64,000 nucleotides of DNA from NCBI RefSeq assembly GCF_012971745.1, contig NZ_CP048834.1, positions 5,341,001-5,405,000 of the forward strand, written 5' to 3'. A program made the translations under genes and the position numbers. Below are positions 1 through 64,000 of this stretch, piece by piece. The stretch is from Starkeya sp. ORNL1 (GTDB taxonomy: Bacteria > Pseudomonadota > Alphaproteobacteria > Rhizobiales > Xanthobacteraceae). Each line of letters begins with the position of its first letter. The first letter of the stretch is position 1. Below the pieces are notes generated by a model. That model ran no database searches and had not been told where the DNA came from. It worked only from the letters and a program-made list of their open reading frames with translations.

Positions 1-1
1 C

Positions 2-1018
2 CGCAATCCCGGCGTGCTGATCGAATTGCTGCTGGACCTGCTGCCGATCCGCCAGGCCTTCCATGCGCGCAATTTGCCGCCGCCGCCTGCGCTGATCAAC
101 GCCATCGACCGCATGATGCCGATGCTGCGCTTCTTCCGGCACGGCGACGGCGCGTTCGCACATTTCAACGGCATGGGGCCGACGCCGGCAGATTCGCTCG
201 CCACCGTGCTGGCTTATGACGATGCGCGCGGTACCCCAGTCTCCAACGCGCCGCATTCGGGCTATCAGCGCATCGAGGCCGCGGGCAGCGTCGTCATCGC
301 CGATACCGGCCGGCCGCCGCCGATCGCCATCAGCCATGACGCCCATGCCGGCTGCCTTTCCTTCGAATTCTCCTCGGGCCGCAACCGCATCGTGGTCAAT
401 TGCGGCATGCCGGCGATCAGCCGCGAGGCGTGGCTGCCGGCGGCGCGGCAGACCGCGGCGCAATCGACCGCGACCCTTGAAGGCACTTCCTCCTGCCGTT
501 TCGTCGGCGGCGGTGCGATGATGCGGCTGTGCGGCACGCCGATCCTCGAAGGACCGGGCGAGGTGCAGGTCGAGCGCAAGCAGCGCGACGGCGCGCAGAT
601 CGTGCGGGCGACGCATGACGGCTACGCCAAGCGCCTCGGCGTGGTGCACCAGCGCTCCTGGCGCCTCGCGCCGGACGGCACCCGCCTCGACGGCGAGGAC
701 ATGTTCCGCGTCGCCCATGGCGAGGAATTCACCGGCAACGAGGCCGACAATTACGCGGTGCGCTTCCATCTGCACCCTTCGGTCGCGGCGAACCGGCTGG
801 CCGACGGCCATACCGTGCTGATCGCACTGCCCACCGGCGAGAAATGGATCTTCACCGCGCCCAATGTGGCGGTGGATATCGAGGAGAGCGTCTATCTCGC
901 CGCCAATGGCGGCCCGCGCCGCAGCGCGCAGATCGTGATCACGGGGAGCGGGCGCTATCAGCCCCGCGTGGTCTGGACCTTCATCCGCGCGGATGAGCCG
1001 AAGCTGCCGCATATCTAA
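2..1018 (+). CDS. Heparinase II/III family protein, C-terminal part (5' end off the window)
   Basis: The frame is open to the left edge, so only the last ~338 residues are visible and the true start lies outside. The visible part matches the heparinase II/III-like polysaccharide lyase family: a helical stretch followed by a beta-rich C-terminal domain with segments such as NAPHSGYQRIEA, FEFSSGRNRIVVNCG and FHLHPSV. Members are annotated as uronate-polysaccharide lyases, but the alphaproteobacterial chromosomal version has no settled substrate. It sits 205 bp upstream of purH on the same strand, a neighbourhood I remember from Rhizobiales. The catalytic N-terminal half cannot be judged here. 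Family call is fairly secure; substrate unknown. Confidence 0.8.
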   Translation, partial: RNPGVLIELLLDLLPIRQAFHARNLPPPPALINAIDRMMPMLRFFRHGDGAFAHFNGMGPTPADSLATVLAYDDARGTPVSNAPHSGYQRIEAAGSVVIADTGRPPPIAISHDAHAGCLSFEFSSGRNRIVVNCGMPAISREAWLPAARQTAAQSTATLEGTSSCRFVGGGAMMRLCGTPILEGPGEVQVERKQRDGAQIVRATHDGYAKRLGVVHQRSWRLAPDGTRLDGEDMFRVAHGEEFTGNEADNYAVRFHLHPSVAANRLADGHTVLIALPTGEKWIFTAPNVAVDIEESVYLAANGGPRRSAQIVITGSGRYQPRVVWTFIRADEPKLPHI

Positions 1019-1031
1019 CCTGTGGGTTGTG

Positions 1032-1129
1032 GTCATCCCGGACGGCCGGCAGGCCGATCCGGGATCGCGAAAACGTTCTTCACCTGCCTACGATCCCGGC
1101 CGTGCGGCTACGCCTCCGGCCGGGATGAC
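1032..1129. repeat. Family A intergenic palindromic repeat, copy 1
   Basis: About 98 bp beginning GTCATCCCGG and ending CCGGGATGAC, with inner palindromes around GATCCGGGATCG and CCTACGATCCCGG. Four more copies occur in the window (7833, 32396, 32992, 42670), all between genes. This copy lies between the heparinase-like gene and purH, and could fold into a cruciform or hairpin in RNA. Confidence 0.85.
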
Positions 1130-1223
1130 GCCGCTGGGGTTGGGAAACTAGTACGGGCGACGGTTCACGCCGGCCGCCATCCGTGTTAGTCGCGGCTCTC
1201 CCGCCACAAGCCGTGCTGCCGCC

Positions 1224-2813
1224 ATGTCGACCGATGTCCGTCCCATTTCCCGCGCTCTGCTCTCGGTCTCCGACAAGACCGGGCTCGTCGCCTTCGCCCA
1301 AAGGCTCGCCGCCAAGGGTGTCGAACTGGTCTCCACCGGCGGCACCGCTCGCGCGATCGCCGAGGCCGGACTGCCGGTGACCGACGTCTCCGAGGTGACC
1401 GGCTCGCCGGAGATGATGGACGGGCGGGTGAAGACGCTGCATCCGCGCATCCATGGCGGCATCCTTGCGGTGCGCGCCGATAGCGACCACCAGGCAGCGA
1501 TGTCCGAGCACGGCATAAAGCCCATCGACCTCGTGGTGGTGAACCTCTATCCGTTCGAGGCGACGGTGGCGAAGGAAGGCACGCTCGAGGAATGCATCGA
1601 GAATATCGATGTCGGCGGGCCGGCCATGATCCGCGCCGCGGCGAAGAACCACGAGGACGTCGCCGTCATCGTCGACCCCGCCGACTATGACGCGGTGGCC
1701 GAGGAGTTCGAGGAGCAGGGCGGTACCACGCGCGACACCCGCCGCCGCCTCGCCCAGGTCGCCTTCGCCCGCACCGCCGCCTATGACGCCGTCATCTCCG
1801 ACTGGTTCGCCACCGTCACCGGCGAGATCGCGCCGGCCGGCCGGGTGTTCGGCGGCAAGCTCTCGCAGTCGCTGCGCTACGGCGAGAATCCGCACCAGGA
1901 TGCCGCCTTCTATCTCGGCGGCGATTCCCGCCCCGGCGTCGCCAGCGCCCACCAGCTGCAGGGCAAGGCGCTCTCCTACAACAATCTCAACGACACCGAC
2001 GCCGCCTTCGAGGCGGTGGCCGAGTTCGATCCCGAGCGCGCCGCCGCGGTGGTCATCGTCAAGCATGCCAATCCGTGCGGCGTCGCCGAAGGCGAGACGC
2101 TGGAAGCCGCCTATCGCAAGGCACTGGCCTGCGATCCGACCTCGGCGTTCGGCGGCATCGTGGCGCTGAACCGCACGCTCGACGTGGAAGCCGCGCGGGC
2201 CATCGTCGAGATCTTCACTGAAGTGATCGTCGCCCCCGCCGCCACCGACGAGGCGGCCGCCATCGTCGCCGCCAAGAAGAGCCTGCGTTTGCTGGTCACC
2301 GGCGGGCTGCCCAATCCGCGCGCGCCGGGCCTTGGCATGAAATCGGTCGCCGGCGGCCTGCTGGTGCAGACCCGCGACAATGCCGTGGTCGACGACATGG
2401 AGTTGAAGGTCGTCACCAAGCGCTCGCCGACCATGGCGGAACTGGCGGATTTGCGCTTCGCCTTCCGCGTCGCCAAGCACGTCAAGTCGAACGCCATCGT
2501 CTATGCGCGCGGCCTCGCCACCATCGGCATCGGCGCCGGCCAGATGAGCCGGGTGGATTCCGCCCGCATCGCCGCGCTGAAGATGGTGGAGACCGCCGAA
2601 GCCGCCGGCCAGACGGATGTTCTGACGCGCGGCTGCGTCGTCGCCTCCGATGCCTTCTTCCCATTCGCCGACGGGCTGCGGGCGGCGATCGACGCCGGGG
2701 CGACCGCGGTGATCCAGCCGGGCGGCTCGATCCGCGACGACGAGGTGATCGCCGCCGCCGACGAGGCCAATGTCGCCATGGTGTTCACCGGCATCCGCCA
2801 CTTCCGGCACTGA
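1224..2813 (+). CDS. purH: Bifunctional AICAR formyltransferase / IMP cyclohydrolase
   Basis: Catalyses the last two steps of de novo IMP synthesis in the cytoplasm: formylation of AICAR with 10-formyl-THF, then ring closure. The 529 residues match the usual family length. The N-terminal MGS-like cyclohydrolase domain begins [11 protein letters not shown] and contains [13 protein letters not shown]; the C-terminal transformylase domain carries the catalytic Lys-His pair in VKHANPCG (about K280-H281) and ends in the conserved [10 protein letters not shown]. The ATG start leaves a normal N-terminus. It is monocistronic in appearance, with a family A repeat upstream and gdh starting 145 bp downstream. 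Confidence 0.97.
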
Positions 2814-2893
2814 CTACCGCAAATTCTGCGCAAATTTCGTGCTGTTGATTGCTGTTTATGCAAATACCGTCACAGAAACGTCCGGCGTAAGTG

Positions 2894-2952
2894 CTTCCTT
2901 CGGCGAAACCCGCGCATAAAACCCGCGTGAACGCGAGCGCAGCCGAAGGAGG
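2894..2952 (+). promoter_or_regulatory. Hairpin that sequesters the gdh Shine-Dalgarno
   Basis: Positions 2894-2904 (CTTCCTTCGGC) can pair with 2942-2952 (GCCGAAGGAGG) as an 11-bp stem with one G-U pair. The right arm contains the complete AAGGAGG ribosome-binding site of the gene starting at 2959. The 37-nt loop holds an ACCCGCG direct repeat and a small CGCG(TGAA)CGCG hairpin. This is directly visible base pairing; a regulatory role is inferred. Confidence 0.55.
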
Positions 2953-2958
2953 ACGTCC

Positions 2959-5900
2959 ATGGGCATCGAAGGGTTCCTTGCGAGTGACGAGGAGCGCGCC
3001 GCGCGTACGCTGGTCGAGCAGGCTGCGCTGATCCTGAAGGCGACGGACGGCGATGTGCCCTCCAGCTTTGTGCCAGCGCTGTTCGGGCGTACCGCCGCCG
3101 AGGACATCCTCGTCTACAACGCCCACGAACTCGCCGGCCTCGCGCGCGACAGCTATGCGCACCTCGCCCAGCGCCGACCGGGCGCGCCCGATATCCGCGT
3201 CGCCTCGCCGGCAAGCATCAAGGAGGGCGACCGGCTGGCGGCCATCACCGTCGTCGATATCGTCAATGACGACATGCCGTTCCTCCTGGATTCGGTGATG
3301 GACGAACTGACCGCGCAAGGCGTGCGCGTGCGCCTCGTCGCCCATCCGATCCTCGCCGTGGAGCGCGATGCCTCGGGCCACCTGCTCGGTGCGCCCTCGG
3401 TCCCGGACGCGGAAGCCCGCGGCCGGCGCGAGAGCCTGATCCATCTGCATGTCGACCGCATCGCCGATGAGCGCTGCGAGGCGCTGGCGACCGCGCTGAA
3501 GGACATGCTCGGCGACGTGCGCGTCACCGTCGACGACTGGAAGCCGATGCTGGCCCGGGTGCAGGCGGCGCTGGCCGACATGCGCGCCAACCCGCCGCCG
3601 CTCCCCGAAGACGAGATCGCGGAGGCGACCGCCTTCGTCGAATGGCTGCTGGCCGGGCAGTTCACCTTCCTCGGCTGCCGCGACTATGAGATCGACAACA
3701 AGCCGGAAGGCCCGGAGATCAATGCGGTCGACGAGACCGGCCTTGGCCTGCTGCGCGACCCATCGCTGCGGCTGTTCCGCCGCGCCGGCGAGCCGATGAC
3801 CACCGGCCCACGCCTCGCCGCCTTCCTGCGCGAGCCGGTGCTGCTGATCGTCTCCAAGTCCAATGTCGTCTCCCGCGTGCATCGCCGGGTGTGGATGGAC
3901 GTCGTCAGCCTCAAGCGCTTCGACGACAAGGGCGAACTGGTGGGCGAACTGCGCATCGCCGGCCTGTTCACCTCCATGGCCTATACCAGCCCGAGCAGCG
4001 CCATTCCGTACCTGCGCCGCAAGGCGCGCCGGGTGCTGGCGCGTGCCGGCTTCGACCCCGCCAGCCATTCCGGCAAGGCGCTGGTCAATGTGCTCGACAG
4101 CTATCCGCGCGACGACCTGTTCCAGATCGACGATGATGAGCTGTTCCAGTTCGCGCTCGCCATCATGCAGCTCGAGGAACGGCCGCGCGTGCGTGTGCTG
4201 GCGCGGCGCGAGCGCTTCGACCGCTTCGTTTCGGTGCTCGCCTATATCCCGCGCGACCGCTACGACAGCGAGGCGCGCGAGCGGGTCGGCGCCTATCTGG
4301 CGCGGGCGTTCGGCGGCCGCGTCGCCGAGTTCCGCCCGCTCTTCCTCGATGGCCCGCTGACCCGCGTGCACTTCATCATCGAGCGGGTGCGCGAGGAGGC
4401 GCTGAGCCCCGACCGCAACGAGCTGGAAGATGCCGTCTCCGCCATCGTCCGCACCTGGGACGACGGCTTCACCGAGGCCCTGGCGCTGGTCTATCCGGCG
4501 GAGCGGGCCAATGCGCTGCACGCCCGCTATGCCGGGGCGTTCCCCGCTGGCTACCAGGCCGGCTATGCGCCGCAGGACGCGCTCGCGGACCTGCGCCTGA
4601 TCGAGCGGCTCAGTCCCAAGCACCCCATCCGCGCGCATTTCCATGCCGCCGAGGGCGAGCAGGGGCCGAACCGTACCCGGGTCGGGCTGAAGGTGTTGAG
4701 CCACGCCAAACCGCGCCCGCTCTCCGAGCGCGTGCCGCAACTCGAAGCCATGGGCTTCACCGTGGTCGACGAGCGCACCTTCACGGTGCGTCCGGAAGGC
4801 ACCGAGACCGCCTTTGTCCATGACATGGTGCTGGCGCGGCGCGGCGGCGGGGCGATCGCGCTCGACGCCCTGGAGACACGGCTGCATGCCTGCCTCATGG
4901 CAGTGCTCTCCGGCGCCACCGAGAGCGACGGCTTCAACGCTCTGGTGCTGAATGCCGGCCTGCAATGGCGCGAGATCGCGCTGGTCCGTACCTTCGCGCG
5001 CTATCTGCGCCAGGTCGGCACGCCCTTCAGCCAGGACTATCTGTGGGCGACGCTGAACGCTCATCCCAAGATCGCCGCCGACCTGGTCGCGCTGTTCACC
5101 GCGCGCTTCGACCCGGCAGGCGAAGCCGGCCGCGCCGAGCGCGAGGCCGAGGTCAAGGCCCGTATCGAGGCGGCGCTCACCGAGGTTGCCAGCCTCGACG
5201 AGGACCGCATATTGCGGCTGTTCGCCAACCTCATCGAGGCGGCGATCCGCACCAGCTTCTACCAGACCGACACCAATGATAAGCCGCGCTCGACCATCGC
5301 GGTGAAGTTCGCCAGCGGCAAGGTCGAGGGCCTGCCGCTGCCGCGCCCGCTGTTCGAGATCTTCGTGCATTCGCCGCGGGTCGAGGGCGTGCATCTGCGC
5401 TTCGGCCGCGTCGCGCGCGGCGGCCTGCGCTGGTCCGACCGCCCGCAGGATTTCCGCACCGAGGTGCTGGGCCTGGTCAAGGCGCAGCAGGTGAAGAACG
5501 CCGTCATCGTGCCGGTCGGCGCCAAGGGCGGCTTCGTGCCGAAGCAGCTTCCCGCCGGGCCGCGCGAGGCGATCCAGAATGAGGGCATCGCCGCCTACAA
5601 GCTGTTCGTCGGCAGCCTGCAGGACGTCACCGACAATATCGAGGGCGGCGAGATCGTGCATCCGGCTGCCACGGTGCGCCACGACGAGGACGATCCCTAT
5701 CTCGTCGTCGCCGCCGACAAGGGCACCGCGACCTTCTCCGATATCGCCAATGGCCTGTCGGAAGCCCGCGGCTTCTGGCTCGGCGACGCCTTCGCCTCCG
5801 GCGGCTCGGTCGGCTACGACCACAAGGCGATGGGCATCACCGCCCGTGGCGCCTGGGAAGCGGTGCGCAGGCACTTCCGCGAGATGGATGTCGATATCCG

Positions 5901-7809
5901 TACCGCGCCGTTCAGCGTTGTCGGCGTCGGCGACATGTCGGGCGACGTGTTCGGCAACGGCATGATGCTGGAGAACACCATCCGGCTGTTCGCCGCCTTC
6001 GACCATCGCGACATCTTCCTTGATCCGAACCCGGATCCGGTGGCCTCGCTGGCCGAGCGCCAGCGGCTGTTCGCGCTGCCGCGCTCCTCCTGGCAGGACT
6101 ATGACAAGTCGCTGATCTCGGAAGGTGGCGGCGTCTTCCCGCGCGCCTCCAAGAGCATCCCGCTGTCCCCGCAGATCCGCGCCGCGCTCGGCTTCGACAA
6201 GGCGGCGGCGTCACCGGCCGAATTGATGAGCGCCATCCTCAAGGCGCCGGTCGACCTGCTCTGGTTCGGCGGCATCGGCACCTATATCCGATCGTCGAAC
6301 GAGACCGACGCGCAGGCCGGCGACCGTGCCAACGACGCCATCCGCATCACCGGCTCGGACGTTCGTGCGAAGGTGATCGGCGAGGGCGCCAATCTTGGTG
6401 TCACCCAGCGCGGGCGCATCGAGGCGGCGCGTCGTGGTGTGCGGCTCAACACCGACGCCATCGACAATTCGGCCGGCGTGAACACCTCGGACGTCGAGGT
6501 CAACATCAAGATCGCGCTGGTGCCGGCGGTGCGCGACGGGCGGCTCGATGCGCCGGCCCGCGCCAGCTTCCTCGCCAGCATGACCGACGAGGTCGCAGAC
6601 CTCGTGCTGCGCAACAACTATCTGCAGACGCTGGCGCTCTCGCTCGCCGAGCGGCAGGCGCATGACGAACTCGGCTTCCATCAGCGCCTGATGCAGGCGC
6701 TGGAGGCGCGCGGCCTGCTCGACCGGACGGTGGAGTTCCTGCCGTCCGACACCGAGATTGCCGAGCGGCGTGGCCGCGGCGAGGGGCTGAGCCGCCCGGA
6801 ACTCGCGGTGCTGCTGGCCTATGCCAAGCTCACGCTGCAGTCCGACCTCACCGACACCGACATTCCGGACGATCCCTATCTTGCCCGCGAGCTGACGGCC
6901 TATTTCCCGACCGCGCTTCAAGAGCGGTTCCTGGATGGCATCGAGCAGCACCGGCTGCGGCGCGACATCATCGCCACCCGGCTCGCCAATGCCATCATCA
7001 ATCATGGCGGCCCGGCGTTTGCCGCGCGCATCACCGACGAGACCGGGGCGGAAGCCGGCGGCATCGCCAAGGCGTTCGCGGCAACCTGGGACGGCTTCGA
7101 CCTCTCCGAGCTCAGCGCCGAGATCGATGCGCTCGACACCAAGGTGCCGGGCGCGGTGCAACTCGAGCTCTACGCCGCGGTGCAGAAGCTGGTGCTCGAC
7201 CGCACCGTGTGGTTCCTGCGCAATGTCGATCTGCGCACCGGGCTCGACGCGCTGGTCGCGCATTATGCCGCGGGCATCAAGCCGGTCGGCGAGGTGCTCC
7301 ACGGCGTGGTCCGCGAACTGCTCGCCGAGGAGACCCGCAGCCAGCATGACGCCCGCGTCGCCGCCTGGGTGCAGGCCGGCGTGCCGGAGGATCTGGCGCA
7401 CCGCGTGGCGCGGCTGCCGGCGATCGAAAACTCGACCGACATCGTGATGATCGCCGACCGCTCCGGCGCCTCGATCCCCGATGCCGCCGAGACCTTTTTC
7501 GCGATCGGCCTGCATTTCCGGCTCGACCGGCTGCTCGGCCAGGCGCGCGGGATTTCGGCGCCGGACTATTATGACCGGCTGGCACTGGAGCGCGCGCTGG
7601 CCTCATTCGAGATAGCGGTTCGCCGGCTCACTTCCGAGGTGCTGGCGAATTACGGTCCGGGCGTCGAGGGCGTGGCGAAGTGGGCCGAGGCCCGCGGCAG
7701 CGAGGTCGAGCGCGCCCGCAACGCCATGCACGAGATCGCCGGGTCCGGGCTCACCGTGTCGAAGCTCTCGGTGGCGGCGAGCCTGCTCGGGGATCTGGTG
7801 CGGGGCTGA
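2959..7809 (+). CDS. gdhB: NAD-specific glutamate dehydrogenase, large (GDH-180) type
   Basis: Oxidatively deaminates L-glutamate to 2-oxoglutarate and ammonia with NAD+, feeding glutamate into the TCA cycle. At 1616 residues it has the length of the very large bacterial NAD-GDH family rather than the 450-residue type. The long N-terminal regulatory region (ACT-like) precedes the catalytic core, which includes VPVGAKGGFVPKQ with the substrate lysine near K856, then GGLRWSDRP upstream of it and KVIGEGANLGVTQ in the NAD-binding part. ATG at 2959 follows a strong AAGGAGG. The SD lies in a predicted stem (2894-2952). The gene symbol varies between species (gdhB, gdh2), so treat the symbol as approximate. 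Confidence 0.96.
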   Translation: MGIEGFLASDEERAARTLVEQAALILKATDGDVPSSFVPALFGRTAAEDILVYNAHELAGLARDSYAHLAQRRPGAPDIRVASPASIKEGDRLAAITVVDIVNDDMPFLLDSVMDELTAQGVRVRLVAHPILAVERDASGHLLGAPSVPDAEARGRRESLIHLHVDRIADERCEALATALKDMLGDVRVTVDDWKPMLARVQAALADMRANPPPLPEDEIAEATAFVEWLLAGQFTFLGCRDYEIDNKPEGPEINAVDETGLGLLRDPSLRLFRRAGEPMTTGPRLAAFLREPVLLIVSKSNVVSRVHRRVWMDVVSLKRFDDKGELVGELRIAGLFTSMAYTSPSSAIPYLRRKARRVLARAGFDPASHSGKALVNVLDSYPRDDLFQIDDDELFQFALAIMQLEERPRVRVLARRERFDRFVSVLAYIPRDRYDSEARERVGAYLARAFGGRVAEFRPLFLDGPLTRVHFIIERVREEALSPDRNELEDAVSAIVRTWDDGFTEALALVYPAERANALHARYAGAFPAGYQAGYAPQDALADLRLIERLSPKHPIRAHFHAAEGEQGPNRTRVGLKVLSHAKPRPLSERVPQLEAMGFTVVDERTFTVRPEGTETAFVHDMVLARRGGGAIALDALETRLHACLMAVLSGATESDGFNALVLNAGLQWREIALVRTFARYLRQVGTPFSQDYLWATLNAHPKIAADLVALFTARFDPAGEAGRAEREAEVKARIEAALTEVASLDEDRILRLFANLIEAAIRTSFYQTDTNDKPRSTIAVKFASGKVEGLPLPRPLFEIFVHSPRVEGVHLRFGRVARGGLRWSDRPQDFRTEVLGLVKAQQVKNAVIVPVGAKGGFVPKQLPAGPREAIQNEGIAAYKLFVGSLQDVTDNIEGGEIVHPAATVRHDEDDPYLVVAADKGTATFSDIANGLSEARGFWLGDAFASGGSVGYDHKAMGITARGAWEAVRRHFREMDVDIRTAPFSVVGVGDMSGDVFGNGMMLENTIRLFAAFDHRDIFLDPNPDPVASLAERQRLFALPRSSWQDYDKSLISEGGGVFPRASKSIPLSPQIRAALGFDKAAASPAELMSAILKAPVDLLWFGGIGTYIRSSNETDAQAGDRANDAIRITGSDVRAKVIGEGANLGVTQRGRIEAARRGVRLNTDAIDNSAGVNTSDVEVNIKIALVPAVRDGRLDAPARASFLASMTDEVADLVLRNNYLQTLALSLAERQAHDELGFHQRLMQALEARGLLDRTVEFLPSDTEIAERRGRGEGLSRPELAVLLAYAKLTLQSDLTDTDIPDDPYLARELTAYFPTALQERFLDGIEQHRLRRDIIATRLANAIINHGGPAFAARITDETGAEAGGIAKAFAATWDGFDLSELSAEIDALDTKVPGAVQLELYAAVQKLVLDRTVWFLRNVDLRTGLDALVAHYAAGIKPVGEVLHGVVRELLAEETRSQHDARVAAWVQAGVPEDLAHRVARLPAIENSTDIVMIADRSGASIPDAAETFFAIGLHFRLDRLLGQARGISAPDYYDRLALERALASFEIAVRRLTSEVLANYGPGVEGVAKWAEARGSEVERARNAMHEIAGSGLTVSKLSVAASLLGDLVRG

Positions 7810-7832
7810 CTATTGCCGCTTCCAATCGCGTC

Positions 7833-7935
7833 GTCATCCCGGCCGGAGCCCGTAGGGCGAAGAGCCGGGATTGCGTGAAGTCCCGTGCTTCACCTTCCTA
7901 CGATCCCGGATCGGCCTGCGGCCGTCCGGGATGAC
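7833..7935. repeat. Family A intergenic palindromic repeat, copy 2
   Basis: Begins GTCATCCCGGCCGGAGC and ends CGTCCGGGATGAC, ~103 bp. It fills the space between the convergent 3' ends of gdh and acs, where its hairpins could terminate or protect both transcripts. Confidence 0.87.
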
Positions 7936-7947
7936 ACTCTTGAATGA

Positions 7948-9915
<1,968 letters not shown>

Positions 9916-10031
9916 GGCGTTCTTCCCTTCCGTTCGCGAACTCGGCCGCGTTTCATGTGTAGCGATTATGGGGAGGTGGCCGACGGCGGACAAGGCGCGG
10001 CCATGCCGACTTTGGTCTTTCATACGTCCGG

Positions 10032-10679
10032 CTAAAGCGGGGCAGGACGCCAGACCGAGGTACGCTTGATCTCGGCATCCTCCAGCTCGCGGCTGACCGG
10101 CACGCCATAGTCCGCAACCTTTTCCAGCCGCTCGCGCGGCAGATAGGAGCGGCCGGGATCGCCGATCCAGACCGCAGCGCCACGGCCGGCGAGGGCCTCC
10201 AGCCAGGCGAATACCCGCGCCGCAGTGTCGCGCTCATAGGCGATGTCGCCGGCGAGCACGACGTCCCAGCCGAGATCCTCGCCGACAATGTCGTCGGTGA
10301 GCACATGCAGGCAGACGCCGTTGGCCTTCGCGTTCAGCAGCATCGCGGCGTGGGCGAAGCCGTCGATGTCGCAGGCCTCGACCCGCGCGGCGCCGGCTTT
10401 GGCGGCGGCGATGGCGACGAGGCCGGAGCCGGAGGCGAAATCCAGCACGCGGCGGCCCCCGACGATCTCGGGCTGGTCCAGCACATGGCGGGCGAGCGCC
10501 TGCCCGCCGGCCCAGGCAAAGGCCCAGAAGGGTGGCGGCAGGCCTATCTCACCCAGTTCCTCCTCGGTGCGCTGCCAGATCGGGAGCGCCTCGTCAGCGA
10601 GGTGGAGCGTGATTTCCGGCACCAGCGGCACCGGCCGCAACAGCGTCTCGGTGCGGATGAAGACGGTCGGGTCCGACAT
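10032..10679 (-). CDS. Class I SAM-dependent methyltransferase, ETFB-lysine-methyltransferase-like
   Basis: A Rossmann-fold methyltransferase with SAM motif I in [19 protein letters not shown], acidic post-I in DIDGFA, and motif II/post-[12 protein letters not shown]. The pattern [18 protein letters not shown] before motif I is typical of the PrmA/METTL20 branch, whose alphaproteobacterial members methylate electron-transfer flavoprotein beta. Substrate here is inferred from that resemblance only. Start uncertain: ATG at 10679 (MSDPTVFIR) gives 215 residues; ATG at 10691 or a non-ATG at 10733 are possible; none has a clear Shine-Dalgarno. It lies just upstream of acs. Confidence 0.8.
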
Positions 10680-10747
10680 CAATGTGGGCATGACCGGCTT
10701 GATCGGGACCAATGCTTCCGCCGTCAAGCCCAATCGGCTGGTACGCT

Positions 10748-11245
10748 CTAAAGCGCGACGGCCGTGGTGAGGACTATGAGGGCGAGCATCGCGGCTGCCG
10801 CGCGCATCAGATGCGAGCGCTCCCAGCGGCTGCGAAGCTCCTTCCAGTGCGGTTCCGCCGCGCCGGCGGCATCGTGGCTTTCAGTGCCGAAGAAGCGCTT
10901 GGCCGAACCGCTCAGCTGCGTCTCCCGCAACCAGTGCCGGTTCACCGGCTGGGTCACCAGCCAGAAGATCAACTGCATGAAGGTGAGCGCGGCGAGCGCG
11001 AGGAGAATCAGCCAGAACCGCGTGGAGCCGAGTGGGGTCGCCAGCACGAGCAGGAAGGTGGCAATGATTCCCGCGGGCTCGGCGGCGCCGGCAATGGTGA
11101 AGCCGGGATGATAGATGGTCTGTACCGTGCGGTATCGCGGCTCATCGAGCCGCATCTTGCCCGGCAGTTCCAGCACATGGGCGAGCGCCGGGGCCATGGC
11201 GCAGGCGACGATCAGCACGGTGAGAATCTCGAAGGCGACGTACAT
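10748..11245 (-). CDS. DUF1772 (anthrone-oxygenase-like) membrane protein
   Basis: 165 residues with four predicted membrane segments (residues ~1-25, 48-68, 75-100 and the C-terminal ALIVLTTAVAL helix). The conserved loop HWLRETQLSGSAKRFFG and the overall layout match DUF1772/anthrone-oxygenase-like integral membrane proteins, whose bacterial function is unknown. ATG at 11245 follows GAGGA at good spacing. Only 14 bp separates its stop from the upstream limit of the methyltransferase frame, so co-transcription is plausible. Confidence 0.75.
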   Translation of the reverse strand: MYVAFEILTVLIVACAMAPALAHVLELPGKMRLDEPRYRTVQTIYHPGFTIAGAAEPAGIIATFLLVLATPLGSTRFWLILLALAALTFMQLIFWLVTQPVNRHWLRETQLSGSAKRFFGTESHDAAGAAEPHWKELRSRWERSHLMRAAAAMLALIVLTTAVAL

Positions 11246-11343
11246 GGCGTCCTCGCGTCGCCATTTCCGTTGCAGATGAAACGGCGCGCGGTTCCTTGCG
11301 GTTCCATGCCCCGAGGGTCCTGCTCACCGACAACCTCATCTTG

Positions 11344-11508
11344 AGAGCCTGACCGAAAACTCCAATTGGCCCTCATCCCCGGACTTGATCCGGGGATCCA
11401 GCCCCACCGCATGCACCCGGTTGAAGTCTGGATCCCAGGATCAAGTCCGGGGATGGGGGTGGAAAGGTGGTTCCTTCAACGGATAAGTCGAATTTTGAGT
11501 CAGGCTCT
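11344..11508. repeat. MITE-like element with 10-bp terminal inverted repeats
   Basis: AGAGCCTGAC at 11344-11353 is mirrored exactly by GTCAGGCTCT at 11499-11508, and the similarity continues inward as AAAA. Inside, 11371-11459 forms a second palindrome: CATCCCCGGACTTGATCCGG on the left, and GATCAAGTCCGGGGATG on the right. Total ~165 bp, no coding capacity. No target-site duplication is obvious. Confidence 0.6.
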
Positions 11509-11609
11509 GAGGTGCCCGGGCGAAGCCCGAGCCTCGAAGGATGGTGAAGCAGAGGATGCTCGGCGTGAACATCCTTCGAGGCCGCCTGTGGCGGCACCTC
11601 AGGATGAGG
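11508..11609. repeat. Family B repeat with swapped halves, copy 1
   Basis: Here TGAGGTGCCCGGGC...CTCGAAGGATG (11508-11543) comes first and CATCCTTCGAGG...CACCTCAGGATGAGG (11570-11609) second, the opposite order from the five other copies (19108, 37515, 45203, 53066, 55071). The halves still face each other as an inverted repeat. Confidence 0.75.
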
Positions 11610-11635
11610 CGGTTCTGATGTCTGGGAACGAAGCC

Positions 11636-12055
11636 TCAGCGCTTGGCGCCCGCCATCTCCAGCACGATATTCCATTCGGCGTCGGTGACCGGCTGCACCG
11701 AGAGGCGGGAATATTTCAGGAGTGCCATCTCCGCGAGGCGCGGCTCGTTCTTGATCTCGGCGAGGCTCACCGGGCGCGGCAGCTTCTTCACCGCCTTGAG
11801 GTCGACCATGACGAACACGCCCTTCTCGTCGCCGGGATCGGGATAGGCCTCCTTGATCACCTCGACGATGCCGACGATCTCCTTGCCCTCGTTCGAATGG
11901 TAGAAGAAGCCGTGCTCGCCCTTCTTCATGGCGAGCAATTGCTGCTTGGCGAGGTGGTTGCGCACGCCGTCCCAGTGCGTGCCCTTGGGCCCAGCGGCGA
12001 CCTGCATGTCCCAGGACCATTTGACGGGTTCGGACTTGTAGAGCCAATGCGCCAT
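11636..12055 (-). CDS. EVE (ASCH/PUA-like) domain protein
   Basis: 139 residues forming a single EVE domain: starts MAHWLYKSEP, with WDGVRNHLAKQQL, GEHGFFYHSNEGKEIVGI and a C-terminal LSVQPVTDAEW. EVE proteins are PUA-fold readers of modified bases; the bacterial housekeeping version is often called thymocyte nuclear protein 1-like. ATG at 12055 is 7 nt after GGAGG; an in-frame GTG at 12061 is too close to that site. It begins right after the stop of gpsA (12058), overlapping the gpsA-tsaD operon end, so it is probably the operon's third gene. Confidence 0.9.
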   Translation of the reverse strand: MAHWLYKSEPVKWSWDMQVAAGPKGTHWDGVRNHLAKQQLLAMKKGEHGFFYHSNEGKEIVGIVEVIKEAYPDPGDEKGVFVMVDLKAVKKLPRPVSLAEIKNEPRLAEMALLKYSRLSVQPVTDAEWNIVLEMAGAKR

Positions 12056-12057
12056 TC

Positions 12058-13041
12058 TCACCCCTCCGCCTTTTGCGGGCGCGCCAGCAGCGCGCCGATG
12101 GCCTGATCTATATCCCAGCGCCCGGCAATGATGCTGTCCACCGCCGCCGCGATCGGCATTTCCACATGATGTTGCGTGGCGAGTTCGACCAGCACCGCGG
12201 CGGTCGAGGCGCCCTCGGCCAGTCTGGCCGGCGCCGGCTCGCCGCGTCCCAGCGCGAGGCCGAGCGCGAAATTGCGCGATTGCGCGGTGGAGGCGGTGAG
12301 GATGAGGTCGCCGAGGCCGGAAAGCCCGGTCAGCGTCTCCGGCCGTGCACCGAAGGCACGTCCCAGCCGCGCCAATTCGGCAAAGCCGCGTGCCACCAGG
12401 GCGGCGCCGGCACTGGCGCCGAGGTTGCGCCCGGCGACGATGCCGGCGGCGATGGCGAGCACATTCTTGGCCGCGCCGCCGATCTCGACGCCGCGCACAT
12501 CATCGCTGTGATAGAGCCGGAACGAGGCGGAGCCGAGCGCGCTCGCGAGCGACTCCGCCAGTGCGGCGTCGCTCGCCGCCAGTGTCACCGCGGTCGGCAG
12601 GCCGGCGGCGACGTCGGCGGCGAAGCTGGGGCCGGAGAGCACGGCCGGTATCGCCTGCGGGCAGGCGTCCTCGATCACCTGCGTCATGAACAGATGCGTG
12701 CCGCGCTCAATGCCCTTGGCGCAGGTGACGACCGGTGTGTCGCGACGCAGATGGGTCGCCAGCAGGGTCGCGGCGTCGCGGCTGGCCTGGGCCGGGACCA
12801 CCAGCAGGACAGCCTGGCAGGCGGCGGCCTCGGCAAGGTCGATGGTCGGATGGACCGTGGCGGCGAGCGTCACGCCGGGCAGATGCGCTTCGTTGCGGCG
12901 GCTCGTGCGCATCTCGTTGACGAGACCGGGATTGCGCGCCCAGAGAAACACCGTCCGCCCGGCCCGCGCCGCGGCATTGGCGAGCGCGGTGCCCCAGGCG
13001 CCGGCACCGATCACGCCGACGTTGCGGATCGGGGCAGCCAT
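12058..13041 (-). CDS. gpsA: Glycerol-3-phosphate dehydrogenase [NAD(P)+]
   Basis: Reduces dihydroxyacetone phosphate to sn-glycerol-3-phosphate for phospholipid synthesis. The N-terminal NAD(P) motif is [13 protein letters not shown] (residues ~9-21). TCAKGIERG and [13 protein letters not shown] carry the conserved active-site lysines, and [11 protein letters not shown] is in the C-terminal domain. 327 residues, normal length. The ATG overlaps the tsaD stop (TGATG at 13039-13043), suggesting translational coupling; an EVE gene follows directly. Confidence 0.96.
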
Positions 13042-14108
13042 CAGGCCGGCTGCTCTTCGTCGACCGGGGCGGTCTCCTCCAGCGGCCAGCGGGCGCGCGG
13101 CGCGAATTCGAGACTATCCTTGCGGCCGAGCGCGAGCCGTTCGGCGCCGGCCCAGGCGATCATCGCGCCATTGTCGGTGCACAGTTCCGGCGGCGGCACG
13201 GCGAGGCGGGTGCCGCCCTCGGTCGCCACCTTGTGCAATATCTTGCGCACCGCCTGGTTGGCGCCGACGCCGCCGGCGAGCACCAGCGCCGTCGGCTTCT
13301 CGCCGCGCTCGCGCATGATCCGCAGGGCGAGCCGTACCCGGTCAGCGATCATGTCGACCACGGCGCTCTGGAACGAGGCGCAGAGGTCCGCGACATCCTT
13401 TTCGGACAGCGGCGCGATCTTCAGCGCCTCGACCCGCACCGCGGTCTTGAGGCCGGAGAGCGAGAAATCCGGCTCCGGCCGCCCGGCGAGCGGGCGCGGG
13501 AAGCTGAAGCGCACGGGATCGCCGCTTTGCGCGGCGCGCTCGACCGCGGGCCCACCCGGATAGGGCAGGCCGAGCATCTTGGCGGTCTTGTCGAAGGCTT
13601 CGCCGATGGCGTCGTCGATGGTCCCGCCGAGCTTCTCGTAATCGCCGACGCCGCGTACCGCGACCAGCTGGGTGTGGCCGCCGGAGACCAGCAGCAGCAG
13701 ATAGGGGAAGCCGACGCCGTCGGTGAGGCGTGCGGTCAACGCATGGGCTTCCAGGTGATTCACCGCGATCAGCGCCTTGCCGGAGGCCAGCGCGATCGCC
13801 TTCGCGGTGGTGAGCCCGACGATGACACCGCCGATCAGCCCCGGTCCGGCCGCGGCGGCGATGCCGTCGAGATCGCGCAGGGCGACACCGGCTTCCGCCA
13901 GCGCGCGCTCGATGACGCGGTCGAGTACCTCGACATGGGCGCGGGCGGCGATTTCCGGCACCACGCCGCCATAGGCCGCATGGTCGTCGACCTGCGAGAG
14001 CACCACATTCGATAATATCTCGCCGACGCCGCCCTGACGCCGGCGCACCACCGCCGCGGCGGTTTCGTCGCAGGTGGTCTCGATGCCGAGCAGGAGGAGG
14101 TCACTCAT
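13041..14108 (-). CDS. tsaD: tRNA N6-threonylcarbamoyladenosine transferase TsaD
   Basis: Transfers the threonylcarbamoyl group to A37 of ANN-decoding tRNAs together with TsaB/TsaE. The N-terminus is the classic [15 protein letters not shown] and the metal-binding HxxxH appears as NHLEAHA (about H118/H122), with [11 protein letters not shown] and a late [12 protein letters not shown]. The frame stays open upstream, but ATG at 14108 (MSDLLLLG) gives the normal 355 residues. Divergently arranged with hemC (start 14170), so the 61-bp gap must hold both promoters. Confidence 0.97.
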
Positions 14109-14169
14109 TGACTTTGTACGCCGGGAGGTGTTTGGGGCCGTGCATGAACCGCTATCATCGCATGACCTT

Positions 14170-15096
14170 ATGATGCAATCGCTTACAAAGCTCCGTATCG
14201 GCACGCGCGGCAGTCCGCTCGCGCTTTGGCAGGCCCATGCCGTGCGCCATGCCCTCCTTGCCGCCCATCAATGGGAGGCGGATGCGGTCGCCATCGAGGT
14301 GATCCGCACCTCCGGCGATGCTATCACCGACCGGGCCCTGAGCGAGGCCGGCGGCAAGGGGCTGTTCACCCTGGAGATCGAGGACGCCCTCGTTGGCGGC
14401 CGCATCGACCTCGCGGTGCATTCCGCCAAGGACATGGCGACGGTGCTGCCCGATGGGCTGCACATCGCCGGCTATCTGCCGCGGGCGGATGTGCGCGACG
14501 CTCTGATCCTGCGCGAGGGATCCTCACTCGACGACCTGCCGCAGGGCGCGAAAATGGGCACCGCCTCCTTGCGGCGCGAGGCGCAGTTGCGCCGGCTGCG
14601 GCCGGACCTCGCCATCGGGCTGCTGCGCGGCAATGTGCAGACGCGGCTCGCCCGCGTTGCCGAGGGCACATTCGACGCCACGCTGCTGGCGCTCGCCGGA
14701 TTGACCCGGCTCGGCCTTCAGGACAAGGCGACCTGCGTGCTCGATACCGAGGCGTTCCTCCCCGCCGTGGGGCAGGGCGCCATCGCCATCGAGGGGCGGA
14801 TCGGCGACGAGCATTGCGCCGCAGCGCTCGCCTTGATGACCGATGCGGCGACCTTTGCCGCGGTGACGCTGGAGCGCGCCTTCCTCGCCGAGCTCGACGG
14901 TTCCTGCCGCACGCCGATCGGCGGGCTGGCCACGGTGGTTGGCGGGCGCATCGCGTTTCGCGGCCTGCTGCTGTCGAACGACGGACGCGAAGCCATCGAG
15001 ACGGCACGCGAGGGCGATGTCGCGGATGCGGCCAGCCTCGGCGCGGATGCCGGGCGCGAGGTGCGTGCCCGCGCCCCGGCTCACATGCTGGCCTGA
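14170..15096 (+). CDS. hemC: Hydroxymethylbilane synthase (porphobilinogen deaminase)
   Basis: Condenses four porphobilinogen molecules into hydroxymethylbilane in tetrapyrrole synthesis. It begins [16 protein letters not shown], contains [14 protein letters not shown] and [18 protein letters not shown], and has the dipyrromethane-cofactor cysteine in [13 protein letters not shown] (about C246). 308 residues from ATG 14170; ATG 14173 is an equally possible start and no strong Shine-Dalgarno is visible. First gene of the hemC-hemD-mitofilin-hemY series; hemD follows after 5 bp. Confidence 0.96.
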
Positions 15097-15101
15097 GCCC
15101 G

Positions 15102-15806
15102 ATGCGCGTGCTCGTCACCCGCCCGCAGCCGGATGCCGACACAACGGCGCGGCGACTGGAAGCGGCCGGGCATGAAGCGATCGTCGATCCGATGCTGATT
15201 GTGGCGCCGCTTGACGATGCGCGGCTGCCGCCCGGCGCCTTCTACGGGGTGGTGCTGACCAGTGTGAATGGCGCCCGCGCGCTGGCTGCGCGGCCGGAAC
15301 TCGATGCCCTGCGCGCTACGCCGCTCTACACCGTCGGCAGGCGTACCGCGGCTGCCGCTCCTTCCGGCTTTGCGCGAGTAACGGTGGCCGATGGGGATGG
15401 GGCGGCGCTGGCCAGGTTGCTGCGCCACGAGGTGCCGGCCGGGTCGCGGCTGTTACATGTCGCCGGTGAGGACCGGGCGGTCGATCTCGCTGCCGAACTT
15501 GCCGGCGCCGGCATCACGGTCGAGCTGTTCACCATCTACCGCGCGGTACCGGCGACTGGCCTTATGGAGGCGACGCGTGCCGCGCTGGCGGGCGGGCAGA
15601 TCGACGCAGCCCTGCATTTTTCGCCGCGCACCGCGGCGACACTCGCGGGCCACGCGCTGCGCGCCGGGCTGCAGCCGGAATTCGCGCGCATCTGCCATCT
15701 CTGCTTCTCTTCCAAAGTGGCGGCGCCACTTCGCGCGGTCGGGGCGCCAGCCGTCGTCGCCGATGCACCGAACGAGGATGCATTGCTCGCCTTGCTGGAG
15801 ACGTGA
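15102..15806 (+). CDS. hemD: Uroporphyrinogen-III synthase
   Basis: 234 residues starting MRVLVTRPQPDADTTARRL, the typical HemD N-terminus. Later parts include YGVVLTSVNGARALAA and LHFSPRTAATLAGHA, matching the two-domain HemD fold. Sequence conservation in this family is low, so position directly behind hemC (5 bp) is strong supporting evidence. It cyclises hydroxymethylbilane with inversion of ring D. The reading frame runs open through hemC upstream, but only the ATG at 15102 makes sense. Confidence 0.93.
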   Translation: MRVLVTRPQPDADTTARRLEAAGHEAIVDPMLIVAPLDDARLPPGAFYGVVLTSVNGARALAARPELDALRATPLYTVGRRTAAAAPSGFARVTVADGDGAALARLLRHEVPAGSRLLHVAGEDRAVDLAAELAGAGITVELFTIYRAVPATGLMEATRAALAGGQIDAALHFSPRTAATLAGHALRAGLQPEFARICHLCFSSKVAAPLRAVGAPAVVADAPNEDALLALLET

Positions 15807-15898
15807 AACCATACCGCCGACACGATGGTTGCAGAGGATGGTTGGCCGGTCTATCCCGGATGGCTCCAGATCGGCGTTCTTGATCGGTGAGGTGTGCA

Positions 15899-17467
15899 GT
15901 GGCGACAGACGACCCGGCAGGCGGACCCTCCTCGGGCCAGCCCCCACAGGCAGACGCTTCGCCGCGCGCGGAAACCCCTGCGCAGGACGAGGCGTTGCGT
16001 GAGGTCGGCGGGCGCGCCCGTCGCCGGCCGCCAACCGTGATCGACCTTGCCGCCAAGGATCTGACCCCGCCGGAAGCAACCCCGCCCGAAGCGCCGTCGC
16101 CCGAAGTGGCGGCGCCCGAGGCCCCCAGCGAGAACGGGGCGGGCGAGCCGCCGCACGCGGACACAGCGCGGGGCACCGATGCGGCGCCGGAAGCGACTGA
16201 GCCGCCGCCTGCCGTGCCGCCGCCGAAAGCGAGGGGGTCGTTTGGCTTTCTGGCCGGCCTCATCATCGCGCTGCTCTCCGGTCTGCTCGGCGGTGCCATC
16301 GCCACGATGGTGGCGCTGTCCTTCTTCGGGGCGACCGATAGCCTCGATTCCCTCACCGATCTCGAGGCGCGCACCGTCGAGCTGCGCCAGCGCACCGATG
16401 CGCTCGAAGCGCGCCCGCAGGCTGCCGACGGCTCCGCGGCGGTGGCGGCGCTCGGCCAGCGGCTAGACACGCTCAACGCGACGCTGGATGGCGTGCAGGG
16501 CAAGGTGACGGCGCTGGAATCCGCGCCTGCGCCGCAATCCGCGGCGCCTGCGTCGGCGAGCGAAGCGCCTGCGGCTGTGTCGCCTGAGCTCAACGCCCGC
16601 CTCGATGCGGTGGAGGCGCTGGCGAAGCGGGCGAGCGAGGCGAGCGCCGCTCCGTCGCCTGAACTCACTGCCCGGCTCGACGCGGTGGAGGCTCTGGCGA
16701 AGCGGGCGAGCGAGGCGAGCGCCGCGCAGTCGCCCGAACTCACTGCCCGGCTTGACGCGGTAGAGGCACTGGCGAAGCAAGCCAGCACGACTGCCAGCAC
16801 TGCCGCCGAGCGGCCCACCGTCTCGCCGGATGCGGTGACGGCGCTCGGCGAGAAGCTGACGGCGCTGGAGCAGCGCGTCGCAGATGTCGCGAAGGCCAAT
16901 GAGACCGCTGCCAGGGGTGCGGCGCAGCTTGCCGCGCTCGGCGCTTTGCGCGAGGCGGTGCTGCGCGGTTCCCCCTTCGCGGCGGAGCTCGCGGCGGCAC
17001 GCAATCTGCTCGGGCCCCAGGCCGACGCCTTGCAGCCGCTCGACGCCTATGCCGCCGGCGGCTTTCCCTCCGGTCCGGCTCTGCTCAAGCGGCTGGCCAC
17101 CAAGGTCGAGGCGCCGGCAGTTCCCGCCGCACCGTCCGCGGATCAACCCGCCGCGCCAGCGCCGGCCGATGAGGGGTTCTTCACCCGGCTGTCGCGTAGC
17201 GCCGAAGGCCTCGTCAGCGTGCGCCGGGTCGAACAGGCCGATCCGGCGAGCACCAGCGAAGCGGAAGCCGCCTCTGCAAGGGTCGCCGCGGCGCTGCTGC
17301 GCGACGACATGGCCGGCGCCGCCCAGGAGATCGCGGCGCTGCCCGCCGGCGCGCGCGACGCGGCCCAGCCGGTCCTCGCCGACATCGCGGCGCGCCAGAA
17401 GGCGCTCGCCGACATCGACACCCTGAACCGGCAGATCCTCGCCCAACTCGCCGGGAGCGCACCGTGA
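15899..17467 (+). CDS. Mitofilin/Mic60-like inner-membrane protein (COG4223 type)
   Basis: 522 residues from GTG 15899, 6 nt after GGTGAGG; a GTG at 15887 is an alternative. A Pro/Ala-rich acidic N-terminus leads to one membrane helix (GFLAGLIIALLSGLLGGAIA, residues ~115-140), then a long Ala/Glu-rich coiled-coil region and a C-terminal alpha-helical domain. Alphaproteobacterial mitofilin homologues lie in heme operons next to hemD and hemY, as here, and shape intracytoplasmic membranes in some species. Three near-identical 25-residue repeats (16580-16804) lengthen the coiled coil. Its stop overlaps the next start (GTGA at 17464). Confidence 0.88.
   Translation: MATDDPAGGPSSGQPPQADASPRAETPAQDEALREVGGRARRRPPTVIDLAAKDLTPPEATPPEAPSPEVAAPEAPSENGAGEPPHADTARGTDAAPEATEPPPAVPPPKARGSFGFLAGLIIALLSGLLGGAIATMVALSFFGATDSLDSLTDLEARTVELRQRTDALEARPQAADGSAAVAALGQRLDTLNATLDGVQGKVTALESAPAPQSAAPASASEAPAAVSPELNARLDAVEALAKRASEASAAPSPELTARLDAVEALAKRASEASAAQSPELTARLDAVEALAKQASTTASTAAERPTVSPDAVTALGEKLTALEQRVADVAKANETAARGAAQLAALGALREAVLRGSPFAAELAAARNLLGPQADALQPLDAYAAGGFPSGPALLKRLATKVEAPAVPAAPSADQPAAPAPADEGFFTRLSRSAEGLVSVRRVEQADPASTSEAEAASARVAAALLRDDMAGAAQEIAALPAGARDAAQPVLADIAARQKALADIDTLNRQILAQLAGSAP
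16580..16804 (+). repeat. Three 75-bp in-frame tandem repeats in the mitofilin-like gene
   Basis: Units start at 16580, 16655 and 16730 and encode SPEL(N/T)ARLDAVEALAK(R/Q)AS followed by EASAA linkers; the third unit diverges at its end. The nucleotide sequence is almost unchanged between units, pointing to recent duplication. The repeat keeps heptad-like spacing. Confidence 0.9.
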
Positions 17468-19092
17468 TACGGCTTGTCGTCTATCTCCTCGTCCTTGCGC
17501 TGGTCGCCTTCGGCGTCGCCTGGCTGGCCGATCGGCCCGGCGAGGTCGCCATCGTCTGGCAGGGCTGGCACATCCAGACCAGCGTCATGGTCGCGGCCAG
17601 CGCGCTGCTCGCGGCGATGGCGGGCGCGATCCTGATCTGGTCGCTGATCCGGCTGGTGTTCCGCTCGCCCGATATCGTCGCCATGGCGTTCCGCAACCGG
17701 CGCGCCACGCGCGGCTGGGCGGCGGTGTCACGCGGCCTGGTCGCCGTCGGCTCGGGCGACCTGCCCGGCGCGCGGCGTGCTGCCGCCGATGCCGACCGTC
17801 TGCTCGGCCATGAACCGCTCGCGCGCCTGCTGGCGGCGCAGGCGGCGCAGTTGGCGGGTGATACCGAAGGCGCCGAGACGGCGTTCCGCGCCATGACCGA
17901 GAATCCGACGACACGCCTGCTCGGCTTGCGCGGCCTGCATGTCGAGGCGCGGCGGCGCGGCGATGCCGGCGCGGCGCTGCTCACGGCGGAGGAAGCGGCA
18001 CGGCAGGAGCCGGGCCTCGCCTGGGCCTCCGACGCGGTAATCGAAGCACGGTGTATTGCCGGCGACTTTTCCGGCGCGCTCGCCGTGCTCGAGCGCGAGG
18101 CCTCGCATGGCGGGCTCGACCGCGCGGCCCACCGCCGCCGGCGTGCCGTGCTGCTGGCGGCGCAGGCGACCGCGCTGGAGCTTTCCGATCCCGCGGCGGC
18201 GCGCGAGCGCGCCATCGAGGCGGTGCGTCTTGCGCCGACCCTGGTGCCGGCGGCGGAAGTGGCCGGCCGGCTGCTGGGCGCGGCGGGTGATCCGCGCAAG
18301 GCGGCGAAGATCATCGAGACCGCCTTTGCCGTAACCCCGCATCCCGATCTCGGCGAAACCTATCTGCATTTGCGCCCCGGCGACGCCGCCCGCGAGCGGC
18401 TGAAGCGGGTGCGCAACCTCACTGCCCGCGCGCCGGCCCATGCCGAGAGCGCCATGGTGCTGGCCCGCGCCGCGCTCGACGCGCAGGATTTCGCCACCGC
18501 GCGCACCGCTTTGGCGCCGCTCACCGATACGGCGACGCAGCGTCTGTGCCTGTTGATGGCGGAGCTGGAAGCGGCAGAGAATGGCGATGTCGGCAAGGCG
18601 CGCGAATGGACCGCACGTGCGGTGCGGGCGCCGCGCGACCCGGCCTGGGTGGCGGACGGCATCGTCGCCGAGCGCTGGTCGCCGATCTCGCCGCTGAGCG
18701 GCCGGCTGGACGCCTTCGCCTGGATGACGCCGCCGGGCGTCACCTCGACGCCGATGCTGGAGCACGAGGCGGAGCGGGTGAAGGCGGCGATCGCGGCTGC
18801 GATCGAGGCGCGGCCCGTGCTGTCGGAGACGCCGGCGCCCGCCGCGACGCCGACCAAGACGGATGCACCGGGTGCCGAGACGCCGCGCGACATCTCCGCG
18901 CTCGCCCCGGCCGCCAGCGCGCCGCCGCTCGCACCCGAACCGCCGGTTGCCGCGCCGGTCCGGCCGGTGGTGATGCCGGCTGCCGCCGCCAAAGTGGTCG
19001 CCGAGCCACATCTGCCGGACGATCCCGGCCCCGGCACCGCCATCGAGGAAGCACCGGCTGCCGCGAGACGGTCGCCGCCATTCGGGGTGTGA
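17464..19092 (+). CDS. HemY-domain TPR membrane protein
   Basis: 542 residues. Two N-terminal membrane helices (residues ~1-20 and ~40-62, IRLVVYLLVLALVAFGVAW and SALLAAMAGAILIWSLIR) precede the HemY-N domain and TPR-like helical repeats (SRGLVAVGSGDLPGARRAA, then repeated AR/LL/A patterns). The last ~110 residues are Pro/Ala-rich and probably disordered. HemY-N proteins accompany hemC/hemD in proteobacteria; this is not protoporphyrinogen oxidase despite the shared name. Start GTG overlaps the mitofilin stop, so translation is likely coupled. Confidence 0.9.
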   Translation: MIRLVVYLLVLALVAFGVAWLADRPGEVAIVWQGWHIQTSVMVAASALLAAMAGAILIWSLIRLVFRSPDIVAMAFRNRRATRGWAAVSRGLVAVGSGDLPGARRAAADADRLLGHEPLARLLAAQAAQLAGDTEGAETAFRAMTENPTTRLLGLRGLHVEARRRGDAGAALLTAEEAARQEPGLAWASDAVIEARCIAGDFSGALAVLEREASHGGLDRAAHRRRRAVLLAAQATALELSDPAAARERAIEAVRLAPTLVPAAEVAGRLLGAAGDPRKAAKIIETAFAVTPHPDLGETYLHLRPGDAARERLKRVRNLTARAPAHAESAMVLARAALDAQDFATARTALAPLTDTATQRLCLLMAELEAAENGDVGKAREWTARAVRAPRDPAWVADGIVAERWSPISPLSGRLDAFAWMTPPGVTSTPMLEHEAERVKAAIAAAIEARPVLSETPAPAATPTKTDAPGAETPRDISALAPAASAPPLAPEPPVAAPVRPVVMPAAAAKVVAEPHLPDDPGPGTAIEEAPAAARRSPPFGV

Positions 19093-19429
19093 TGACGATA
19101 GCTTCAGCATCCTTCGAGGCCGGCCTGAAGGCCGGCACCTCAGGATGAGGGCGTTCTAAAAGAACCAACCTCATCCTGAGGTGCGAGCGCAGCGAGCCTC
19201 GAAGGATGCTCAAGCCGCGCGTGACGGTCGATCAGTGCTGTCAACCAAATCCAATCCCGCCAGAGGCCCGGTCGCTCGTCAGGCGACCGGAGGGAAAGAG
19301 CGAGCCGGAGTACATCCGTCCTGACCCGCTCACATCCGGCGCGGCGCTGACGAAGCGCCTTCGAACCGGAAGCCCTGTTCTGGGGGATGAAGCCTAGATG
19401 GGGAGCGTCGCGGAAAGTTCAAGGGGCGG
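19093..19429. other. Intergenic region between convergent hemY-like gene and cobT
   Basis: Holds a family B repeat (19108-19208). In 19209-19429 I see only a short GGTCGC...GCGACC hairpin near 19270-19290 and no supported gene; the small open frame there has no recognisable features. Confidence 0.6.
19108..19208. repeat. Family B intergenic palindromic repeat, copy 2
   Basis: CATCCTTCGAGGC...GCACCTCAGGATGAGG, a short AT-richer spacer (TTCTAAAAGAA), then CCTCATCCTGAGGTG...CCTCGAAGGATG. A near-perfect ~101-bp inverted repeat between the convergent genes. Confidence 0.88.
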
Positions 19430-21343
19430 CTAGTTGAGCCGCCGCCCGCCGGCTCCCTTGGCCTTGCTGGCGGCGCGCTTCTTCTCGGCACGCTCGTCGA
19501 ACAGTTCGGCGAGCTTGTCGGTCATGGCGCCGCCGAGTTCCTCGGCGTCGACGATGGTCACGGCGCGCTTGTAGTAGCGCGTCACGTCATGGCCGATGCC
19601 GATGGCGATCAGCTCCACCGGCGACTTGTTCTCGATCTGCTGGATCACCCAGCGCAGATGCCGCTCCAGATAATTGCCGGGGTTCACCGACAGCGTGGAA
19701 TCATCCACCGGCGCGCCATCGGAGATCATCATCAATATGCGCCGCGACTCGTTGCGGGCGAGCAGGCGATTGTGCGCCCAGTCGAGCGCCTCGCCGTCGA
19801 TGTTCTCCTTCAACAGGCCCTCGCGCATCATCAGGCCGAGATTCTTTCGCGCGCGCCGCCAAGGGGCGTCGGCCGCCTTGTAGATGATGTGGCGCAGATC
19901 GTTCAGCCGGCCGGGCGCGCCCGGCTTGCCGGAGGCGAGCCAGGCTTCGCGGGCCTGCCCGCCCTTCCACGCCTTGGTGGTGAAGCCGAGGATTTCGACC
20001 TTCACGCCGCAGCGCTCTAGCGTGCGGGCGAGGATGTCGGCGCAGGCGGCGGCGACGGTGATCGGACGGCCGCGCATCGAGCCGGAATTGTCGAGCAGCA
20101 GCGTCACCACGGTGTCGCGGAAATCGGTGTCGCGCTCGCGCTTGAAGGACAGCGGCTGCATCGGGTCGATGATGACGCGGTGCAGGCGCGCCGGATCGAG
20201 CATGCCCTCTTCCAGGTCGAACTCCCAGCCGCGGCTCTGCTGCGCCATCAGCTTGCGCTGCAGGCGGTTGGCGAGGCGGGCGACGACACCGGACAAATGC
20301 ACCAGCTGCTTGTCGAGATAGGAGCGCAGCCGCGAGAGCTCCTCGGGATCGCACAGTTCGTCGGCGTTCACCGTCTCGTCGAAGCGCGGCGTGAAGGGGT
20401 GGTATTCCGGCGGGCGCGGCTCGGGCGGCGAGAGATTCTGCGGGCGCCACGGCTCGGAGGATTCGTCGGCCTCGCCCAGTTCCGGATCGTCGGAGATCTC
20501 GGAGCTCTGGCGCTCCTCCTGCTCCTCGCTTTCCTCCGGCGTCTGGTCGGAGGAGAGCTCGGTGTCGACCTCGGTACTGCCCTCGGTGTTCTCGTCCTGC
20601 TCGGTGTCGCTGCCCTTGCCGGAATCGTCGTCGCGCTTGTCGTCGGCGTCGGTCGAGGGGTCGTTGTCCTCGTCGAACGGGGCGATGTCCTCGCCCATGC
20701 CGAGCGAGGACAGGAGATCGCGCATCGCCTCGGCGAAGCGCCGCTGGTCGGCGGTGGAATCGGCGAGCTCGGACAGCGCCTCGGCGCCGCGCTCCTCGAC
20801 GAAGCCGCGCCACAGGTTCACCAGCTCACGCGCCGAGGCGGGCGGGGCCATGCCGGTGAGGCGCTCGCGCAGGATCAGCGACAGCGCATCCTCGATCGGC
20901 GCATCCGAACGGTCGGCGAGATTGGAGAAATTGGCGCGCTGGTAGCGGTCCTCCAGCATCGCGGTGAGATTGAGCGCGACGCCGTCCATGCGCAGCGCGC
21001 CGATTGCCTCGCAGCGGGTCTGCTCGGCGGCGTCGAAGGCGGCGCGCGCGGTCTGGCCGACCGGCACCAGCTTCCTGTGCACCTTCGGGTCATGACAGGC
21101 GAGGCGCAGCGCCATGGAATCGGCGTGGCCGCGCAGCACCGCGGCGTCCTGCCGGGTGAGGCGGCGGGCCGGCTCCGGCAGCCGGGCGCGGCCATCGGCA
21201 TAGCCGGGGCGCTCATTGCCGAAGCTGATCTCGATGTCCTTTTCCCCGGCAATGGCGCGCAGGCACCCGGAGACGGCGCGCTTCAGCGGCTCGGTCGGGG
21301 ATTCCTTGGGCGGGGTGCGCGGATTGCGGTTGGACGGGATCAT
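19430..21343 (-). CDS. cobT: Cobaltochelatase subunit CobT
   Basis: 637 residues, the usual CobT length. With CobS it forms the AAA+ chaperone-like complex that helps CobN insert Co2+ into hydrogenobyrinate a,c-diamide. The centre is a highly acidic linker (residues ~215-300, rich in D/E/S) and the C-terminus is a VWA domain with the MIDAS motif [10 protein letters not shown] (about D418-S-G-S). N-terminal region starts with the characteristic [15 protein letters not shown]. It follows cobS with 155 bp containing a family C repeat. No cobN is in the window. Confidence 0.95.
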
Positions 21344-21369
21344 GGTGTTCCGCTCAGGGGCTCGAATTA

Positions 21370-21482
21370 CCTCTCCCCAACGGGGAGAGGTCGGCGGCGC
21401 AGCCGCCGGGTGAGGGGGAGGGTGGTGGACGTTTGCGCGCCGTCCCCCCTCACCCCAGCCCTCTCCCCCACGGGGAGAGGGA
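21370..21482. repeat. CTCTCCCC-type palindromic repeat (family C) between cobS and cobT
   Basis: CCTCTCCCCAACGGGGAGAGG forms a hairpin at ~21370-21390. A GGCGGCGCAGCCGCC palindrome and the inverted CCCTCACCCCAG...CTCTCCCCCACGGGGAGAGG end follow, closing near 21482. It separates two genes expected to be co-expressed. Confidence 0.7.
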
Positions 21483-21498
21483 GCAAGTCGTGGTTCCG

Positions 21499-22485
21499 TC
21501 AGCTCAGCGCCACGTTGACGGCGGACTCGGTCAGCTCCTTGCCGAAGCAGCGCTGGTAGAACTCGGCGACAAGGGTGCGCTCCAGCTCGTCACACTTGTT
21601 GAGGAAGGTGACGCGGAAGGCGAAGGCGAGATCCTTGAAGATGTCGGCGTTCTCGGCCCAGGTGATGACGGTGCGCGGGCTCATCACGGTCGACAGGTCG
21701 CCATTGATGAAAGCCTGACGCGTCAGGTCGGCGAGGCGCACCATGCGAGAGACGGTGTCGCGGCCTTCCGTGGTCTGGAAGTGCTTCGCCTTGGCCGAGA
21801 CGATGTCGACTTCCTTGTCATGGGGCAGATAGTTCAGCGAGGTGACGATGGACCAGCGGTCCATCTGCGCCTGGTTGATCTGCTGGGTGCCGTGATAGAG
21901 GCCGGTGGTGTCGCCGAGGCCGATGGTGTTGGCGGTGGAGAACAGCCGGAACGCCGCGTGTGGGCGAATGACGCGGTTCTGGTCGAGCAGCGTCAGGCGG
22001 CCGGAGCTCTCCAGCACGCGCTGGATCACGAACATCACGTCCGGCCGGCCGGCGTCATATTCGTCGAACACCAGGGCGACGTTGTTCTGGTAGGCCCAGG
22101 GCAGGATGCCGTCACGGAACTCGGTGACCTGCACGCCGTCCTTCACCACGATGGCGTCCTTGCCGATCAGGTCGATACGGCTGATGTGGCTGTCGAGATT
22201 GACGCGCACGCACGGCCAGTTGAGGCGGGCGGCGACCTGCTCGATATGGGTCGACTTGCCGGTGCCGTGATAGCCGGTGACCATCACGCGGCGGTTGTGC
22301 GCGAAGCCGGCAAGGATGGCGAGCGTGGTGGCGCGGTCGAACAGGTAATCCGGATCGAGGTCCGGCACATAGGCATCGGGCTCGGCGTAGGCGGGAACGT
22401 CGAGGTCGATGTCGAGGCCGAAAACCTGCCGGACCGACACCTTCATGTCGGGAACCGGAGCGGCCTGAGTGAGCGTCGCGGTCAT
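21499..22485 (-). CDS. cobS: Cobaltochelatase subunit CobS (AAA+ ATPase)
   Basis: 328 residues, the typical CobS length. Walker A is GYHGTGKST (about residues 71-79), Walker B-like [12 protein letters not shown], sensor region [14 protein letters not shown], and the C-terminal helical domain contains [15 protein letters not shown] hydrolysis by the CobST ring drives metal insertion by CobN. ATG at 22485 follows GGAGGAAG. Upstream lies a family D repeat; cobT is downstream. Confidence 0.96.
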
Positions 22486-22536
22486 TCTTCCTCCGTTGCC
22501 GCGCAGCCACGCGGTCCTTCGTACAGTTTCGTCATG

Positions 22537-22631
22537 CGCTCTAGAGCATGTTCCGTGAACACGCTCCAGCTTATTGAATGCATGGCACTTTCTTGTCGCC
22601 CGGATGGTTCATCCGAACGGCAAGGGCCCTA
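22537..22631. repeat. Family D intergenic repeat, copy 1
   Basis: Starts GCGCTCTAGAGCATG and contains the core GCTCCAGCTTATTGAAT, TTTCTTGTCG and CGGATGGTTCATCCGAAC, ending AAGGGCCCTAG. The same ordered blocks recur at 33124-33241. Situated between the J-domain gene and cobS. Confidence 0.75.
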
Positions 22632-23249
22632 GCAGAAGCCGGCGCTCTTCAGGTGATTATAGGCCTGTATGACGTCGCGCAGGCGGTCCTCGGTCGAAAT
22701 GTCGCCGCCATTCACGTCCGGGTGGTACTTCTTCACCAGCGTCTTGAAGCGGGATTTGATCTCCTCGGCGGTGGCGCCGAGCTCGACACCCAGCGTTTCC
22801 AGTGCGCGGCGCTCGACATTGCGGACCATCCGGCTCTCGCGCGGCGGCTCGGCCTCGGGACGGGCCTGGCCGCCCATTTCGCCGAACACGCCGAATGGAT
22901 CGGCGAAGCCGCCCTCGGGAATGCTCTCGCGTACGCGCTCGGCGCCGCGCGAGCCGCCATTCTGGCCCATCTTCCAGGTCGGCCGGTGGCCGGTCAGCGC
23001 GTCCTTCTGATAGGCGGCGACGGCGTCGTCCGGCATGCCGGCGAAATAATTATACGACTGGTTGTACAGGCGCACGTGGTCGAAGCAGTACCGCCAGAAC
23101 TCGTTTTCGCGGTGCCGCCCCTTGGGCGCGCGATGCGTCGCCGCCTGGTCGCAGCCGACCCATTCACAGGTCGGGCCTTCGGCCTTCAGGCGGCGATCCT
23201 TGTCCGGCTTGACGCGGACGCGATCGAATATGGGGGAGTCGAGCTTCAT
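22629..23249 (-). CDS. J-domain (DnaJ-like) protein
   Basis: 206 residues. The J domain is C-terminal (residues ~140-200) with the HPD motif in KKYHPDVNGG and the preceding LGATAEEIKSRFKTL. The N-terminal half holds CEWVGCDQAATHRAP and YCFDHVRLYN, Cys/His-rich and possibly metal-binding. It therefore is a specialised co-chaperone of DnaK, not DnaJ itself. The frame is open further up, but ATG at 23249 (MKLDSPIFDRVR) matches the family start. Divergent from bolA, beside cobST, as I recall in many Rhizobiales. Confidence 0.88.
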   Translation of the reverse strand: MKLDSPIFDRVRVKPDKDRRLKAEGPTCEWVGCDQAATHRAPKGRHRENEFWRYCFDHVRLYNQSYNYFAGMPDDAVAAYQKDALTGHRPTWKMGQNGGSRGAERVRESIPEGGFADPFGVFGEMGGQARPEAEPPRESRMVRNVERRALETLGVELGATAEEIKSRFKTLVKKYHPDVNGGDISTEDRLRDVIQAYNHLKSAGFC

Positions 23250-23358
23250 GACCGGGATTATGAGGGTGCGAAGGGAGGTATACAAGAAACCGTCACGACG
23301 TCACCCATGCGTAATGGTGATATTGACGCGGTGTGACCCGCGCGATACCGCATCGCAC

Positions 23359-23658
23359 ATGAGCGGCCACTCCAATCCTTCCGATAACGCCGTCGCCGAG
23401 ACGCTGGCTCGCGTGCGCACAGCGCTCGCCGAACTGTCGCCGAGCGTCCTCGAACTGGAAGACGAGAGCCATCGCCATGAAGGCCATGGCGGGCATCGTC
23501 CGGGCCAGCTCACGCACTTGCGCGTGCGCATCGTCGCCGAGGCGTTCCGCGGCCAGAGCCGCATCGCGCGGCATCGGGTGGTGAACGGGCTGCTCGCGGA
23601 CGAAATCGCCCGCGGGCTGCACGCCCTCGCCATCGAGGCGAAAGCGCCGGGAGAGTAG
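23359..23658 (+). CDS. bolA: BolA family protein
   Basis: 99 residues starting at ATG 23359 (MSGHSNPSDNAVAETL). The BolA fold shows as LELEDESHRHEGH, THLRVRIVAEAFRGQSRIARHRVVNGLLADEI; the F-x-G-x-S-x-I-x-RHR-x-V pattern is diagnostic. BolA proteins pair with monothiol glutaredoxins in Fe-S handling and act as stress regulators. The His residues in the loop are candidate Fe-S ligands. Divergently transcribed from the J-domain gene with ~109 bp between starts. Confidence 0.92.
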   Translation: MSGHSNPSDNAVAETLARVRTALAELSPSVLELEDESHRHEGHGGHRPGQLTHLRVRIVAEAFRGQSRIARHRVVNGLLADEIARGLHALAIEAKAPGE

Positions 23659-23697
23659 CTCCCAAGATATAGGCGCGAAGGCGCTTTATTCCAGATA

Positions 23698-24600
23698 TCA
23701 GAGGCGGCCCGATGCGGCGCCGGGCGATGCCGACAGCACACGTTTCGGTGCGAGCGGCATCACCCGCAGCAGGGTGACGCGGTTGCGCTGCTTGCGCATC
23801 ACCTGGAAGCGGAAGCCGTGGAACAGGAAGGTCTGGCCCGGCTCCGGGATGATGCGGGCCTCATGGATGACGAGGCCGGCAATGGTGGTTGCCTCCTCGT
23901 CCGGCAGATGCCAGCCCATGGCGCGGTTGAGGTCGCGGATCGCGACCGACCCCTCGACGCTCACCGAACCGTCCGGATGCCGGCGGGCGCCGGTGAAGGC
24001 CTTGTCGTGCTCGTCGGCAATGTCGCCGACGATCTCCTCCAGGATGTCCTCCAGCGTCACCAGCCCCATCACCTCGCCATACTCGTCGACGACGAGGGCG
24101 AAATGCTGCTTGCGGCGGCGGAACGCCTTGAGCTGGTCGGTGACGAGGGTGTTGTCCGGCACGAACCAGGCGGGCAGGGCGATCTTGTCGAGGTCGAGGC
24201 GCGCGACATCGCCGCCCAGCGCCTGCAATTCGCGCAAGAGGTCCTTGGCGTGCAGCACGCCGGTGATGTTCTCCGGGCTATCGCGCCAGATCGGCAGGCG
24301 GGTAAAGGGCGAGGCCAGCACCTCGCGCACGATCTCGCCCGGCGGCTCGCCGGCATCTAGCGTCGCCATCTTGGTGCGGTGGACCATGATGTCGGAGACT
24401 TCGAGCTCGCGCAGATTGAGCAGGCCGGCGACCATGTCGCGGTCGTCATTACTGAGCTGCCCGGCCAGCTGAAGCTGCGCGATGGCCTGTTGCACTTCTT
24501 CCGCCGCGGTCGGAGCGGCGGGTTCCGGCGGCGGGCGGCGCGGCTCGCGCGCCAGCCGGGCAGCCAGCGCGCCGCGGAGCCGGGCGAGGGCTGCGGTCAT
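23698..24600 (-). CDS. CorC/HlyC-type CBS-pair protein without DUF21 membrane domain
   Basis: 300 residues. After an Ala/Pro/Arg-rich N-terminus, LNLRELEVSDIMVHRTKM opens a pair of CBS domains (residues ~80-210, including FALVVDEYGEVMGLVTLEDILEEIVGDI), followed by the CorC/HlyC C-terminal domain (DGSVSVEGSVAIRDLN). Related proteins beside aroB in other Rhizobiales, as I recall, carry an N-terminal DUF21/CNNM membrane domain; here the coding space upstream is aroB, so it is absent, as in E. coli CorC. Role in Mg2+/Co2+ homeostasis is inferred. ATG overlaps the aroB stop (ATGA at 24597-24600). Confidence 0.85.
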   Translation of the reverse strand: MTAALARLRGALAARLAREPRRPPPEPAAPTAAEEVQQAIAQLQLAGQLSNDDRDMVAGLLNLRELEVSDIMVHRTKMATLDAGEPPGEIVREVLASPFTRLPIWRDSPENITGVLHAKDLLRELQALGGDVARLDLDKIALPAWFVPDNTLVTDQLKAFRRRKQHFALVVDEYGEVMGLVTLEDILEEIVGDIADEHDKAFTGARRHPDGSVSVEGSVAIRDLNRAMGWHLPDEEATTIAGLVIHEARIIPEPGQTFLFHGFRFQVMRKQRNRVTLLRVMPLAPKRVLSASPGAASGRL

Positions 24601-25736
24601 CGACGTTCCGCGTCGAGGAAGGTCCGCACCAGCGCGGGATCGACGTCGCGGGCGATGAAGCTCTTGCCGATGCCGCGCGCCAATATGAAGGTCAAAGCGC
24701 CGCGCGAGACCTTCTTGTCCTGCGCGATCAGCTCCATTAGCCCGTCGGTGTCCGGCAATTCGCCGGGAATATCGGCGATGCGCGTCGGCAGGCCGACGGC
24801 CTTGAAGTGCGCGACGACCCGTGTCGCGTCCTCGGGAGCGCACAGGCCCTGGCTCGCGGAGAAGCGGAACGCCTGCGCCATACCGACGGCGATCGCTTCG
24901 CCGTGGAACAGCCGGTCGGAGAAGCCGGCACCGGCCTCCAGCGCATGGCCGAAGGTGTGGCCGAGGTTCAGGAGCGCGCGGTCGCCGGTCTCCTTTTCGT
25001 CGCGGGCGACGACGTCGGCCTTGGCGGCGCAACTGGTGGCAATGGCCTCGATGCGCGCCGGGCCGCCGGCGAACACATCGCCCCATTTGCGCTCCAGCCA
25101 GGCGAAGAACGGGGCATTGTCGATCAGCCCGTATTTCGCCACCTCGGCGTAGCCGGAGCGGAACTGGCGCAAGGGCAGGGTGTCGAGCACGTCGGTGTCG
25201 GCGATGACCAGGATCGGCTGGTGGAAGGCGCCGATCAGGTTCTTGCCGAGCGGCGAATTGATGCCGGTCTTGCCGCCAACCGAGGAATCCACCTGGGCCA
25301 GCAGGCTGGTCGGCACCTGCACGAAATCAACACCGCGCCTGAGCGCTGCCGCGGCAAAGCCGGCGAGGTCGCCGACCACGCCGCCGCCGAGCGCCAGCAC
25401 CAGGTCGCGTCGCTCGATGCGCGCGGCGATGAGTTCGTCCAGCACCTGGCGGAAGGTGTCGAAGCTCTTGGAGCCTTCGCCGGGCTTCACGGTGACGACG
25501 CGCGGCTCCAGCCCCGCCGCTTCCAGCGAAGCAATCACGGTGGAAAGGTGCCGTTCGGCGACATTCTCGTCGGTGACGATGCCGATCCGCGCGCCGGGGC
25601 GCAGCCGGGCGATGCGCTCGCCGCATTCTTTGAGGAGGCCTGGGCCGATCATGATGTCATAAGCACGCGCGCCGAGACCGACCCGCACATACGTCGACGG
25701 GTCCTGCGGCAGGGGCTTGTCGTCGGCGCGCATCAT
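24597..25736 (-). CDS. aroB: 3-dehydroquinate synthase
   Basis: Second step of the shikimate pathway, DAHP to 3-dehydroquinate, using NAD+ and a divalent metal. NAD-binding LALGGGVVGDLAGFAAA, the VPTSLLAQVDSSVGGKTGIN active-site run, and metal ligands in SGYAEVAKYGLI, LNLGHTFGHALE and HGEAIAVGM are all present. 379 residues from ATG 25736; a second ATG follows at 25733. Middle gene of aroK-aroB-corC-like, with overlaps at both ends. Confidence 0.97.
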   Translation of the reverse strand: MMRADDKPLPQDPSTYVRVGLGARAYDIMIGPGLLKECGERIARLRPGARIGIVTDENVAERHLSTVIASLEAAGLEPRVVTVKPGEGSKSFDTFRQVLDELIAARIERRDLVLALGGGVVGDLAGFAAAALRRGVDFVQVPTSLLAQVDSSVGGKTGINSPLGKNLIGAFHQPILVIADTDVLDTLPLRQFRSGYAEVAKYGLIDNAPFFAWLERKWGDVFAGGPARIEAIATSCAAKADVVARDEKETGDRALLNLGHTFGHALEAGAGFSDRLFHGEAIAVGMAQAFRFSASQGLCAPEDATRVVAHFKAVGLPTRIADIPGELPDTDGLMELIAQDKKVSRGALTFILARGIGKSFIARDVDPALVRTFLDAERR

Positions 25737-26332
25737 GACTGTCCTCCGGCCAAGGCGGCCGCATCGAGATGGAGCGCGAGTGCGTCGACGACTTCCTCGA
25801 CCATGGTGTCGTGCGGCACTTCGCGCGAATGGACGGTGACCGCCGCCTCGGCATAGACCGGGTAACGCTCGTCGATCAGCCGGGTCAGCGTCGCCTCCGG
25901 GTCGCTCTTCAGCAGCGGGCGGTCGTCGCGGCGACGCACCCGGCGCAACAGCACGTCGAGATCGGCCTTCAGCCAGACCGAGAGCCCGTGCTCGGCGATG
26001 CGCGCCCGCGTCTCCGCGTTCATGAAGGCGCCGCCGCCGGTGGCGAGCACCAGCGGGCCGCCCTCCAGCAGGCGGGCGATGACGCGCCGCTCGCCGTCGC
26101 GGAAGGCCGGCTCGCCATGATGGGTGAAGATGTCGGGGATCGACATGCCGGCCGCGCTCTCGATCTCGTTATCGGCGTCGGCGAAAGGCAGGCCGAGCCG
26201 GCGGGCGAGGCGCTTGCCGACCGAGGATTTGCCGGCGCCCATCATGCCGACGAGCACCACCGAGCGCGCGCCGAGCTGTGCCCGCAGCCGCGCTGCCTTC
26301 TCGTCCTCGGGTTCACTGGCGAAGGCGATCAT
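25733..26332 (-). CDS. aroK: Shikimate kinase
   Basis: Phosphorylates shikimate at the 3-hydroxyl. P-loop GMMGAGKSSVGKRLA, shikimate-binding FADADNEIE and FRDGERRVIARL, Walker B-like VLATGGGAFM, and the lid RRDDRPLL are visible. 199 residues from ATG 26332 (MIAFASEPEDEK); the frame is open a little further but the extension is not family-like. The stop overlaps the aroB start by 4 nt (ATGA). First gene of the operon. Confidence 0.96.
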   Translation of the reverse strand: MIAFASEPEDEKAARLRAQLGARSVVLVGMMGAGKSSVGKRLARRLGLPFADADNEIESAAGMSIPDIFTHHGEPAFRDGERRVIARLLEGGPLVLATGGGAFMNAETRARIAEHGLSVWLKADLDVLLRRVRRRDDRPLLKSDPEATLTRLIDERYPVYAEAAVTVHSREVPHDTMVEEVVDALALHLDAAALAGGQS

Positions 26333-26496
26333 GATGCCGACCGTCCGGCCCCTGATTGAAAACGCGGACGTATCATCCACGGCGGAGCGAGGCAATTCGC
26401 GCCTCCCGGCTTTCGCCGACAGGGTGAAGGACGCCCGATCGCGAAGAATTTTCGTCGAATTGATCCGAACTCATGAATGTGATCAATTCCAATATG

Positions 26497-26552
26497 TTAG
26501 AGCAAAGCGCCGGAAAACCGCATCGCGCTTTCCGGCATCATGCTCTAGCATG
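26497..26552. repeat. TTAGAGCA hairpin related to family D
   Basis: TTAGAGCAAAGCGCCGGAAA on the left faces TTTCCGGCATCATGCTCTAG on the right with GCATCGCG in between, forming a strong imperfect stem in the divergent aroK / small-membrane-protein space. It shares the TAGAGCA end with family D but not its core. Confidence 0.6.
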
Positions 26553-26624
26553 AGCACGGGCATGCGTCCTCGATTCGACGATGCCGTGTTCCACGTCCGA
26601 TGCCCGCCATTATCTGAGCCCGAC

Positions 26625-26768
26625 ATGCCCAGCCTGATCCGACTTCTCGTCATCCTTGGGCTGATCGGCGCCGCCGTCTATGGCGTATTGTGGTCGTTCG
26701 CCAATCTGGTCGAGCCGCACCCGCGCGAGATGAGCGTCAATGTCCCGCAGGAGCGGTTCGCCAAGTGA
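26625..26768 (+). CDS. 47-residue single-pass membrane protein upstream of xerD
   Basis: Reads MPSLIRLLVILGLIGAAVYG then VLWSFANLVEPHPREMSV and a short polar tail. One hydrophobic helix (residues 4-27) and a positively charged, proline-containing C-terminus. The stop TGA overlaps the GTG start of xerD (GTGA at 26765-26768), which supports real translation. A small protein at this spot is, as I recall, common upstream of xerD in Rhizobiales; its function is unknown. Confidence 0.7.
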   Translation: MPSLIRLLVILGLIGAAVYGVLWSFANLVEPHPREMSVNVPQERFAK

Positions 26769-27703
26769 GCCGGCCGGCCCGTGGTCCGGTCGCACTGTTC
26801 CTCGACATGCTGGCGGCCGAGCGCGGGGCGAGCGCCAACACGCTGGAAGCCTATGGCCGCGACCTCGCCGACTATGAGGAATTCCTGGCGTCCGAAGGCG
26901 TTGATGTCACTGACGCCGGCACCGACGCGATCCGCGGCTATCTCGCGGATCTGACCCGGCGCGGCTTTGCCACCGCGAGCGTGGCGCGGCGGCTGTCCGC
27001 CATCCGGCAACTGCATCGCTTTCTCTATCTCGAAGCGTATCGCGGCGAGGACCCCGCCGCTGTGCTGGAAGGCCCGAAGCGCGGCCGGCCCTTGCCCAAG
27101 GTACTGACGCTCGACGAGGTCAGCCGGCTGATCGCTACCGCCCATGCGCGGATCGCGGAGGCGGAGATCCCGCCCGGCGAGACCGCGCGACGGGTCCGCG
27201 TCGCCTGTTTCATCGAGCTGCTCTATGCCACCGGGCTGCGTGTCTCCGAGCTCGCGGCGCTACCGGCGACCGCCGCGCGGGCCTCGGGCGATGCCATTAT
27301 CGTGCGTGGCAAGGGCAACAAGGAGCGCATGGTCCCGCTCGGCGAGCCGGCCAAGGCGGCGATGGCGGCGTGGCGCACCGCGCTGGCGGCCTCGAAGCAG
27401 GGCACCGCGGGGCGCTGGCTGTTCCCGTCCTCGGTGGCGGCAAGCGGGCACATCACCCGCCAGCAGATCGGGCTCGATTTGAAAGACCTCGCGCTGGCCG
27501 CCGGGCTTGATCCCGGCAAGCTCTCGCCGCACGTGCTGCGCCACGCCTTTGCCAGTCATCTATTGGCCCATGGCGCGGACCTGCGCGTGGTGCAGACGCT
27601 GCTCGGCCACGCTGACGTCTCGACCACGCAGATCTACACCCATGTGCTGGACGAGCGGCTGAAGAGCCTGGTGCGCGATCTGCACCCGCTGGGCGAGGGG
27701 TGA
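26765..27703 (+). CDS. xerD: Site-specific tyrosine recombinase XerD
   Basis: 312 residues from GTG 26765. The N-terminal SAM-like domain starts VALFLDMLAAERGASANTLEAY, and the catalytic domain shows Arg in ATGLRVSELAAL, Lys in GKGNKERMVPLG, HxxR in HVLRHAFASHLL, and His/Tyr in LLGHADVSTTQIYTHV. With XerC it resolves chromosome dimers at dif. Genes with this organisation next to accA are XerD rather than phage integrases; no att site or phage gene is nearby. Translationally coupled to the 47-residue protein upstream. Confidence 0.94.
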   Translation: MSRPARGPVALFLDMLAAERGASANTLEAYGRDLADYEEFLASEGVDVTDAGTDAIRGYLADLTRRGFATASVARRLSAIRQLHRFLYLEAYRGEDPAAVLEGPKRGRPLPKVLTLDEVSRLIATAHARIAEAEIPPGETARRVRVACFIELLYATGLRVSELAALPATAARASGDAIIVRGKGNKERMVPLGEPAKAAMAAWRTALAASKQGTAGRWLFPSSVAASGHITRQQIGLDLKDLALAAGLDPGKLSPHVLRHAFASHLLAHGADLRVVQTLLGHADVSTTQIYTHVLDERLKSLVRDLHPLGEG

Positions 27704-27737
27704 GCATCAAGGACGCCTGCCATTCGAGGCGGCAGTC

Positions 27738-27803
27738 ATCCCCAGGCTGAACGCTGGTGCCGGAATTTGGGGATGGCCGGGTCAAGCCCGGCCATCCGAC
27801 AAT
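27738..27803. repeat. Palindromic intergenic repeat after xerD
   Basis: CATCCCCAGGCTGAACG...AATTTGGGGATGGCCGGGTCAAGCCCGGCCATCC: an outer CATCCCC/GGGGATG pair and an inner strong hairpin GGCCGGGTCAAGCCCGGCC. It sits between the convergent xerD and peroxiredoxin genes, where it could end transcription. Confidence 0.55.
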
Positions 27804-27829
27804 ACCGCGTTGCCGCCCGGGGGATCGAC

Positions 27830-28510
27830 TCAAGCCGGGCTTGCCGTTCGCATCCGGTCCAGCACCGGCAGCAATTCGGACGGGTCGGGCCGACGGGTGT
27901 AGTCCGGATTCACCTCGGCATAGGCAATGGTGCCGTCGGTGGCGATGACGAAGCGGGCCGGCATCGGCAAGGTCCAGCTCGGATCGCCATTGGCTACGGC
28001 AAGGTCGTTCTTGAAGACGTTCTTGTAGAGGTCGATCAGATAATCCGGCAGCCCGAAACGCAGGCCGAAGCTGGCGGCGACCTCGTTGCCCGGATCGGAC
28101 AGGATCGGGAAGCTGAGCTTGTTGTCGCGCATCGAGCGGCGGCTATTGGCTTGCGTCTGCGGCGAGACGGCAACCAACCGGGCGCCGCGCGCCTCGAAGT
28201 CTGGCAAGGCCGCTTGGATCGCCTGCAGGTCGAAGTTGCAATAGGGGCACCATACGCCGCGATAGAAGGTGACGATCATCGGGCCGTGGGCGAGGAGGTC
28301 CTGCGATGCGACGGCGTTACCCTCGGCATCTTGGAGCGTAAAGGCGGGCGCCACGTCGCCGGCCTTGAGCGCATGCCCGGCAAGGCCGGACGCGATCAAC
28401 TCGTCGGTGGCGCGGTGCATCGGTTCGTGGATCCAGCCAGGCGCGTTATAGGGCGGCCCGCCGGCTTCGAAATTGGCGCGGAAGGCGTTCAGCGTGTCTT
28501 GAAGGGCCAT
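27830..28510 (-). CDS. Peroxiredoxin-like (AhpC/TSA) family protein
   Basis: 226 residues with a thioredoxin fold: APAFTLQDAEG, then YRGVWCPYCNFDL holding a CxxC pair (about C88/C91), then VAVSPQ and LPMPARFVIATDGTIAYAEV. The CPYC arrangement marks the peroxiredoxin-like/AhpC-TSA group with a vicinal dithiol. Likely reduces organic peroxides in the cytoplasm; no signal peptide. ATG 28510 (MALQDTL) follows a GGGAA run; the longer frame is not family-like. Divergent from a LysR regulator that probably controls it. Confidence 0.85.
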   Translation of the reverse strand: MALQDTLNAFRANFEAGGPPYNAPGWIHEPMHRATDELIASGLAGHALKAGDVAPAFTLQDAEGNAVASQDLLAHGPMIVTFYRGVWCPYCNFDLQAIQAALPDFEARGARLVAVSPQTQANSRRSMRDNKLSFPILSDPGNEVAASFGLRFGLPDYLIDLYKNVFKNDLAVANGDPSWTLPMPARFVIATDGTIAYAEVNPDYTRRPDPSELLPVLDRMRTASPA

Positions 28511-28611
28511 GGGATTGTTTCCCGGTTTGCTATTGCGATGGCCGGGAGGATGGTTCATCCATACAAATGGGAGAATGTGCCCACTTCGAAGAACATTTAT
28601 ATGCTAGTCAA
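28511..28611. promoter_or_regulatory. Divergent promoter region of peroxiredoxin and LysR genes
   Basis: 101 bp between two divergent starts, the standard place for LysR-type autoregulation. Candidate dyads are TGGG-N8-CCCA at 28568-28583 and TTCGAA at 28585-28590; neither is a clean T-N11-A box, so the operator is unproven. Confidence 0.4.
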
Positions 28612-29496
28612 ATGAGTGATCGGCTTCAGGAACTCACGGTTTTTGTCCGCACGGCCGAGAGCGGCAGCTTCTCGCGCGCTGGCCGGGAATTGGGCCTGTC
28701 GCAGCCCTCAGTTTCGCGCATCGTCAACGAACTGGAAGCGCGGCTCGGGATTAAGCTGCTGTTGCGCACCACGCGGAGGGTGGCGCCGACCGAGGCAGGC
28801 ACTACCTTCCTGGAGCGTGCCAAGCAGGTGCTCGCCGATCTCGAGGCGGCGGAGGACGCCGCACGCGGCATCGACAGCCTGCGCGGGCTGATCCGCGTCG
28901 CCATGCCGGTCACGTTCGGGGTGCGCATCGTAATCCCGTTGCTGCAGCCGTTCCTTGCCGCTAACCATTTGCTGCGACTCGACTTTGTCATAGCCGACGC
29001 GCGCACTGACCTCATTGCCGAGGGCGTCGACGTGGCGATCCGGCTCGGCGACCTCACATCGTCGGGATTCGGGGCGCGGCGCCTTGCTGTCGGGGCCCGG
29101 TTTCCGGTGGCCTCCGCACGCTATGTCGCTGCACGCGGCCAACCCATAGTGCCGTCGGACTTGCTGGGCCATGACTGTATCTTCGGCCCGGGGCCCGCCT
29201 CGCGGCGCGGCTGGAGCTTCATGCGCAACGGCGCTGCGGTCTCGATCGAACTCGAACCCCGGATCAGCATCGATTCCAGCGAGGGAATGATGGCTTGCGT
29301 CCGTGCCGGGTTTGGCGTCGCCCTCGTCTCGGAATGGATGTGCCGCGACGACCTGGCTTCCGGCGACGTGGTCCGGGTGATGGGCGATTTCGAGGTGGCG
29401 CCGCTGGCGGTGCACGCGGTCTATCCCGCCGGCCCGCACCCTTCCGCGAAGGTCCGGGCGCTGGTGGAGTATCTGTCGCGCGAGTTGGCGCGGTAG
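28612..29496 (+). CDS. LysR family transcriptional regulator
   Basis: 294 residues. The N-terminal winged helix-turn-helix reads LQELTVFVRTAESGSFSRAG and LGLSQPSVSRIVNELEARLG, followed by the substrate-binding domain (GLIRVAMPVTFGVR onwards). The segment IRLGDLTSSGFGARRLAVG is typical of the CrgA/AaeR-like LysR subgroup. ATG 28612 chosen because MSDRLQEL begins the DNA-binding domain directly. Its divergent peroxiredoxin partner suggests a redox or electrophile response; the ligand cannot be read from sequence. Confidence 0.9.
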   Translation: MSDRLQELTVFVRTAESGSFSRAGRELGLSQPSVSRIVNELEARLGIKLLLRTTRRVAPTEAGTTFLERAKQVLADLEAAEDAARGIDSLRGLIRVAMPVTFGVRIVIPLLQPFLAANHLLRLDFVIADARTDLIAEGVDVAIRLGDLTSSGFGARRLAVGARFPVASARYVAARGQPIVPSDLLGHDCIFGPGPASRRGWSFMRNGAAVSIELEPRISIDSSEGMMACVRAGFGVALVSEWMCRDDLASGDVVRVMGDFEVAPLAVHAVYPAGPHPSAKVRALVEYLSRELAR

Positions 29497-29639
29497 ACGC
29501 GCGCGGCGGAAAGCGCGATTTGCGTCGTCACCGTCCGCCTTGACGCCGCCACCCTCTCGGGGCACAGCTTCGCGCGCCTTCGAACCGGGCGGATCACCGC
29601 CGCCCTCATCACGTCCGTATGCGAGCCCGCCGACAGCAC

Positions 29640-30593
29640 ATGCGCAGCTACCTCGATTTCGAAAAGCCCGTGGCCGAGCTGGAGGCCAAGCTCGAGGAAC
29701 TGAAGACGCTCTCCGAGCAGGGCGACGCCGTCGCCATCGGCGAGGAGATCGGCCGGCTGGAGGTCAAGGCCCGCGAGGCGCTGGCCCAGCTCTATGCCAA
29801 TCTCACCCCCTGGCAGAAGACGCAGGTCGCCCGCCACCCCTCGCGCCCGCATTTCTCCGACTATTCCGCGCATCTGTTCGAGGATTTCACCCCGCTCGCC
29901 GGCGACCGCAAGTTCGGCGAGGACGAGGCCATCCTCGGCGGCTTCGCCCGCTTCCGGGGGCAGGCTGTGTGCGTGATGGGCCATGAGAAGGGCTCCACCA
30001 CCGAGACCCGCATCAAGCATAATTTCGGCATGGCGCGGCCCGAGGGCTACCGCAAGGCGGTGCGGCTGATGGAGCTTGCCGACCGCTTCTCATTGCCGGT
30101 GATCTCGCTGGTCGATACCGCCGGCGCCTTTCCCGGCCTCGACGCCGAGGAACGCGGCCAGGCCGAGGCAATCGCCCGCTCGACCGATGCCTGCCTGTCG
30201 CTCGGCGTTCCCAATGTCGCCGTCATCATCGGCGAGGGTGGCTCGGGCGGGGCCATCGCCATCGCCACCGCGAACCGGGTGCTGATGCTGGAACATGCGA
30301 TCTACAGCGTGATCTCGCCGGAAGGTGCCGCCTCGATCCTGTGGCGCGACACCGCGAAGGCGCAGGAAGCCGCAACCAATATGCGCATCACCGCGCAGGA
30401 TCTTTCGCGCTTCGGCATCATCGATTCCATCATCTCCGAGCCGCCGGGCGGCGCACACCGCGATCCCGAGGCGACGATGGATTCGGCGGCCGACGCCATC
30501 GAGGCGGCGCTCACCGATCTCGCAGGGCTCGATCCGGCGGCGCTGCGCAAGGCGCGGCGGGAGAAATTCCTTGCCATCGGCAGGGGGTTGTAG
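29640..30593 (+). CDS. accA: Acetyl-CoA carboxylase carboxyltransferase subunit alpha
   Basis: 317 residues, typical length. Forms the carboxyltransferase with AccD, making malonyl-CoA for fatty-acid synthesis. Starts [20 protein letters not shown] and contains the family signatures [45 protein letters not shown] and [38 protein letters not shown] (quoted as separate conserved runs: [27 protein letters not shown]). ATG 29640 fits the family start. It commonly follows xerD in Rhizobiales as I recall; here the peroxiredoxin/LysR pair lies between them. Confidence 0.97.
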
Positions 30594-30712
30594 GACGTGC
30601 CTATTGAAGCTTTGACGGCGTGTCCTTGCTGCACTTGCGGTAACGAGCCGTCAAGGATAACGCTTTATTCATTAAGCTCATCGCCTCACGGGTCGGACTG
30701 AGGAGTTCTGCG

Positions 30713-32374
30713 TTGAGCCGCACGGAAGCTTCCCTCTTCTCCCGCACCGGGCTGGCCGGAAGGCTGCGCGCGGCCCTGCTCATTGGCGTCGGTGCGCTGG
30801 CGCTGGCCGCCTGCAACGGCTCGGGTGGTGGTGTCGGTGCCAAGGCGATGCGCCCGCTCGCGCCGGAGACCGTCGCGCTGATCGAGAAGAAGGGCATGAC
30901 GCCCACCAGCCCGATCACGGTGCGCATCTTCAAGGAAGAGTCGGAGCTTGAGGTCTGGAAGCAGACCAAGGACGGCGATTACGCACTGCTCAAGACCTAC
31001 CCGATCTGCCGCTGGTCGGGCGAGCTCGGACCCAAGGTGACGGAAGGTGACCGGCAGGCGCCGGAAGGCTTCTATACCATCACCCCCGGGCAGATGAACC
31101 CGAACTCCAGCTACTACCTCGCCTTCAACATGGGCTATCCCAACGCCTATGACAAAGCCTGGGGCCGTACCGGCGCGCATCTGATGGTGCATGGCGACTG
31201 CTCGTCCTCCGGCTGCTATGCCATGACCGACGAGCAGATCCAGGAGATCTTTGCGCTCGGTCGCGACAGCTTCACCGGCGGACAGCGTTCCTTCCAGGTG
31301 CAGGCCTATCCGTTCCGGATGACGCCGACCAACATGGCGCGGCATCGCAACAACCCGAACATGGCCTTCTGGCGCATGATCAAGGAAGGCTACGACACCT
31401 TCGAGATCACCAAGGCGCCGCCCAAGGTCGATGTCTGCGAGAAGCGCTACGTCTTCAACGAGACGCCGACCGACCCGAACGCCAAGTTCAACCCGACAGG
31501 CCCGTGCCCGGCTTCCACCGAGCCGGCGGACCTGGAGCAGGAGATCGCGACCAAGCGTACGCAGGATGACGCGCAGGTCGCTTCGCTGGCGCCGCGCACG
31601 CCGCTGGCGCCGGTCAAGACCGGCACCGATGGCGGCATGCACAAGGTGTTCCTGGCCAAGGTGCAGAATCCGGACAGCCTGGTGCGCACCCCCGGCACGC
31701 TGCCGCCGAATGTGCGCCCGCCGGGCCAGCCGACCGCCACCGATACGCCGCCGATCCAGACCGCCGACGCCGGGCCGGCTGCCGCGTCGCCTGCCGCTCC
31801 GACCGCCGAGGCCAGCGTCGCGCTTGCCACCGGCGTGCGTTCCGGCGTGCCGATGCCGCCGCCGCGTCCAACCGATGCGCCGGGCGGATCGCGCTCTGAG
31901 ACCGTGCTGTTCGCCAATTCCGGCGCGCAGGCGCAGCCGACCGCACGGGTCGCCTCGATCGACAATTCCTCGGGTGGCGGCAACTTCCTGACCAAGCTGT
32001 TCGGCGGCGGCAGCGAGCCGGCCAGCACCGCTTCGACCACGCCGGCACCGGCCGCGTCTTCAGGCTTCTCGCTCGGCAAGTGGTTCGGCCAGAGTGATCC
32101 GGCCCCGGCACCCGCTGCTGCGCCGCCGCCTGTGGCGATGACGGCGCCGGCCGCCGACGCTCCCGCGCAAGCTGCCGTGCTGCCGACTGCGGTGCCGATT
32201 CCGCCGGCCCGCCCGTCGGTTCCCGCCGCCGCGCCGAAGCCGGTCTCCACCGCCCCGGCCGCGCCGCGGCCGGTCGCTACCGCGCAGCCGGCGCCCAGCG
32301 CTGATCAGCCGCTTTATGGCACCCAGCAACTGCCAGGCGCCGCGATCCGCTCGACCGGCGGCTTCTCGCAGTAG
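30713..32374 (+). CDS. Lipoprotein L,D-transpeptidase (YkuD/YafK-like) with long Pro/Ala tail
   Basis: 553 residues from TTG 30713, preceded by AGGAG at good spacing. A signal sequence ends in lipobox LAAC (C34), so it should be a lipoprotein. The catalytic YkuD domain carries HGDCSSSGCYAMTD, with H160 and nucleophile C168, after GPKVTEGDRQAPEGFY. This family (YafK/DpaA-like) forms or removes peptidoglycan crosslinks or detaches Lpp-type anchors. From about residue 280 the sequence is low-complexity Pro/Ala/Thr-rich with GGGNFLTKLFGGGS and SGFSLGKWFGQS segments: a likely disordered tail, unusual in length. Confidence 0.88.
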   Translation: MSRTEASLFSRTGLAGRLRAALLIGVGALALAACNGSGGGVGAKAMRPLAPETVALIEKKGMTPTSPITVRIFKEESELEVWKQTKDGDYALLKTYPICRWSGELGPKVTEGDRQAPEGFYTITPGQMNPNSSYYLAFNMGYPNAYDKAWGRTGAHLMVHGDCSSSGCYAMTDEQIQEIFALGRDSFTGGQRSFQVQAYPFRMTPTNMARHRNNPNMAFWRMIKEGYDTFEITKAPPKVDVCEKRYVFNETPTDPNAKFNPTGPCPASTEPADLEQEIATKRTQDDAQVASLAPRTPLAPVKTGTDGGMHKVFLAKVQNPDSLVRTPGTLPPNVRPPGQPTATDTPPIQTADAGPAAASPAAPTAEASVALATGVRSGVPMPPPRPTDAPGGSRSETVLFANSGAQAQPTARVASIDNSSGGGNFLTKLFGGGSEPASTASTTPAPAASSGFSLGKWFGQSDPAPAPAAAPPPVAMTAPAADAPAQAAVLPTAVPIPPARPSVPAAAPKPVSTAPAAPRPVATAQPAPSADQPLYGTQQLPGAAIRSTGGFSQ

Positions 32375-32395
32375 TTTCTTTTCCCGGCATTTGTC

Positions 32396-32490
32396 GTCAT
32401 CCCGGAACGGCCGTCAGGCCGTATCCGGGATCGCGTGAGGTTCTCTACCTTCGTGCGATCCCGGCTCTACGGCTACGCCTCCGGCCGGAC
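32396..32490. repeat. Family A repeat, copy 3 (degenerate right end)
   Basis: Begins GTCATCCCGGAACGGCCGTCAGGCCG and continues through CGTGCGATCCCGGCTCTACGGC to CCTCCGGCCGGACG, but lacks the terminal GGGATGAC found in the other copies. Confidence 0.78.
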
Positions 32491-32521
32491 GAAGGCCCAC
32501 GGGGACGGCTTGGGGATCGCC

Positions 32522-32911
32522 TTACGCCACCGCCGAGCAATGATTGGCGATGATTTGCCAGGCGCCGCCGTGGCTCCTGTCGTCCTGGCGTTGCCAGACG
32601 CGGGTGAAACGCAGTGCCGCCGTGAAGGGTTGGCCACCGGCACGGCCCTCGGCGTCCGCCCGCAGCGTGACCAGCACATGGGCCTCGTCGAGCCGGCGCA
32701 GCCGATACTCCGAGAAAGCCAGGCTCTCCAGCCGCAGCATTCCGTTGCGGTGCAGGTCGAGATCGTCCTGCTTGTTCAGAACCTGGCCGTTCTGGTTGGT
32801 GAAGACGAGGTCGTCGGCCAATAGCGCATCGAGCGCGGCGACGTCGCCGGCAAGCGCGGCATCGCGTAAGCGCGCCTCGCAGGCATGGATGTCGGTTTGC
32901 CAGTGCGGCAC
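32522..32911 (-). CDS. NTF2/SnoaL-like (DUF4440) small protein
   Basis: 129 residues in a cone-like NTF2 fold: ACEARLRDAALAGDVAALDALLADDLVFTNQNGQV then a second half with TLRADAEGRAGGQPFTAALRFTRVW and QIIANHCSAVA. DUF4440 members are small ligand- or subunit-binding proteins with varied roles, so no reaction can be assigned. Start is GTG 32911, 7 nt after GGAGG. It is isolated between repeat clusters. Confidence 0.82.
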   Translation of the reverse strand: MPHWQTDIHACEARLRDAALAGDVAALDALLADDLVFTNQNGQVLNKQDDLDLHRNGMLRLESLAFSEYRLRRLDEAHVLVTLRADAEGRAGGQPFTAALRFTRVWQRQDDRSHGGAWQIIANHCSAVA

Positions 32912-32991
32912 GGGCGAGCCTCCGAGAGGAGGGACGCACGCTACAGCGGCTGGAGCCGATTTGTCCCCCGCGAGACGAGAATATCGAAGGC

Positions 32992-33094
32992 GTCATCCCG
33001 GCCGGAGGCGCAGCCGGAGAGCCGGGATCACGTGACGAAGGTGGACCTCTTTCGGCGCGCGATCCCGGATCGGCCTTCGGCCGCCCGGGATGAC
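32992..33094. repeat. Family A intergenic palindromic repeat, copy 4
   Basis: GTCATCCCGGCCGGAGGCGC ... GATCCCGGATCGGCCTTCGG ... CGCCCGGGATGAC; full-length with both ends intact, directly upstream of a family D copy. Confidence 0.87.
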
Positions 33095-33123
33095 GACATC
33101 CGATTTGCCGTGGACCGGTCGCG

Positions 33124-33241
33124 CTAGAGCATTTCCCGATCAGATGGAATCATCTGATCGAAGAGGAATTGCTCCAGCTTATTGAATCTAGAGCGCTTTC
33201 TTGTCGTTCGGATGTTTCCATCCGAACGGGAAGGGCTCTAG
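33124..33241. repeat. Family D intergenic repeat, copy 2
   Basis: TAGAGCATTTCCC, then palindrome CGATCAGATGGAATCATCTGATCG (positions ~33138-33161), then GCTCCAGCTTATTGAAT, GCGCTTTCTTGTCGTTCGG, ATGTTTCCATCCGAACGGG and AGGGCTCTAG. Same core blocks as 22537-22631, longer by the inserted palindrome. Adjoins the secA 3' end. Confidence 0.8.
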
Positions 33242-33254
33242 GCGCCGGCCAACC

Positions 33255-36056
33255 TTACGCGAACCGGCCGTGGCAGTGCTTGAACTTCTTGCCGGAGCCG
33301 CAGGGGCACGCCTCGTTGCGGCCGACGCGGCCCCAGGTCGAGGGATCGTTCGGATCGCGCCGCGGCGACGCCGCGTCGGCGGCAGGAGCCAGCGTCGCCT
33401 CGCGGGCGATCTCGGCGTCCGTATAGGACAGCAACTCGTCCTCGCCGGTGTCGGCATCGAGATGGTGCGCCTGCATCGGCGGCAGTTCGTCCATCGGCGG
33501 CGGCTGGGTGACGACCTCGACGCGCATCAGCTGGGCGGTGACCGCCTCGCGCAGGCTGGAGAGCATTGCCTCGAACAGCTGGAAGGCTTCCGACTTGTAC
33601 TCGTTCAGCGGATCACGCTGGGCATAGCCGCGCAGACCGATGACCTGGCGCAGATGGTCGAGCGTGACCAGATGCTCGCGCCAGAGATGGTCCAGCGTCT
33701 GCAGCAGGATCGATTTCTCGACATAGCGCATGATGTCCGGGCCGTATTGCGCGACCTTGGCGGCCATCGCTTCGTCGGCCCGGCGCAGGATGCGCTCGCG
33801 CATCTCCTCGTCGGCGATGCCTTCCTCGTGGCCCCAGTCGACCACCGGCAGATCGAGGCCGAGCACGCGGCGCAGCTCCTCGGCGAGGCCTGCCGTGTCC
33901 CACTGCTCGGGATAGGCGGTCGGCGGCACATATTTGGTGACGAGGTCCTCGACCACGCCATGGCGCATTTCGGCGACCGTCTCGGCGACGTCCTCGTCCT
34001 GCATCAGCTCGACGCGCTGCTCGAACACCACCTTGCGCTGGTCGTTCATGACGTCGTCGTATTTCAGCAGGTTCTTGCGGATGTCGTAGTTGCGCGCCTC
34101 GACCTTCTGCTGCGCCTTCTCCAGCGCCTTGTTGATCCAGGGATGGACGATGGCCTCGCCTTCCTTCAGGCCGAGGCGCTGCAGCATGCCGTCGAGCCGG
34201 TCGGAGCCGAAGATGCGCATCAGGTCGTCTTCGAGCGACAGGAAGAAATGCGAATGGCCGGGGTCGCCCTGGCGGCCGGAGCGGCCGCGCAGCTGGTTGT
34301 CGATACGGCGGCTTTCATGCCGCTCGGTGCCGATGACATAGAGCCCGCCGGCCTCGAGCGCCCGCTTCTTCAGCTTGGCGATCTCGTCGCGGATCGCCTG
34401 CTCGGCCGCGTTGCGCTGCTCGCCTTCCGGCATGTCGGCAAGCTCGTGGCCGATGCGCATGTCGGCATTGCCGCCGAGCTGGATGTCGGTGCCGCGGCCG
34501 GCCATGTTGGTGGCGATGGTGATGGCGCCGGGCACGCCGGCCTGCGCCACGATGTAGGATTCCTGCTCGTGGTGGCGGGCGTTCAGCACCGCGAACACCT
34601 TGTCCTCGGTCTGGCCCTGGTCGCCGTCATAGAGCGGGCGGAAGGCGTCCGGATCGGTGAAGTCCTTCTGCTTGAAGCCGCGCTTCTTCAGAAGTTCGGC
34701 GAGCAGTTCGGACTTCTCGATCGAGGTGGTGCCGACCAGCACCGGCTGGCCGCGCTTCTTGCAGTCGTCGATCAACTCGATGATGGCGTTGTATTTTTCG
34801 CCGGCGGTCCGGTAGACCTCGTCATCGTCGTCGACACGGGCGACGGGCAGATTGGTCGGGATCTCGATCACTTCCAGGCGGTAGATATCGCCGAACTCGG
34901 CCGCTTCGGTGTTGGCCGTGCCGGTCATGCCCGCCAGCTTCTCGTACATGCGGAAATAGTTCTGGAAGGTGATGGAGGCGAGCGTCTGGTTCTCCGGCTG
35001 GACCTGCACGCGCTCCTTGGCTTCCAGCGCCTGGTGGAGGCCTTCGGAATAGCGGCGGCCCGGCATCATGCGGCCGGTGAACTCGTCGATGATGACCACT
35101 TCGTCATTGCGGACGATGTAGTCCTTGTCGCGCTGGAACAGCGTGTGGGCCCTGAGGCCCTGGTTGACATGGTGCACCACCGAGACGTTCTCGATGTCGT
35201 AGAGGCTGTCGGACTTCAGCTGCCCAGCATCGCGCAGCAGCTGCTCCATCTTCTCCATGCCGGCTTCGGTGAGGGAGACCGAGCGCTGCTTTTCGTCGAC
35301 GTCGTAGTCCTCCTTCGACAGCCGGGGAATGAAGGTGTCGATGGTGTTGTAGAACTCCGAGCGGTCGTCGAGCGGGCCGGAGATGATGAGCGGGGTGCGC
35401 GCCTCGTCGATCAGGATCGAGTCCACCTCGTCGACCACGGCATAATGGTGCGGACGCTGCACCATGGCGCCGAGCTCGTACTTCATGTTGTCGCGCAGAT
35501 AGTCGAAGCCGAGCTCGTTATTGGTGGCGTAGGTGACGTCGCAGGCATAGGCCGCGCGGCGCTCGTCGTCGTCCATGCCGTGGACGATGATGCCGACGGT
35601 GAGGCCGAGGAATTTATAGACCCGGCCCATCCATTCGGCGTCGCGCTTGGCGAGGTAGTCGTTCACCGTGACGACGTGCACGCCCTTGCCGGTCAGCGCG
35701 TTGAGATAGACCGTGGTGGTCGCCACCAGCGTCTTGCCTTCACCGGTGCGCATCTCGGCGATGCCGCGCTCGTGCAGCACCATGCCGCCGATCAGCTGGA
35801 CGTCGAAATGCCGCTGGCCGAGCGCGCGCCTGGCCGCCTCGCGCACCGTGGCGAAGGCCGGCACCAGGAGGTCTTCAAGGTCGGTGCCCTCGGCGAGCTG
35901 CTTGCGGAAGGCGTCAGTGCGCGCCCGCAATGCTTCGTCGGACAGCGCCGCGACTTCCGGTTCCAGGGCATTGATGGCGGCGACTTTCGGCTGGTAACCG
36001 CGCACCCGGCGGTCATTGGCCGATCCGAAAAGCTTTCGCGCAATGGCGCCGAGCAT
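33255..36056 (-). CDS. secA: Protein translocase ATPase SecA
   Basis: 933 residues from ATG 36056 ([17 protein letters not shown]), normal for alphaproteobacterial SecA. The ATPase is the motor of Sec-dependent export. Visible parts: [20 protein letters not shown] (Walker A), [20 protein letters not shown] (DEAD-like), [13 protein letters not shown] (second ATPase motif) and the C-terminal zinc-binding [15 protein letters not shown] for SecB. The reading frame continues well upstream but the sequence there is not SecA. Divergent from the parvulin gene across a 360-bp intergenic region. Confidence 0.97.
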
Positions 36057-36416
36057 CGTGCTTCCAATCCACGTCCCGTCGGGGCAGAGAAGGGCGCGGC
36101 GGTGACGGGCCGCCGAGCCCCGTTTAGCGATCAACCGGTCAGCCAACCGATCGAGACGGCATTTGCGGCCGAAATGGGTCCGTCGGTCATGCCGGGTGCG
36201 TGTGATAGCGCGGTCCGGTAACATAAATGCGAGCGCGCGGGAGGGCCCGCGCGGCGTGCCACACTTATGAACGGGTTTGGGGGTTGTCAATCGCGGGCGG
36301 GCGTGCTTGCCAGAAGGGCGCGCCTCCTGCACCCCCCGCTTGCAACGCCGGCCGGACTGGGCCAGCTTTCGCCGCCCGAAACGCGGACCACCGCAAACCT
36401 CCAAGGACAGGCATCC
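36057..36416. other. 360-bp divergent promoter region between secA and the parvulin gene
   Basis: Must hold both promoters. Visible structure: a GCGCGGG...CCCGCGC hairpin around 36232-36252 and a CATTTGCGGCCGAAATG near-palindrome at ~36160-36176. The open frames running through it lack family similarity and are treated as spurious. Confidence 0.55.
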
Positions 36417-37403
36417 ATGACATTCCGTTCCCCGCGTGCCGCGTTCGCCGCCGCGCTTCTTAGCGCCGCCGCGCTCGGCGTCGCCGCGCTGCCCGCCCAT
36501 GCACAGAGCCCGGCGCCTGCCACTCCGCCGGCGGCCGCTGCGCCTGCCCCCGGAGCCACTGACGCCGATCCCGTGCTGGCGCGGGTGAACGGCATCGAGA
36601 TCAAGAAGTCCGACCTCACCATCGCCGAGGACGAGCTCGGCGGCAGCCTGCCGCCGCAGCTCCAGGGGCCGGCCCGCCAGGAATATGTGCTCGGCTTCCT
36701 GATCGACCTCACCGCGCTCGCCCAGTCGGCCGAGGCCGACAAGCTCGACCAGGCGCCGGAATTTGCCCAGCAGCTCGCTTTCGCCAAGAAGCGCCTGCTG
36801 ATGCAGGCCGCGCTCTCCAAGGCCACCAAGGCGGCGGTGAGCGATGCCGAGCTGAAGAAGACCTATGACGAAGCGCTGAAGCAGCAGAAGCCGGAAGAGG
36901 AAGTGCGCGCCCGCCACATCCTGTTCCGCGTCGAGGATCCGAAGGATGAGAAGGCGTCGGCTGCCGCCGAGGCCAAGGCCAAGGACGTGGAAGCCAAGCT
37001 GAAGAAGGGCGAGGATTTCGCCAAGCTTGCCTCCGCGCTCACCGAGGATCCCTCGGGCAAGGAGAATGGCGGCGATCTCGGCTACTTCACCAAGGACCAG
37101 ATGGTGCCGGAATTCGCCGACAAGGCGTTCGCGATGAAGCCGGGCGAGGTTTCCGAGCCGGTGAAGACGCAGTTCGGCTGGCATGTCATCAAGCTCGAGG
37201 ACAAGCGCCAGAAGCCGCTGCCGAGCTTCGATGACGTGAAGCCGCAGATCGAGCAGTTCCTCGCCCAGAAGGCGCAGGCCGAGGCGGTGCAGAAGGTCCG
37301 CGACGCTGCCAAGGTGGAAAAGACCACCGCCGCGCCGAGCCCGGCCGACCTGCTTCCGAAGACCGACGCGCCGGCCGCCCCGGCACAAGCGCCGAAGCCG
37401 TGA
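36417..37403 (+). CDS. Periplasmic parvulin-type peptidyl-prolyl isomerase (PpiC/SurA-like)
   Basis: 328 residues from ATG 36417 after AAGGA. A Sec signal peptide ends near PAHAQS (cleavage after ~residue 29), then a Pro/Ala linker and a helical N-terminal domain. The rotamase domain (residues ~160-260) has [29 protein letters not shown] and [12 protein letters not shown]. The Lys/Glu-rich helix and Pro-rich tail surround it. It likely helps fold exported envelope proteins, fitting its position beside secA. Not resolved whether it corresponds to PpiD, SurA or PrsA. Confidence 0.92.
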
Positions 37404-37514
37404 TGTGACGCGAGGCGGCGGGCTGGTGGGCTCGCCGCTGCTCGGGTGAGACGAATGCTTGAGCGCGTTCCCTCACGGGGCGCGCTCAAATCGTTTTGGG
37501 GACACGGCGGTGGG

Positions 37515-37612
37515 CATCCTTCGAGGCCCGCCTGCGGCGGGCACCTCAGGATGACGTAGCGTTAAATAACCACGTCATCCTGAGGTGCGAGCGTAGCGAG
37601 CCTCGAAGGATG
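37515..37612. repeat. Family B intergenic palindromic repeat, copy 3
   Basis: CATCCTTCGAGGCCCGCCTGC ... GGATGACGTAGCGTTAAATAACCACGTCATCC ... CCTCGAAGGATG, a full inverted repeat of ~98 bp with both ends intact. Confidence 0.88.
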
Positions 37613-37639
37613 CTCAAGCAGAGCGCCTTCCCCAACAAC

Positions 37640-37691
37640 CCGTTAATCATCGCGCGACATCTCGCCGATCGCGCGGCGGGATTTTTAACGG
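37640..37691. promoter_or_regulatory. Nested inverted repeat before the glycan operon
   Basis: CCGTTAA (37640-37646) mirrors TTAACGG (37685-37691) and, inside, CGCGCGA (37651-37657) mirrors TCGCGCG (37669-37675). The two pairs are roughly co-centred, 44 bp upstream of the first start. Could be an operator or a leader hairpin; function inferred only. Confidence 0.4.
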
Positions 37692-37734
37692 ATAGTCTGC
37701 AAAACACCCGCCAGCCCCAACATTCCAAAGCCCC

Positions 37735-38142
37735 ATGGAACCGATCATCTCGACTGCGAAAGCCCTGCTGCAGCGGCGTGTCGTGCGGTTCCTCGTCGTC
37801 GGCGTGGCGAGCAGCCTCGCCTATGTCGGCATGATGTCGCTGATGGTCGACGGGCTCGGGCGCGGCATCGTGACCGGGGCCATCGCCGGCTTCATTCTGG
37901 GCACGCTGGTGTCCTATGCTGGCAACAGCCTGTGGACCTTCGAAGCGGCGATGGACGCGCGCACCTTCACCCGCTTCTGGATCGTGGTCGGCGCCGGCTT
38001 CGTGCTGAACTGGCTGATGGCTTTGGGCCTCGCCTCGCTCGGCGTGCACCATCTGCTCGTCAGCCTGGTGATCCTCACCACCGTGCCGATTTTCAATTAT
38101 GCCTGCCACTCGCTATGGACCTACCGGACGGCGGCGGGTTAG
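37735..38142 (+). CDS. GtrA family membrane protein (flippase-like)
   Basis: 135 residues with four transmembrane helices, matching GtrA: LQRRVVRFLVVGVASSLAYV at the start, GAIAGFILGTLVSYAGNSLWTF, then FWIVVGAGFVLNWLMALG and FNYACHSLWTYR. GtrA proteins are thought to flip undecaprenyl-linked glucose or similar lipid-linked sugars. First gene of a six-gene run; the next start follows its stop by 4 nt. The final gene is a GT2 of the type that often partners GtrA. Confidence 0.9.
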   Translation: MEPIISTAKALLQRRVVRFLVVGVASSLAYVGMMSLMVDGLGRGIVTGAIAGFILGTLVSYAGNSLWTFEAAMDARTFTRFWIVVGAGFVLNWLMALGLASLGVHHLLVSLVILTTVPIFNYACHSLWTYRTAAG

Positions 38143-38146
38143 GCGC

Positions 38147-39226
38147 ATGGGAAGCGTCGACGCGCTGGTCATCGGTGGTGGGTTCTTCGGCTGCGAGATC
38201 GCGGTCGAACTGCGCCGCCTCGGCTTTGCGCGTGTGATGCTGTGCGAGCGGGAGGCCGGCCTGCTGCGCCGCGCCTCCTATGTGAACCAGGCGCGGGTGC
38301 ATAACGGCTACCACTATCCCCGCTCGCTCTCGACCGCCGAGCGCTCGCGGGCGAATTTCGAACGCTTCGTCGCCGATTACGGCTTCGCCGTGCGCACCGA
38401 CATGGTGAAGCTCTACGCCATCGCCGCGACCTCGCGGGTCAATGCCGGGCAGTTCGCCAGCTTCTGCGGCAAGATCGGCGTACTGTGCCGCGAGGCGCCG
38501 GCGGCGCTGGCGCGGCTGTTCGATCCCGACCTGATCGAAGCCGCCTTCCTCACCCGCGAACTGGCCTTCGACGCGGTGGCGCTGGCGCGCTCCGCCGCGC
38601 AGCGGCTCGCCGACGTCCATGTCGATGTACGGCTGGGGACGCCGGTGAGGGTCGAGCCCATCGCCGCGCCGGCGCGACCGGTCCGCGTGACCTTGCCAAG
38701 CGAGACCATCGAGGCCGGACTTGTCGTCAATTGCACCTACGCGGCGCTCGACGATGTCGGCATCCCGGTGAAAGCACGCCTCAAGCGCGAATTGGCCGAG
38801 ATGCTGCTGATCCCGCCGCCGCGCGATATCGCCGACGTCGGCATCACGGTGATGGACGGGCCGTTCTTCTCCACCATGCCGTTTCCGGCGGCGAAGCTGC
38901 ATTCGCTCAGCCATGTGCGCTACACCCCGCACGAAGCCTGGACCGAGCCGGGCCATGGCAATGCTCTGCCCACCCGCAGCAATGCCATGGCAATGCTGCG
39001 CGATGCGGCGCGCTTCTTGCCCGTGCTGGCGAAGGTCGAGCCGGTGCGTTCCATCTTCGAGATCAAGACCGTCCTCCTGCGCAATGAGGATGATGACGGC
39101 CGGCCGATCCTCGCCGAGACCTGCGTCGCCAGCCCGCGCATCCTCAGTGTCATGGGGTCGAAGATCGACAACATCTACGATGTGCTGGAGATGCTGCGCG
39201 CCCACCAATGGAAAGAGAGCGCATGA
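38147..39226 (+). CDS. FAD-dependent oxidoreductase (DAO-like) in glycan operon
   Basis: 359 residues from ATG 38147. FAD Rossmann motif VIGGGFFGCEIAVEL followed by acidic CEREAG; then NQARVHNGYHYPRS, which recalls the flavin-contact region of D-amino-acid oxidase / L-2-hydroxyglutarate oxidase-like enzymes. The C-terminus has the expected NCTYAALDDVG and IFEIKTVLLR segments. The substrate is unknown; the operon suggests a sugar or amino-sugar. The stop overlaps the next gene (ATGA at 39223-39226). Confidence 0.8.
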   Translation: MGSVDALVIGGGFFGCEIAVELRRLGFARVMLCEREAGLLRRASYVNQARVHNGYHYPRSLSTAERSRANFERFVADYGFAVRTDMVKLYAIAATSRVNAGQFASFCGKIGVLCREAPAALARLFDPDLIEAAFLTRELAFDAVALARSAAQRLADVHVDVRLGTPVRVEPIAAPARPVRVTLPSETIEAGLVVNCTYAALDDVGIPVKARLKRELAEMLLIPPPRDIADVGITVMDGPFFSTMPFPAAKLHSLSHVRYTPHEAWTEPGHGNALPTRSNAMAMLRDAARFLPVLAKVEPVRSIFEIKTVLLRNEDDDGRPILAETCVASPRILSVMGSKIDNIYDVLEMLRAHQWKESA

Positions 39227-40230
39227 GACGCGAACGCCTGACCTCGGTCTCGCTGATACTGGTGGTGAGGGACACGCTGCCGGATCGCGCGCTTCTCGAC
39301 CGGCTGCTGGCGGTGCTCGGCGAGAACTTCACCGATGTCGAGACCATATTGGTCGCCGACGGCTCGGGCGCGGGTGTTCGCGAGCTGAAGAGCCTGGTCG
39401 CCACGCTACCGGACGCCACCTGCCTGGTGCTTGCCGAATGGCTCGACAGTGAAGTCGCCAGCATGGTCGGCATGGAGAATGCGGTGTGCGACCATGTGCT
39501 TCTGCTCTCGCTCACCGAAGCCGCGGTCGCAGCGGTGCCGGAGGCGGTGGAGCGGATACGCGCCGGCTATGATGCGGTGTTCGACCGCGCGGTGGCGGTG
39601 CATGACACCTTCATCCACCGTGCCGCCTACCAATTCCTGTCCTCGATGACCGGCGCTGCCTTGAAGCCCTCGCCGGTCGAGTTGGGGCTGATGCAGCGTG
39701 AGGCGGCGCTTTATCTGCTCTCCCGGCAGAATGCCGAACTGCTGCTGAAGGCGCGCACCTGCGGGCCGGGATTTGCCGCTACAGAGGTTGATGTGGCGGA
39801 GACGTCGCCGGAGCCGGAGCAGGTCTCCTCCCTCGCTGCTCGCGCGAGCAAGGCAGTGCGGCTCGCCATCAGCCTCGGTGCGACGCCAGTGCGGATGCTC
39901 GGGCTGTTCGCCATGCTGGCGAGTGCGCTGTCGCTACTCTATGCGGCCTATGTGGTGCTGGTGTTCCTGCTGAAGCCGAACGTCGAGGCCGGCTGGACCA
40001 CGCTGTCGCTGCAGATGGCGGGGATGATGTTCCTGTTTTCGCTGATGTTCTGGTTGCTGTCGGAATATGTCGTGCAGATCCATGCCGCTACTGGCGGGCG
40101 GCGCCGACGCACCGTGGTGCGCGAATTGCGCAGCGAGCGCACGGCACGTTCCAGCCGGCTGAACGTTGTTGATGAGACCGGCGCGTTCCGGCTCGGCGCG
40201 CCTGAGGCGGCAACCACGGGAGGCGACTGA
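39223..40230 (+). CDS. GT2-like membrane protein with degenerate catalytic motif
   Basis: 335 residues from ATG 39223. The N-terminal third has a GT-A-like start (VSLILVVRDTLPDRALLDRLLAVL, VETILVADGSGAGVREL), but where a DXD/DADLQ motif is expected it reads CDHVLLLSLTEAAVAAVPE, with no acidic pair. Two C-terminal helices (ALSLLYAAYVVLVFLLK and MAGMMFLFSLMFWLLSEYVVQI) resemble the membrane anchor of DPMS/ArnC-type transferases. Either a non-catalytic partner or a diverged enzyme. ATG overlaps the oxidoreductase stop; the next start is 1 nt after its stop. Confidence 0.65.
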   Translation: MRRERLTSVSLILVVRDTLPDRALLDRLLAVLGENFTDVETILVADGSGAGVRELKSLVATLPDATCLVLAEWLDSEVASMVGMENAVCDHVLLLSLTEAAVAAVPEAVERIRAGYDAVFDRAVAVHDTFIHRAAYQFLSSMTGAALKPSPVELGLMQREAALYLLSRQNAELLLKARTCGPGFAATEVDVAETSPEPEQVSSLAARASKAVRLAISLGATPVRMLGLFAMLASALSLLYAAYVVLVFLLKPNVEAGWTTLSLQMAGMMFLFSLMFWLLSEYVVQIHAATGGRRRRTVVRELRSERTARSSRLNVVDETGAFRLGAPEAATTGGD

Positions 40231-40231
40231 C

Positions 40232-41029
40232 ATGATCACGGCACTGATCGGTCATACCGGCTTCGTCGGCTCCAATCTCGACGCGGCGACGGTGTTCGAC
40301 GAACGCTACAACAGCCGTAACATCAACGAGATGGCGGGGCGCTCCTTCGACCTTGTGGTCTGCGCCGGGGTCTCCGCGGTGAAATGGATGGCGAACCGCG
40401 ATCCCGAGGCGGACCGCGCCGGCATCAAGCTGCTGACCGACGCGCTCGGCGCGGCGAAGATCGGCGAGCTCATCCTGATCTCCACCATCGACGTCTATCC
40501 CGACCCGGCCGCCGGCGGCGACGAGGCCACCGCGATCGACCCGGCGGCGAACCATGCCTATGGCCGCCACCGCTACGAGCTGGAAGAGTGGGCCAAGGAC
40601 ACGTTCCCGCTGGTGCGCATCGTGCGGCTGCCGGCGCTGTTCGGGCCCGGGCTGCGCAAGAACGCCATCTACGACCTGCTGCACCACAACCAGACCGATC
40701 TCATCAATCCGGCTGGGCTGTTCCAGTGGTATCCGGTCTCGCGGCTGTGGGCCGATATCGGCACCACGCGGCGCGTCGGGCTCAAGCTGGTGAACCTGTT
40801 CACCGAGCCGGTGCGGATGCGCGAGATCATCGAGTGCGACTTCCCCGGCGTCGTGGTCGGGGAGGAGAAGTATCCGGCGCCGGAGTACCGTGTCGGCACC
40901 CGGCATGCCCAGGCATTCGGCGGGGAGGGGGCGTTCATCATGTCGGCGCAGAAGTGTCTCGACACCATTTGCGGCTTCGTCGCAGACGAGCGCGGCATCG
41001 AGGCGGTCAAGGCCGGGGCGACATCGTGA
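40232..41029 (+). CDS. NAD-dependent epimerase/dehydratase-like protein
   Basis: 265 residues. The extended-SDR dinucleotide motif is IGHTGFVGSNL at the start; LILISTIDVYPD fits the strand carrying the active-site Ser/Thr; LPALFGPGLRKN is the usual substrate-side run. The catalytic YxxxK reads YGRHR (in HAYGRHRYELEEW), so the lysine is replaced by arginine. It may be an altered SDR or a sugar-nucleotide binding enzyme. ATG 40232 is 1 nt after the upstream stop. The stop overlaps the next GTG (41026). Confidence 0.8.
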   Translation: MITALIGHTGFVGSNLDAATVFDERYNSRNINEMAGRSFDLVVCAGVSAVKWMANRDPEADRAGIKLLTDALGAAKIGELILISTIDVYPDPAAGGDEATAIDPAANHAYGRHRYELEEWAKDTFPLVRIVRLPALFGPGLRKNAIYDLLHHNQTDLINPAGLFQWYPVSRLWADIGTTRRVGLKLVNLFTEPVRMREIIECDFPGVVVGEEKYPAPEYRVGTRHAQAFGGEGAFIMSAQKCLDTICGFVADERGIEAVKAGATS

Positions 41030-41868
41030 AGGGAATGGCGATCTCGAACATCCTGCTGCCGGACGGCGTAAGTGACCCGGCGGCCTGTGAGGTGTTTAGC
41101 CGGCTGGGATACTCCGGCATCGAAATCGCGCCGGGCAAATCGGTGCCGGGCTGGCCGGCGGCGCCGGCGCGCCTTGCCGAGACGCGCGCCGCGATCGAGG
41201 GCGAAGGGCTTCGCATCGTCGCCATGCAGGGCATCTTGTTCGGCATCAGCGGCGTTGCGTTGTTCGGCGCCGAGGAGGCGAGAACGCGGCTGCGCGATCA
41301 TCTCGCCAAAGTGGCGCGGGTAGCCGGTGCGCTGGGGGCGGGGGCCTGCGTGTTCGGCGCGCCGGGGGTGCGCAATCCGGGGGATCTGGCGCCCGATGCC
41401 GCGTTCCGGATCGCGGCCGACTTCTTCGGCTACCTGGCCCCGCTGTTCGCCGATGAGGGCACCACGCTCGCCTTCGAGGCCAATGCGCCGGTCTATGGCT
41501 GCAAGTTCGCCACCACGACCCGCGAGGCGCTGGATCTGGTGAAGGCGATCCACCATCCCGGCGTTCGGCTGCAGATCGACACCGGGACCATGTTCCTCAA
41601 CCAGGAGGACCCGGCGGTGATCGTCGAAGCGGCGCCCTTTGCCAGCCATTTCCATGTCAGCGAGCCGCAACTCGCCGCGCTCGGCGCTTCCGGCGTCGAC
41701 CATGGTCCGATCGCCGCGGCGCTCGGCGAAGCCTCCTATGATGGCTGGATCTCGGCGGAGATGAAGGCGGCGGGGGCATGGGAAGACGCGGCGGCGGGCG
41801 CCGCCGAACTGATCTCCGAACTCTACATGCCGTCCGCCGTGCTGGCCGCTGGGGCCGATCCTCTATGA
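41026..41868 (+). CDS. Sugar phosphate isomerase/epimerase (TIM barrel, AP-endonuclease-2-like)
   Basis: 280 residues if the GTG at 41026 is used, giving the GTGA overlap common in this operon; ATG 41035 is an alternative. The barrel shows metal-ligand strands FEANAPVYG, LQIDTGTMFL, HFHVSEPQ and ISAEMKA, the E-D-H-E set of the xylose-isomerase-like fold. Likely acts on a sugar or inositol derivative; exact substrate cannot be read. The stop overlaps the next ATG (ATGA at 41865). Confidence 0.85.
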   Translation: MKGMAISNILLPDGVSDPAACEVFSRLGYSGIEIAPGKSVPGWPAAPARLAETRAAIEGEGLRIVAMQGILFGISGVALFGAEEARTRLRDHLAKVARVAGALGAGACVFGAPGVRNPGDLAPDAAFRIAADFFGYLAPLFADEGTTLAFEANAPVYGCKFATTTREALDLVKAIHHPGVRLQIDTGTMFLNQEDPAVIVEAAPFASHFHVSEPQLAALGASGVDHGPIAAALGEASYDGWISAEMKAAGAWEDAAAGAAELISELYMPSAVLAAGADPL

Positions 41869-42653
41869 GCACCGATACGCCCAGTCGTGCCATCCCGGCG
41901 CATCGCACCGACATCCTGGGGCCCAAGCAGCACCGCCATGTGCTGGTGATCCCGGTCATCAATGAGGGCGAGCGCATCCGCCGCCAGCTTCGGCAAATCG
42001 CCGAACTTGCCCCGGCATGCGACATCGTCATCGCCGATGGCGGCTCGACCGACGGCTCGCTCGATCCCGATTTCCTGCGTTTCGTCGGCGTGCGCGCGCT
42101 GCTGACCAAGACCGCGCCTGGCAAATTGAGCGCGCAGCTGCGCATCGCCTATGCCTTCGCGCTGGACGAGGGCTATGACGGCGTCGTCACTGTCGACGGC
42201 AACGGCAAGGATGGCGTCGATGCCATCCCGCTGTTCCTGGAGAAGCTCGACGAGGGGTATGACTATGTGCAGGGCTCGCGCTATGTCGCCGGCGGCGTCG
42301 CCGAGAACACGCCGCGGGATCGCCATCTCGCCGGCCGGCTGATCCATGCGCCGGTGCTGAGCCTTGCCGCCGGGCATTGGTACACCGACACGACCAACGG
42401 ATTCCGCGCCTACTCGGCGCGCTACCTCGCCGATCCGCGCGTGGCGCCGTTTCGCGACGTGTTCGTGCGTTATGAGTTGCTGTTCTATCTGACCGTGCGC
42501 GCGGCGCGGCTGGGCCTGCGCACCACGGAGGTGCCGGTCGCCCGCCGCTACCCGGTGGGCGAGGCCACGCCGACCAAGATCAGCGGCATGAGAGGGCGCC
42601 TGGACATGCTGGGCGAACTGTTCGCCGCGGCGACGGGACGGTTCAATCCATAG
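41865..42653 (+). CDS. Glycosyltransferase family 2
   Basis: 262 residues. GT-A fold with VLVIPVINEGERIRRQL and CDIVIADGGSTDGS for nucleotide-sugar binding, and VVTVDGNGKDGVDAIP supplying the metal-binding acidic motif. VQGSRYVAGG and TNGFRAYSARYL match polyprenyl-phosphate hexosyltransferases (DPM/ArnC-like), although no membrane helix follows. It likely charges a lipid carrier that the GtrA-like protein flips. Last gene of the operon; a family A repeat follows. Confidence 0.88.
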   Translation: MSTDTPSRAIPAHRTDILGPKQHRHVLVIPVINEGERIRRQLRQIAELAPACDIVIADGGSTDGSLDPDFLRFVGVRALLTKTAPGKLSAQLRIAYAFALDEGYDGVVTVDGNGKDGVDAIPLFLEKLDEGYDYVQGSRYVAGGVAENTPRDRHLAGRLIHAPVLSLAAGHWYTDTTNGFRAYSARYLADPRVAPFRDVFVRYELLFYLTVRAARLGLRTTEVPVARRYPVGEATPTKISGMRGRLDMLGELFAAATGRFNP

Positions 42654-42669
42654 CGACCCCTGCTGGGTC

Positions 42670-42770
42670 GTCATCCCGGCCGGAGCGCAGCGGAGAGCCG
42701 GGATCGCGTGAAGTCCCGCGCATCACCTTCCTACGATCCCGGATCGGGCCTGCGGCCCGTCCGGGATGAC
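42670..42770. repeat. Family A intergenic palindromic repeat, copy 5
   Basis: GTCATCCCGGCCGGAGCGCAG ... GATCCCGGATCGGGCCTGCGG ... CGTCCGGGATGAC, full-length, between the convergent GT2 and GNAT genes. Confidence 0.87.
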
Positions 42771-42781
42771 GACTTTGGGAA

Positions 42782-43360
42782 TTAAGCCGCCAAACGCAGG
42801 TCCGAGGCGAAGCGCTTTTCCATGCCCATGGCGACGAAGATCAACCCGCCGTCCAGCGCGCCGAACACCGCGCCCTGGCGGCGCCAGCCGCGCTCGGCGA
42901 AGAAGCCTTCGGCCGCCAGCGTCGCCGCCACCCGGGCACGGGCGAAGCCCTGGGTGCGCAGGTCGGCATCGATGCGCTCCAGCAAGGCGGAGCCGATGCC
43001 GTAGCGGATGAAGAGCGGATGCACGAACACGCCATGGACGTGCGGCACATCAACGCCGCCGGCCGTGGTCGGCAATTCGATCTCGCTGCCCATGTAGCTC
43101 GGCTCGCGCATCGACCAGCCGCCGCAGGCCACCGCCTCGCCCTCGATTTCGGCGATGAAGAAGGTGCCGTCGGACACCAGCTCGGCGTCGAAGGTGCCGA
43201 TGCGCGGAATGAGGGATTCGATCACCTCCTCGCCATGCACGCGACGCGCAAAGCCGCGCAGCGATGCCGCCTGGAGGCGGCGAACATCGGTAAGGTCGGT
43301 GGGATTGGCGCGACGGACGCGCAGAACAGCCGCGGTTGAGCTCGATTGGGTCGCCGGCAT
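42782..43360 (-). CDS. GNAT family N-acetyltransferase
   Basis: 192 residues. GNAT motif A appears as VHGVFVHPLFIRYGIGSALLERI, carrying the RxxGxG acetyl-CoA loop (RYGIGSAL). Other landmarks are the N-terminal RVRRANPTDLTDVRRLQ and GGWSMREPSYMG. Substrate unknown. ATG 43360 follows GGAG. Its neighbours, the glycan operon and ccmC, do not suggest a shared pathway. Confidence 0.85.
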   Translation of the reverse strand: MPATQSSSTAAVLRVRRANPTDLTDVRRLQAASLRGFARRVHGEEVIESLIPRIGTFDAELVSDGTFFIAEIEGEAVACGGWSMREPSYMGSEIELPTTAGGVDVPHVHGVFVHPLFIRYGIGSALLERIDADLRTQGFARARVAATLAAEGFFAERGWRRQGAVFGALDGGLIFVAMGMEKRFASDLRLAA

Positions 43361-43656
43361 CAGTTTGTCTCCGTCTTCCGGAGGCCCCCGCCCGGGGCAC
43401 CGTCTGCTTACTGGGCACGGCGAGACTTAGAGCCCATTTTCCAAACCGGAAGGGCCCCGGGAATCACGCCATCGTGTCGTCAAGCTAGGGACGGCCTCAG
43501 GAATCGAGGCTGAACGTGGCATTCACCGGGCATTCATCCGGCGAGGGCGCGTCCGCCCATCACACCTCCGTTGATTACCGTTACGGCCATCACATCCGCG
43601 TTGTGCCGCAGGATGCGTGAGTTGCCCCCCGTCCTGCAGCCGATTAGAACCGCGCC
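43361..43656. other. 296-bp divergent region between GNAT and ccmC
   Basis: Contains the GNAT leader and the ccmC promoter. I see a direct repeat GCATTCACCG / GCATTCATCCG near 43520-43540 and no gene. ccmA and ccmB are not here. Confidence 0.6.
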
Positions 43657-44391
43657 ATGGCGCTGATGGACTTCGCGAACCCGACCCGTTTCCTCGCCCT
43701 TTCCGGGCGGGTGCTGCCGTGGCTCGCGGCGGCGAGCGCCATCGTGCTGGCAGCGGGCTTCGTGCTCGCCTTCCGCGCCCCTGCCGACTACCAGCAGGGC
43801 GAGACCGTGAAGATCATGTACATCCATGTGCCGTTCGCCTGGCTCGCCATGCTCGGCTACACGGCGCTGGCCTTGTCCGCGCTCGGCATATTGGTGTGGC
43901 GGCATCCGCTGGCGGATGTCGCGCACAAGGCGATGGCCCCGATCGGGGCGGTATTCGCCTTCCTGTGCCTGCTCACCGGCTCGCTCTGGGGTCGGCCGAT
44001 GTGGGGCACCTATTGGGTGTGGGATGCGCGGCTGACCTCGATGCTGGTGCTGCTGCTGCTCTATCTCGGCTTGCTGGCACTGCGCTCGGCGGTCGAGGAT
44101 CCGAACCAGGCCGGGCGCGCGGCGGCGGTGCTGACGCTGGTAGGCTTCGTCAATGTGCCGATCGTGAAATTCTCGGTCGACTGGTGGAACACGCTGCACC
44201 AGCCGGCCTCGGTGTTTCGCTTGGGCGGACCGACCATCGATCCGAGCCTGCTGTGGCCGCTGCTGCTCACCGCCATCGGCTTCACGCTGCTGATGCTGAC
44301 GCTGCATCTGATGGCGATGCGCAACGAGATATTGCGCCGCCGGCTGCGCTCGCTCGAAGCGAGGGCCGCCGCCGAAGCCGCGTTCGCCTGA
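43657..44391 (+). CDS. ccmC: Heme ABC exporter permease CcmC
   Basis: 244 residues, six predicted membrane helices. The Trp-rich heme motif is WGTYWVWDARLTS (residues ~116-128), with the conserved histidines in YIHVPFAWL and NTLHQPASVF. CcmC presents heme to CcmE during cytochrome c maturation (System I). It is followed by ccmD (9 bp) and ccmG. The usual upstream ccmA/ccmB pair is missing; a GNAT gene on the other strand takes that place. Confidence 0.96.
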   Translation: MALMDFANPTRFLALSGRVLPWLAAASAIVLAAGFVLAFRAPADYQQGETVKIMYIHVPFAWLAMLGYTALALSALGILVWRHPLADVAHKAMAPIGAVFAFLCLLTGSLWGRPMWGTYWVWDARLTSMLVLLLLYLGLLALRSAVEDPNQAGRAAAVLTLVGFVNVPIVKFSVDWWNTLHQPASVFRLGGPTIDPSLLWPLLLTAIGFTLLMLTLHLMAMRNEILRRRLRSLEARAAAEAAFA

Positions 44392-44400
44392 GGTAAAGCC

Positions 44401-44574
44401 ATGCTCGGGGAACACGCCTCCTTCATCCTCGCCGCCTATGCCGGCTCGGCGGCGGTGCTGGCTGCGCTGGTGGCTTGGATCATGCTCGACGGCCGCGCGG
44501 TGCGCCGCTCGCTCGACGAAATGGATGCGCGCGGCGTGCGCCGCCGCTCCGCCGGCCGCGAGGAGGGGCAATGA
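44401..44574 (+). CDS. ccmD: Heme exporter protein CcmD
   Basis: 57 residues, found by reading the gap between ccmC and ccmG: MLGEHASFILAAYAGSAAVL, then a helix AALVAWIMLDGRAVRRSLDE and a basic tail. One membrane segment, an aromatic/Gly-rich N-terminus and an Arg-rich cytoplasmic tail are typical of CcmD, which releases holo-CcmE from CcmABC. Its stop overlaps the ccmG ATG (ATGA at 44571-44574), supporting operon reading. Confidence 0.9.
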   Translation: MLGEHASFILAAYAGSAAVLAALVAWIMLDGRAVRRSLDEMDARGVRRRSAGREEGQ

Positions 44575-45182
44575 GCGAAGCGCCCGCCCAGACCCCTATC
44601 GAAGGCCAGCCGGCACCGCCGCGACGGCGGCTGCTAGTGCTGCTGCCGCTGATCGCCTTCGCGGCGCTGGCGGCACTGTTCTATGGCCGCCTGTTCTCCG
44701 GCGATCCCTCGCGCCTGCCGTCCGCCCTGATCGGCCATGAGGCACCGGTGCTCGATTTGCCCGCGCTTGACGGGCTCGCCCGCGACGGCGCGCCGGTGCC
44801 GGGGCTGGAGTCCGCGGTGCTCAAGGGCCAGGTGACGGTGCTGAACGTGTTCGCTTCCTGGTGCGCGCCGTGCCGCGACGAGCACCCGCTGCTGGTCGAA
44901 CTGTCGAAGCAGCAGGGCTTCCGCCTCGTCGGCCTGAACTACAAGGACGATGCCGAGAATGCCCGGCGTTTCCTCGGCCGCTTCGGCAATCCGTTCGCCG
45001 CGGTCGGCGTCGATGCCAATGGCCGCGCCGCGATCGAATGGGGCGTCTATGGCGTGCCGGAGACCTTCATCGTCGGCAAGGACGGGCGCATCGCCTACAA
45101 ATATGTCGGCCCGATCGACGAGGACGGGTTGCGGACGCGGCTCATGCCGGAGATCGCCAAGGCGATGGCGGCGGGCGGGTAG
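44571..45182 (+). CDS. ccmG: Thiol:disulfide interchange protein CcmG/DsbE
   Basis: 203 residues. An N-terminal signal-anchor (RRRLLVLLPLIAFAALAALFYG) places a thioredoxin domain in the periplasm. The active site is NVFASWCAPCRDEHPLL, and the later YGVPETFIVGKDGRI carries the cis-proline region. It reduces apocytochrome c cysteines before heme attachment. Starts within the ccmD stop, completing ccmC-ccmD-ccmG. Confidence 0.95.
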   Translation: MSEAPAQTPIEGQPAPPRRRLLVLLPLIAFAALAALFYGRLFSGDPSRLPSALIGHEAPVLDLPALDGLARDGAPVPGLESAVLKGQVTVLNVFASWCAPCRDEHPLLVELSKQQGFRLVGLNYKDDAENARRFLGRFGNPFAAVGVDANGRAAIEWGVYGVPETFIVGKDGRIAYKYVGPIDEDGLRTRLMPEIAKAMAAGG

Positions 45183-45202
45183 GGTAGGTCGCCCTGCTGC
45201 AA

Positions 45203-45301
45203 CATCCTTCGAGGCTCGCTAGTGCTCGCACCTCAGGATGACGTGGCTTTAAAAACGACGTCATCCTGAGGTGTCCGGCTTTGGCCGGGCCTCGAAGGAT
45301 G
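45203..45301. repeat. Family B intergenic palindromic repeat, copy 4
   Basis: CATCCTTCGAGGCTCGCTAG ... GGATGACGTGGCTTTAAAAACGACGTCATCC ... CTCGAAGGATG, between convergent ccmG and the DUF1178 gene. Confidence 0.88.
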
Positions 45302-45315
45302 CTGCAGCAGAGCGC

Positions 45316-45804
45316 CTAATTCCGCTCGTCCGGCAGGCTCGGCAGCGGGTGGATCTCGATCTCGTCCTCGATCAGCGACTTCACTTCCTCGGCGCTGGCT
45401 TCGCCATAGATGGAGCGCTTCTCGACCTCGCCCTCGTGCATCTGCCGGGCGACCGTGGCGAACTCGTCGCCGACATAGTCGGAATTCTTCACCACGTGCT
45501 CGCGCACCGCGCGCAGCATCTCGCGCAGTTCGCGCTCCTTCTCGGAGATCAGCGCTACCGGCTGTGGAGCCTCGGCGGCCGTTGTCTCGACGGGGGCGGA
45601 AGCTGGCGCAGAGTTGGCGTCTTGCGCGAACTTCTTCGTGCCGCGGCCAAGTGCCGGCGCCATGATCGCCTTCTCCACCTTGGCGGAGCCGCAGACCGGG
45701 CAGGCGACCAGCTTCTTCTTGCGCTGGCCCTCATAGGCGGCGGAATCGCGGAACCAGCTCTCGAAATCGTGGTCGGCGTCGCAACGTAGCTGATAGCGGA
45801 TCAT
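45316..45804 (-). CDS. DUF1178 family protein
   Basis: 162 residues with the DUF1178 pattern: MIRYQLRCDADHDFESWFRD at the start, a CPVCGSAKVEKAIMAPALG zinc-like motif, and a C-terminal VKNSDYVGDEFATVARQMHEGE plus SIYGEASAEEVKSLIEDE. The function is unknown; the CxxC knuckle suggests metal binding. Its ATG overlaps the stop of the nitrilase-family gene (45801-45804), placing it last in grxC-nit-DUF1178. Confidence 0.93.
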   Translation of the reverse strand: MIRYQLRCDADHDFESWFRDSAAYEGQRKKKLVACPVCGSAKVEKAIMAPALGRGTKKFAQDANSAPASAPVETTAAEAPQPVALISEKERELREMLRAVREHVVKNSDYVGDEFATVARQMHEGEVEKRSIYGEASAEEVKSLIEDEIEIHPLPSLPDERN

Positions 45805-46706
45805 GCTGCGTCACCGGCGACCCGCAGCCGTGTCACCTCGCCGGGCGGCACCAATTCGAAGCGCCTGCCATGGTCGAGCGAGGGGATGCGCGTGCGCACC
45901 GCCGCCACCTTGGCGGGGTCGATCTCGGCGGTGATGATGCCGGGCTCGGTGCCGCCCTCGGCGAGGATGGTGCCCCAGGGGTCGATGATGAGGCTGTGGC
46001 CGAAGGTCTCGCGGCCATTCTCGTGCTTGCCGCCCTGCGCGGCCGCCAGCACATAGGAACCGGTCTCGATGGCACGGGCGCGCAGCAATATGTGCCAGTG
46101 CGCCTCGCCGGTCGGGCGGGTGAAGGCGGCAGGCGCCGCGATCATGCCGGCGCCGGCCTCGGCCAGGGCGCGGAACAGCGCCGGGAAACGCAGGTCGTAG
46201 CAGATGGTGAAGCCCAGCCGGATCTCTGGAAGATCGGCCAGCACGGCAATCTCGCCCGGGCGGTAGGCGGTGGATTCGCGATAGACGTCGCCATTGGGCA
46301 AATCGACGTCGAACATGTGGATCTTGTCGTAGCGCGCGGCGATCGAGCCGTCCGGCGCGATGAGATAGGAGCGGTTGGCGGCACGGTGCTCGCTCGCCCG
46401 CACGGCCAGCGAGCCGACATGCAGATGCACCTTCAGCTCCTCCGCCAGCGTGCGGAAGGCAGCGAGCGCGGGATCGCTCTCCTCCTCATGCAGGATGGCG
46501 AACAGCGCGGCGCGGTTTTCCTCCATGGTGCCGGTCATTTCCGGGGTCTGGATGTAGCTGGCGCCCTCGGCCGCCGCCTGGCGGATCAGCGCGCTCGCCG
46601 CCTCGACATTCGCCCCCACGTTCTTTGCCGTGCGCATCTGCACCAAAGCGGCCTTGAAGGGCGCGCCTTGCGATGCGGCGGCCTGGCGGGTGTCGGGGGC
46701 GCTCAT
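45801..46706 (-). CDS. Carbon-nitrogen hydrolase (nitrilase superfamily, Nit2-like)
   Basis: 301 residues from ATG 46706. The catalytic triad is visible: Glu in IQTPEMTGTME, Lys in ARYDKIHMFDVD, and Cys in FTICYDLRFP. The EH-rich middle matches omega-amidase/Nit2, which removes alpha-keto acid amides or deaminated glutathione. It lies between grxC (27 bp upstream) and DUF1178, an order I remember as conserved in Rhizobiales. The gene also has the weakly preferred longer start at 46733, not used. Confidence 0.93.
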   Translation of the reverse strand: MSAPDTRQAAASQGAPFKAALVQMRTAKNVGANVEAASALIRQAAAEGASYIQTPEMTGTMEENRAALFAILHEEESDPALAAFRTLAEELKVHLHVGSLAVRASEHRAANRSYLIAPDGSIAARYDKIHMFDVDLPNGDVYRESTAYRPGEIAVLADLPEIRLGFTICYDLRFPALFRALAEAGAGMIAAPAAFTRPTGEAHWHILLRARAIETGSYVLAAAQGGKHENGRETFGHSLIIDPWGTILAEGGTEPGIITAEIDPAKVAAVRTRIPSLDHGRRFELVPPGEVTRLRVAGDAA

Positions 46707-46733
46707 GCTGTTCTCCGTACGCAAATGAGACAA

Positions 46734-46994
46734 TCAGTCGGCGACCAGCAACGGGTCGAGTTCGCCGGCCTCGTCGAGAGCATAGAGGTCATCGCAGCCG
46801 CCGACATGGTTGCCGCTGATGAAGACCTGGGGGACGCTGCTGCGGCCATGGGCGCGCCGGGTCATCGCCGCGCGGCCTTCGGCGTCGCCCGTCACATTGA
46901 TCTCGGAGAATTCGATGCCCTTGCGGCGCAGCAGGTCCTTGGCCGCGTGGCAATAGGGACAGGAACTCGTCGTATAGATTTCGACCGCTGACAT
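46734..46994 (-). CDS. grxC: Glutaredoxin 3
   Basis: 86 residues. Redox site SSCPYCHAAKDLL (CPYC dithiol), the cis-proline SSVPQVFISG and the GSH-contact GGCDDLYAL are all present. Acts as a glutathione-dependent disulfide reductase. Its neighbour Nit2-like enzyme may be linked through glutathione repair (inference). Confidence 0.96.
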   Translation of the reverse strand: MSAVEIYTTSSCPYCHAAKDLLRRKGIEFSEINVTGDAEGRAAMTRRAHGRSSVPQVFISGNHVGGCDDLYALDEAGELDPLLVAD

Positions 46995-47027
46995 CGGGCA
47001 CCGGGCGCTTGGTGTTGAAGGGGTAGC

Positions 47028-47828
47028 CTATGATATGGGCGTGGACGCGTCGTCAACAACCCGTGCGAACACCAACACATCGACCTCGGCGGCGCCGGCG
47101 CGGCTCAGCGCCTTGACGCAGGCGTCGAGCGTGGCGCCGGTTGTGAGCACATCGTCGACGACGACGATGCGGCCGTCGCGTACCTCGCCCACCATTTCCT
47201 CCGGGACGACGAAGGCGCCGGCGACATTGGCGGCGCGGGCGGCACGGTCGAGGCCGACTTGCGGGATCGTCGCGCGCCGCCGTTCCAGCCACCCCGTGCG
47301 CACCGGAACATTGGCGCTGCGGCTGATCGCCATCGCCAGCGCTGCCGACTGATTGAAGCGTCGCCGCCACAGCCGCAGCGGATGCAGCGGCACCGGAACC
47401 AGCGCGTCCGCCTCGGTGAGCAATTCGGCGCCGGCCCGCGCCATCAGCCCACCGAGCGGGGCGGCGAGCTCGATGCGGTCGGCATATTTCAGCGCGTGCA
47501 CCAGATCGCGGGCGACCTCGCCGAACGTCACGGCGGCGCGGGCGCGGCTGTAGGCCGGCGGCTGGGCCAGCGCTCCAGGGGAGATTCGGCTGCCCGAGTC
47601 ATAGGGCAGGGGCGTGCCGAGCCGTTCGCACAGTGGCGGCGTGATGAATTCCAGCCGGCGCCAGCATGCGGCGCACAGGGCACCGGGATCGCTCACCGCG
47701 GCGCGGCAGGCGATGCAGCCGGGCGGCAGCACAAGGTCGGCAATGCCACGGCCGAGCTTGAGCATTGCCATGGCCGTGCCATGGCGCAGGCGCGTAGCGA
47801 GCGGTGGTGCGGGTGCCTCCGTATCCAT
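47028..47828 (-). CDS. ComF family phosphoribosyltransferase-like protein
   Basis: 266 residues. N-terminal zinc-finger cysteines in LPPGCIACRAAVSDPGALC and AACW, then VPVPLHPLRLWRRRFNQSA and the PRPP-binding loop IVVVDDVLTTGAT. ComF-like proteins take part in DNA uptake in competent bacteria, but in alphaproteobacteria they are usually present without a known role. 33 bp upstream of grxC. No other competence gene is in the window. Confidence 0.92.
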   Translation of the reverse strand: MDTEAPAPPLATRLRHGTAMAMLKLGRGIADLVLPPGCIACRAAVSDPGALCAACWRRLEFITPPLCERLGTPLPYDSGSRISPGALAQPPAYSRARAAVTFGEVARDLVHALKYADRIELAAPLGGLMARAGAELLTEADALVPVPLHPLRLWRRRFNQSAALAMAISRSANVPVRTGWLERRRATIPQVGLDRAARAANVAGAFVVPEEMVGEVRDGRIVVVDDVLTTGATLDACVKALSRAGAAEVDVLVFARVVDDASTPIS

Positions 47829-47899
47829 GTACCGAGCCTAGCATGCTTTGACCGGGACGGGCGGGAGGACTAAGACGCGCGCAACAGCCGAGGCAGCCA

Positions 47900-48778
47900 A
47901 TGTCCGCTCCCGACATATTCGATGCCCGCGCGCTCACGGCCCGGCGCCGGCGCGCACTCCGGCTCGGGCCGGCGACCTTCCTGCTCGACCGGGTGGCGGA
48001 GGATCTTGCCGACCGGCTGACGGCGGTGAAGCGGCAGTTCGAGGTCGCGGCCGATATCGGCACCGCCGGGGAAGCAGTACGGCACGCGCTCACCGGTAGC
48101 GTCGGCCGGCTTTATGCCTTCGGTCCCGGCGAGCGGGCCGACGTCGATGTCGTCACCGATCCGGAATTGCTGCCTTTGGCGCCGGTCGCGTTCGATCTCG
48201 CGGTCTCCGCGCTCGCCTTGCAGACGGTGAACGACTTGCCGGGCGCGCTGGCGCAGATCCGCCGCGCCCTGCGGCCGGATGGGCTGCTGCTCGCCGCGCT
48301 GTTCGGCAGCGGCACGCTCAACGAACTGCGCGAGAGCTTTGCGATCGCCGAGAGCGATACGGTCGGCGGCATCTCGCCGCGCGTCGCGCCGTTCGCCGAT
48401 CTGCGCGACCTCGGCGGGCTGCTGCAACGCGCCGGCTTTGCCTTGCCGGTCACCGATGTCGACCGCGTGGTGGTGCGCTATGCCGATCCGTTCGCGCTGT
48501 TCGCCGATCTGCGCCGCATGGGCGCGGCCAACCCGCTCAGCGCCCGGCGGCGCGCGCCGCTCCGGCGCGAGACTCTGGCGCGCGCGGTGGAGGTCTATGC
48601 CGAGCGCTTCACCGATCCGGACGGGCGGCTGCGGGCGACGTTCGAGATCGTCTGGATATCCGGCTGGGCGCCGCATGAGAGCCAGCAGCAGCCGCTGCGC
48701 CCGGGTTCGGCCAAGCACCGGCTGGCGGATGCGCTGGGCGCGCGGGAAATCCCGTTGAAGCCGGGCGGGGCGGATTAA
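47900..48778 (+). CDS. Methyltransferase-fold protein, NDUFAF5/BioC-like
   Basis: 292 residues. Weak SAM motif I in VAADIGTAGEAV, AFDLAVSALALQTVNDLPGAL as motif II/III and the LRPDGLLLAALFG strand are those of the mitochondrial complex I assembly factor NDUFAF5 and its alphaproteobacterial orthologues. Start MSAPDIFDARALTARRRRA also fits. It is divergent from comF, as I recall in several Rhizobiales. Hydroxylation of an NDUFS7-like Arg is the human activity; transfer to this protein is inference. Confidence 0.85.
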   Translation: MSAPDIFDARALTARRRRALRLGPATFLLDRVAEDLADRLTAVKRQFEVAADIGTAGEAVRHALTGSVGRLYAFGPGERADVDVVTDPELLPLAPVAFDLAVSALALQTVNDLPGALAQIRRALRPDGLLLAALFGSGTLNELRESFAIAESDTVGGISPRVAPFADLRDLGGLLQRAGFALPVTDVDRVVVRYADPFALFADLRRMGAANPLSARRRAPLRRETLARAVEVYAERFTDPDGRLRATFEIVWISGWAPHESQQQPLRPGSAKHRLADALGAREIPLKPGGAD

Positions 48779-48787
48779 GATCGGCGG

Positions 48788-49021
48788 TCAGGGATTGGCC
48801 GGATTGGCCGGCTGCACCGCGCGCACCGCGGCGAGGATCTTGACGTAATATTGCTCGTTGACGGCGTCGCCGAGCGAATAGACCGCGCCGGCGATGACAG
48901 TGCTGATGCCTGCGGCAATGATGGCATATTCGATGGACGTGGCTGCGCCCTCGTCGCGCCAGAAATCCCTCAGCTTGCCCGAGAATCCGGGCTCATCGGG
49001 CAGATTCCGGCACGGCACCAT
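48788..49021 (-). CDS. Flp/Fap family type IVb pilin
   Basis: 77 residues from ATG 49021 (GGAG upstream). The pilin core is FWRDEGAATSIEYAIIAAGI, with the Gly/Ala-Ala cleavage context and a hydrophobic stretch to VYSLG, followed by a polar tail ending PANPANP. Flp subunits are processed by a prepilin peptidase and assembled by a Tad system. No tad, cpa or peptidase gene is in the window, so this is an orphan. It lies 15 bp after mutT on the same strand. Confidence 0.82.
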   Translation of the reverse strand: MVPCRNLPDEPGFSGKLRDFWRDEGAATSIEYAIIAAGISTVIAGAVYSLGDAVNEQYYVKILAAVRAVQPANPANP

Positions 49022-49036
49022 TGTGGCCCACTCCAC

Positions 49037-49459
49037 TCAAGGCAGTCCGACACCCCCGGACCCGACAATGTCGACGATTACCGGTATCAGCGGCTCGTCG
49101 GCCGGCGGCATGGGATAGTCCCGCAGCTTGCTGGGACGCACCCAAGCGAGACGCTGGCCTTCGCGGCCCTGCGCCAGTCCTTCCCAGCGGCGGCAGATCC
49201 ACAGCGGCATCAGCAGCTGGAAGTCCGCATAGGTGTGGCTGGCGAAGGTCAGCGGCGCGAGGCAGGCTTCCTTGACGACGATGCCAAGTTCTTCCGCCAA
49301 CTCGCGTATCAGCGTCTCCTCCGGCCGCTCGCCAGCCTCGACCTTGCCGCCGGGGAATTCCCACAATCCGGCCAGAGCCTTGCCGGCCGGGCGCTCGGTG
49401 ATGAGCACGCGGCCGTCGGCATCGACCAGAGCACAGGCGGCTACCAGAACGAGTTTCAC
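49037..49459 (-). CDS. mutT: 8-oxo-dGTP diphosphatase MutT (Nudix)
   Basis: 140 residues. The Nudix box is GGKVEAGERPEETLIREL followed by AEELGI, matching GX5EX7REUXEEXGU. LWEFPGGK and ADFQLLMPLWIC fit MutT. Start GTG 49459 follows GGGG at good spacing; an in-frame TTG at 49471 is less likely. It hydrolyses oxidised dGTP and prevents A:T to C:G mutation. 79 bp separates it from the argJ stop. Confidence 0.93.
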   Translation of the reverse strand: MKLVLVAACALVDADGRVLITERPAGKALAGLWEFPGGKVEAGERPEETLIRELAEELGIVVKEACLAPLTFASHTYADFQLLMPLWICRRWEGLAQGREGQRLAWVRPSKLRDYPMPPADEPLIPVIVDIVGSGGVGLP

Positions 49460-49538
49460 GAACGACCCCAATAGGCTACCGGCAAGATATTAACGCCACG
49501 CTGCCCGAATTATCCGAAATGCGGGTTATTTCCCGATA

Positions 49539-50786
49539 TCAGGAACGATAATCGCCATTGATGGCGACATATTCCTTGGTGAGGTCGCAGGTCATCACCC
49601 GGTCGGCACCCTTGCCGAGGCCGAGATCGACACCGAGATCGATGACGTCGCCCTTCATGTAGGTGGAGACCTCCTGCTCGTCATAGCTCGGATCGCGCGC
49701 GCCCTCGGCGGCCACCTGGATGGTGCCGAAGCGGATGGCGATGCGGTCGCGGTCGGCCGGCTCGCCGGCCTTGCCCACCGCCATGACGACGCGACCCCAA
49801 TTGGCGTCCTCGCCGGCAATGGCGGTCTTCACCAGCGGCGAATTGGCGATCGACATGGCGATGCGCCGCGCCGAGCGCTTCGAGGTGGCGCCGGTGACGG
49901 CGATGCGCACCAGCTTGCGGGCGCCTTCGCCGTCGCGGGCGACCTGTTCCGCGAGGTCGGCGAGCACGCCCTGCAGCGCCTTGCGGAAGGCCTTGAGGCG
50001 GGCGTCCTTGGCGTCCTTGACCTCCTTGATGCCCTTGGCGGCGCCGGTGGCGAACAGGAGCAGGGTGTCGGAGGTCGAGGTGTCGCCGTCGATGGTCACG
50101 GCGTTGAAGCTGTCGGTGACGCCTTTCGACAGCAATTCCTGGAGCACGGGCGCGGCGATGGGCGCATCGGTGAAGACGAAGGAGAGCATGGTCGCCATGT
50201 CCGGCGCGATCATGCCGGCGCCCTTGGCCATGCCGGCGATGGTGACCGGCACGCCGTCGATCTCGACGCTCACGGTGGCGAGCTTCGGGAAGGTGTCGGT
50301 GGTCATGATGGCGCGCGCCGGCTCGATCCACGGCAATGGCGCGAGGCGGGTGGCGGTCTCGTCGAGCACGCCTTCATATTTGGTGGCGTCGAGCGGCTCG
50401 CCGATGACGCCGGTGGAGGCGAGGAAGATCTCCCTCGGCTTGCAGCCAAGCGCCTTCGCCGCGAGCTTGGCGGTGAGTTCGGTGGCGACACGGCCCTTCT
50501 TGCCGGTGAAGGCATTGGCGTTGCCGGAATTCACCACGAGGCCGCGGGCCTTGCCGCCGCCAAGCTGCGCCCGGCACCATTCGACCGGGGCGGACGGGCA
50601 CTTCGAGCGGGTGAAGACGCCGGCGACCGTGGTGCCCTTGTCGAGCGCCAGCAGCAGCACGTCGGTGCGGCCCTTGTAGCGGATGCCGGCCTCGGCGGTG
50701 GCGAAGCGCACGCCGGCGACTTCCCCGACCTCGGGCGTCGTCTTCGGGGCGAGCGGGGAGACGGGCGTGGCCTTGGCTGCGGACAT
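49539..50786 (-). CDS. argJ: Glutamate N-acetyltransferase / amino-acid acetyltransferase
   Basis: 415 residues. ArgJ is an autocleaving Ntn-like enzyme; the nucleophile Thr is in [11 protein letters not shown] (about T199), giving alpha and beta chains. Other signatures are [15 protein letters not shown] and [15 protein letters not shown], and the end ...[13 protein letters not shown]. Transfers acetyl from N-acetylornithine to glutamate, closing the arginine acetyl cycle. ATG 50786 ([12 protein letters not shown]) chosen because the extended upstream frame is low-complexity Arg/Pro-rich. Confidence 0.96.
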
Positions 50787-51087
50787 CGGCGATCCTCGGA
50801 AGTATCCTGCGCGCTGGCGGGAAGGCATGGTGGCGGGAAGGCGCGTTGGATGTGCCCGAAGCCGCCGTCGCGCGCAAGGCAGGCGTGGTCGCGCGCGCAG
50901 GGGAAGGCCGGCTTTCCTTGACTTCGCCACATCCGGCGATTAGTAACCCGCCTTCATTCTCGCTCATCCTTGCGAGCCGTCCCGCCGCCCGGCCCTTGAG
51001 ACCGGAGGTTCCCGCCCGACAGCGCTGTGCGCCCTCGGGCGTTTTTCGGCTTTGCCTCGATTACGGGAGCATGGAGCAAACGGACGC
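50787..51087. other. 301-bp divergent region between argJ and ffh
   Basis: Should contain promoters for both genes. It includes the short CGCCC-TC-GGGCG motif followed by five T (51030-51046). No gene is supported; the short frames across it are GC artefacts. Confidence 0.6.
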
Positions 51088-52635
51088 ATGTTCGATTCAC
51101 TCAGTGACCGCCTTGGCGGCATACTGGACCGGCTGAAGAAGCGCGGCGCTCTCTCCGAGGCCGACGTGAACGAGGCCATGCGCGAAGTACGCCGCGCGCT
51201 GATCGAAGCCGACGTCGCGCTCGACGTGGTGCGCTCCTTCATCGACAAGGTGCGCGCCCGCGCGGTCGGCGCCGAGGTGGTGAAATCCGTCACCCCCGGC
51301 CAGATGGTCGTCAAGATCGTCCATGACGAGCTGGTGGCGACACTCGGCTCCGATGCCAAGCCGATCGATCTGGAGGCCGCGCCGCCGGTGCCGATCCTGA
51401 TGGTCGGCCTGCAGGGCTCGGGCAAGACCACCTCGACCGCCAAGATCGCCAAGCGCCTCACCGAGCGGGGGAACCGCAAGGTGCTGATGGCCTCGCTCGA
51501 CACTCGCCGCCCGGCGGCGATGGAGCAACTGGCTACCCTCGGCAAGCAGGTCGGCGTCGAAACGCTGCCGATCGTTGCCGGGCAGAGCGCGGTGCAGATC
51601 GCCCGCCGCGCCATGGAGGCTGCGCGCCTCGGCGGCTTCGACGTCGTGATGCTCGACACCGCCGGCCGCGTCACGCTCGACGAGGCGCTGATGGCCGAGG
51701 TCGCCGAGGTGAAGGCGACGGCGCGTCCGCACGAAGTGCTGCTGGTCGCCGACAGCCTCACCGGCCAGGACGCGGTGAACACCGCGAAGGCGTTCGACGA
51801 GCGCGTCGGGCTGACCGGCATCGTGCTGACCCGCGCCGATGGCGACGGGCGCGGCGGCGCCGCGCTCTCGATGCGCGCGGTGACCGGCAAGCCGATCAAG
51901 CTGATCGGCACCGGCGAAAAGATGGACGCGCTGGAGGATTTCGATCCCCGCCGCGTCGCCGGCCGCATCCTCGGCATGGGCGACGTCGTCTCCCTCGTCG
52001 AGAAGGCGGTCGAGAACATCGACGCCGAAAAGGCGATGGCCGCCGCCGAGCGGATGCGCAAGGGCAATTTCGACCTTGAGGACCTGCGCGGCCAGCTCGA
52101 GCAGATGGAGAAGCTCGGCGGCCTTGGCGGGCTGATGGGCATGCTGCCCGGCGTCGGCAAGATGAAGAACCAGATGGCCAATGCCGGTCTCGACGACCGC
52201 ATGATCAAGCGCCAGAAGGCGATCATCGATTCGATGACCCGCAAGGAGCGGCGCAATCCGAAGGTGCTCGACGGCTCGCGCCGCAAGCGCATTGCCGCCG
52301 GCTCTGGCACCAAGGTCGAAGACGTCAACAAGCTGATGAAGATGCACCGCCAGATGGCGGACATGATGAAGATGATGGGCGGGCCCGCCGGCAAGCGCGG
52401 CCCGATGGCCGGCCTCGCCAACATGTTCGGCATGGGCGGCGGCATGCCCTCGCCGGAAGCCCTGAAGCAGATGGCGGAAAAGATGCCGGGAGGGCTGCCC
52501 AATGGCGGCATGCCCGGCGGTCTCCCCGCGAAATTCCCCGGCAACCTTCCCGGACTTCCGGGCGGATTGCCGGGCCTCGGCCCGAAGCCGGGCGGCCTTC
52601 CCGGGCTGCCGGGCTTCCCGCCGAAGAAGAAATAG
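51088..52635 (+). CDS. ffh: Signal recognition particle protein Ffh
   Basis: 515 residues from ATG 51088 (MFDSLSDRLGGIL). The N domain is followed by the GTPase with G1 GLQGSGKTTSTAKIA (about residues 107-121), DTAGR, and TRADGDGRGGAALS, then a Met-rich M domain (MGMLPGVGKMKNQM, MKMHRQMADMMKMM) and a Gly/Pro-rich tail. Binds 4.5S RNA and delivers membrane proteins to FtsY. Starts the ffh-rpsP-rimM-trmD-rplS translation cluster. Confidence 0.97.
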   Translation: MFDSLSDRLGGILDRLKKRGALSEADVNEAMREVRRALIEADVALDVVRSFIDKVRARAVGAEVVKSVTPGQMVVKIVHDELVATLGSDAKPIDLEAAPPVPILMVGLQGSGKTTSTAKIAKRLTERGNRKVLMASLDTRRPAAMEQLATLGKQVGVETLPIVAGQSAVQIARRAMEAARLGGFDVVMLDTAGRVTLDEALMAEVAEVKATARPHEVLLVADSLTGQDAVNTAKAFDERVGLTGIVLTRADGDGRGGAALSMRAVTGKPIKLIGTGEKMDALEDFDPRRVAGRILGMGDVVSLVEKAVENIDAEKAMAAAERMRKGNFDLEDLRGQLEQMEKLGGLGGLMGMLPGVGKMKNQMANAGLDDRMIKRQKAIIDSMTRKERRNPKVLDGSRRKRIAAGSGTKVEDVNKLMKMHRQMADMMKMMGGPAGKRGPMAGLANMFGMGGGMPSPEALKQMAEKMPGGLPNGGMPGGLPAKFPGNLPGLPGGLPGLGPKPGGLPGLPGFPPKKK

Positions 52636-52671
52636 CTCTCAACGAACGTACGTACCTGAAAGGAAAGAACA

Positions 52672-53031
52672 ATGTCCCTCAAGATCCGTCTCGCCCGTGG
52701 TGGCGCCAAGAAGCGTCCTTACTACCGCATCGTCGTCGCCGACTCGCGCTCGCCGCGTGATGGCCGCTTCATCGAGAAGATCGGCACCTTCGATCCGCTG
52801 AAGCCGAAGGACGCCGCCGACCGCTTCACCCTCGATGTCGAGAAGGCCAAGGCCTGGCTCGCCAAGGGCGCGCAGCCGACCGACCGCGTCGCCCGTTTCC
52901 TCGATGGCCTCGACATCAAGAAGCGCGAAGTCCGCAACAATCCGGAGAAGGCCGTGCCCGGCAAGAAGGCGCAGGAGCGCGCCGCCGCTGCCGCCAAGGC
53001 CGCCGAGGCTGCTGCTGCCCCGACCGAGTGA
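52672..53031 (+). CDS. rpsP: 30S ribosomal protein S16
   Basis: 119 residues; the S16 core starts [20 protein letters not shown] and contains [21 protein letters not shown] Lys/Ala-rich tail extends beyond the core, as in other alphaproteobacteria. AAAGGAAAG stands just upstream. 36 bp after ffh. Confidence 0.97.
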
Positions 53032-53065
53032 TGTCTGAGCGGGGTGCTGCGGCGCCCTGCTTCAG

Positions 53066-53164
53066 CATCCTTCGAGGCTCGCTTCGCTCGCACCTCAGGA
53101 TGACGTGGTTCTAAAAGCAACGTCATCCTGAGGTGCTCGGGCATTGCCCGAGCCTCGAAGGATG
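53066..53164. repeat. Family B intergenic palindromic repeat, copy 5
   Basis: CATCCTTCGAGGCTCGC ... GGATGACGTGGTTCTAAAAGCAACGTCATCC ... CTCGAAGGATG between co-directional rpsP and rimM. A near-perfect palindrome inside a likely operon could attenuate or process the mRNA. Confidence 0.9.
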
Positions 53165-53184
53165 CCCGCCCCCGAGCGACGCCA

Positions 53185-53727
53185 ATGCCCACCGACCGCA
53201 TCCTCCTCGCCCGCATCGGCGCGCCGCATGGCGTGAGGGGAGAGGTGCGGCTGTTCGTGTTCGGCGCCGATGCCGAGGCGCTGCGCCGCTATTCCCCGCT
53301 CACCGACGAGACCGGGAAGCGGAAATTCCGCATCACGACGATGCGGCCGGGCAAGGAGCATTTCGTCGCCCGTCTGGAAGGCGTCGACACGCGCGAGGCG
53401 GCGGAGGCGCTGACCAATGTCGGCCTCCATGTCACGCGCACGCAATTGCCGCCGATCGAGGACGAGGACGATTTCTACCACGCCGACCTGATCGGCCTGG
53501 CGGCCGTGACCGTCGAGGGCGCGGCCTTCGGCACCGTCGTCGCCGTGCACAATTTTGGCGCCGACGACATTCTCGAAATCGCGCCGACGGAGAAGGGCAA
53601 GACCCTGATGCTGCCGTTCACCAAGGCCGTGGTGCCGGCGGTCGACATCAAGGGCGGCACGGTGACGATCAATCCGGCGGAATGGGCCAGGGAAGACGAG
53701 CCGCCGCCGGAAGCGGACCGGGAATAG
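53185..53727 (+). CDS. rimM: Ribosome maturation factor RimM
   Basis: 180 residues. RimM starts ILLARIGAPHGVRGEVRLF and has DFYHADLIGLAAV and LMLPFTKAVVPAVD in the PRC-barrel. Aids 30S head assembly. Followed 9 bp later by trmD, as in nearly all proteobacteria. The family B repeat lies between it and rpsP. Confidence 0.96.
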   Translation: MPTDRILLARIGAPHGVRGEVRLFVFGADAEALRRYSPLTDETGKRKFRITTMRPGKEHFVARLEGVDTREAAEALTNVGLHVTRTQLPPIEDEDDFYHADLIGLAAVTVEGAAFGTVVAVHNFGADDILEIAPTEKGKTLMLPFTKAVVPAVDIKGGTVTINPAEWAREDEPPPEADRE

Positions 53728-53736
53728 GGGCAGCTC

Positions 53737-54456
53737 ATGTGGCGCGCCTCCGTTCTCACCATCTTCCCGGAGATGTTTCCGGGCCCGCTCGGCCTCTCGC
53801 TGGCCGGGCGCGCGCTCGGTACGGCGTGGAGCGTCGAGGCCATCGATCCGCGCGATCATGCCACCGACCGCCACCGTTCGGTCGACGATACGCCGGCCGG
53901 CGGCGGGCCGGGCATGGTGATGCGGGTCGACGTGCTGGCGCGTGCCGTCGATGCCGCCGCGCCCGAAGGTGATACCCGCCCGCGCCTGCTGATGACCCCG
54001 CGTGGCCGCCCACTGACGCAGGCCCGGGTGCGCGAACTGGCGGCGGGGGAGGGGGTCGTCATCGTCTGTGGGCGGTTCGAGGGGGTCGACGAGCGCCTCG
54101 TCGCGGCGCGTGGGCTCGAGGAGGTCTCGATCGCCGATGTCGTGCTCTCCGGCGGCGAGATCGGCGCTTTCGTGCTGCTCGACGCCTGCGTCCGGCTGCT
54201 GGCGGGGGTGATGGGCCATCCGGAATCCGGCACCGAGGAGAGCTTCTCCGACGGGCTGCTGGAATACCCGCAATATACAAGGCCGGCGGTGTTCGAGGGG
54301 CAGGGAATTCCCGAGGTGCTTACCTCCGGGGATCACGCGAAGGTCGCCAAATGGCGGCGTGCGCAGTCGCAGGCCGCCACCCGCGAGCGCCGGCCGGACT
54401 TGTGGCAGGCGCATGAGGCACTTGCGCATGACGGTTCTGCGACGAATAGGGAATGA
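53737..54456 (+). CDS. trmD: tRNA (guanine-N1)-methyltransferase
   Basis: 239 residues. SPOUT trefoil-knot fold: [15 protein letters not shown] at the start, [34 protein letters not shown] and [19 protein letters not shown]. Makes m1G37 in tRNAs, preventing +1 frameshifts. rplS follows after 102 bp. Confidence 0.97.
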
Positions 54457-54558
54457 CAAGCGGCGCGACTTCGCGTATAGGGCGCGCCATCACTGTTCCA
54501 ACTGAAAACAGCAAGATGCGGACGCCCGCTCGCGGTGACGTTCGCCTGAGGTGATAAA

Positions 54559-54975
54559 ATGGTTGATATTATCGCGCAGCTCGATGCCGAGCAGATCGAG
54601 AAGCTCTCCGCCGTAAAGACCCTTCCGGACTTCCAGCCGGGCGACACGGTGATCGTGAACGTCCGCGTCAAGGAAGGCGAGCGCACCCGCGTCCAGGCCT
54701 ATGAAGGCGTGGTGATCGCGCGCTCCGGCGGCGGGATCAATGAGAACTTCACTGTTCGCAAGATCTCCTATGGCGAGGGCGTCGAGCGCGTCTTCCCGCT
54801 CTATTCGCCGAACATCGACAGCCTGAAGGTTGTCCGTCGCGGCAAGGTGCGTCGCGCCAAGCTGTATTATCTGCGTGACCGCCGCGGCAAGTCGGCCCGT
54901 ATCGCCGAGCGCCAGGACAAGCCCGGCACGGTCAAGGGCAAGGCCAAGGGCCCGGCCGTCACTGCCGCCGAGTGA
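54559..54975 (+). CDS. rplS: 50S ribosomal protein L19
   Basis: 138 residues. The core [39 protein letters not shown] and [19 protein letters not shown] is intact, with a short Lys/Ala tail. A GAGGTGATAAA leader precedes the ATG. Last gene of the translation cluster, with a clear terminator downstream. Confidence 0.97.
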
Positions 54976-55013
54976 TCGTCTGCCGGATCGCTCCGGCGTC
55001 GCATCGAGATTCC

Positions 55014-55043
55014 AATGGCCGGGCTTGTCCCGGCCATTTTGCT
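55014..55043 (+). terminator. Rho-independent terminator after rplS
   Basis: AATGGCCGGG (55014-55023), loop CTTGT, CCCGGCCATT (55029-55038), then TTGCTTT. A 10-bp perfect stem with a modest T-tract. Confidence 0.8.
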
Positions 55044-55070
55044 TTGACGGGCCCATGCGCTTGGGGCGAG

Positions 55071-55170
55071 CATGCTTCGAGGCTCGCTGCGCGAGCACCT
55101 CAGGATGAGGTGGTCCTCATAAAAGCAGCCTCATCCTCAGGTGCCCGGCAAAGCCGGTCCTCGAAGGATG
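55071..55170. repeat. Family B intergenic palindromic repeat, copy 6
   Basis: CATGCTTCGAGGCTCGCTGC ... AGGATGAGGTGGTCC...GCAGCCTCATCCTCAGG ... CCTCGAAGGATG; the left end is mutated (CATGC for CATCC). Confidence 0.82.
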
Positions 55171-55191
55171 TTGAAGCAGAGCGACCTCGCC

Positions 55192-55434
55192 TCAGCAGTC
55201 CTTGATGTGACTCACCCGCGTGCTTGTCTGTTGCTCGACGATCAGCGTGCCGTCGCCGACGAAAGCCGCATGCATCACCGTCGCGAAGTCCGGCTGGCGC
55301 ATCGGGCAGGTGATGAGGTTGCTGTGCTCGGGCTTGACGTCTTGCGCTGAAATGTCGGTGCGGTTGTGCCCCTCCACGGCAAGGGCAAGAGCGCCTATGG
55401 CCGCTGCGAAGAGGACGATATCCGTCGGACGCAT
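55192..55434 (-). CDS. Small membrane-anchored or secreted hypothetical protein
   Basis: 80 residues from ATG 55434, 6 nt after GGAGG. An N-terminal hydrophobic helix (IVLFAAAIGALALAV, residues ~5-22) may be a signal anchor; the rest has two cysteines (ITCPM and the final DC) that could form a disulfide. I do not recognise a family. It lies between a family B repeat and the leuC promoter region. Confidence 0.5.
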   Translation of the reverse strand: MRPTDIVLFAAAIGALALAVEGHNRTDISAQDVKPEHSNLITCPMRQPDFATVMHAAFVGDGTLIVEQQTSTRVSHIKDC

Positions 55435-55939
55435 TTTCGCCTCCAGCATGACGCTGGGATAAGTCTAACGGTGCGGCATCTGGTTCGCCAAGTCATTATT
55501 TTCGCAGGGGAATTTGCCATGCCCGCGGCGCCTGCTTGCTGAAATACTTTATTACAACTGTGCTTCCAGCGGGTTGCGCCTGCGCGCGGCGTGGAAGACA
55601 TGCGCCCACGGCATGCCCCCGGCGGATCGTCACCGACACGGCATTTGTGTCGCCACCGCAGACTTGCTAGAAGCATTCCATGATGAACGAGGTGGAAGCC
55701 GCGATGAAGGCGAGGGACCGGGTGTGCGCTGGCGCACGGCCGGAGGTGCGCCGCCATCTGCCGACCACCATCGGGTTTGCCGCGGTGCCGGACCATGTGC
55801 GCCTGCCGGCGCGCTTCTTCGGCCGCTTCACCGCCTGCGCCGCCGCACAGCTTAGCTGAGCGCCGCCCGGAGTGCGCCTGCTCCCGGCTGCGTTCTGCCA
55901 TCCGCTTTCCATTCCCGACGTTTTCGTGAGACGACCAAG
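55435..55939. other. 505-bp region upstream of leuC
   Basis: Holds the leader of the small minus-strand gene, a weak small open frame (55680-55859), and presumably the leuC promoter. I see no leucine codon run or attenuator-like structure and no other gene. Confidence 0.5.
55680..55859 (+). CDS. Possible 59-residue protein upstream of leuC (doubtful)
   Basis: Reads [16 protein letters not shown], then [20 protein letters not shown] and [13 protein letters not shown]. It has a plausible ATGATG start and an AGAAG run 6 nt before, but no family resemblance, and this genome is rich in chance open frames. Included only because it sits in the same direction as leuC. Confidence 0.2.
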
Positions 55940-57361
55940 ATGAGCACGTCCGCTCCCCGTACCCTGTATGACAAGATCTTCGACGACCACGTCGTCGACC
56001 GTCAGCCCGACGGTACCTGCCTGCTCTATATCGACCGCCATCTCGTGCACGAGGTGACGAGCCCGCAGGCGTTCGAGGGCCTGCGTGCCAATGGCCGCAA
56101 GGTGCATGCCCCGAGCAAGACGCTGGCCGTCGTCGACCACAATGTGCCGACCACCGACCGCCAAGGCGGCATCCACGAGCCGGAGAGCCGCCTCCAGGTC
56201 GAGACGCTCGCCGCCAATGCGCGCGATTTCGGTGTCGAATATTTCAACGAGCTCGACAGCCGGCAGGGCATTGTCCACGTCGTCGGGCCGGAGCAGGGTT
56301 TCACCCTGCCGGGCACCACCATCGTGTGCGGCGACAGCCACACCTCGACCCACGGCGCCTTCGGCGCGCTGGCCCATGGCATCGGCACTTCGGAAGTGGA
56401 GCATGTGCTCGCCACCCAGACGCTGATCCAGAAGAAGAGCAAGAACATGCATGTCATCGTCGACGGCAGATTGCCGGACGGCGTGACGGCGAAGGACGTG
56501 ACGCTCGCCATCATCGGTGCCACCGGCACCGCCGGCGGCACCGGCTACGTGATCGAATATGCCGGCGAGGTGTTCCGCAACCTCAGCATGGAAGGCCGCA
56601 TGACGGTCTGCAACATGGCGATCGAGGGCGGCGCCCGCGCCGGCATGGTGGCGCCGGACGACACCACCTACGCCTATGTGAAGGGTCGCCCGCGCGCACC
56701 GAAGGGCGCGGACTGGGATGCGGCGCGCCGCTATTGGGATTCGCTGCGCTCCGACGAGGGCGCCCATTTCGATCATGTGGTGCGGCTCGACGGCAGCGCC
56801 CTGCCGCCGATCGTGAGCTGGGGCACCAGCCCGGAGGACGTTATCTCGGTCGAAGGCCGGGTGCCGGATCCGGAGCTGATCGCGGACGAGGACCGGCGCC
56901 AGGCGAAGAAGCGGGCGCTGGCCTATATGGGGCTTTCCGCCGGCACCCGGATCACCGACATCGCGCTCGACCGGGTGTTCATCGGCTCGTGCACCAATGC
57001 GCGCATCGAGGATCTGCGGGCGGCTGCGGCGATCGTTAGCGGCCACAGCGTCCACGCCAATGTGAATGCCATGGTGGTGCCTGGCTCGGGTTTGGTGAAG
57101 CTGCAGGCGGAGGCCGAAGGGCTCGACCGTGTGTTCCTGGCGGCGGGCTTCGAGTGGCGCGAGCCGGGCTGCTCGATGTGCCTCGCCATGAACCCCGACA
57201 AGCTCGGCCCGGAGGAGCGCTGCGCCTCCACCTCGAACCGCAATTTCGAGGGTCGGCAAGGCCACAAGGGCCGCACCCATCTGGTCTCGCCGGCCATGGC
57301 CGCGGCCGCGGCGATCGCCGGTCACTTCGTCGACGTCCGCACCTGGCCCCGCGCCAGCTGA
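55940..57361 (+). CDS. leuC: 3-isopropylmalate dehydratase large subunit
   Basis: 473 residues. The aconitase-family [4Fe-4S] cysteines are in [13 protein letters not shown] and [10 protein letters not shown]; substrate parts include [13 protein letters not shown] and [12 protein letters not shown]. Isomerises isopropylmalate in leucine synthesis with LeuD. leuD is 3 kb downstream, separated by unrelated genes. A terminator follows at 57411. Confidence 0.97.
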
Positions 57362-57410
57362 CGCCGCGCGGTCAGCGCGCCAGGCATCTGCGAGCTACGT
57401 ATCCAGTGGA

Positions 57411-57440
57411 GGCCGGGGTCATGCCCCGGCCTTCTCGTTT
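57411..57440 (+). terminator. Rho-independent terminator after leuC
   Basis: GGCCGGGG (57411-57418), loop TCATG, CCCCGGCC (57424-57431), then TTCTCGTTT. Strong 8-bp GC stem with a short T-rich tail. Confidence 0.75.
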
Positions 57441-57446
57441 GTGCGA

Positions 57447-57908
57447 TCAGTTACAGACATTCTGGCGCACATAATAGCGGTGGTGGGGCGTGCCCCGCGC
57501 CACCACGACGGTCTGGCAGGACGGGCCGTAGTAGCCGTTGCCGTAATAGCCGTTGTCGTAATAGTCGTCGCCATAGCCTAGGGCGAAGGGACTATAGAAG
57601 AAGGGGCTGTAGCCATAGCCGTAATGACCGTAATGGCCGTGGAAGCCATGGTTCCAGCCGCCGCCGTTCCAGCCACCGCCATGTCCGCCCCAGCCTCCGC
57701 CGCCACCGCCATGGATCCACGGCGTGCCGCCGCCGAAACCGCCTCCACCGAAGCCGCCTCCGCCGAAGCCGCCATGCATGCCACCACCACCACCACCACC
57801 ACCGCCGCCCATGCGGGCTTCAGCGGAACTCAGCGGCACGACCGCGAGCGAGACAGCGAGGACGCCTGCCGATAGCCAGCCGACCATACGAGACGATTTC
57901 ATTTCCAT
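57447..57908 (-). CDS. Gly/Tyr-rich secreted protein 1
   Basis: 153 residues. A Sec signal peptide (MVGWLSAGVLAVSLAVVPLS, cleavage near SSAEA) is followed by a poly-Gly run, then His/Trp/Gly-rich HGGGGGGWGGHGGGWNGGGW and a Tyr-rich part GHYGHYGYGYSPFFY. The C-terminus CQTVVVARGTPHHRYYVRQN ends VCN. Start ATG 57908 is 8 nt after GGAG. It resembles low-complexity envelope proteins and is one of three paralogue-like neighbours; no function is known. Confidence 0.8.
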   Translation of the reverse strand: MEMKSSRMVGWLSAGVLAVSLAVVPLSSAEARMGGGGGGGGGGMHGGFGGGGFGGGGFGGGTPWIHGGGGGGWGGHGGGWNGGGWNHGFHGHYGHYGYGYSPFFYSPFALGYGDDYYDNGYYGNGYYGPSCQTVVVARGTPHHRYYVRQNVCN

Positions 57909-58076
57909 CGAACGAACTCCTGGTGTGCCCCGTCAGGAGAAAGATGGAGAGTGGAAGGCGGCTCGTCGCCGGTTCTTACCTATCGTCAGATGGTCACAAA
58001 AATGGGAGCCGGCAAGACCCCGCCATTAAAGCCGCCGCACACGGCCAAGTTTTCAAAGACGTCCAGCACTTGCAGC

Positions 58077-58110
58077 CTCAAAGAAACCGGCGGCATCGCG
58101 CCGCCGGTTC
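58077..58110 (-). terminator. Terminator of Gly-rich gene 2
   Basis: On the minus strand AACCGGCGGC, loop GCGAT, GCCGCCGGTT, then TTCTTTGAGG. Positioned 11 bp after the gene 2 stop at 58121. Confidence 0.75.
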
Positions 58111-58120
58111 CCTTCATGCC

Positions 58121-58570
58121 TCAATTGCAGACCGTCTCTTGTACGAAATAGCGCGTGTGAATATTGCCGTGCGGTACCATCTCGGTCCGGCAATTCGTGC
58201 CACCATAGTAACCGTCGCCATAATTGTCAGTGCCATAGTAGCCGCTGTTGCCATAGGCATAGGGCGCTGCGAGGAGCGCGCCGGCGGCAACACCGGCCGC
58301 CAAAGGATAGCCATAGCCGTAGCCATACCGGCCGTACCGGCCATAGCGCCCATAGCGGGCATAGTTACCGTGCCAGCCACGATTCCAGCCCGCGCCGTGC
58401 CAGCCCGCGCCGTGCCAGCCAGCGCCACCGTGCACCCAGGCCCTGCCACCAGCGTGCACGCCGCCTCCGCCCACCCGGGCTTCAGCGGTGCCCAGCGGCA
58501 CGGCAACAAAGGCGACAGCCAGGATCCCAGCCGCCAGCCCGCCGGCAATACGAGATGCTCCGATTTCCAT
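58121..58570 (-). CDS. Gly/Tyr-rich secreted protein 2
   Basis: 149 residues from ATG 58570 (AGGAG upstream). A signal peptide (residues ~5-32, IAGGLAAGILAVAFVAVPLG to AEA) precedes GGGGVHAGG, an HGAGW/HGAGW repeat and YARYGRYGRYGRYGYGYGYP. C-terminus NCRTEMVPHGNIHTRYFVQE ends TVCN, close to VCN in gene 1 with matching cysteines, so genes 1 and 2 share a common design. Unknown function; likely periplasmic or exported. Confidence 0.8.
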   Translation of the reverse strand: MEIGASRIAGGLAAGILAVAFVAVPLGTAEARVGGGGVHAGGRAWVHGGAGWHGAGWHGAGWNRGWHGNYARYGRYGRYGRYGYGYGYPLAAGVAAGALLAAPYAYGNSGYYGTDNYGDGYYGGTNCRTEMVPHGNIHTRYFVQETVCN

Positions 58571-58690
58571 CGACTTTACTCCTGATTGCGCCCCATCCGG
58601 GAGCAAACAGGAAATGGAGCGGCGATGGTGTTTTGTCTCCTGTACTTACGTTACGTTAATTCGTCACAATACCGGGAGGTTGCAGCACAG

Positions 58691-58723
58691 CATAATAAAA
58701 AGCCCGGCGCGAGGCCGGGCTTT
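58691..58723 (-). terminator. Terminator of Gly-rich gene 3
   Basis: On the minus strand AAAGCCCGGC, loop CTCGC, GCCGGGCTTT, then TTATTATG. Strong stem and T-rich tail, 20 bp past the gene 3 stop. Confidence 0.85.
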
Positions 58724-58743
58724 CCGAGAGGAAATGTGCCGAT

Positions 58744-59238
58744 TTACCAGCACTGATACCGGCGAACCCACACGCGGCGGCCATTTACCCAGCGCCGGAC
58801 GGTCACATAGCCGCAATCGTTGTTGTAGTAACCGTTGTTGTAGGCATAGGGCGCGACGACCAGCGGAAAGCCCCAGCCCCAACCACCGCCGTACCAGCCG
58901 CCGCCATAGCCGCCGCCATACCAGCGTCGGCCGCCATACCAGCGATTGCCGTGCCAGCCGCGATTCCAGCCACCGCCACCCCAGCGCCGGCCGCCACCGC
59001 CCCAGTGACCACCGCCACCGCCCCAGTGACCACCACGCCAGCGCATGCCGCCGCCGCCACCACCCCAGCCGTGCCCGCCGCCACCGCCGTGGCGGACGTC
59101 GACCACGTTGCTCGGCGCTTCTCCGAGGGCCTGCTTGATGGCAATGGGAGCCGCGGGTGCGGCGCTCACAGGAGTTAAGAAGCCGGCGGCAAGGACGGTG
59201 AAACCCGCCGCGACGCCGAGCGTGTAGAGGGACTTCAT
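58744..59238 (-). CDS. Gly/Trp/Arg-rich secreted protein 3
   Basis: 164 residues from ATG 59238 (GAGGAG upstream; GTG 59247 is too close to that site). Signal peptide SLYTLGVAAGFTVLAAGFLT to VSAAPAA. Then KQALGEAPSNVVDVRHGGGG, a Gly/Trp/His-rich core (GGHWGGGGGHWGGGGRRW), Tyr/Trp repeats (WYGGGYGGGWYGGGW) and a C-terminus CGYVTVRRWVNGRRVWVRRY ending QCW. It has two cysteines like genes 1 and 2 but a more basic tail. Confidence 0.8.
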   Translation of the reverse strand: MKSLYTLGVAAGFTVLAAGFLTPVSAAPAAPIAIKQALGEAPSNVVDVRHGGGGGHGWGGGGGGMRWRGGHWGGGGGHWGGGGRRWGGGGWNRGWHGNRWYGGRRWYGGGYGGGWYGGGWGWGFPLVVAPYAYNNGYYNNDCGYVTVRRWVNGRRVWVRRYQCW

Positions 59239-59355
59239 GGTACGCACTCCTCGAACGAGCTTTCCGCCCCCCGTTCCAGGAACCAGCGCGCCAAGGGAGC
59301 AGTTGACGCTTACCTTGAACGTGCTGTCGTCGCTTATGTTCCGATGGGTTAGTGG

Positions 59356-59526
59356 TCACCCGTTATTATTATTGACGACCACGTTGGAGAACACCGGCGC
59401 CTCGATCTGGGTGGCGTCGATGGAGGCGGCGCTGAGGGCGCCGGTGGTCGAGGAAGCGGGAGCCAGGAGCACAGCCGCGCCGAGGATGCCGACCAGCGCC
59501 GCCGAAATGGTGAGCTTGCGAAGCAT
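59356..59526 (-). CDS. 56-residue secreted peptide
   Basis: Read directly from the sequence: MLRKLTISAALVGILGAAVL, then LAPASSTTGALSAASIDATQ and a short end IEAPVFSNVV plus VNNNNG. GAGGA lies 7 nt before the ATG. A basic N-terminus and hydrophobic core suggest a signal peptide cleaved near APASS, leaving a mature peptide of about 30 residues with a four-Asn tail. It stands directly upstream of Gly-rich gene 3, with which it may be exported. No family recognised. Confidence 0.55.
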   Translation of the reverse strand: MLRKLTISAALVGILGAAVLLAPASSTTGALSAASIDATQIEAPVFSNVVVNNNNG

Positions 59527-59717
59527 GGTCTGGTCCTCGTCCGGCCCGCTCTGGGGCGCTTCGTGTGAGTGTGAAAACGAATGTAGCGAGCGCAGGCTGA
59601 ACGGTGCTTGAGAGCGGTGTTCAGCCAGCGTTCACCAAGGCGGCGCCGGCGCGGCGGAGCCTTCGAACTGCCGTAATGCCAGGTGGCCTGAAAGCGTGCG
59701 GAAGGTTAGGCTCACGC

Positions 59718-59852
59718 ATGGCCCGCGAACCGCACCTTTTCCCCCCTGAGGACGACCCCATGGAAGTCTGGGGGCGGCGCATCGGCCGATCCCTGGCGGT
59801 GCTGGCGTGCATCGTGCTCGCTGCCTATCTCATTCTCACCTATCTGCGCTGA
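59718..59852 (+). CDS. Small single-pass membrane protein
   Basis: 44 residues (MAREPHLFPPEDDP then MEVWGRRIGR) with a C-terminal helix SLAVLACIVLAAYLILTYLR. An internal ATG at 59760 has a better Shine-Dalgarno (GAGGA, 7 nt upstream) and would give 30 residues. It precedes the metallopeptidase gene by 8 bp. Function unknown. Confidence 0.5.
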   Translation: MAREPHLFPPEDDPMEVWGRRIGRSLAVLACIVLAAYLILTYLR

Positions 59853-59860
59853 GGCGTATC

Positions 59861-60289
59861 TTGAGCGAGACCATGCCAGACGAAATCGGCGCGTTGCGCC
59901 GCATGAAAGCCCCGACCCTGGCCGAAATGGAGGTCATGGCCGAAGCCGCCTATGCGCGCCTGCCCGAGCGCTTTCGCGCCATGTGCGGCAATGTCGTGGT
60001 GCAGGTGGATGATTTCCCCACCGAAGAGGTGATGGAGCGCATGGAGGCGGAGAGCGAGTTCGACCTGCTCGGCCTGTTCCACGGCGTCGGGCTGGCGCAA
60101 GGCTACGGCACCCAGACCTTCGCCATGCCCAACATGATTTTCCTCTATCGCCGGCCGATCCTCGATTACTGGGCGGAGCACGACGAGACGCTCGGCAAGA
60201 TCGTCACCCATGTGCTGATCCACGAGATCGGCCACCATTTCGGCCTCTCCGATGACGATATGGAGCGGATCGAGGCGCAGGCCGGATAG
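59861..60289 (+). CDS. Zincin-like metallopeptidase family protein
   Basis: 142 residues from TTG 59861 (GAGG 6 nt upstream); ATG 59873 would give 138. The zinc motif is THVLIHEIGHHFGLSDDD, i.e. HEIGHHFG with the extra downstream Asp. This short family (metallopeptidase DUF1025-like) is common in Alphaproteobacteria and has no known substrate. It belongs to the block between leuC and leuD. Confidence 0.85.
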   Translation: MSETMPDEIGALRRMKAPTLAEMEVMAEAAYARLPERFRAMCGNVVVQVDDFPTEEVMERMEAESEFDLLGLFHGVGLAQGYGTQTFAMPNMIFLYRRPILDYWAEHDETLGKIVTHVLIHEIGHHFGLSDDDMERIEAQAG

Positions 60290-60376
60290 ATTTGAAACGT
60301 GCAAATGCTAGGATTCGCACGCCGGCTTTGCTATTCAGCCGGGGCCGCCCTGCGGCACTGCTTAGGAGGTACTGCC

Positions 60377-60982
60377 ATGGACAAGTTCACCACGCTGACC
60401 GGGGTCGCGGCGCCGCTGCATCTCGTCAATGTCGACACCGACATGATCATCCCCGCGCGGTACCTCAAGACGATCAAGCGCACCGGCCTCGGCAAGAGCC
60501 TGTTCTATGAGCTGCGCTACAATGAGGATGGCAGCGAGAACCCGAATTTCGTGCTGAACAAGCCGGCCTATCGCAACGCCCAGATCCTGATCGCCGGCGA
60601 CAATTTCGGCTGCGGCTCCTCGCGCGAGCACGCGCCGTGGGCGCTGCTGGACCACGGCATTCGCTGCGTGATCTCCACCTCGTTCGCCGACATCTTCTAC
60701 AATAACTGCTTCAAGAACGGCATCCTGCCGATCAAGGTGACGCATGAACAGCTGCAGGCGCTGTTCGACGACGCCTCGCGCGGCTCCAACGCGACGGTCT
60801 CGGTCGATCTGGAATCGCAGACCATCAAGGGGCCGGACGGCGGCACGATCAGCTTCGAGATCGATCCGTTCCGCAAGCATTGCCTGCTGAACGGGCTCGA
60901 CGATATCGGCCTCACCGAGGCCAAGGCTGGCGTCATCCAGTCCTACGAGACCCGGCTCGCCGCCGAGCGGCCCTGGGCCTGA
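60377..60982 (+). CDS. leuD: 3-isopropylmalate dehydratase small subunit
   Basis: 201 residues. The swivelling domain shows [34 protein letters not shown] and [20 protein letters not shown] 60377 follows a perfect AGGAGGT. Partner of LeuC (55940-57361) in leucine synthesis; RidA starts 16 bp after it. The intervening 3 kb are unrelated to leucine synthesis. Confidence 0.96.
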
Positions 60983-60998
60983 GGCGCGAGGGGCGGCG

Positions 60999-61385
60999 AT
61001 GGGTGAGCGTCGGCTGATATCGACCGGCTCGCCTTTCGAGAAGGCCGCCGGCTATTCGCGGGCGGTGGTGGACGGCGACTATGTGTTCGTCGCCGGCACC
61101 ACCGGGTATGACTACGCCACCATGCGCATGCCCGACGCCGTCGAGGAGCAGGCGCACAATGCGTTCCGCACCATCATTGCCGTGCTGGAGGAGGCCGGCA
61201 CCTCGCTCGCCCATGTGGTGCGGGCCAACTACGTGATCACCGACCCCGCCTATGCCGAACAACTGTTCCCGATCTTCGGCGCCTATTTCGGCGAGATCCG
61301 CCCGGCCTCGATGCTGATCGTCGCCGGCCTGCTCAAGCCGGAGATGAAGATCGAGATCGAGGTGACGGCGCGGATTCGCCGCTGA
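60999..61385 (+). CDS. RidA family protein
   Basis: 128 residues with the RidA/YjgF pattern: STGSPFEKAAGYSRAVVDG, VFVAGTTG, EEQAHNAFRTIIAVLEEAG, VVRANYVITDP, and the RPASMLIVAGL segment carrying the arginine that binds the substrate carboxylate. The family removes reactive enamine/imine intermediates made by PLP enzymes. Position behind leuD suggests a link to branched-chain amino-acid metabolism (inference). Confidence 0.9.
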   Translation: MGERRLISTGSPFEKAAGYSRAVVDGDYVFVAGTTGYDYATMRMPDAVEEQAHNAFRTIIAVLEEAGTSLAHVVRANYVITDPAYAEQLFPIFGAYFGEIRPASMLIVAGLLKPEMKIEIEVTARIRR

Positions 61386-61440
61386 TGGGGCGAGCCCCGG
61401 CCGCCGCGCGCCCCGATGTGTCGGGCGCTTCCCGCTGCGG

Positions 61441-64000
61441 TCATGCCGGCACCACTTCATCGGGCCGTCCGGGCGCCGTCGCTTCGTCGGCGATCGCCGC
61501 GTGTTCGGTCTCGCTGATCCGGAACCACGCCACGTAGAGCGCCGGCAGGAATAGCAGCGTCAGCACCGTACCGACGATGATCCCGCCCATCATGGCGTAG
61601 GCCATCGGTCCCCAGAATACTTCGCGCGAGATCGGGATGAGCGCGAGCGAGGCCGCCGCGGCCGTGAGCATGATCGGCCGCATCCGGTGTTCGGTCGCCT
61701 CGAGGACCGCATCCCACTTCGCATGGCCTTCCTGGATCAGATGCTCGATCTGAACGACCAGGATGACAGAGTTGCGGATCAGGATGCCGATGAGTGCCAG
61801 CACGCCAAGGATCGCCACGAAGCCCAGCGGTGCGCCCGAGGGGAGCAGGGCTGCGACGACGCCGATCAGGCCGAGCGGCGCCACCGCCACCACCAGGAAC
61901 AGACGCTGGAAGCTCTGGAGCTGGAACATCAGGAGCGTGGCCATGATGATCAACATGACGGGCGCGACCGCGGCAATCGGGCCCTGACCCTTGGCGCTCT
62001 CCTCGACCGCGCCGCCGGTGACGACGTGGTAGGAAGGCGGCAGCCTGGCGATGAACGCGTCCAGCTCGGGCTTGATCTGGTCAACGACGGTTGCCGGCTG
62101 GACCGAAGAGGTCAGGGCCGCCTTGACGGTGATCGTCGGGATCCGATTGCGCCGCCACAGGATGGGCTGCTCCAGCTCATAGTGGAACGTCGCGATCGCG
62201 GCGAGTGGAAAGGACCGGCCGTTCTGGGCCGGAATCTGAAGATTCTCCAGGGTTTCGATCGAGGCGCGCTCGGTCGAGCGTGCGCGACTGACCACGCTCA
62301 CGAGGTAGATGGAGTCCCGAATCTGCGTCGCCGTCGATCCGCCGACGACGCCGTTCAGCACCGTCGCGACGTCCTGCGAGGTGACGCCGAGCTGACGCGC
62401 CTTGTCCTGCAGTATGTCGATCTTCACCACGCGGGCCGGTTCGTTCCAGTCATAGGTGACGCGATCGGTGTTCGCATTGGCACCGACAATGCCGGCGACC
62501 TCCCGGGCATAAGCGCGGACCTTTGCGACATCGGGACCGCTGACCCGGTACTGGATCGGGCGGCCGACCGGCGGCCCGATGTCGAGCGAGTGAACAAAGA
62601 CGTCGGTGCCGATGAACTCCTGCTCGCCAATCGCCTTCAGGCGCTTGATGACGCGATCGCGCGCTTCAAGCCCCTTGGTCATGATGACGACCTGCCCGAA
62701 ATTGGGGCTTGCCGGCTGCACGTCGTAGGACAGCACGAAGCGCTGGGCGCCTTCGCCGACATAGGACGACCAGAAGGTGATGTCGTCATCGCCCTGCAGC
62801 TTCGCTTCGAAGCGGTCCATCTGCGCTCGGGTCTCGGTGATCGAGGCGTTCTGCGGCGCCGTCCAGTCGACGATCACCTCCGGCCGGTCGGACGACGGGA
62901 AGAACTGCTGCTGCACGAATCCCATGCCGACAAGCGAGCCGACGAAAAGGGCGAGCGTGGCCGCGATCGTCAGCCATTTGAAGCGGACGCAGGCGTACAG
63001 GATGGACCGGAAGAGACGCGTGAACCGCCCGGGTTCTTCGCGATGCTTCTTCATGGATTTTGGCAGCAAGGCTACGCCGAGAAGCGGCGTGAAGACCACC
63101 GCGACGATCCATGACACGACCAGCGAAACGGCGATGACGACAAAAAGCGTGAAGGTGAATTCGCCGGCGCTGCTGTCATTGAGGCCGACGGGAATGAAGC
63201 TCGCGACCGTGACAAGCGTGCCGGTGAGCATGGGAAAGGCGGTGGAGGAATAGACGTGGGTCGCCGCTTTCTCGAGCGTGTCGCCGACTTCGAGGCGGGA
63301 GACCATCATCTCCACTGCGATCATGGCGTCATCGACGAGCAGGCCGAGCGCGATGATGAGCGCGCCGAGCGAGATGCGCTGGAGTGAGATGCCGAAATAC
63401 TGCATCGCCACGAAGGTGATGGCGAGCACCAGCGGGATCGACAGGGCGACGACGAGGCCGGCGCGCATGCCGAGGCTGATGAACGACACGATGAGGACAA
63501 TCGCTATCGCCTCGGCGAGCGCCCGGGTGAAGCCGCCGACCGCCTCTTCGACCACGTGCGGCTGGTCCGAGACCTGGTGGACCTCGACGCCGATGGGAAG
63601 CTCAGCCTCGATCTGGCGCATCTCCTCGACCAACGCCTCCCCGAACTTGAGCAGGTTGGCGGCGGGCTTCATGCCGATCGCGAGCCCGATGGCGGGCTGC
63701 CCGTTGTAGCGGAACAGCGACGTCGGCGGGTCGACATAGCCTCGGCTTATGGTCGCAACGTCCGATAGCCTGAAGAAACGGCCATTGATCCAGAGATTGA
63801 CCTTGCTCAGGTCTTTCTCCGACCCGAACTGCCCGTTGGTGCGGACTGAAACCCGCTCGCCGTTGGCCTCGACCGTGCCGGACGGCGAGACCGCGTTCTG
63901 CGCGCTCAGCGCGTTGATGATGGTCTGCTGCGTGAGGCCGAGCGCCGCCATCTGCTGGGTGGAGAATTCGAGATAGACGATCTCGTCTTGCGCGCCGACC
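61441..64000 (-). CDS. RND efflux transporter permease, partial (N-terminal end off the window)
   Basis: The frame is open to the right edge; 852 residues up to the C-terminus are visible. This is the HAE-type/AcrB superfamily: TM4 carries GLLVDDAMIAVE with the proton-relay Asp pair; the second half repeats with ILGVLALIGILIRNSVILVVQIEHLI and GPMAYAMMGGIIVGTVLTLLFLPAL. Probable substrate range unknown; the porter-domain sequence suggests the multidrug rather than the heavy-metal branch. It ends convergently to ridA. A membrane-fusion partner should lie beyond the window. Confidence 0.9.
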   Translation of the reverse strand, partial: VGAQDEIVYLEFSTQQMAALGLTQQTIINALSAQNAVSPSGTVEANGERVSVRTNGQFGSEKDLSKVNLWINGRFFRLSDVATISRGYVDPPTSLFRYNGQPAIGLAIGMKPAANLLKFGEALVEEMRQIEAELPIGVEVHQVSDQPHVVEEAVGGFTRALAEAIAIVLIVSFISLGMRAGLVVALSIPLVLAITFVAMQYFGISLQRISLGALIIALGLLVDDAMIAVEMMVSRLEVGDTLEKAATHVYSSTAFPMLTGTLVTVASFIPVGLNDSSAGEFTFTLFVVIAVSLVVSWIVAVVFTPLLGVALLPKSMKKHREEPGRFTRLFRSILYACVRFKWLTIAATLALFVGSLVGMGFVQQQFFPSSDRPEVIVDWTAPQNASITETRAQMDRFEAKLQGDDDITFWSSYVGEGAQRFVLSYDVQPASPNFGQVVIMTKGLEARDRVIKRLKAIGEQEFIGTDVFVHSLDIGPPVGRPIQYRVSGPDVAKVRAYAREVAGIVGANANTDRVTYDWNEPARVVKIDILQDKARQLGVTSQDVATVLNGVVGGSTATQIRDSIYLVSVVSRARSTERASIETLENLQIPAQNGRSFPLAAIATFHYELEQPILWRRNRIPTITVKAALTSSVQPATVVDQIKPELDAFIARLPPSYHVVTGGAVEESAKGQGPIAAVAPVMLIIMATLLMFQLQSFQRLFLVVAVAPLGLIGVVAALLPSGAPLGFVAILGVLALIGILIRNSVILVVQIEHLIQEGHAKWDAVLEATEHRMRPIMLTAAAASLALIPISREVFWGPMAYAMMGGIIVGTVLTLLFLPALYVAWFRISETEHAAIADEATAPGRPDEVVPA

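Follow-up and report, generated by a model that had tools for sequence, protein, structure and literature searches.

Which common task keeps six tightly packed genes together at positions 37735 to 42653, on the forward strand, of the window, i.e. the whole 64,000-nt stretch of Starkeya sp. ORNL1 DNA analysed here? Two of the five junctions are short gaps (4 nt and 1 nt), and the other three are 4-nt overlaps. The first one (37735..38142) encodes a GtrA-type four-helix protein with four hydrophobic stretches, a putative lipid-phosphate-sugar flippase (PF04138, 55.4 bits), and is followed after 4 nt by an FAD-dependent oxidoreductase gene of the DAO fold (38147..39226; PF01266, 80.2 bits). The third gene, with an ATGA overlap, specifies a degenerate GtrB-like GT2 protein with C-terminal membrane segments, termed GTp (39223..40230; profile match to sll0501), and 1 nt further on a short extended-type SDR is encoded (40232..41029; PF01370, 26.4 bits). 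A GTGA overlap leads to a TIM-barrel relative of ketose epimerases/isomerases (41026..41868; PF01261, 102 bits; an in-frame ATG at 41035 is an alternative start), and a second ATGA overlap to a DPM-like GT2 without membrane segments (41865..42653; PF00535, 31.8 bits). Except for GTp, which has no Pfam match, all window proteins (five out of six) score above the Pfam gathering scores; membrane segments were throughout counted from hydropathy. The compact six-gene module of the initial annotation is thereby confirmed with its coordinates, short gaps and ATGA/GTGA overlaps. Judged by this spacing alone, the six genes may be co-transcribed; a promoter scan of the region returned 0 sites. The six genes are a travelling kit common to distant bacteria, which probably loads, rebuilds and flips a sugar for the cell surface. 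In detail, we presume, with a probability of roughly 0.5, that they represent one copy of a widespread, Arn-like cassette for making, editing and flipping a polyprenyl-phosphate-linked sugar.

The spread of the cassette was assessed by a genome-contig search with the FAD protein, complemented by genome searches. The combination had been regarded as unusual, but it does not stand alone: the search yielded 347 relatives of the FAD protein, of which the best 80 were kept. In 66 of these 80 relatives the five non-flippase genes occur together on one strand within 9 kb (64 if L052 and L060, with weak GT2 matches, are set aside), so that the expected linkage elsewhere was indeed observed and the set is clustered far beyond chance; as the loci were retrieved via the FAD protein, they carry little information on SDR, TIM-barrel or GT2 genes without it. 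According to the labels in the records, relatives with the cassette span six phyla. Adjacency is nearly invariant for two pairs, FAD and GTp (74 of the 76 loci with both) and SDR and TIM barrel (67 of 69). Pairwise distances among the cassette proteins correlate with 0.94–0.97 over 65 sets, determined without L052 and L060, versus a permutation maximum of 0.41. In the phylum genomes, where scoring was confined to the best 5 or 6 candidates of each genome, the FAD gene was detected in 5 out of 398, all five among the 7 out of 398 with the SDR gene. Some copies are situated inside polysaccharide loci (L101, L035, and L047), as expected if surface-glycan genes from separate pathways had merely become clustered. 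The correlated divergence and the nested occurrence in the phylum genomes argue against this explanation, as do stand-alone copies at unrelated sites, including that of the window, and the 10.8-kb Psychrobacter plasmid pA22P4, which carries little besides the cassette, and we consider it very improbable. Among the environmental strains with a copy are Azospirillum sp. TSA2s and Psychrobacter sp. ANT_P22.

The copy in the window is lineage-specific, as the cassette occurs in 2 of 30 genomes of the genus, and it is located at an inversion breakpoint. Inverted repeats flank it on both sides: a palindromic repeat pair upstream (37511..37616; 17 nt with 100% and 21 nt with 90% complementarity) and a palindrome with 47-nt arms just downstream (42667..42773; inverted-repeat scan). 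A terminator-like hairpin on the forward strand lies 3' of the upstream PPIase gene (37459..37489) and is a pattern match only; the scan of the whole region found 2 such sites versus 2.1 in shuffled sequences, i.e. no excess. A phage origin has little support, with a single match, over 61% of the query, among 50,697 phage records.

The FAD oxidoreductase is characterised by the conserved family motif VNQARVHNGYHYPRS. In fold comparisons, the top matches of its structure model (pLDDT 88.8) are amine oxidases, led by glycine oxidase, which counts against sugar oxidation; by sequence only, glycerophosphate and L-2-hydroxyglutarate oxidases rank first. As a DAO protein (PF01266), it does not belong to the DprE1 family, which we take to be a different FAD family.

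The neighbouring GTp had been described as a GT2-like membrane protein. It is a relative of GtrB, as the family profile aligns over nearly the full length with GtrB/sll0501 (156 bits), but a Gtr-type GtrB with DXD is not present: at the DXD position the window sequence reads S-L-T (S-x-T) with neither Asp kept, and none of 78 relatives has both. The window sequence contains ADGS, so that the DGS motif is present. A pseudogene was considered and set aside, the best conserved stretch being the membrane part (residues 251–300 in window numbering; 11 columns at ≥90%), whose conservation suggests a retained structural role.

For the last gene, the designation as GT2 holds on the basis of PF00535 and its DPM-like character, with Pyrococcus DPMS as best profile match (52.6 bits); the motifs are DGGSTDGS and D111-G-N113-x-K-D, i.e. 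D-x-N where DXD was expected, with N113 in 72 of 74 sequences. The cassette has no ArnC equivalog (PRK10714 matches at 27.6 and 19.8 bits versus a cut-off of 529). A canonical DPM/GtrB pair is ruled out, as neither of the GT2-like proteins keeps DXD, a point that also counts against the pathway proposed below.

The TIM barrel retains E151, D185, H208/H210, and E245, each in 71 of 71 sequences; the Glu, Asp, His, and Glu residues E151, D185, H210, and E245 align with those of ketose 3-epimerases and presumably form a metal site. Its profile matches comprise ketose 3-epimerases, IolI, 3-keto-D-glucoside 4-epimerase and also hydroxypyruvate isomerase models, and no curated equivalog was assigned (best NCBIfam match 32.9 bits versus a cut-off of 300). 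The SDR carries GHTGFVG and STxD, but it is not a classical extended SDR with GxxGxxG and YxxxK: in Y110xxxR114 an Arg, present in 71 of 71 relatives, replaces the usual catalytic Lys, which counts against the reduction proposed below. Its model (pLDDT 94.7) matches the keto-sugar reductases/epimerases GalE and RmlD.

Exchange was observed in the flippase slot, which in the 80 relatives is occupied by an SMR protein in 50 cases, by GtrA in 7, by both in none and by neither in 23; some loci without flippase or polytopic partner are cut by contig ends. That a slot without GtrA usually holds an SMR (ArnE/F-like) protein supports the reading of a lipid carrier and a flip. A varied polytopic protein adjoins the cassette or is fused to it in 53 out of 80 relatives (none by scan in 27), one of the 53 partners being an acyltransferase (L035) and the “fused” partner of L031 an over-extended overlapping frame. 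Only 2 of 18 scanned polytopic proteins exceed a GT-C-type Pfam cut-off, and the remaining 16 have no such match. These 16, the acyltransferase and the loci lacking a flippase or a polytopic partner in the scans speak against the pathway proposed below. A GT2 is fused to a PMT_2 polytopic domain on the Cereibacter plasmid p.A (29.1 bits versus a cut-off of 26.1) and, in L015 from a Kuenenia MAG, to a polytopic part that is unclassified; GTp bears the polytopic part in L018, and in L022 a GtrII protein adjoins the GT2 (32.6 bits versus a cut-off of 30). The SMR swap and the polytopic neighbours and fusions thus favour, by sequence comparison, the earlier proposal that GtrA and GT2 load and flip a lipid-linked sugar. 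The suggested decoration of a surface glycan is only partly borne out: polytopic proteins accompany many relatives, but no recognisable GT-C/polytopic transferase is encoded in cis in the window cassette, and we therefore presume that the acceptor transferase acts in trans. The search of its own genome revealed four PMT_2 proteins elsewhere, none tied to the cassette, and no paralogue of the polytopic protein (534 aa) that belongs to the second cassette.

In the pathway that we propose, the DPM-like GT2 and GTp would be kept together at the membrane, where the GT2 would use a nucleotide sugar to load a common hexose onto polyprenyl phosphate. The FAD enzyme would then turn one ring hydroxyl into a ketone, the TIM barrel would epimerise the neighbouring carbon, and the SDR would reduce the ketone to yield an epimerised, uncommon sugar. 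This would be flipped by GtrA (by SMR in most relatives) and placed on a surface glycan by a GT-C-type polytopic transferase. We infer every one of these reactions, the lipid carrier, the acceptor and the order of oxidation, epimerisation and reduction. The assumption that the sugar is modified by oxidoreductase, SDR and isomerase draws support from their close association in the loci and from the families to which they are similar, with the reactions as predictions.

The three enzymes might instead act before lipid loading, their substrate being either a nucleotide sugar or a sugar in free or phosphorylated form. The SDR is nearest to RmlD and GalE, whose substrates are nucleotide sugars, ketose 3-epimerases use free sugars, and dTDP-rhamnose-type genes are located beside some cassettes (L035, L051, and L014). 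Due to the adjacency of FAD to the membrane-bound GtrB relative, the persistence of GTp where SDR, TIM barrel and GT2 are replaced and the lack of a nucleotidyltransferase in the Psychrobacter plasmid cassette, we regard this order of events as unlikely. Other types of product are just as compatible with the co-occurrence, and instead of an epimerised hexose the three enzymes could yield a ketose, a cyclitol or a small hydroxy-acid linked to the lipid, in line with the ketose 3-epimerase, IolI and hydroxypyruvate isomerase matches of the TIM barrel and with sequence neighbours of the FAD protein that oxidise glycerophosphate and hydroxyglutarate. DPM synthase and ArnC, the two nearest to the GT2, both load aldoses, and such a product appears quite improbable.

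In case of L047, L066, L072, and L027, the FAD/GTp pair is followed by an AKR or Gfo/Idh protein, another GT2 and GtrA instead of the usual enzymes (in L072 the AKR frame escaped automatic detection), an arrangement to be expected if FAD oxidation works together with an NAD(P)H reductase that can be swapped. It is tempting to speculate, though tentatively, that the FAD enzyme and the catalytically degraded GtrB relative make up an invariant unit at the membrane that oxidises polyprenyl-phosphate-attached sugars, with exchangeable finishing enzymes (SDR and TIM barrel, AKR, Gfo/Idh), flippase (GtrA/SMR) and acceptor transferase, and that bacteria swap surface sugars by module, even on a 10.8-kb plasmid. 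If the proposed pathway is true, a second, unrelated enzyme set would join the very few ways to alter sugar stereochemistry around the lipid-linked stage, and the gain of an uncommon surface sugar in one step by horizontal transfer would be explained. The flippase exchange would be a natural test of GtrA and SMR doing the same job, and the signatures VNQARVHNGYHYPRS (FAD), D-G-N (GT2) and YxxxR (SDR) would allow hundreds of genomes, presently labelled with FAD oxidoreductase, TIM barrel or hypothetical protein, to be annotated as carrying one system.

We know of no described pathway with this enzyme combination, and four known systems share parts of it. The Arn pathway, in which ArnC, ArnE/F and ArnT are combined with sugar-making enzymes for L-Ara4N of lipid A, likewise clusters a polyprenyl-phosphate-loading GT2, an SMR flippase, a polytopic GT-C and three sugar enzymes. 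The cassette differs by FAD, SDR and TIM barrel in place of ArnA/B/D (the six window genes fall in other Pfam families), by the additional degenerate GtrB-like protein, by the frequent replacement of SMR by GtrA and by a varying acceptor transferase; instead of the SMR-type flippase pair beside the GT2, GtrA is found in the window and a single SMR gene in the 50 relatives. Gtr serotype-conversion clusters (GtrA, GtrB, GtrII-type) share GtrA, a GtrB relative and a variable polytopic transferase, which is missing in cis from the window and present beside many relatives, whereas the cassette adds three sugar-editing enzymes and a second GT2 and has a changed DXD. Mycobacterial DprE1/DprE2, an FAD and SDR pair that edits a lipid-linked sugar and is encoded near the GtrA protein Rv3789 and the GT-C transferase AftA, resembles the cassette in its redox pair by GtrA, and TIM barrel and GT2 pair are particular to the latter. 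E. coli YcjS/YcjR/YcjQ, which convert glucosides to gulosides with Gfo/Idh and other dehydrogenases, are catabolic and without lipid loading or flipping, but they follow the same sequence of oxidation, TIM-barrel epimerisation and reduction as proposed here, and the cassette TIM barrel is weakly related by profile to YcjR (structure 6wn6).

The six genes at 37735-42653 on the plus strand of the window are spaced by gaps of 4 nt and 1 nt and by three 4-nt overlaps, in line with the compact layout described in the initial annotation. The families named there were likewise recovered with Pfam matches above the gathering scores, namely GtrA (first gene, PF04138), a DAO-type FAD oxidoreductase (second gene, PF01266; FAD), an Epimerase-type SDR (fourth gene, PF01370), an AP_endonuc_2 TIM barrel (fifth gene, PF01261), and a Glycos_transf_2 GT2 (sixth gene, PF00535). 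The third gene, read as a GT2-like membrane protein, had no family match in the Pfam scan of the window proteins and encodes a GtrB relative according to its profile match (GTp). NCBIfam equivalog cut-offs were reached by none of the window cassette proteins. Since a PPIC-type PPIase gene is situated upstream and genes for a GNAT, a cytochrome c assembly and a thioredoxin-like protein downstream, the window copy lies outside polysaccharide loci.

Scanning GTDB genome contigs for the FAD protein yielded 347 relatives, 80 of which were retained. Judged from record titles, several of them of MAGs, FAD occurs in seven phyla, which we take to be Pseudomonadota, Planctomycetota, Chloroflexota, Cyanobacteriota, Actinomycetota, Bacillota, and Acidobacteriota; within the retained set the five-gene unit was found in the first six, and the Acidobacteriota record contains FAD and GTp only. 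By tblastn, FAD, GTp, SDR, TIM, and GT2 share a strand within a span of at most 9 kb in 66 of the 80 loci. The other 14 comprise seven with FAD or the cassette near a contig end (L018, L024, L029, L039, L050, L071, and L075), four with other enzymes in place of unit members (L027, L047, L066, and L072), and three in which some unit genes are missing from the tblastn matches (L011, L051, and L067). GTp adjoins FAD in 74 of the 76 loci with both genes, and TIM adjoins SDR in 67 of 69. Pairwise distances of the five families are correlated at 0.94-0.97 (65 sets including the window; permutation maximum 0.41). Among 398 genomes drawn evenly from the phylum, with 5-6 candidates scored per genome, FAD was present in five and SDR in seven genomes, including all five with FAD. 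Both genes are close to each other in four of these five (G000, the window's own genome, G086, G519, and G539) and occur on separate short contigs in G436. As for the two additional SDR genomes, a 27% FAD relative adjoins SDR in G508, and G305 is represented by a 3.5-kb contig.

With profiles built from cassette members, the flippase slot was occupied by SMR in 50 and by GtrA in seven of the 80 cassettes, by both in none, and by neither in 23. An example SMR protein matches Pfam Multi_Drug_Res and EamA. Of the 80 cassettes, 53 contain, are fused to, or lie within about 300 nt of a polytopic protein of 350 aa or more (23 sequence clusters), which in L035 is an acyltransferase. Pfam scans of 18 distinct polytopic proteins gave two above a GT-C-type cut-off, a Cereibacter GT2 fusion (PMT_2, 29.1 bits vs 26.1) and the product of the gene following GT2 in L022 (GtrII, 32.6 bits vs 30). 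GT2 of a Kuenenia MAG is a 769-aa fusion with a sub-threshold match of its polytopic part to a putative glycosyltransferase family, and in L018 (3197-6196) GTp and a polytopic part form a single 999-aa frame. Genes of dTDP-rhamnose type flank the cassettes of L035, L051, and L014, which may hint at the donor or merely at the type of locus.

FAD was found at E ≤1e-40 in 10 of 72,556 plasmid records. The 10.8-kb Psychrobacter plasmid pA22P4 carries mobilisation and replication genes alongside SDR, TIM, SMR, FAD, GTp, GT2, and a 480-aa polytopic protein; its GTp gene (5422-6357) is open and missing from the plasmid annotation. In the genus of the window, FAD is restricted to 2 of 30 genomes (its own and G167), and the upstream PPIase gene is present in all 30. 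In all six relatives read out of the 28 without FAD (L102-L107), the counterpart of window block 43648-50939 adjoins the PPIase gene in opposite orientation, and the cassette is positioned at the breakpoint of this inversion. The inverted segment as a whole extends over 42785-50939, from GNAT/cytochrome c assembly to argJ, of which the 43648-50939 part is inverted relative to all six relatives and the GNAT gene was found in L103; an ffh sRNA match follows at 50998-51049 (Rfam RF01793, 53.3 bits). The arrangement of the window is shared by L005 of a Xanthobacteraceae MAG (FAD 86% identical). A more distant second cassette of the window's genome (L085, 6961-13917; G000:C1 4.73-4.74 Mb; FAD 47%) includes GtrA and a 534-aa polytopic protein and is more complete than the window copy.

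Regarding the DXD motif of 78 GTp members, Asp is retained at the first position in 60, at the second in three, at both in none, and at neither in 15 including the window; distant forms in L085, L087, L088, and L099 score 66-82 bits against the GTp profile. GT2, whose nearest profile match is Pyrococcus DPM synthase, contains D-G-N-x-K-D in 72 of 74 members, the exceptions being L052 and L060; both count among the 66 loci, their GT2 being a 28-29% match that lacks this motif. TIM profile matches include a putative sugar isomerase, psicose/tagatose 3-epimerases, IolO-type TM_0416, IolI (2.3e-9), and the 3-keto-D-glucoside 4-epimerase 6wn6 (8.2e-8), and E151, D185, H208, H210, and E245 are each present in 71/71 family members. 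SDR resembles RmlD and GalE in profile searches as well as in fold (TM ~0.7), with Y110 and R114 in 71/71 members. The sequence models nearest to FAD are those of L-alpha-glycerophosphate oxidase and L-2-hydroxyglutarate oxidase; by fold, glycine oxidase ranks first, L-2-hydroxyglutarate dehydrogenase 16th, and glycerophosphate oxidase 25th. In view of these differing rankings, FAD may oxidise either an alcohol or an amine.

Where SDR, TIM, and GT2 are absent, an aldo/keto reductase (L047 and L066) or a Gfo/Idh protein (L027) occurs alongside GtrA and a different GT2, consistent with oxidation by FAD being coupled to a reductase that can be exchanged. These substituted FAD/GTp loci cover 7974-13662 in L027 and 6961-12956 in L047, where the different GT2 takes the place of the D-G-N one.

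The constant pairing of FAD and GTp suggests that oxidation may take place at the membrane, on the lipid-linked sugar. FAD as oxidase, TIM as keto-sugar epimerase, and SDR as keto-reductase would constitute an oxidise-epimerise-reduce sequence, by which E. coli YcjS/R/Q work as well. DprE1/DprE2 perform a comparable oxidation followed by reduction, but without a TIM barrel. The cassette would work like the Arn, Gtr, and DprE systems yet misses defining features of each.
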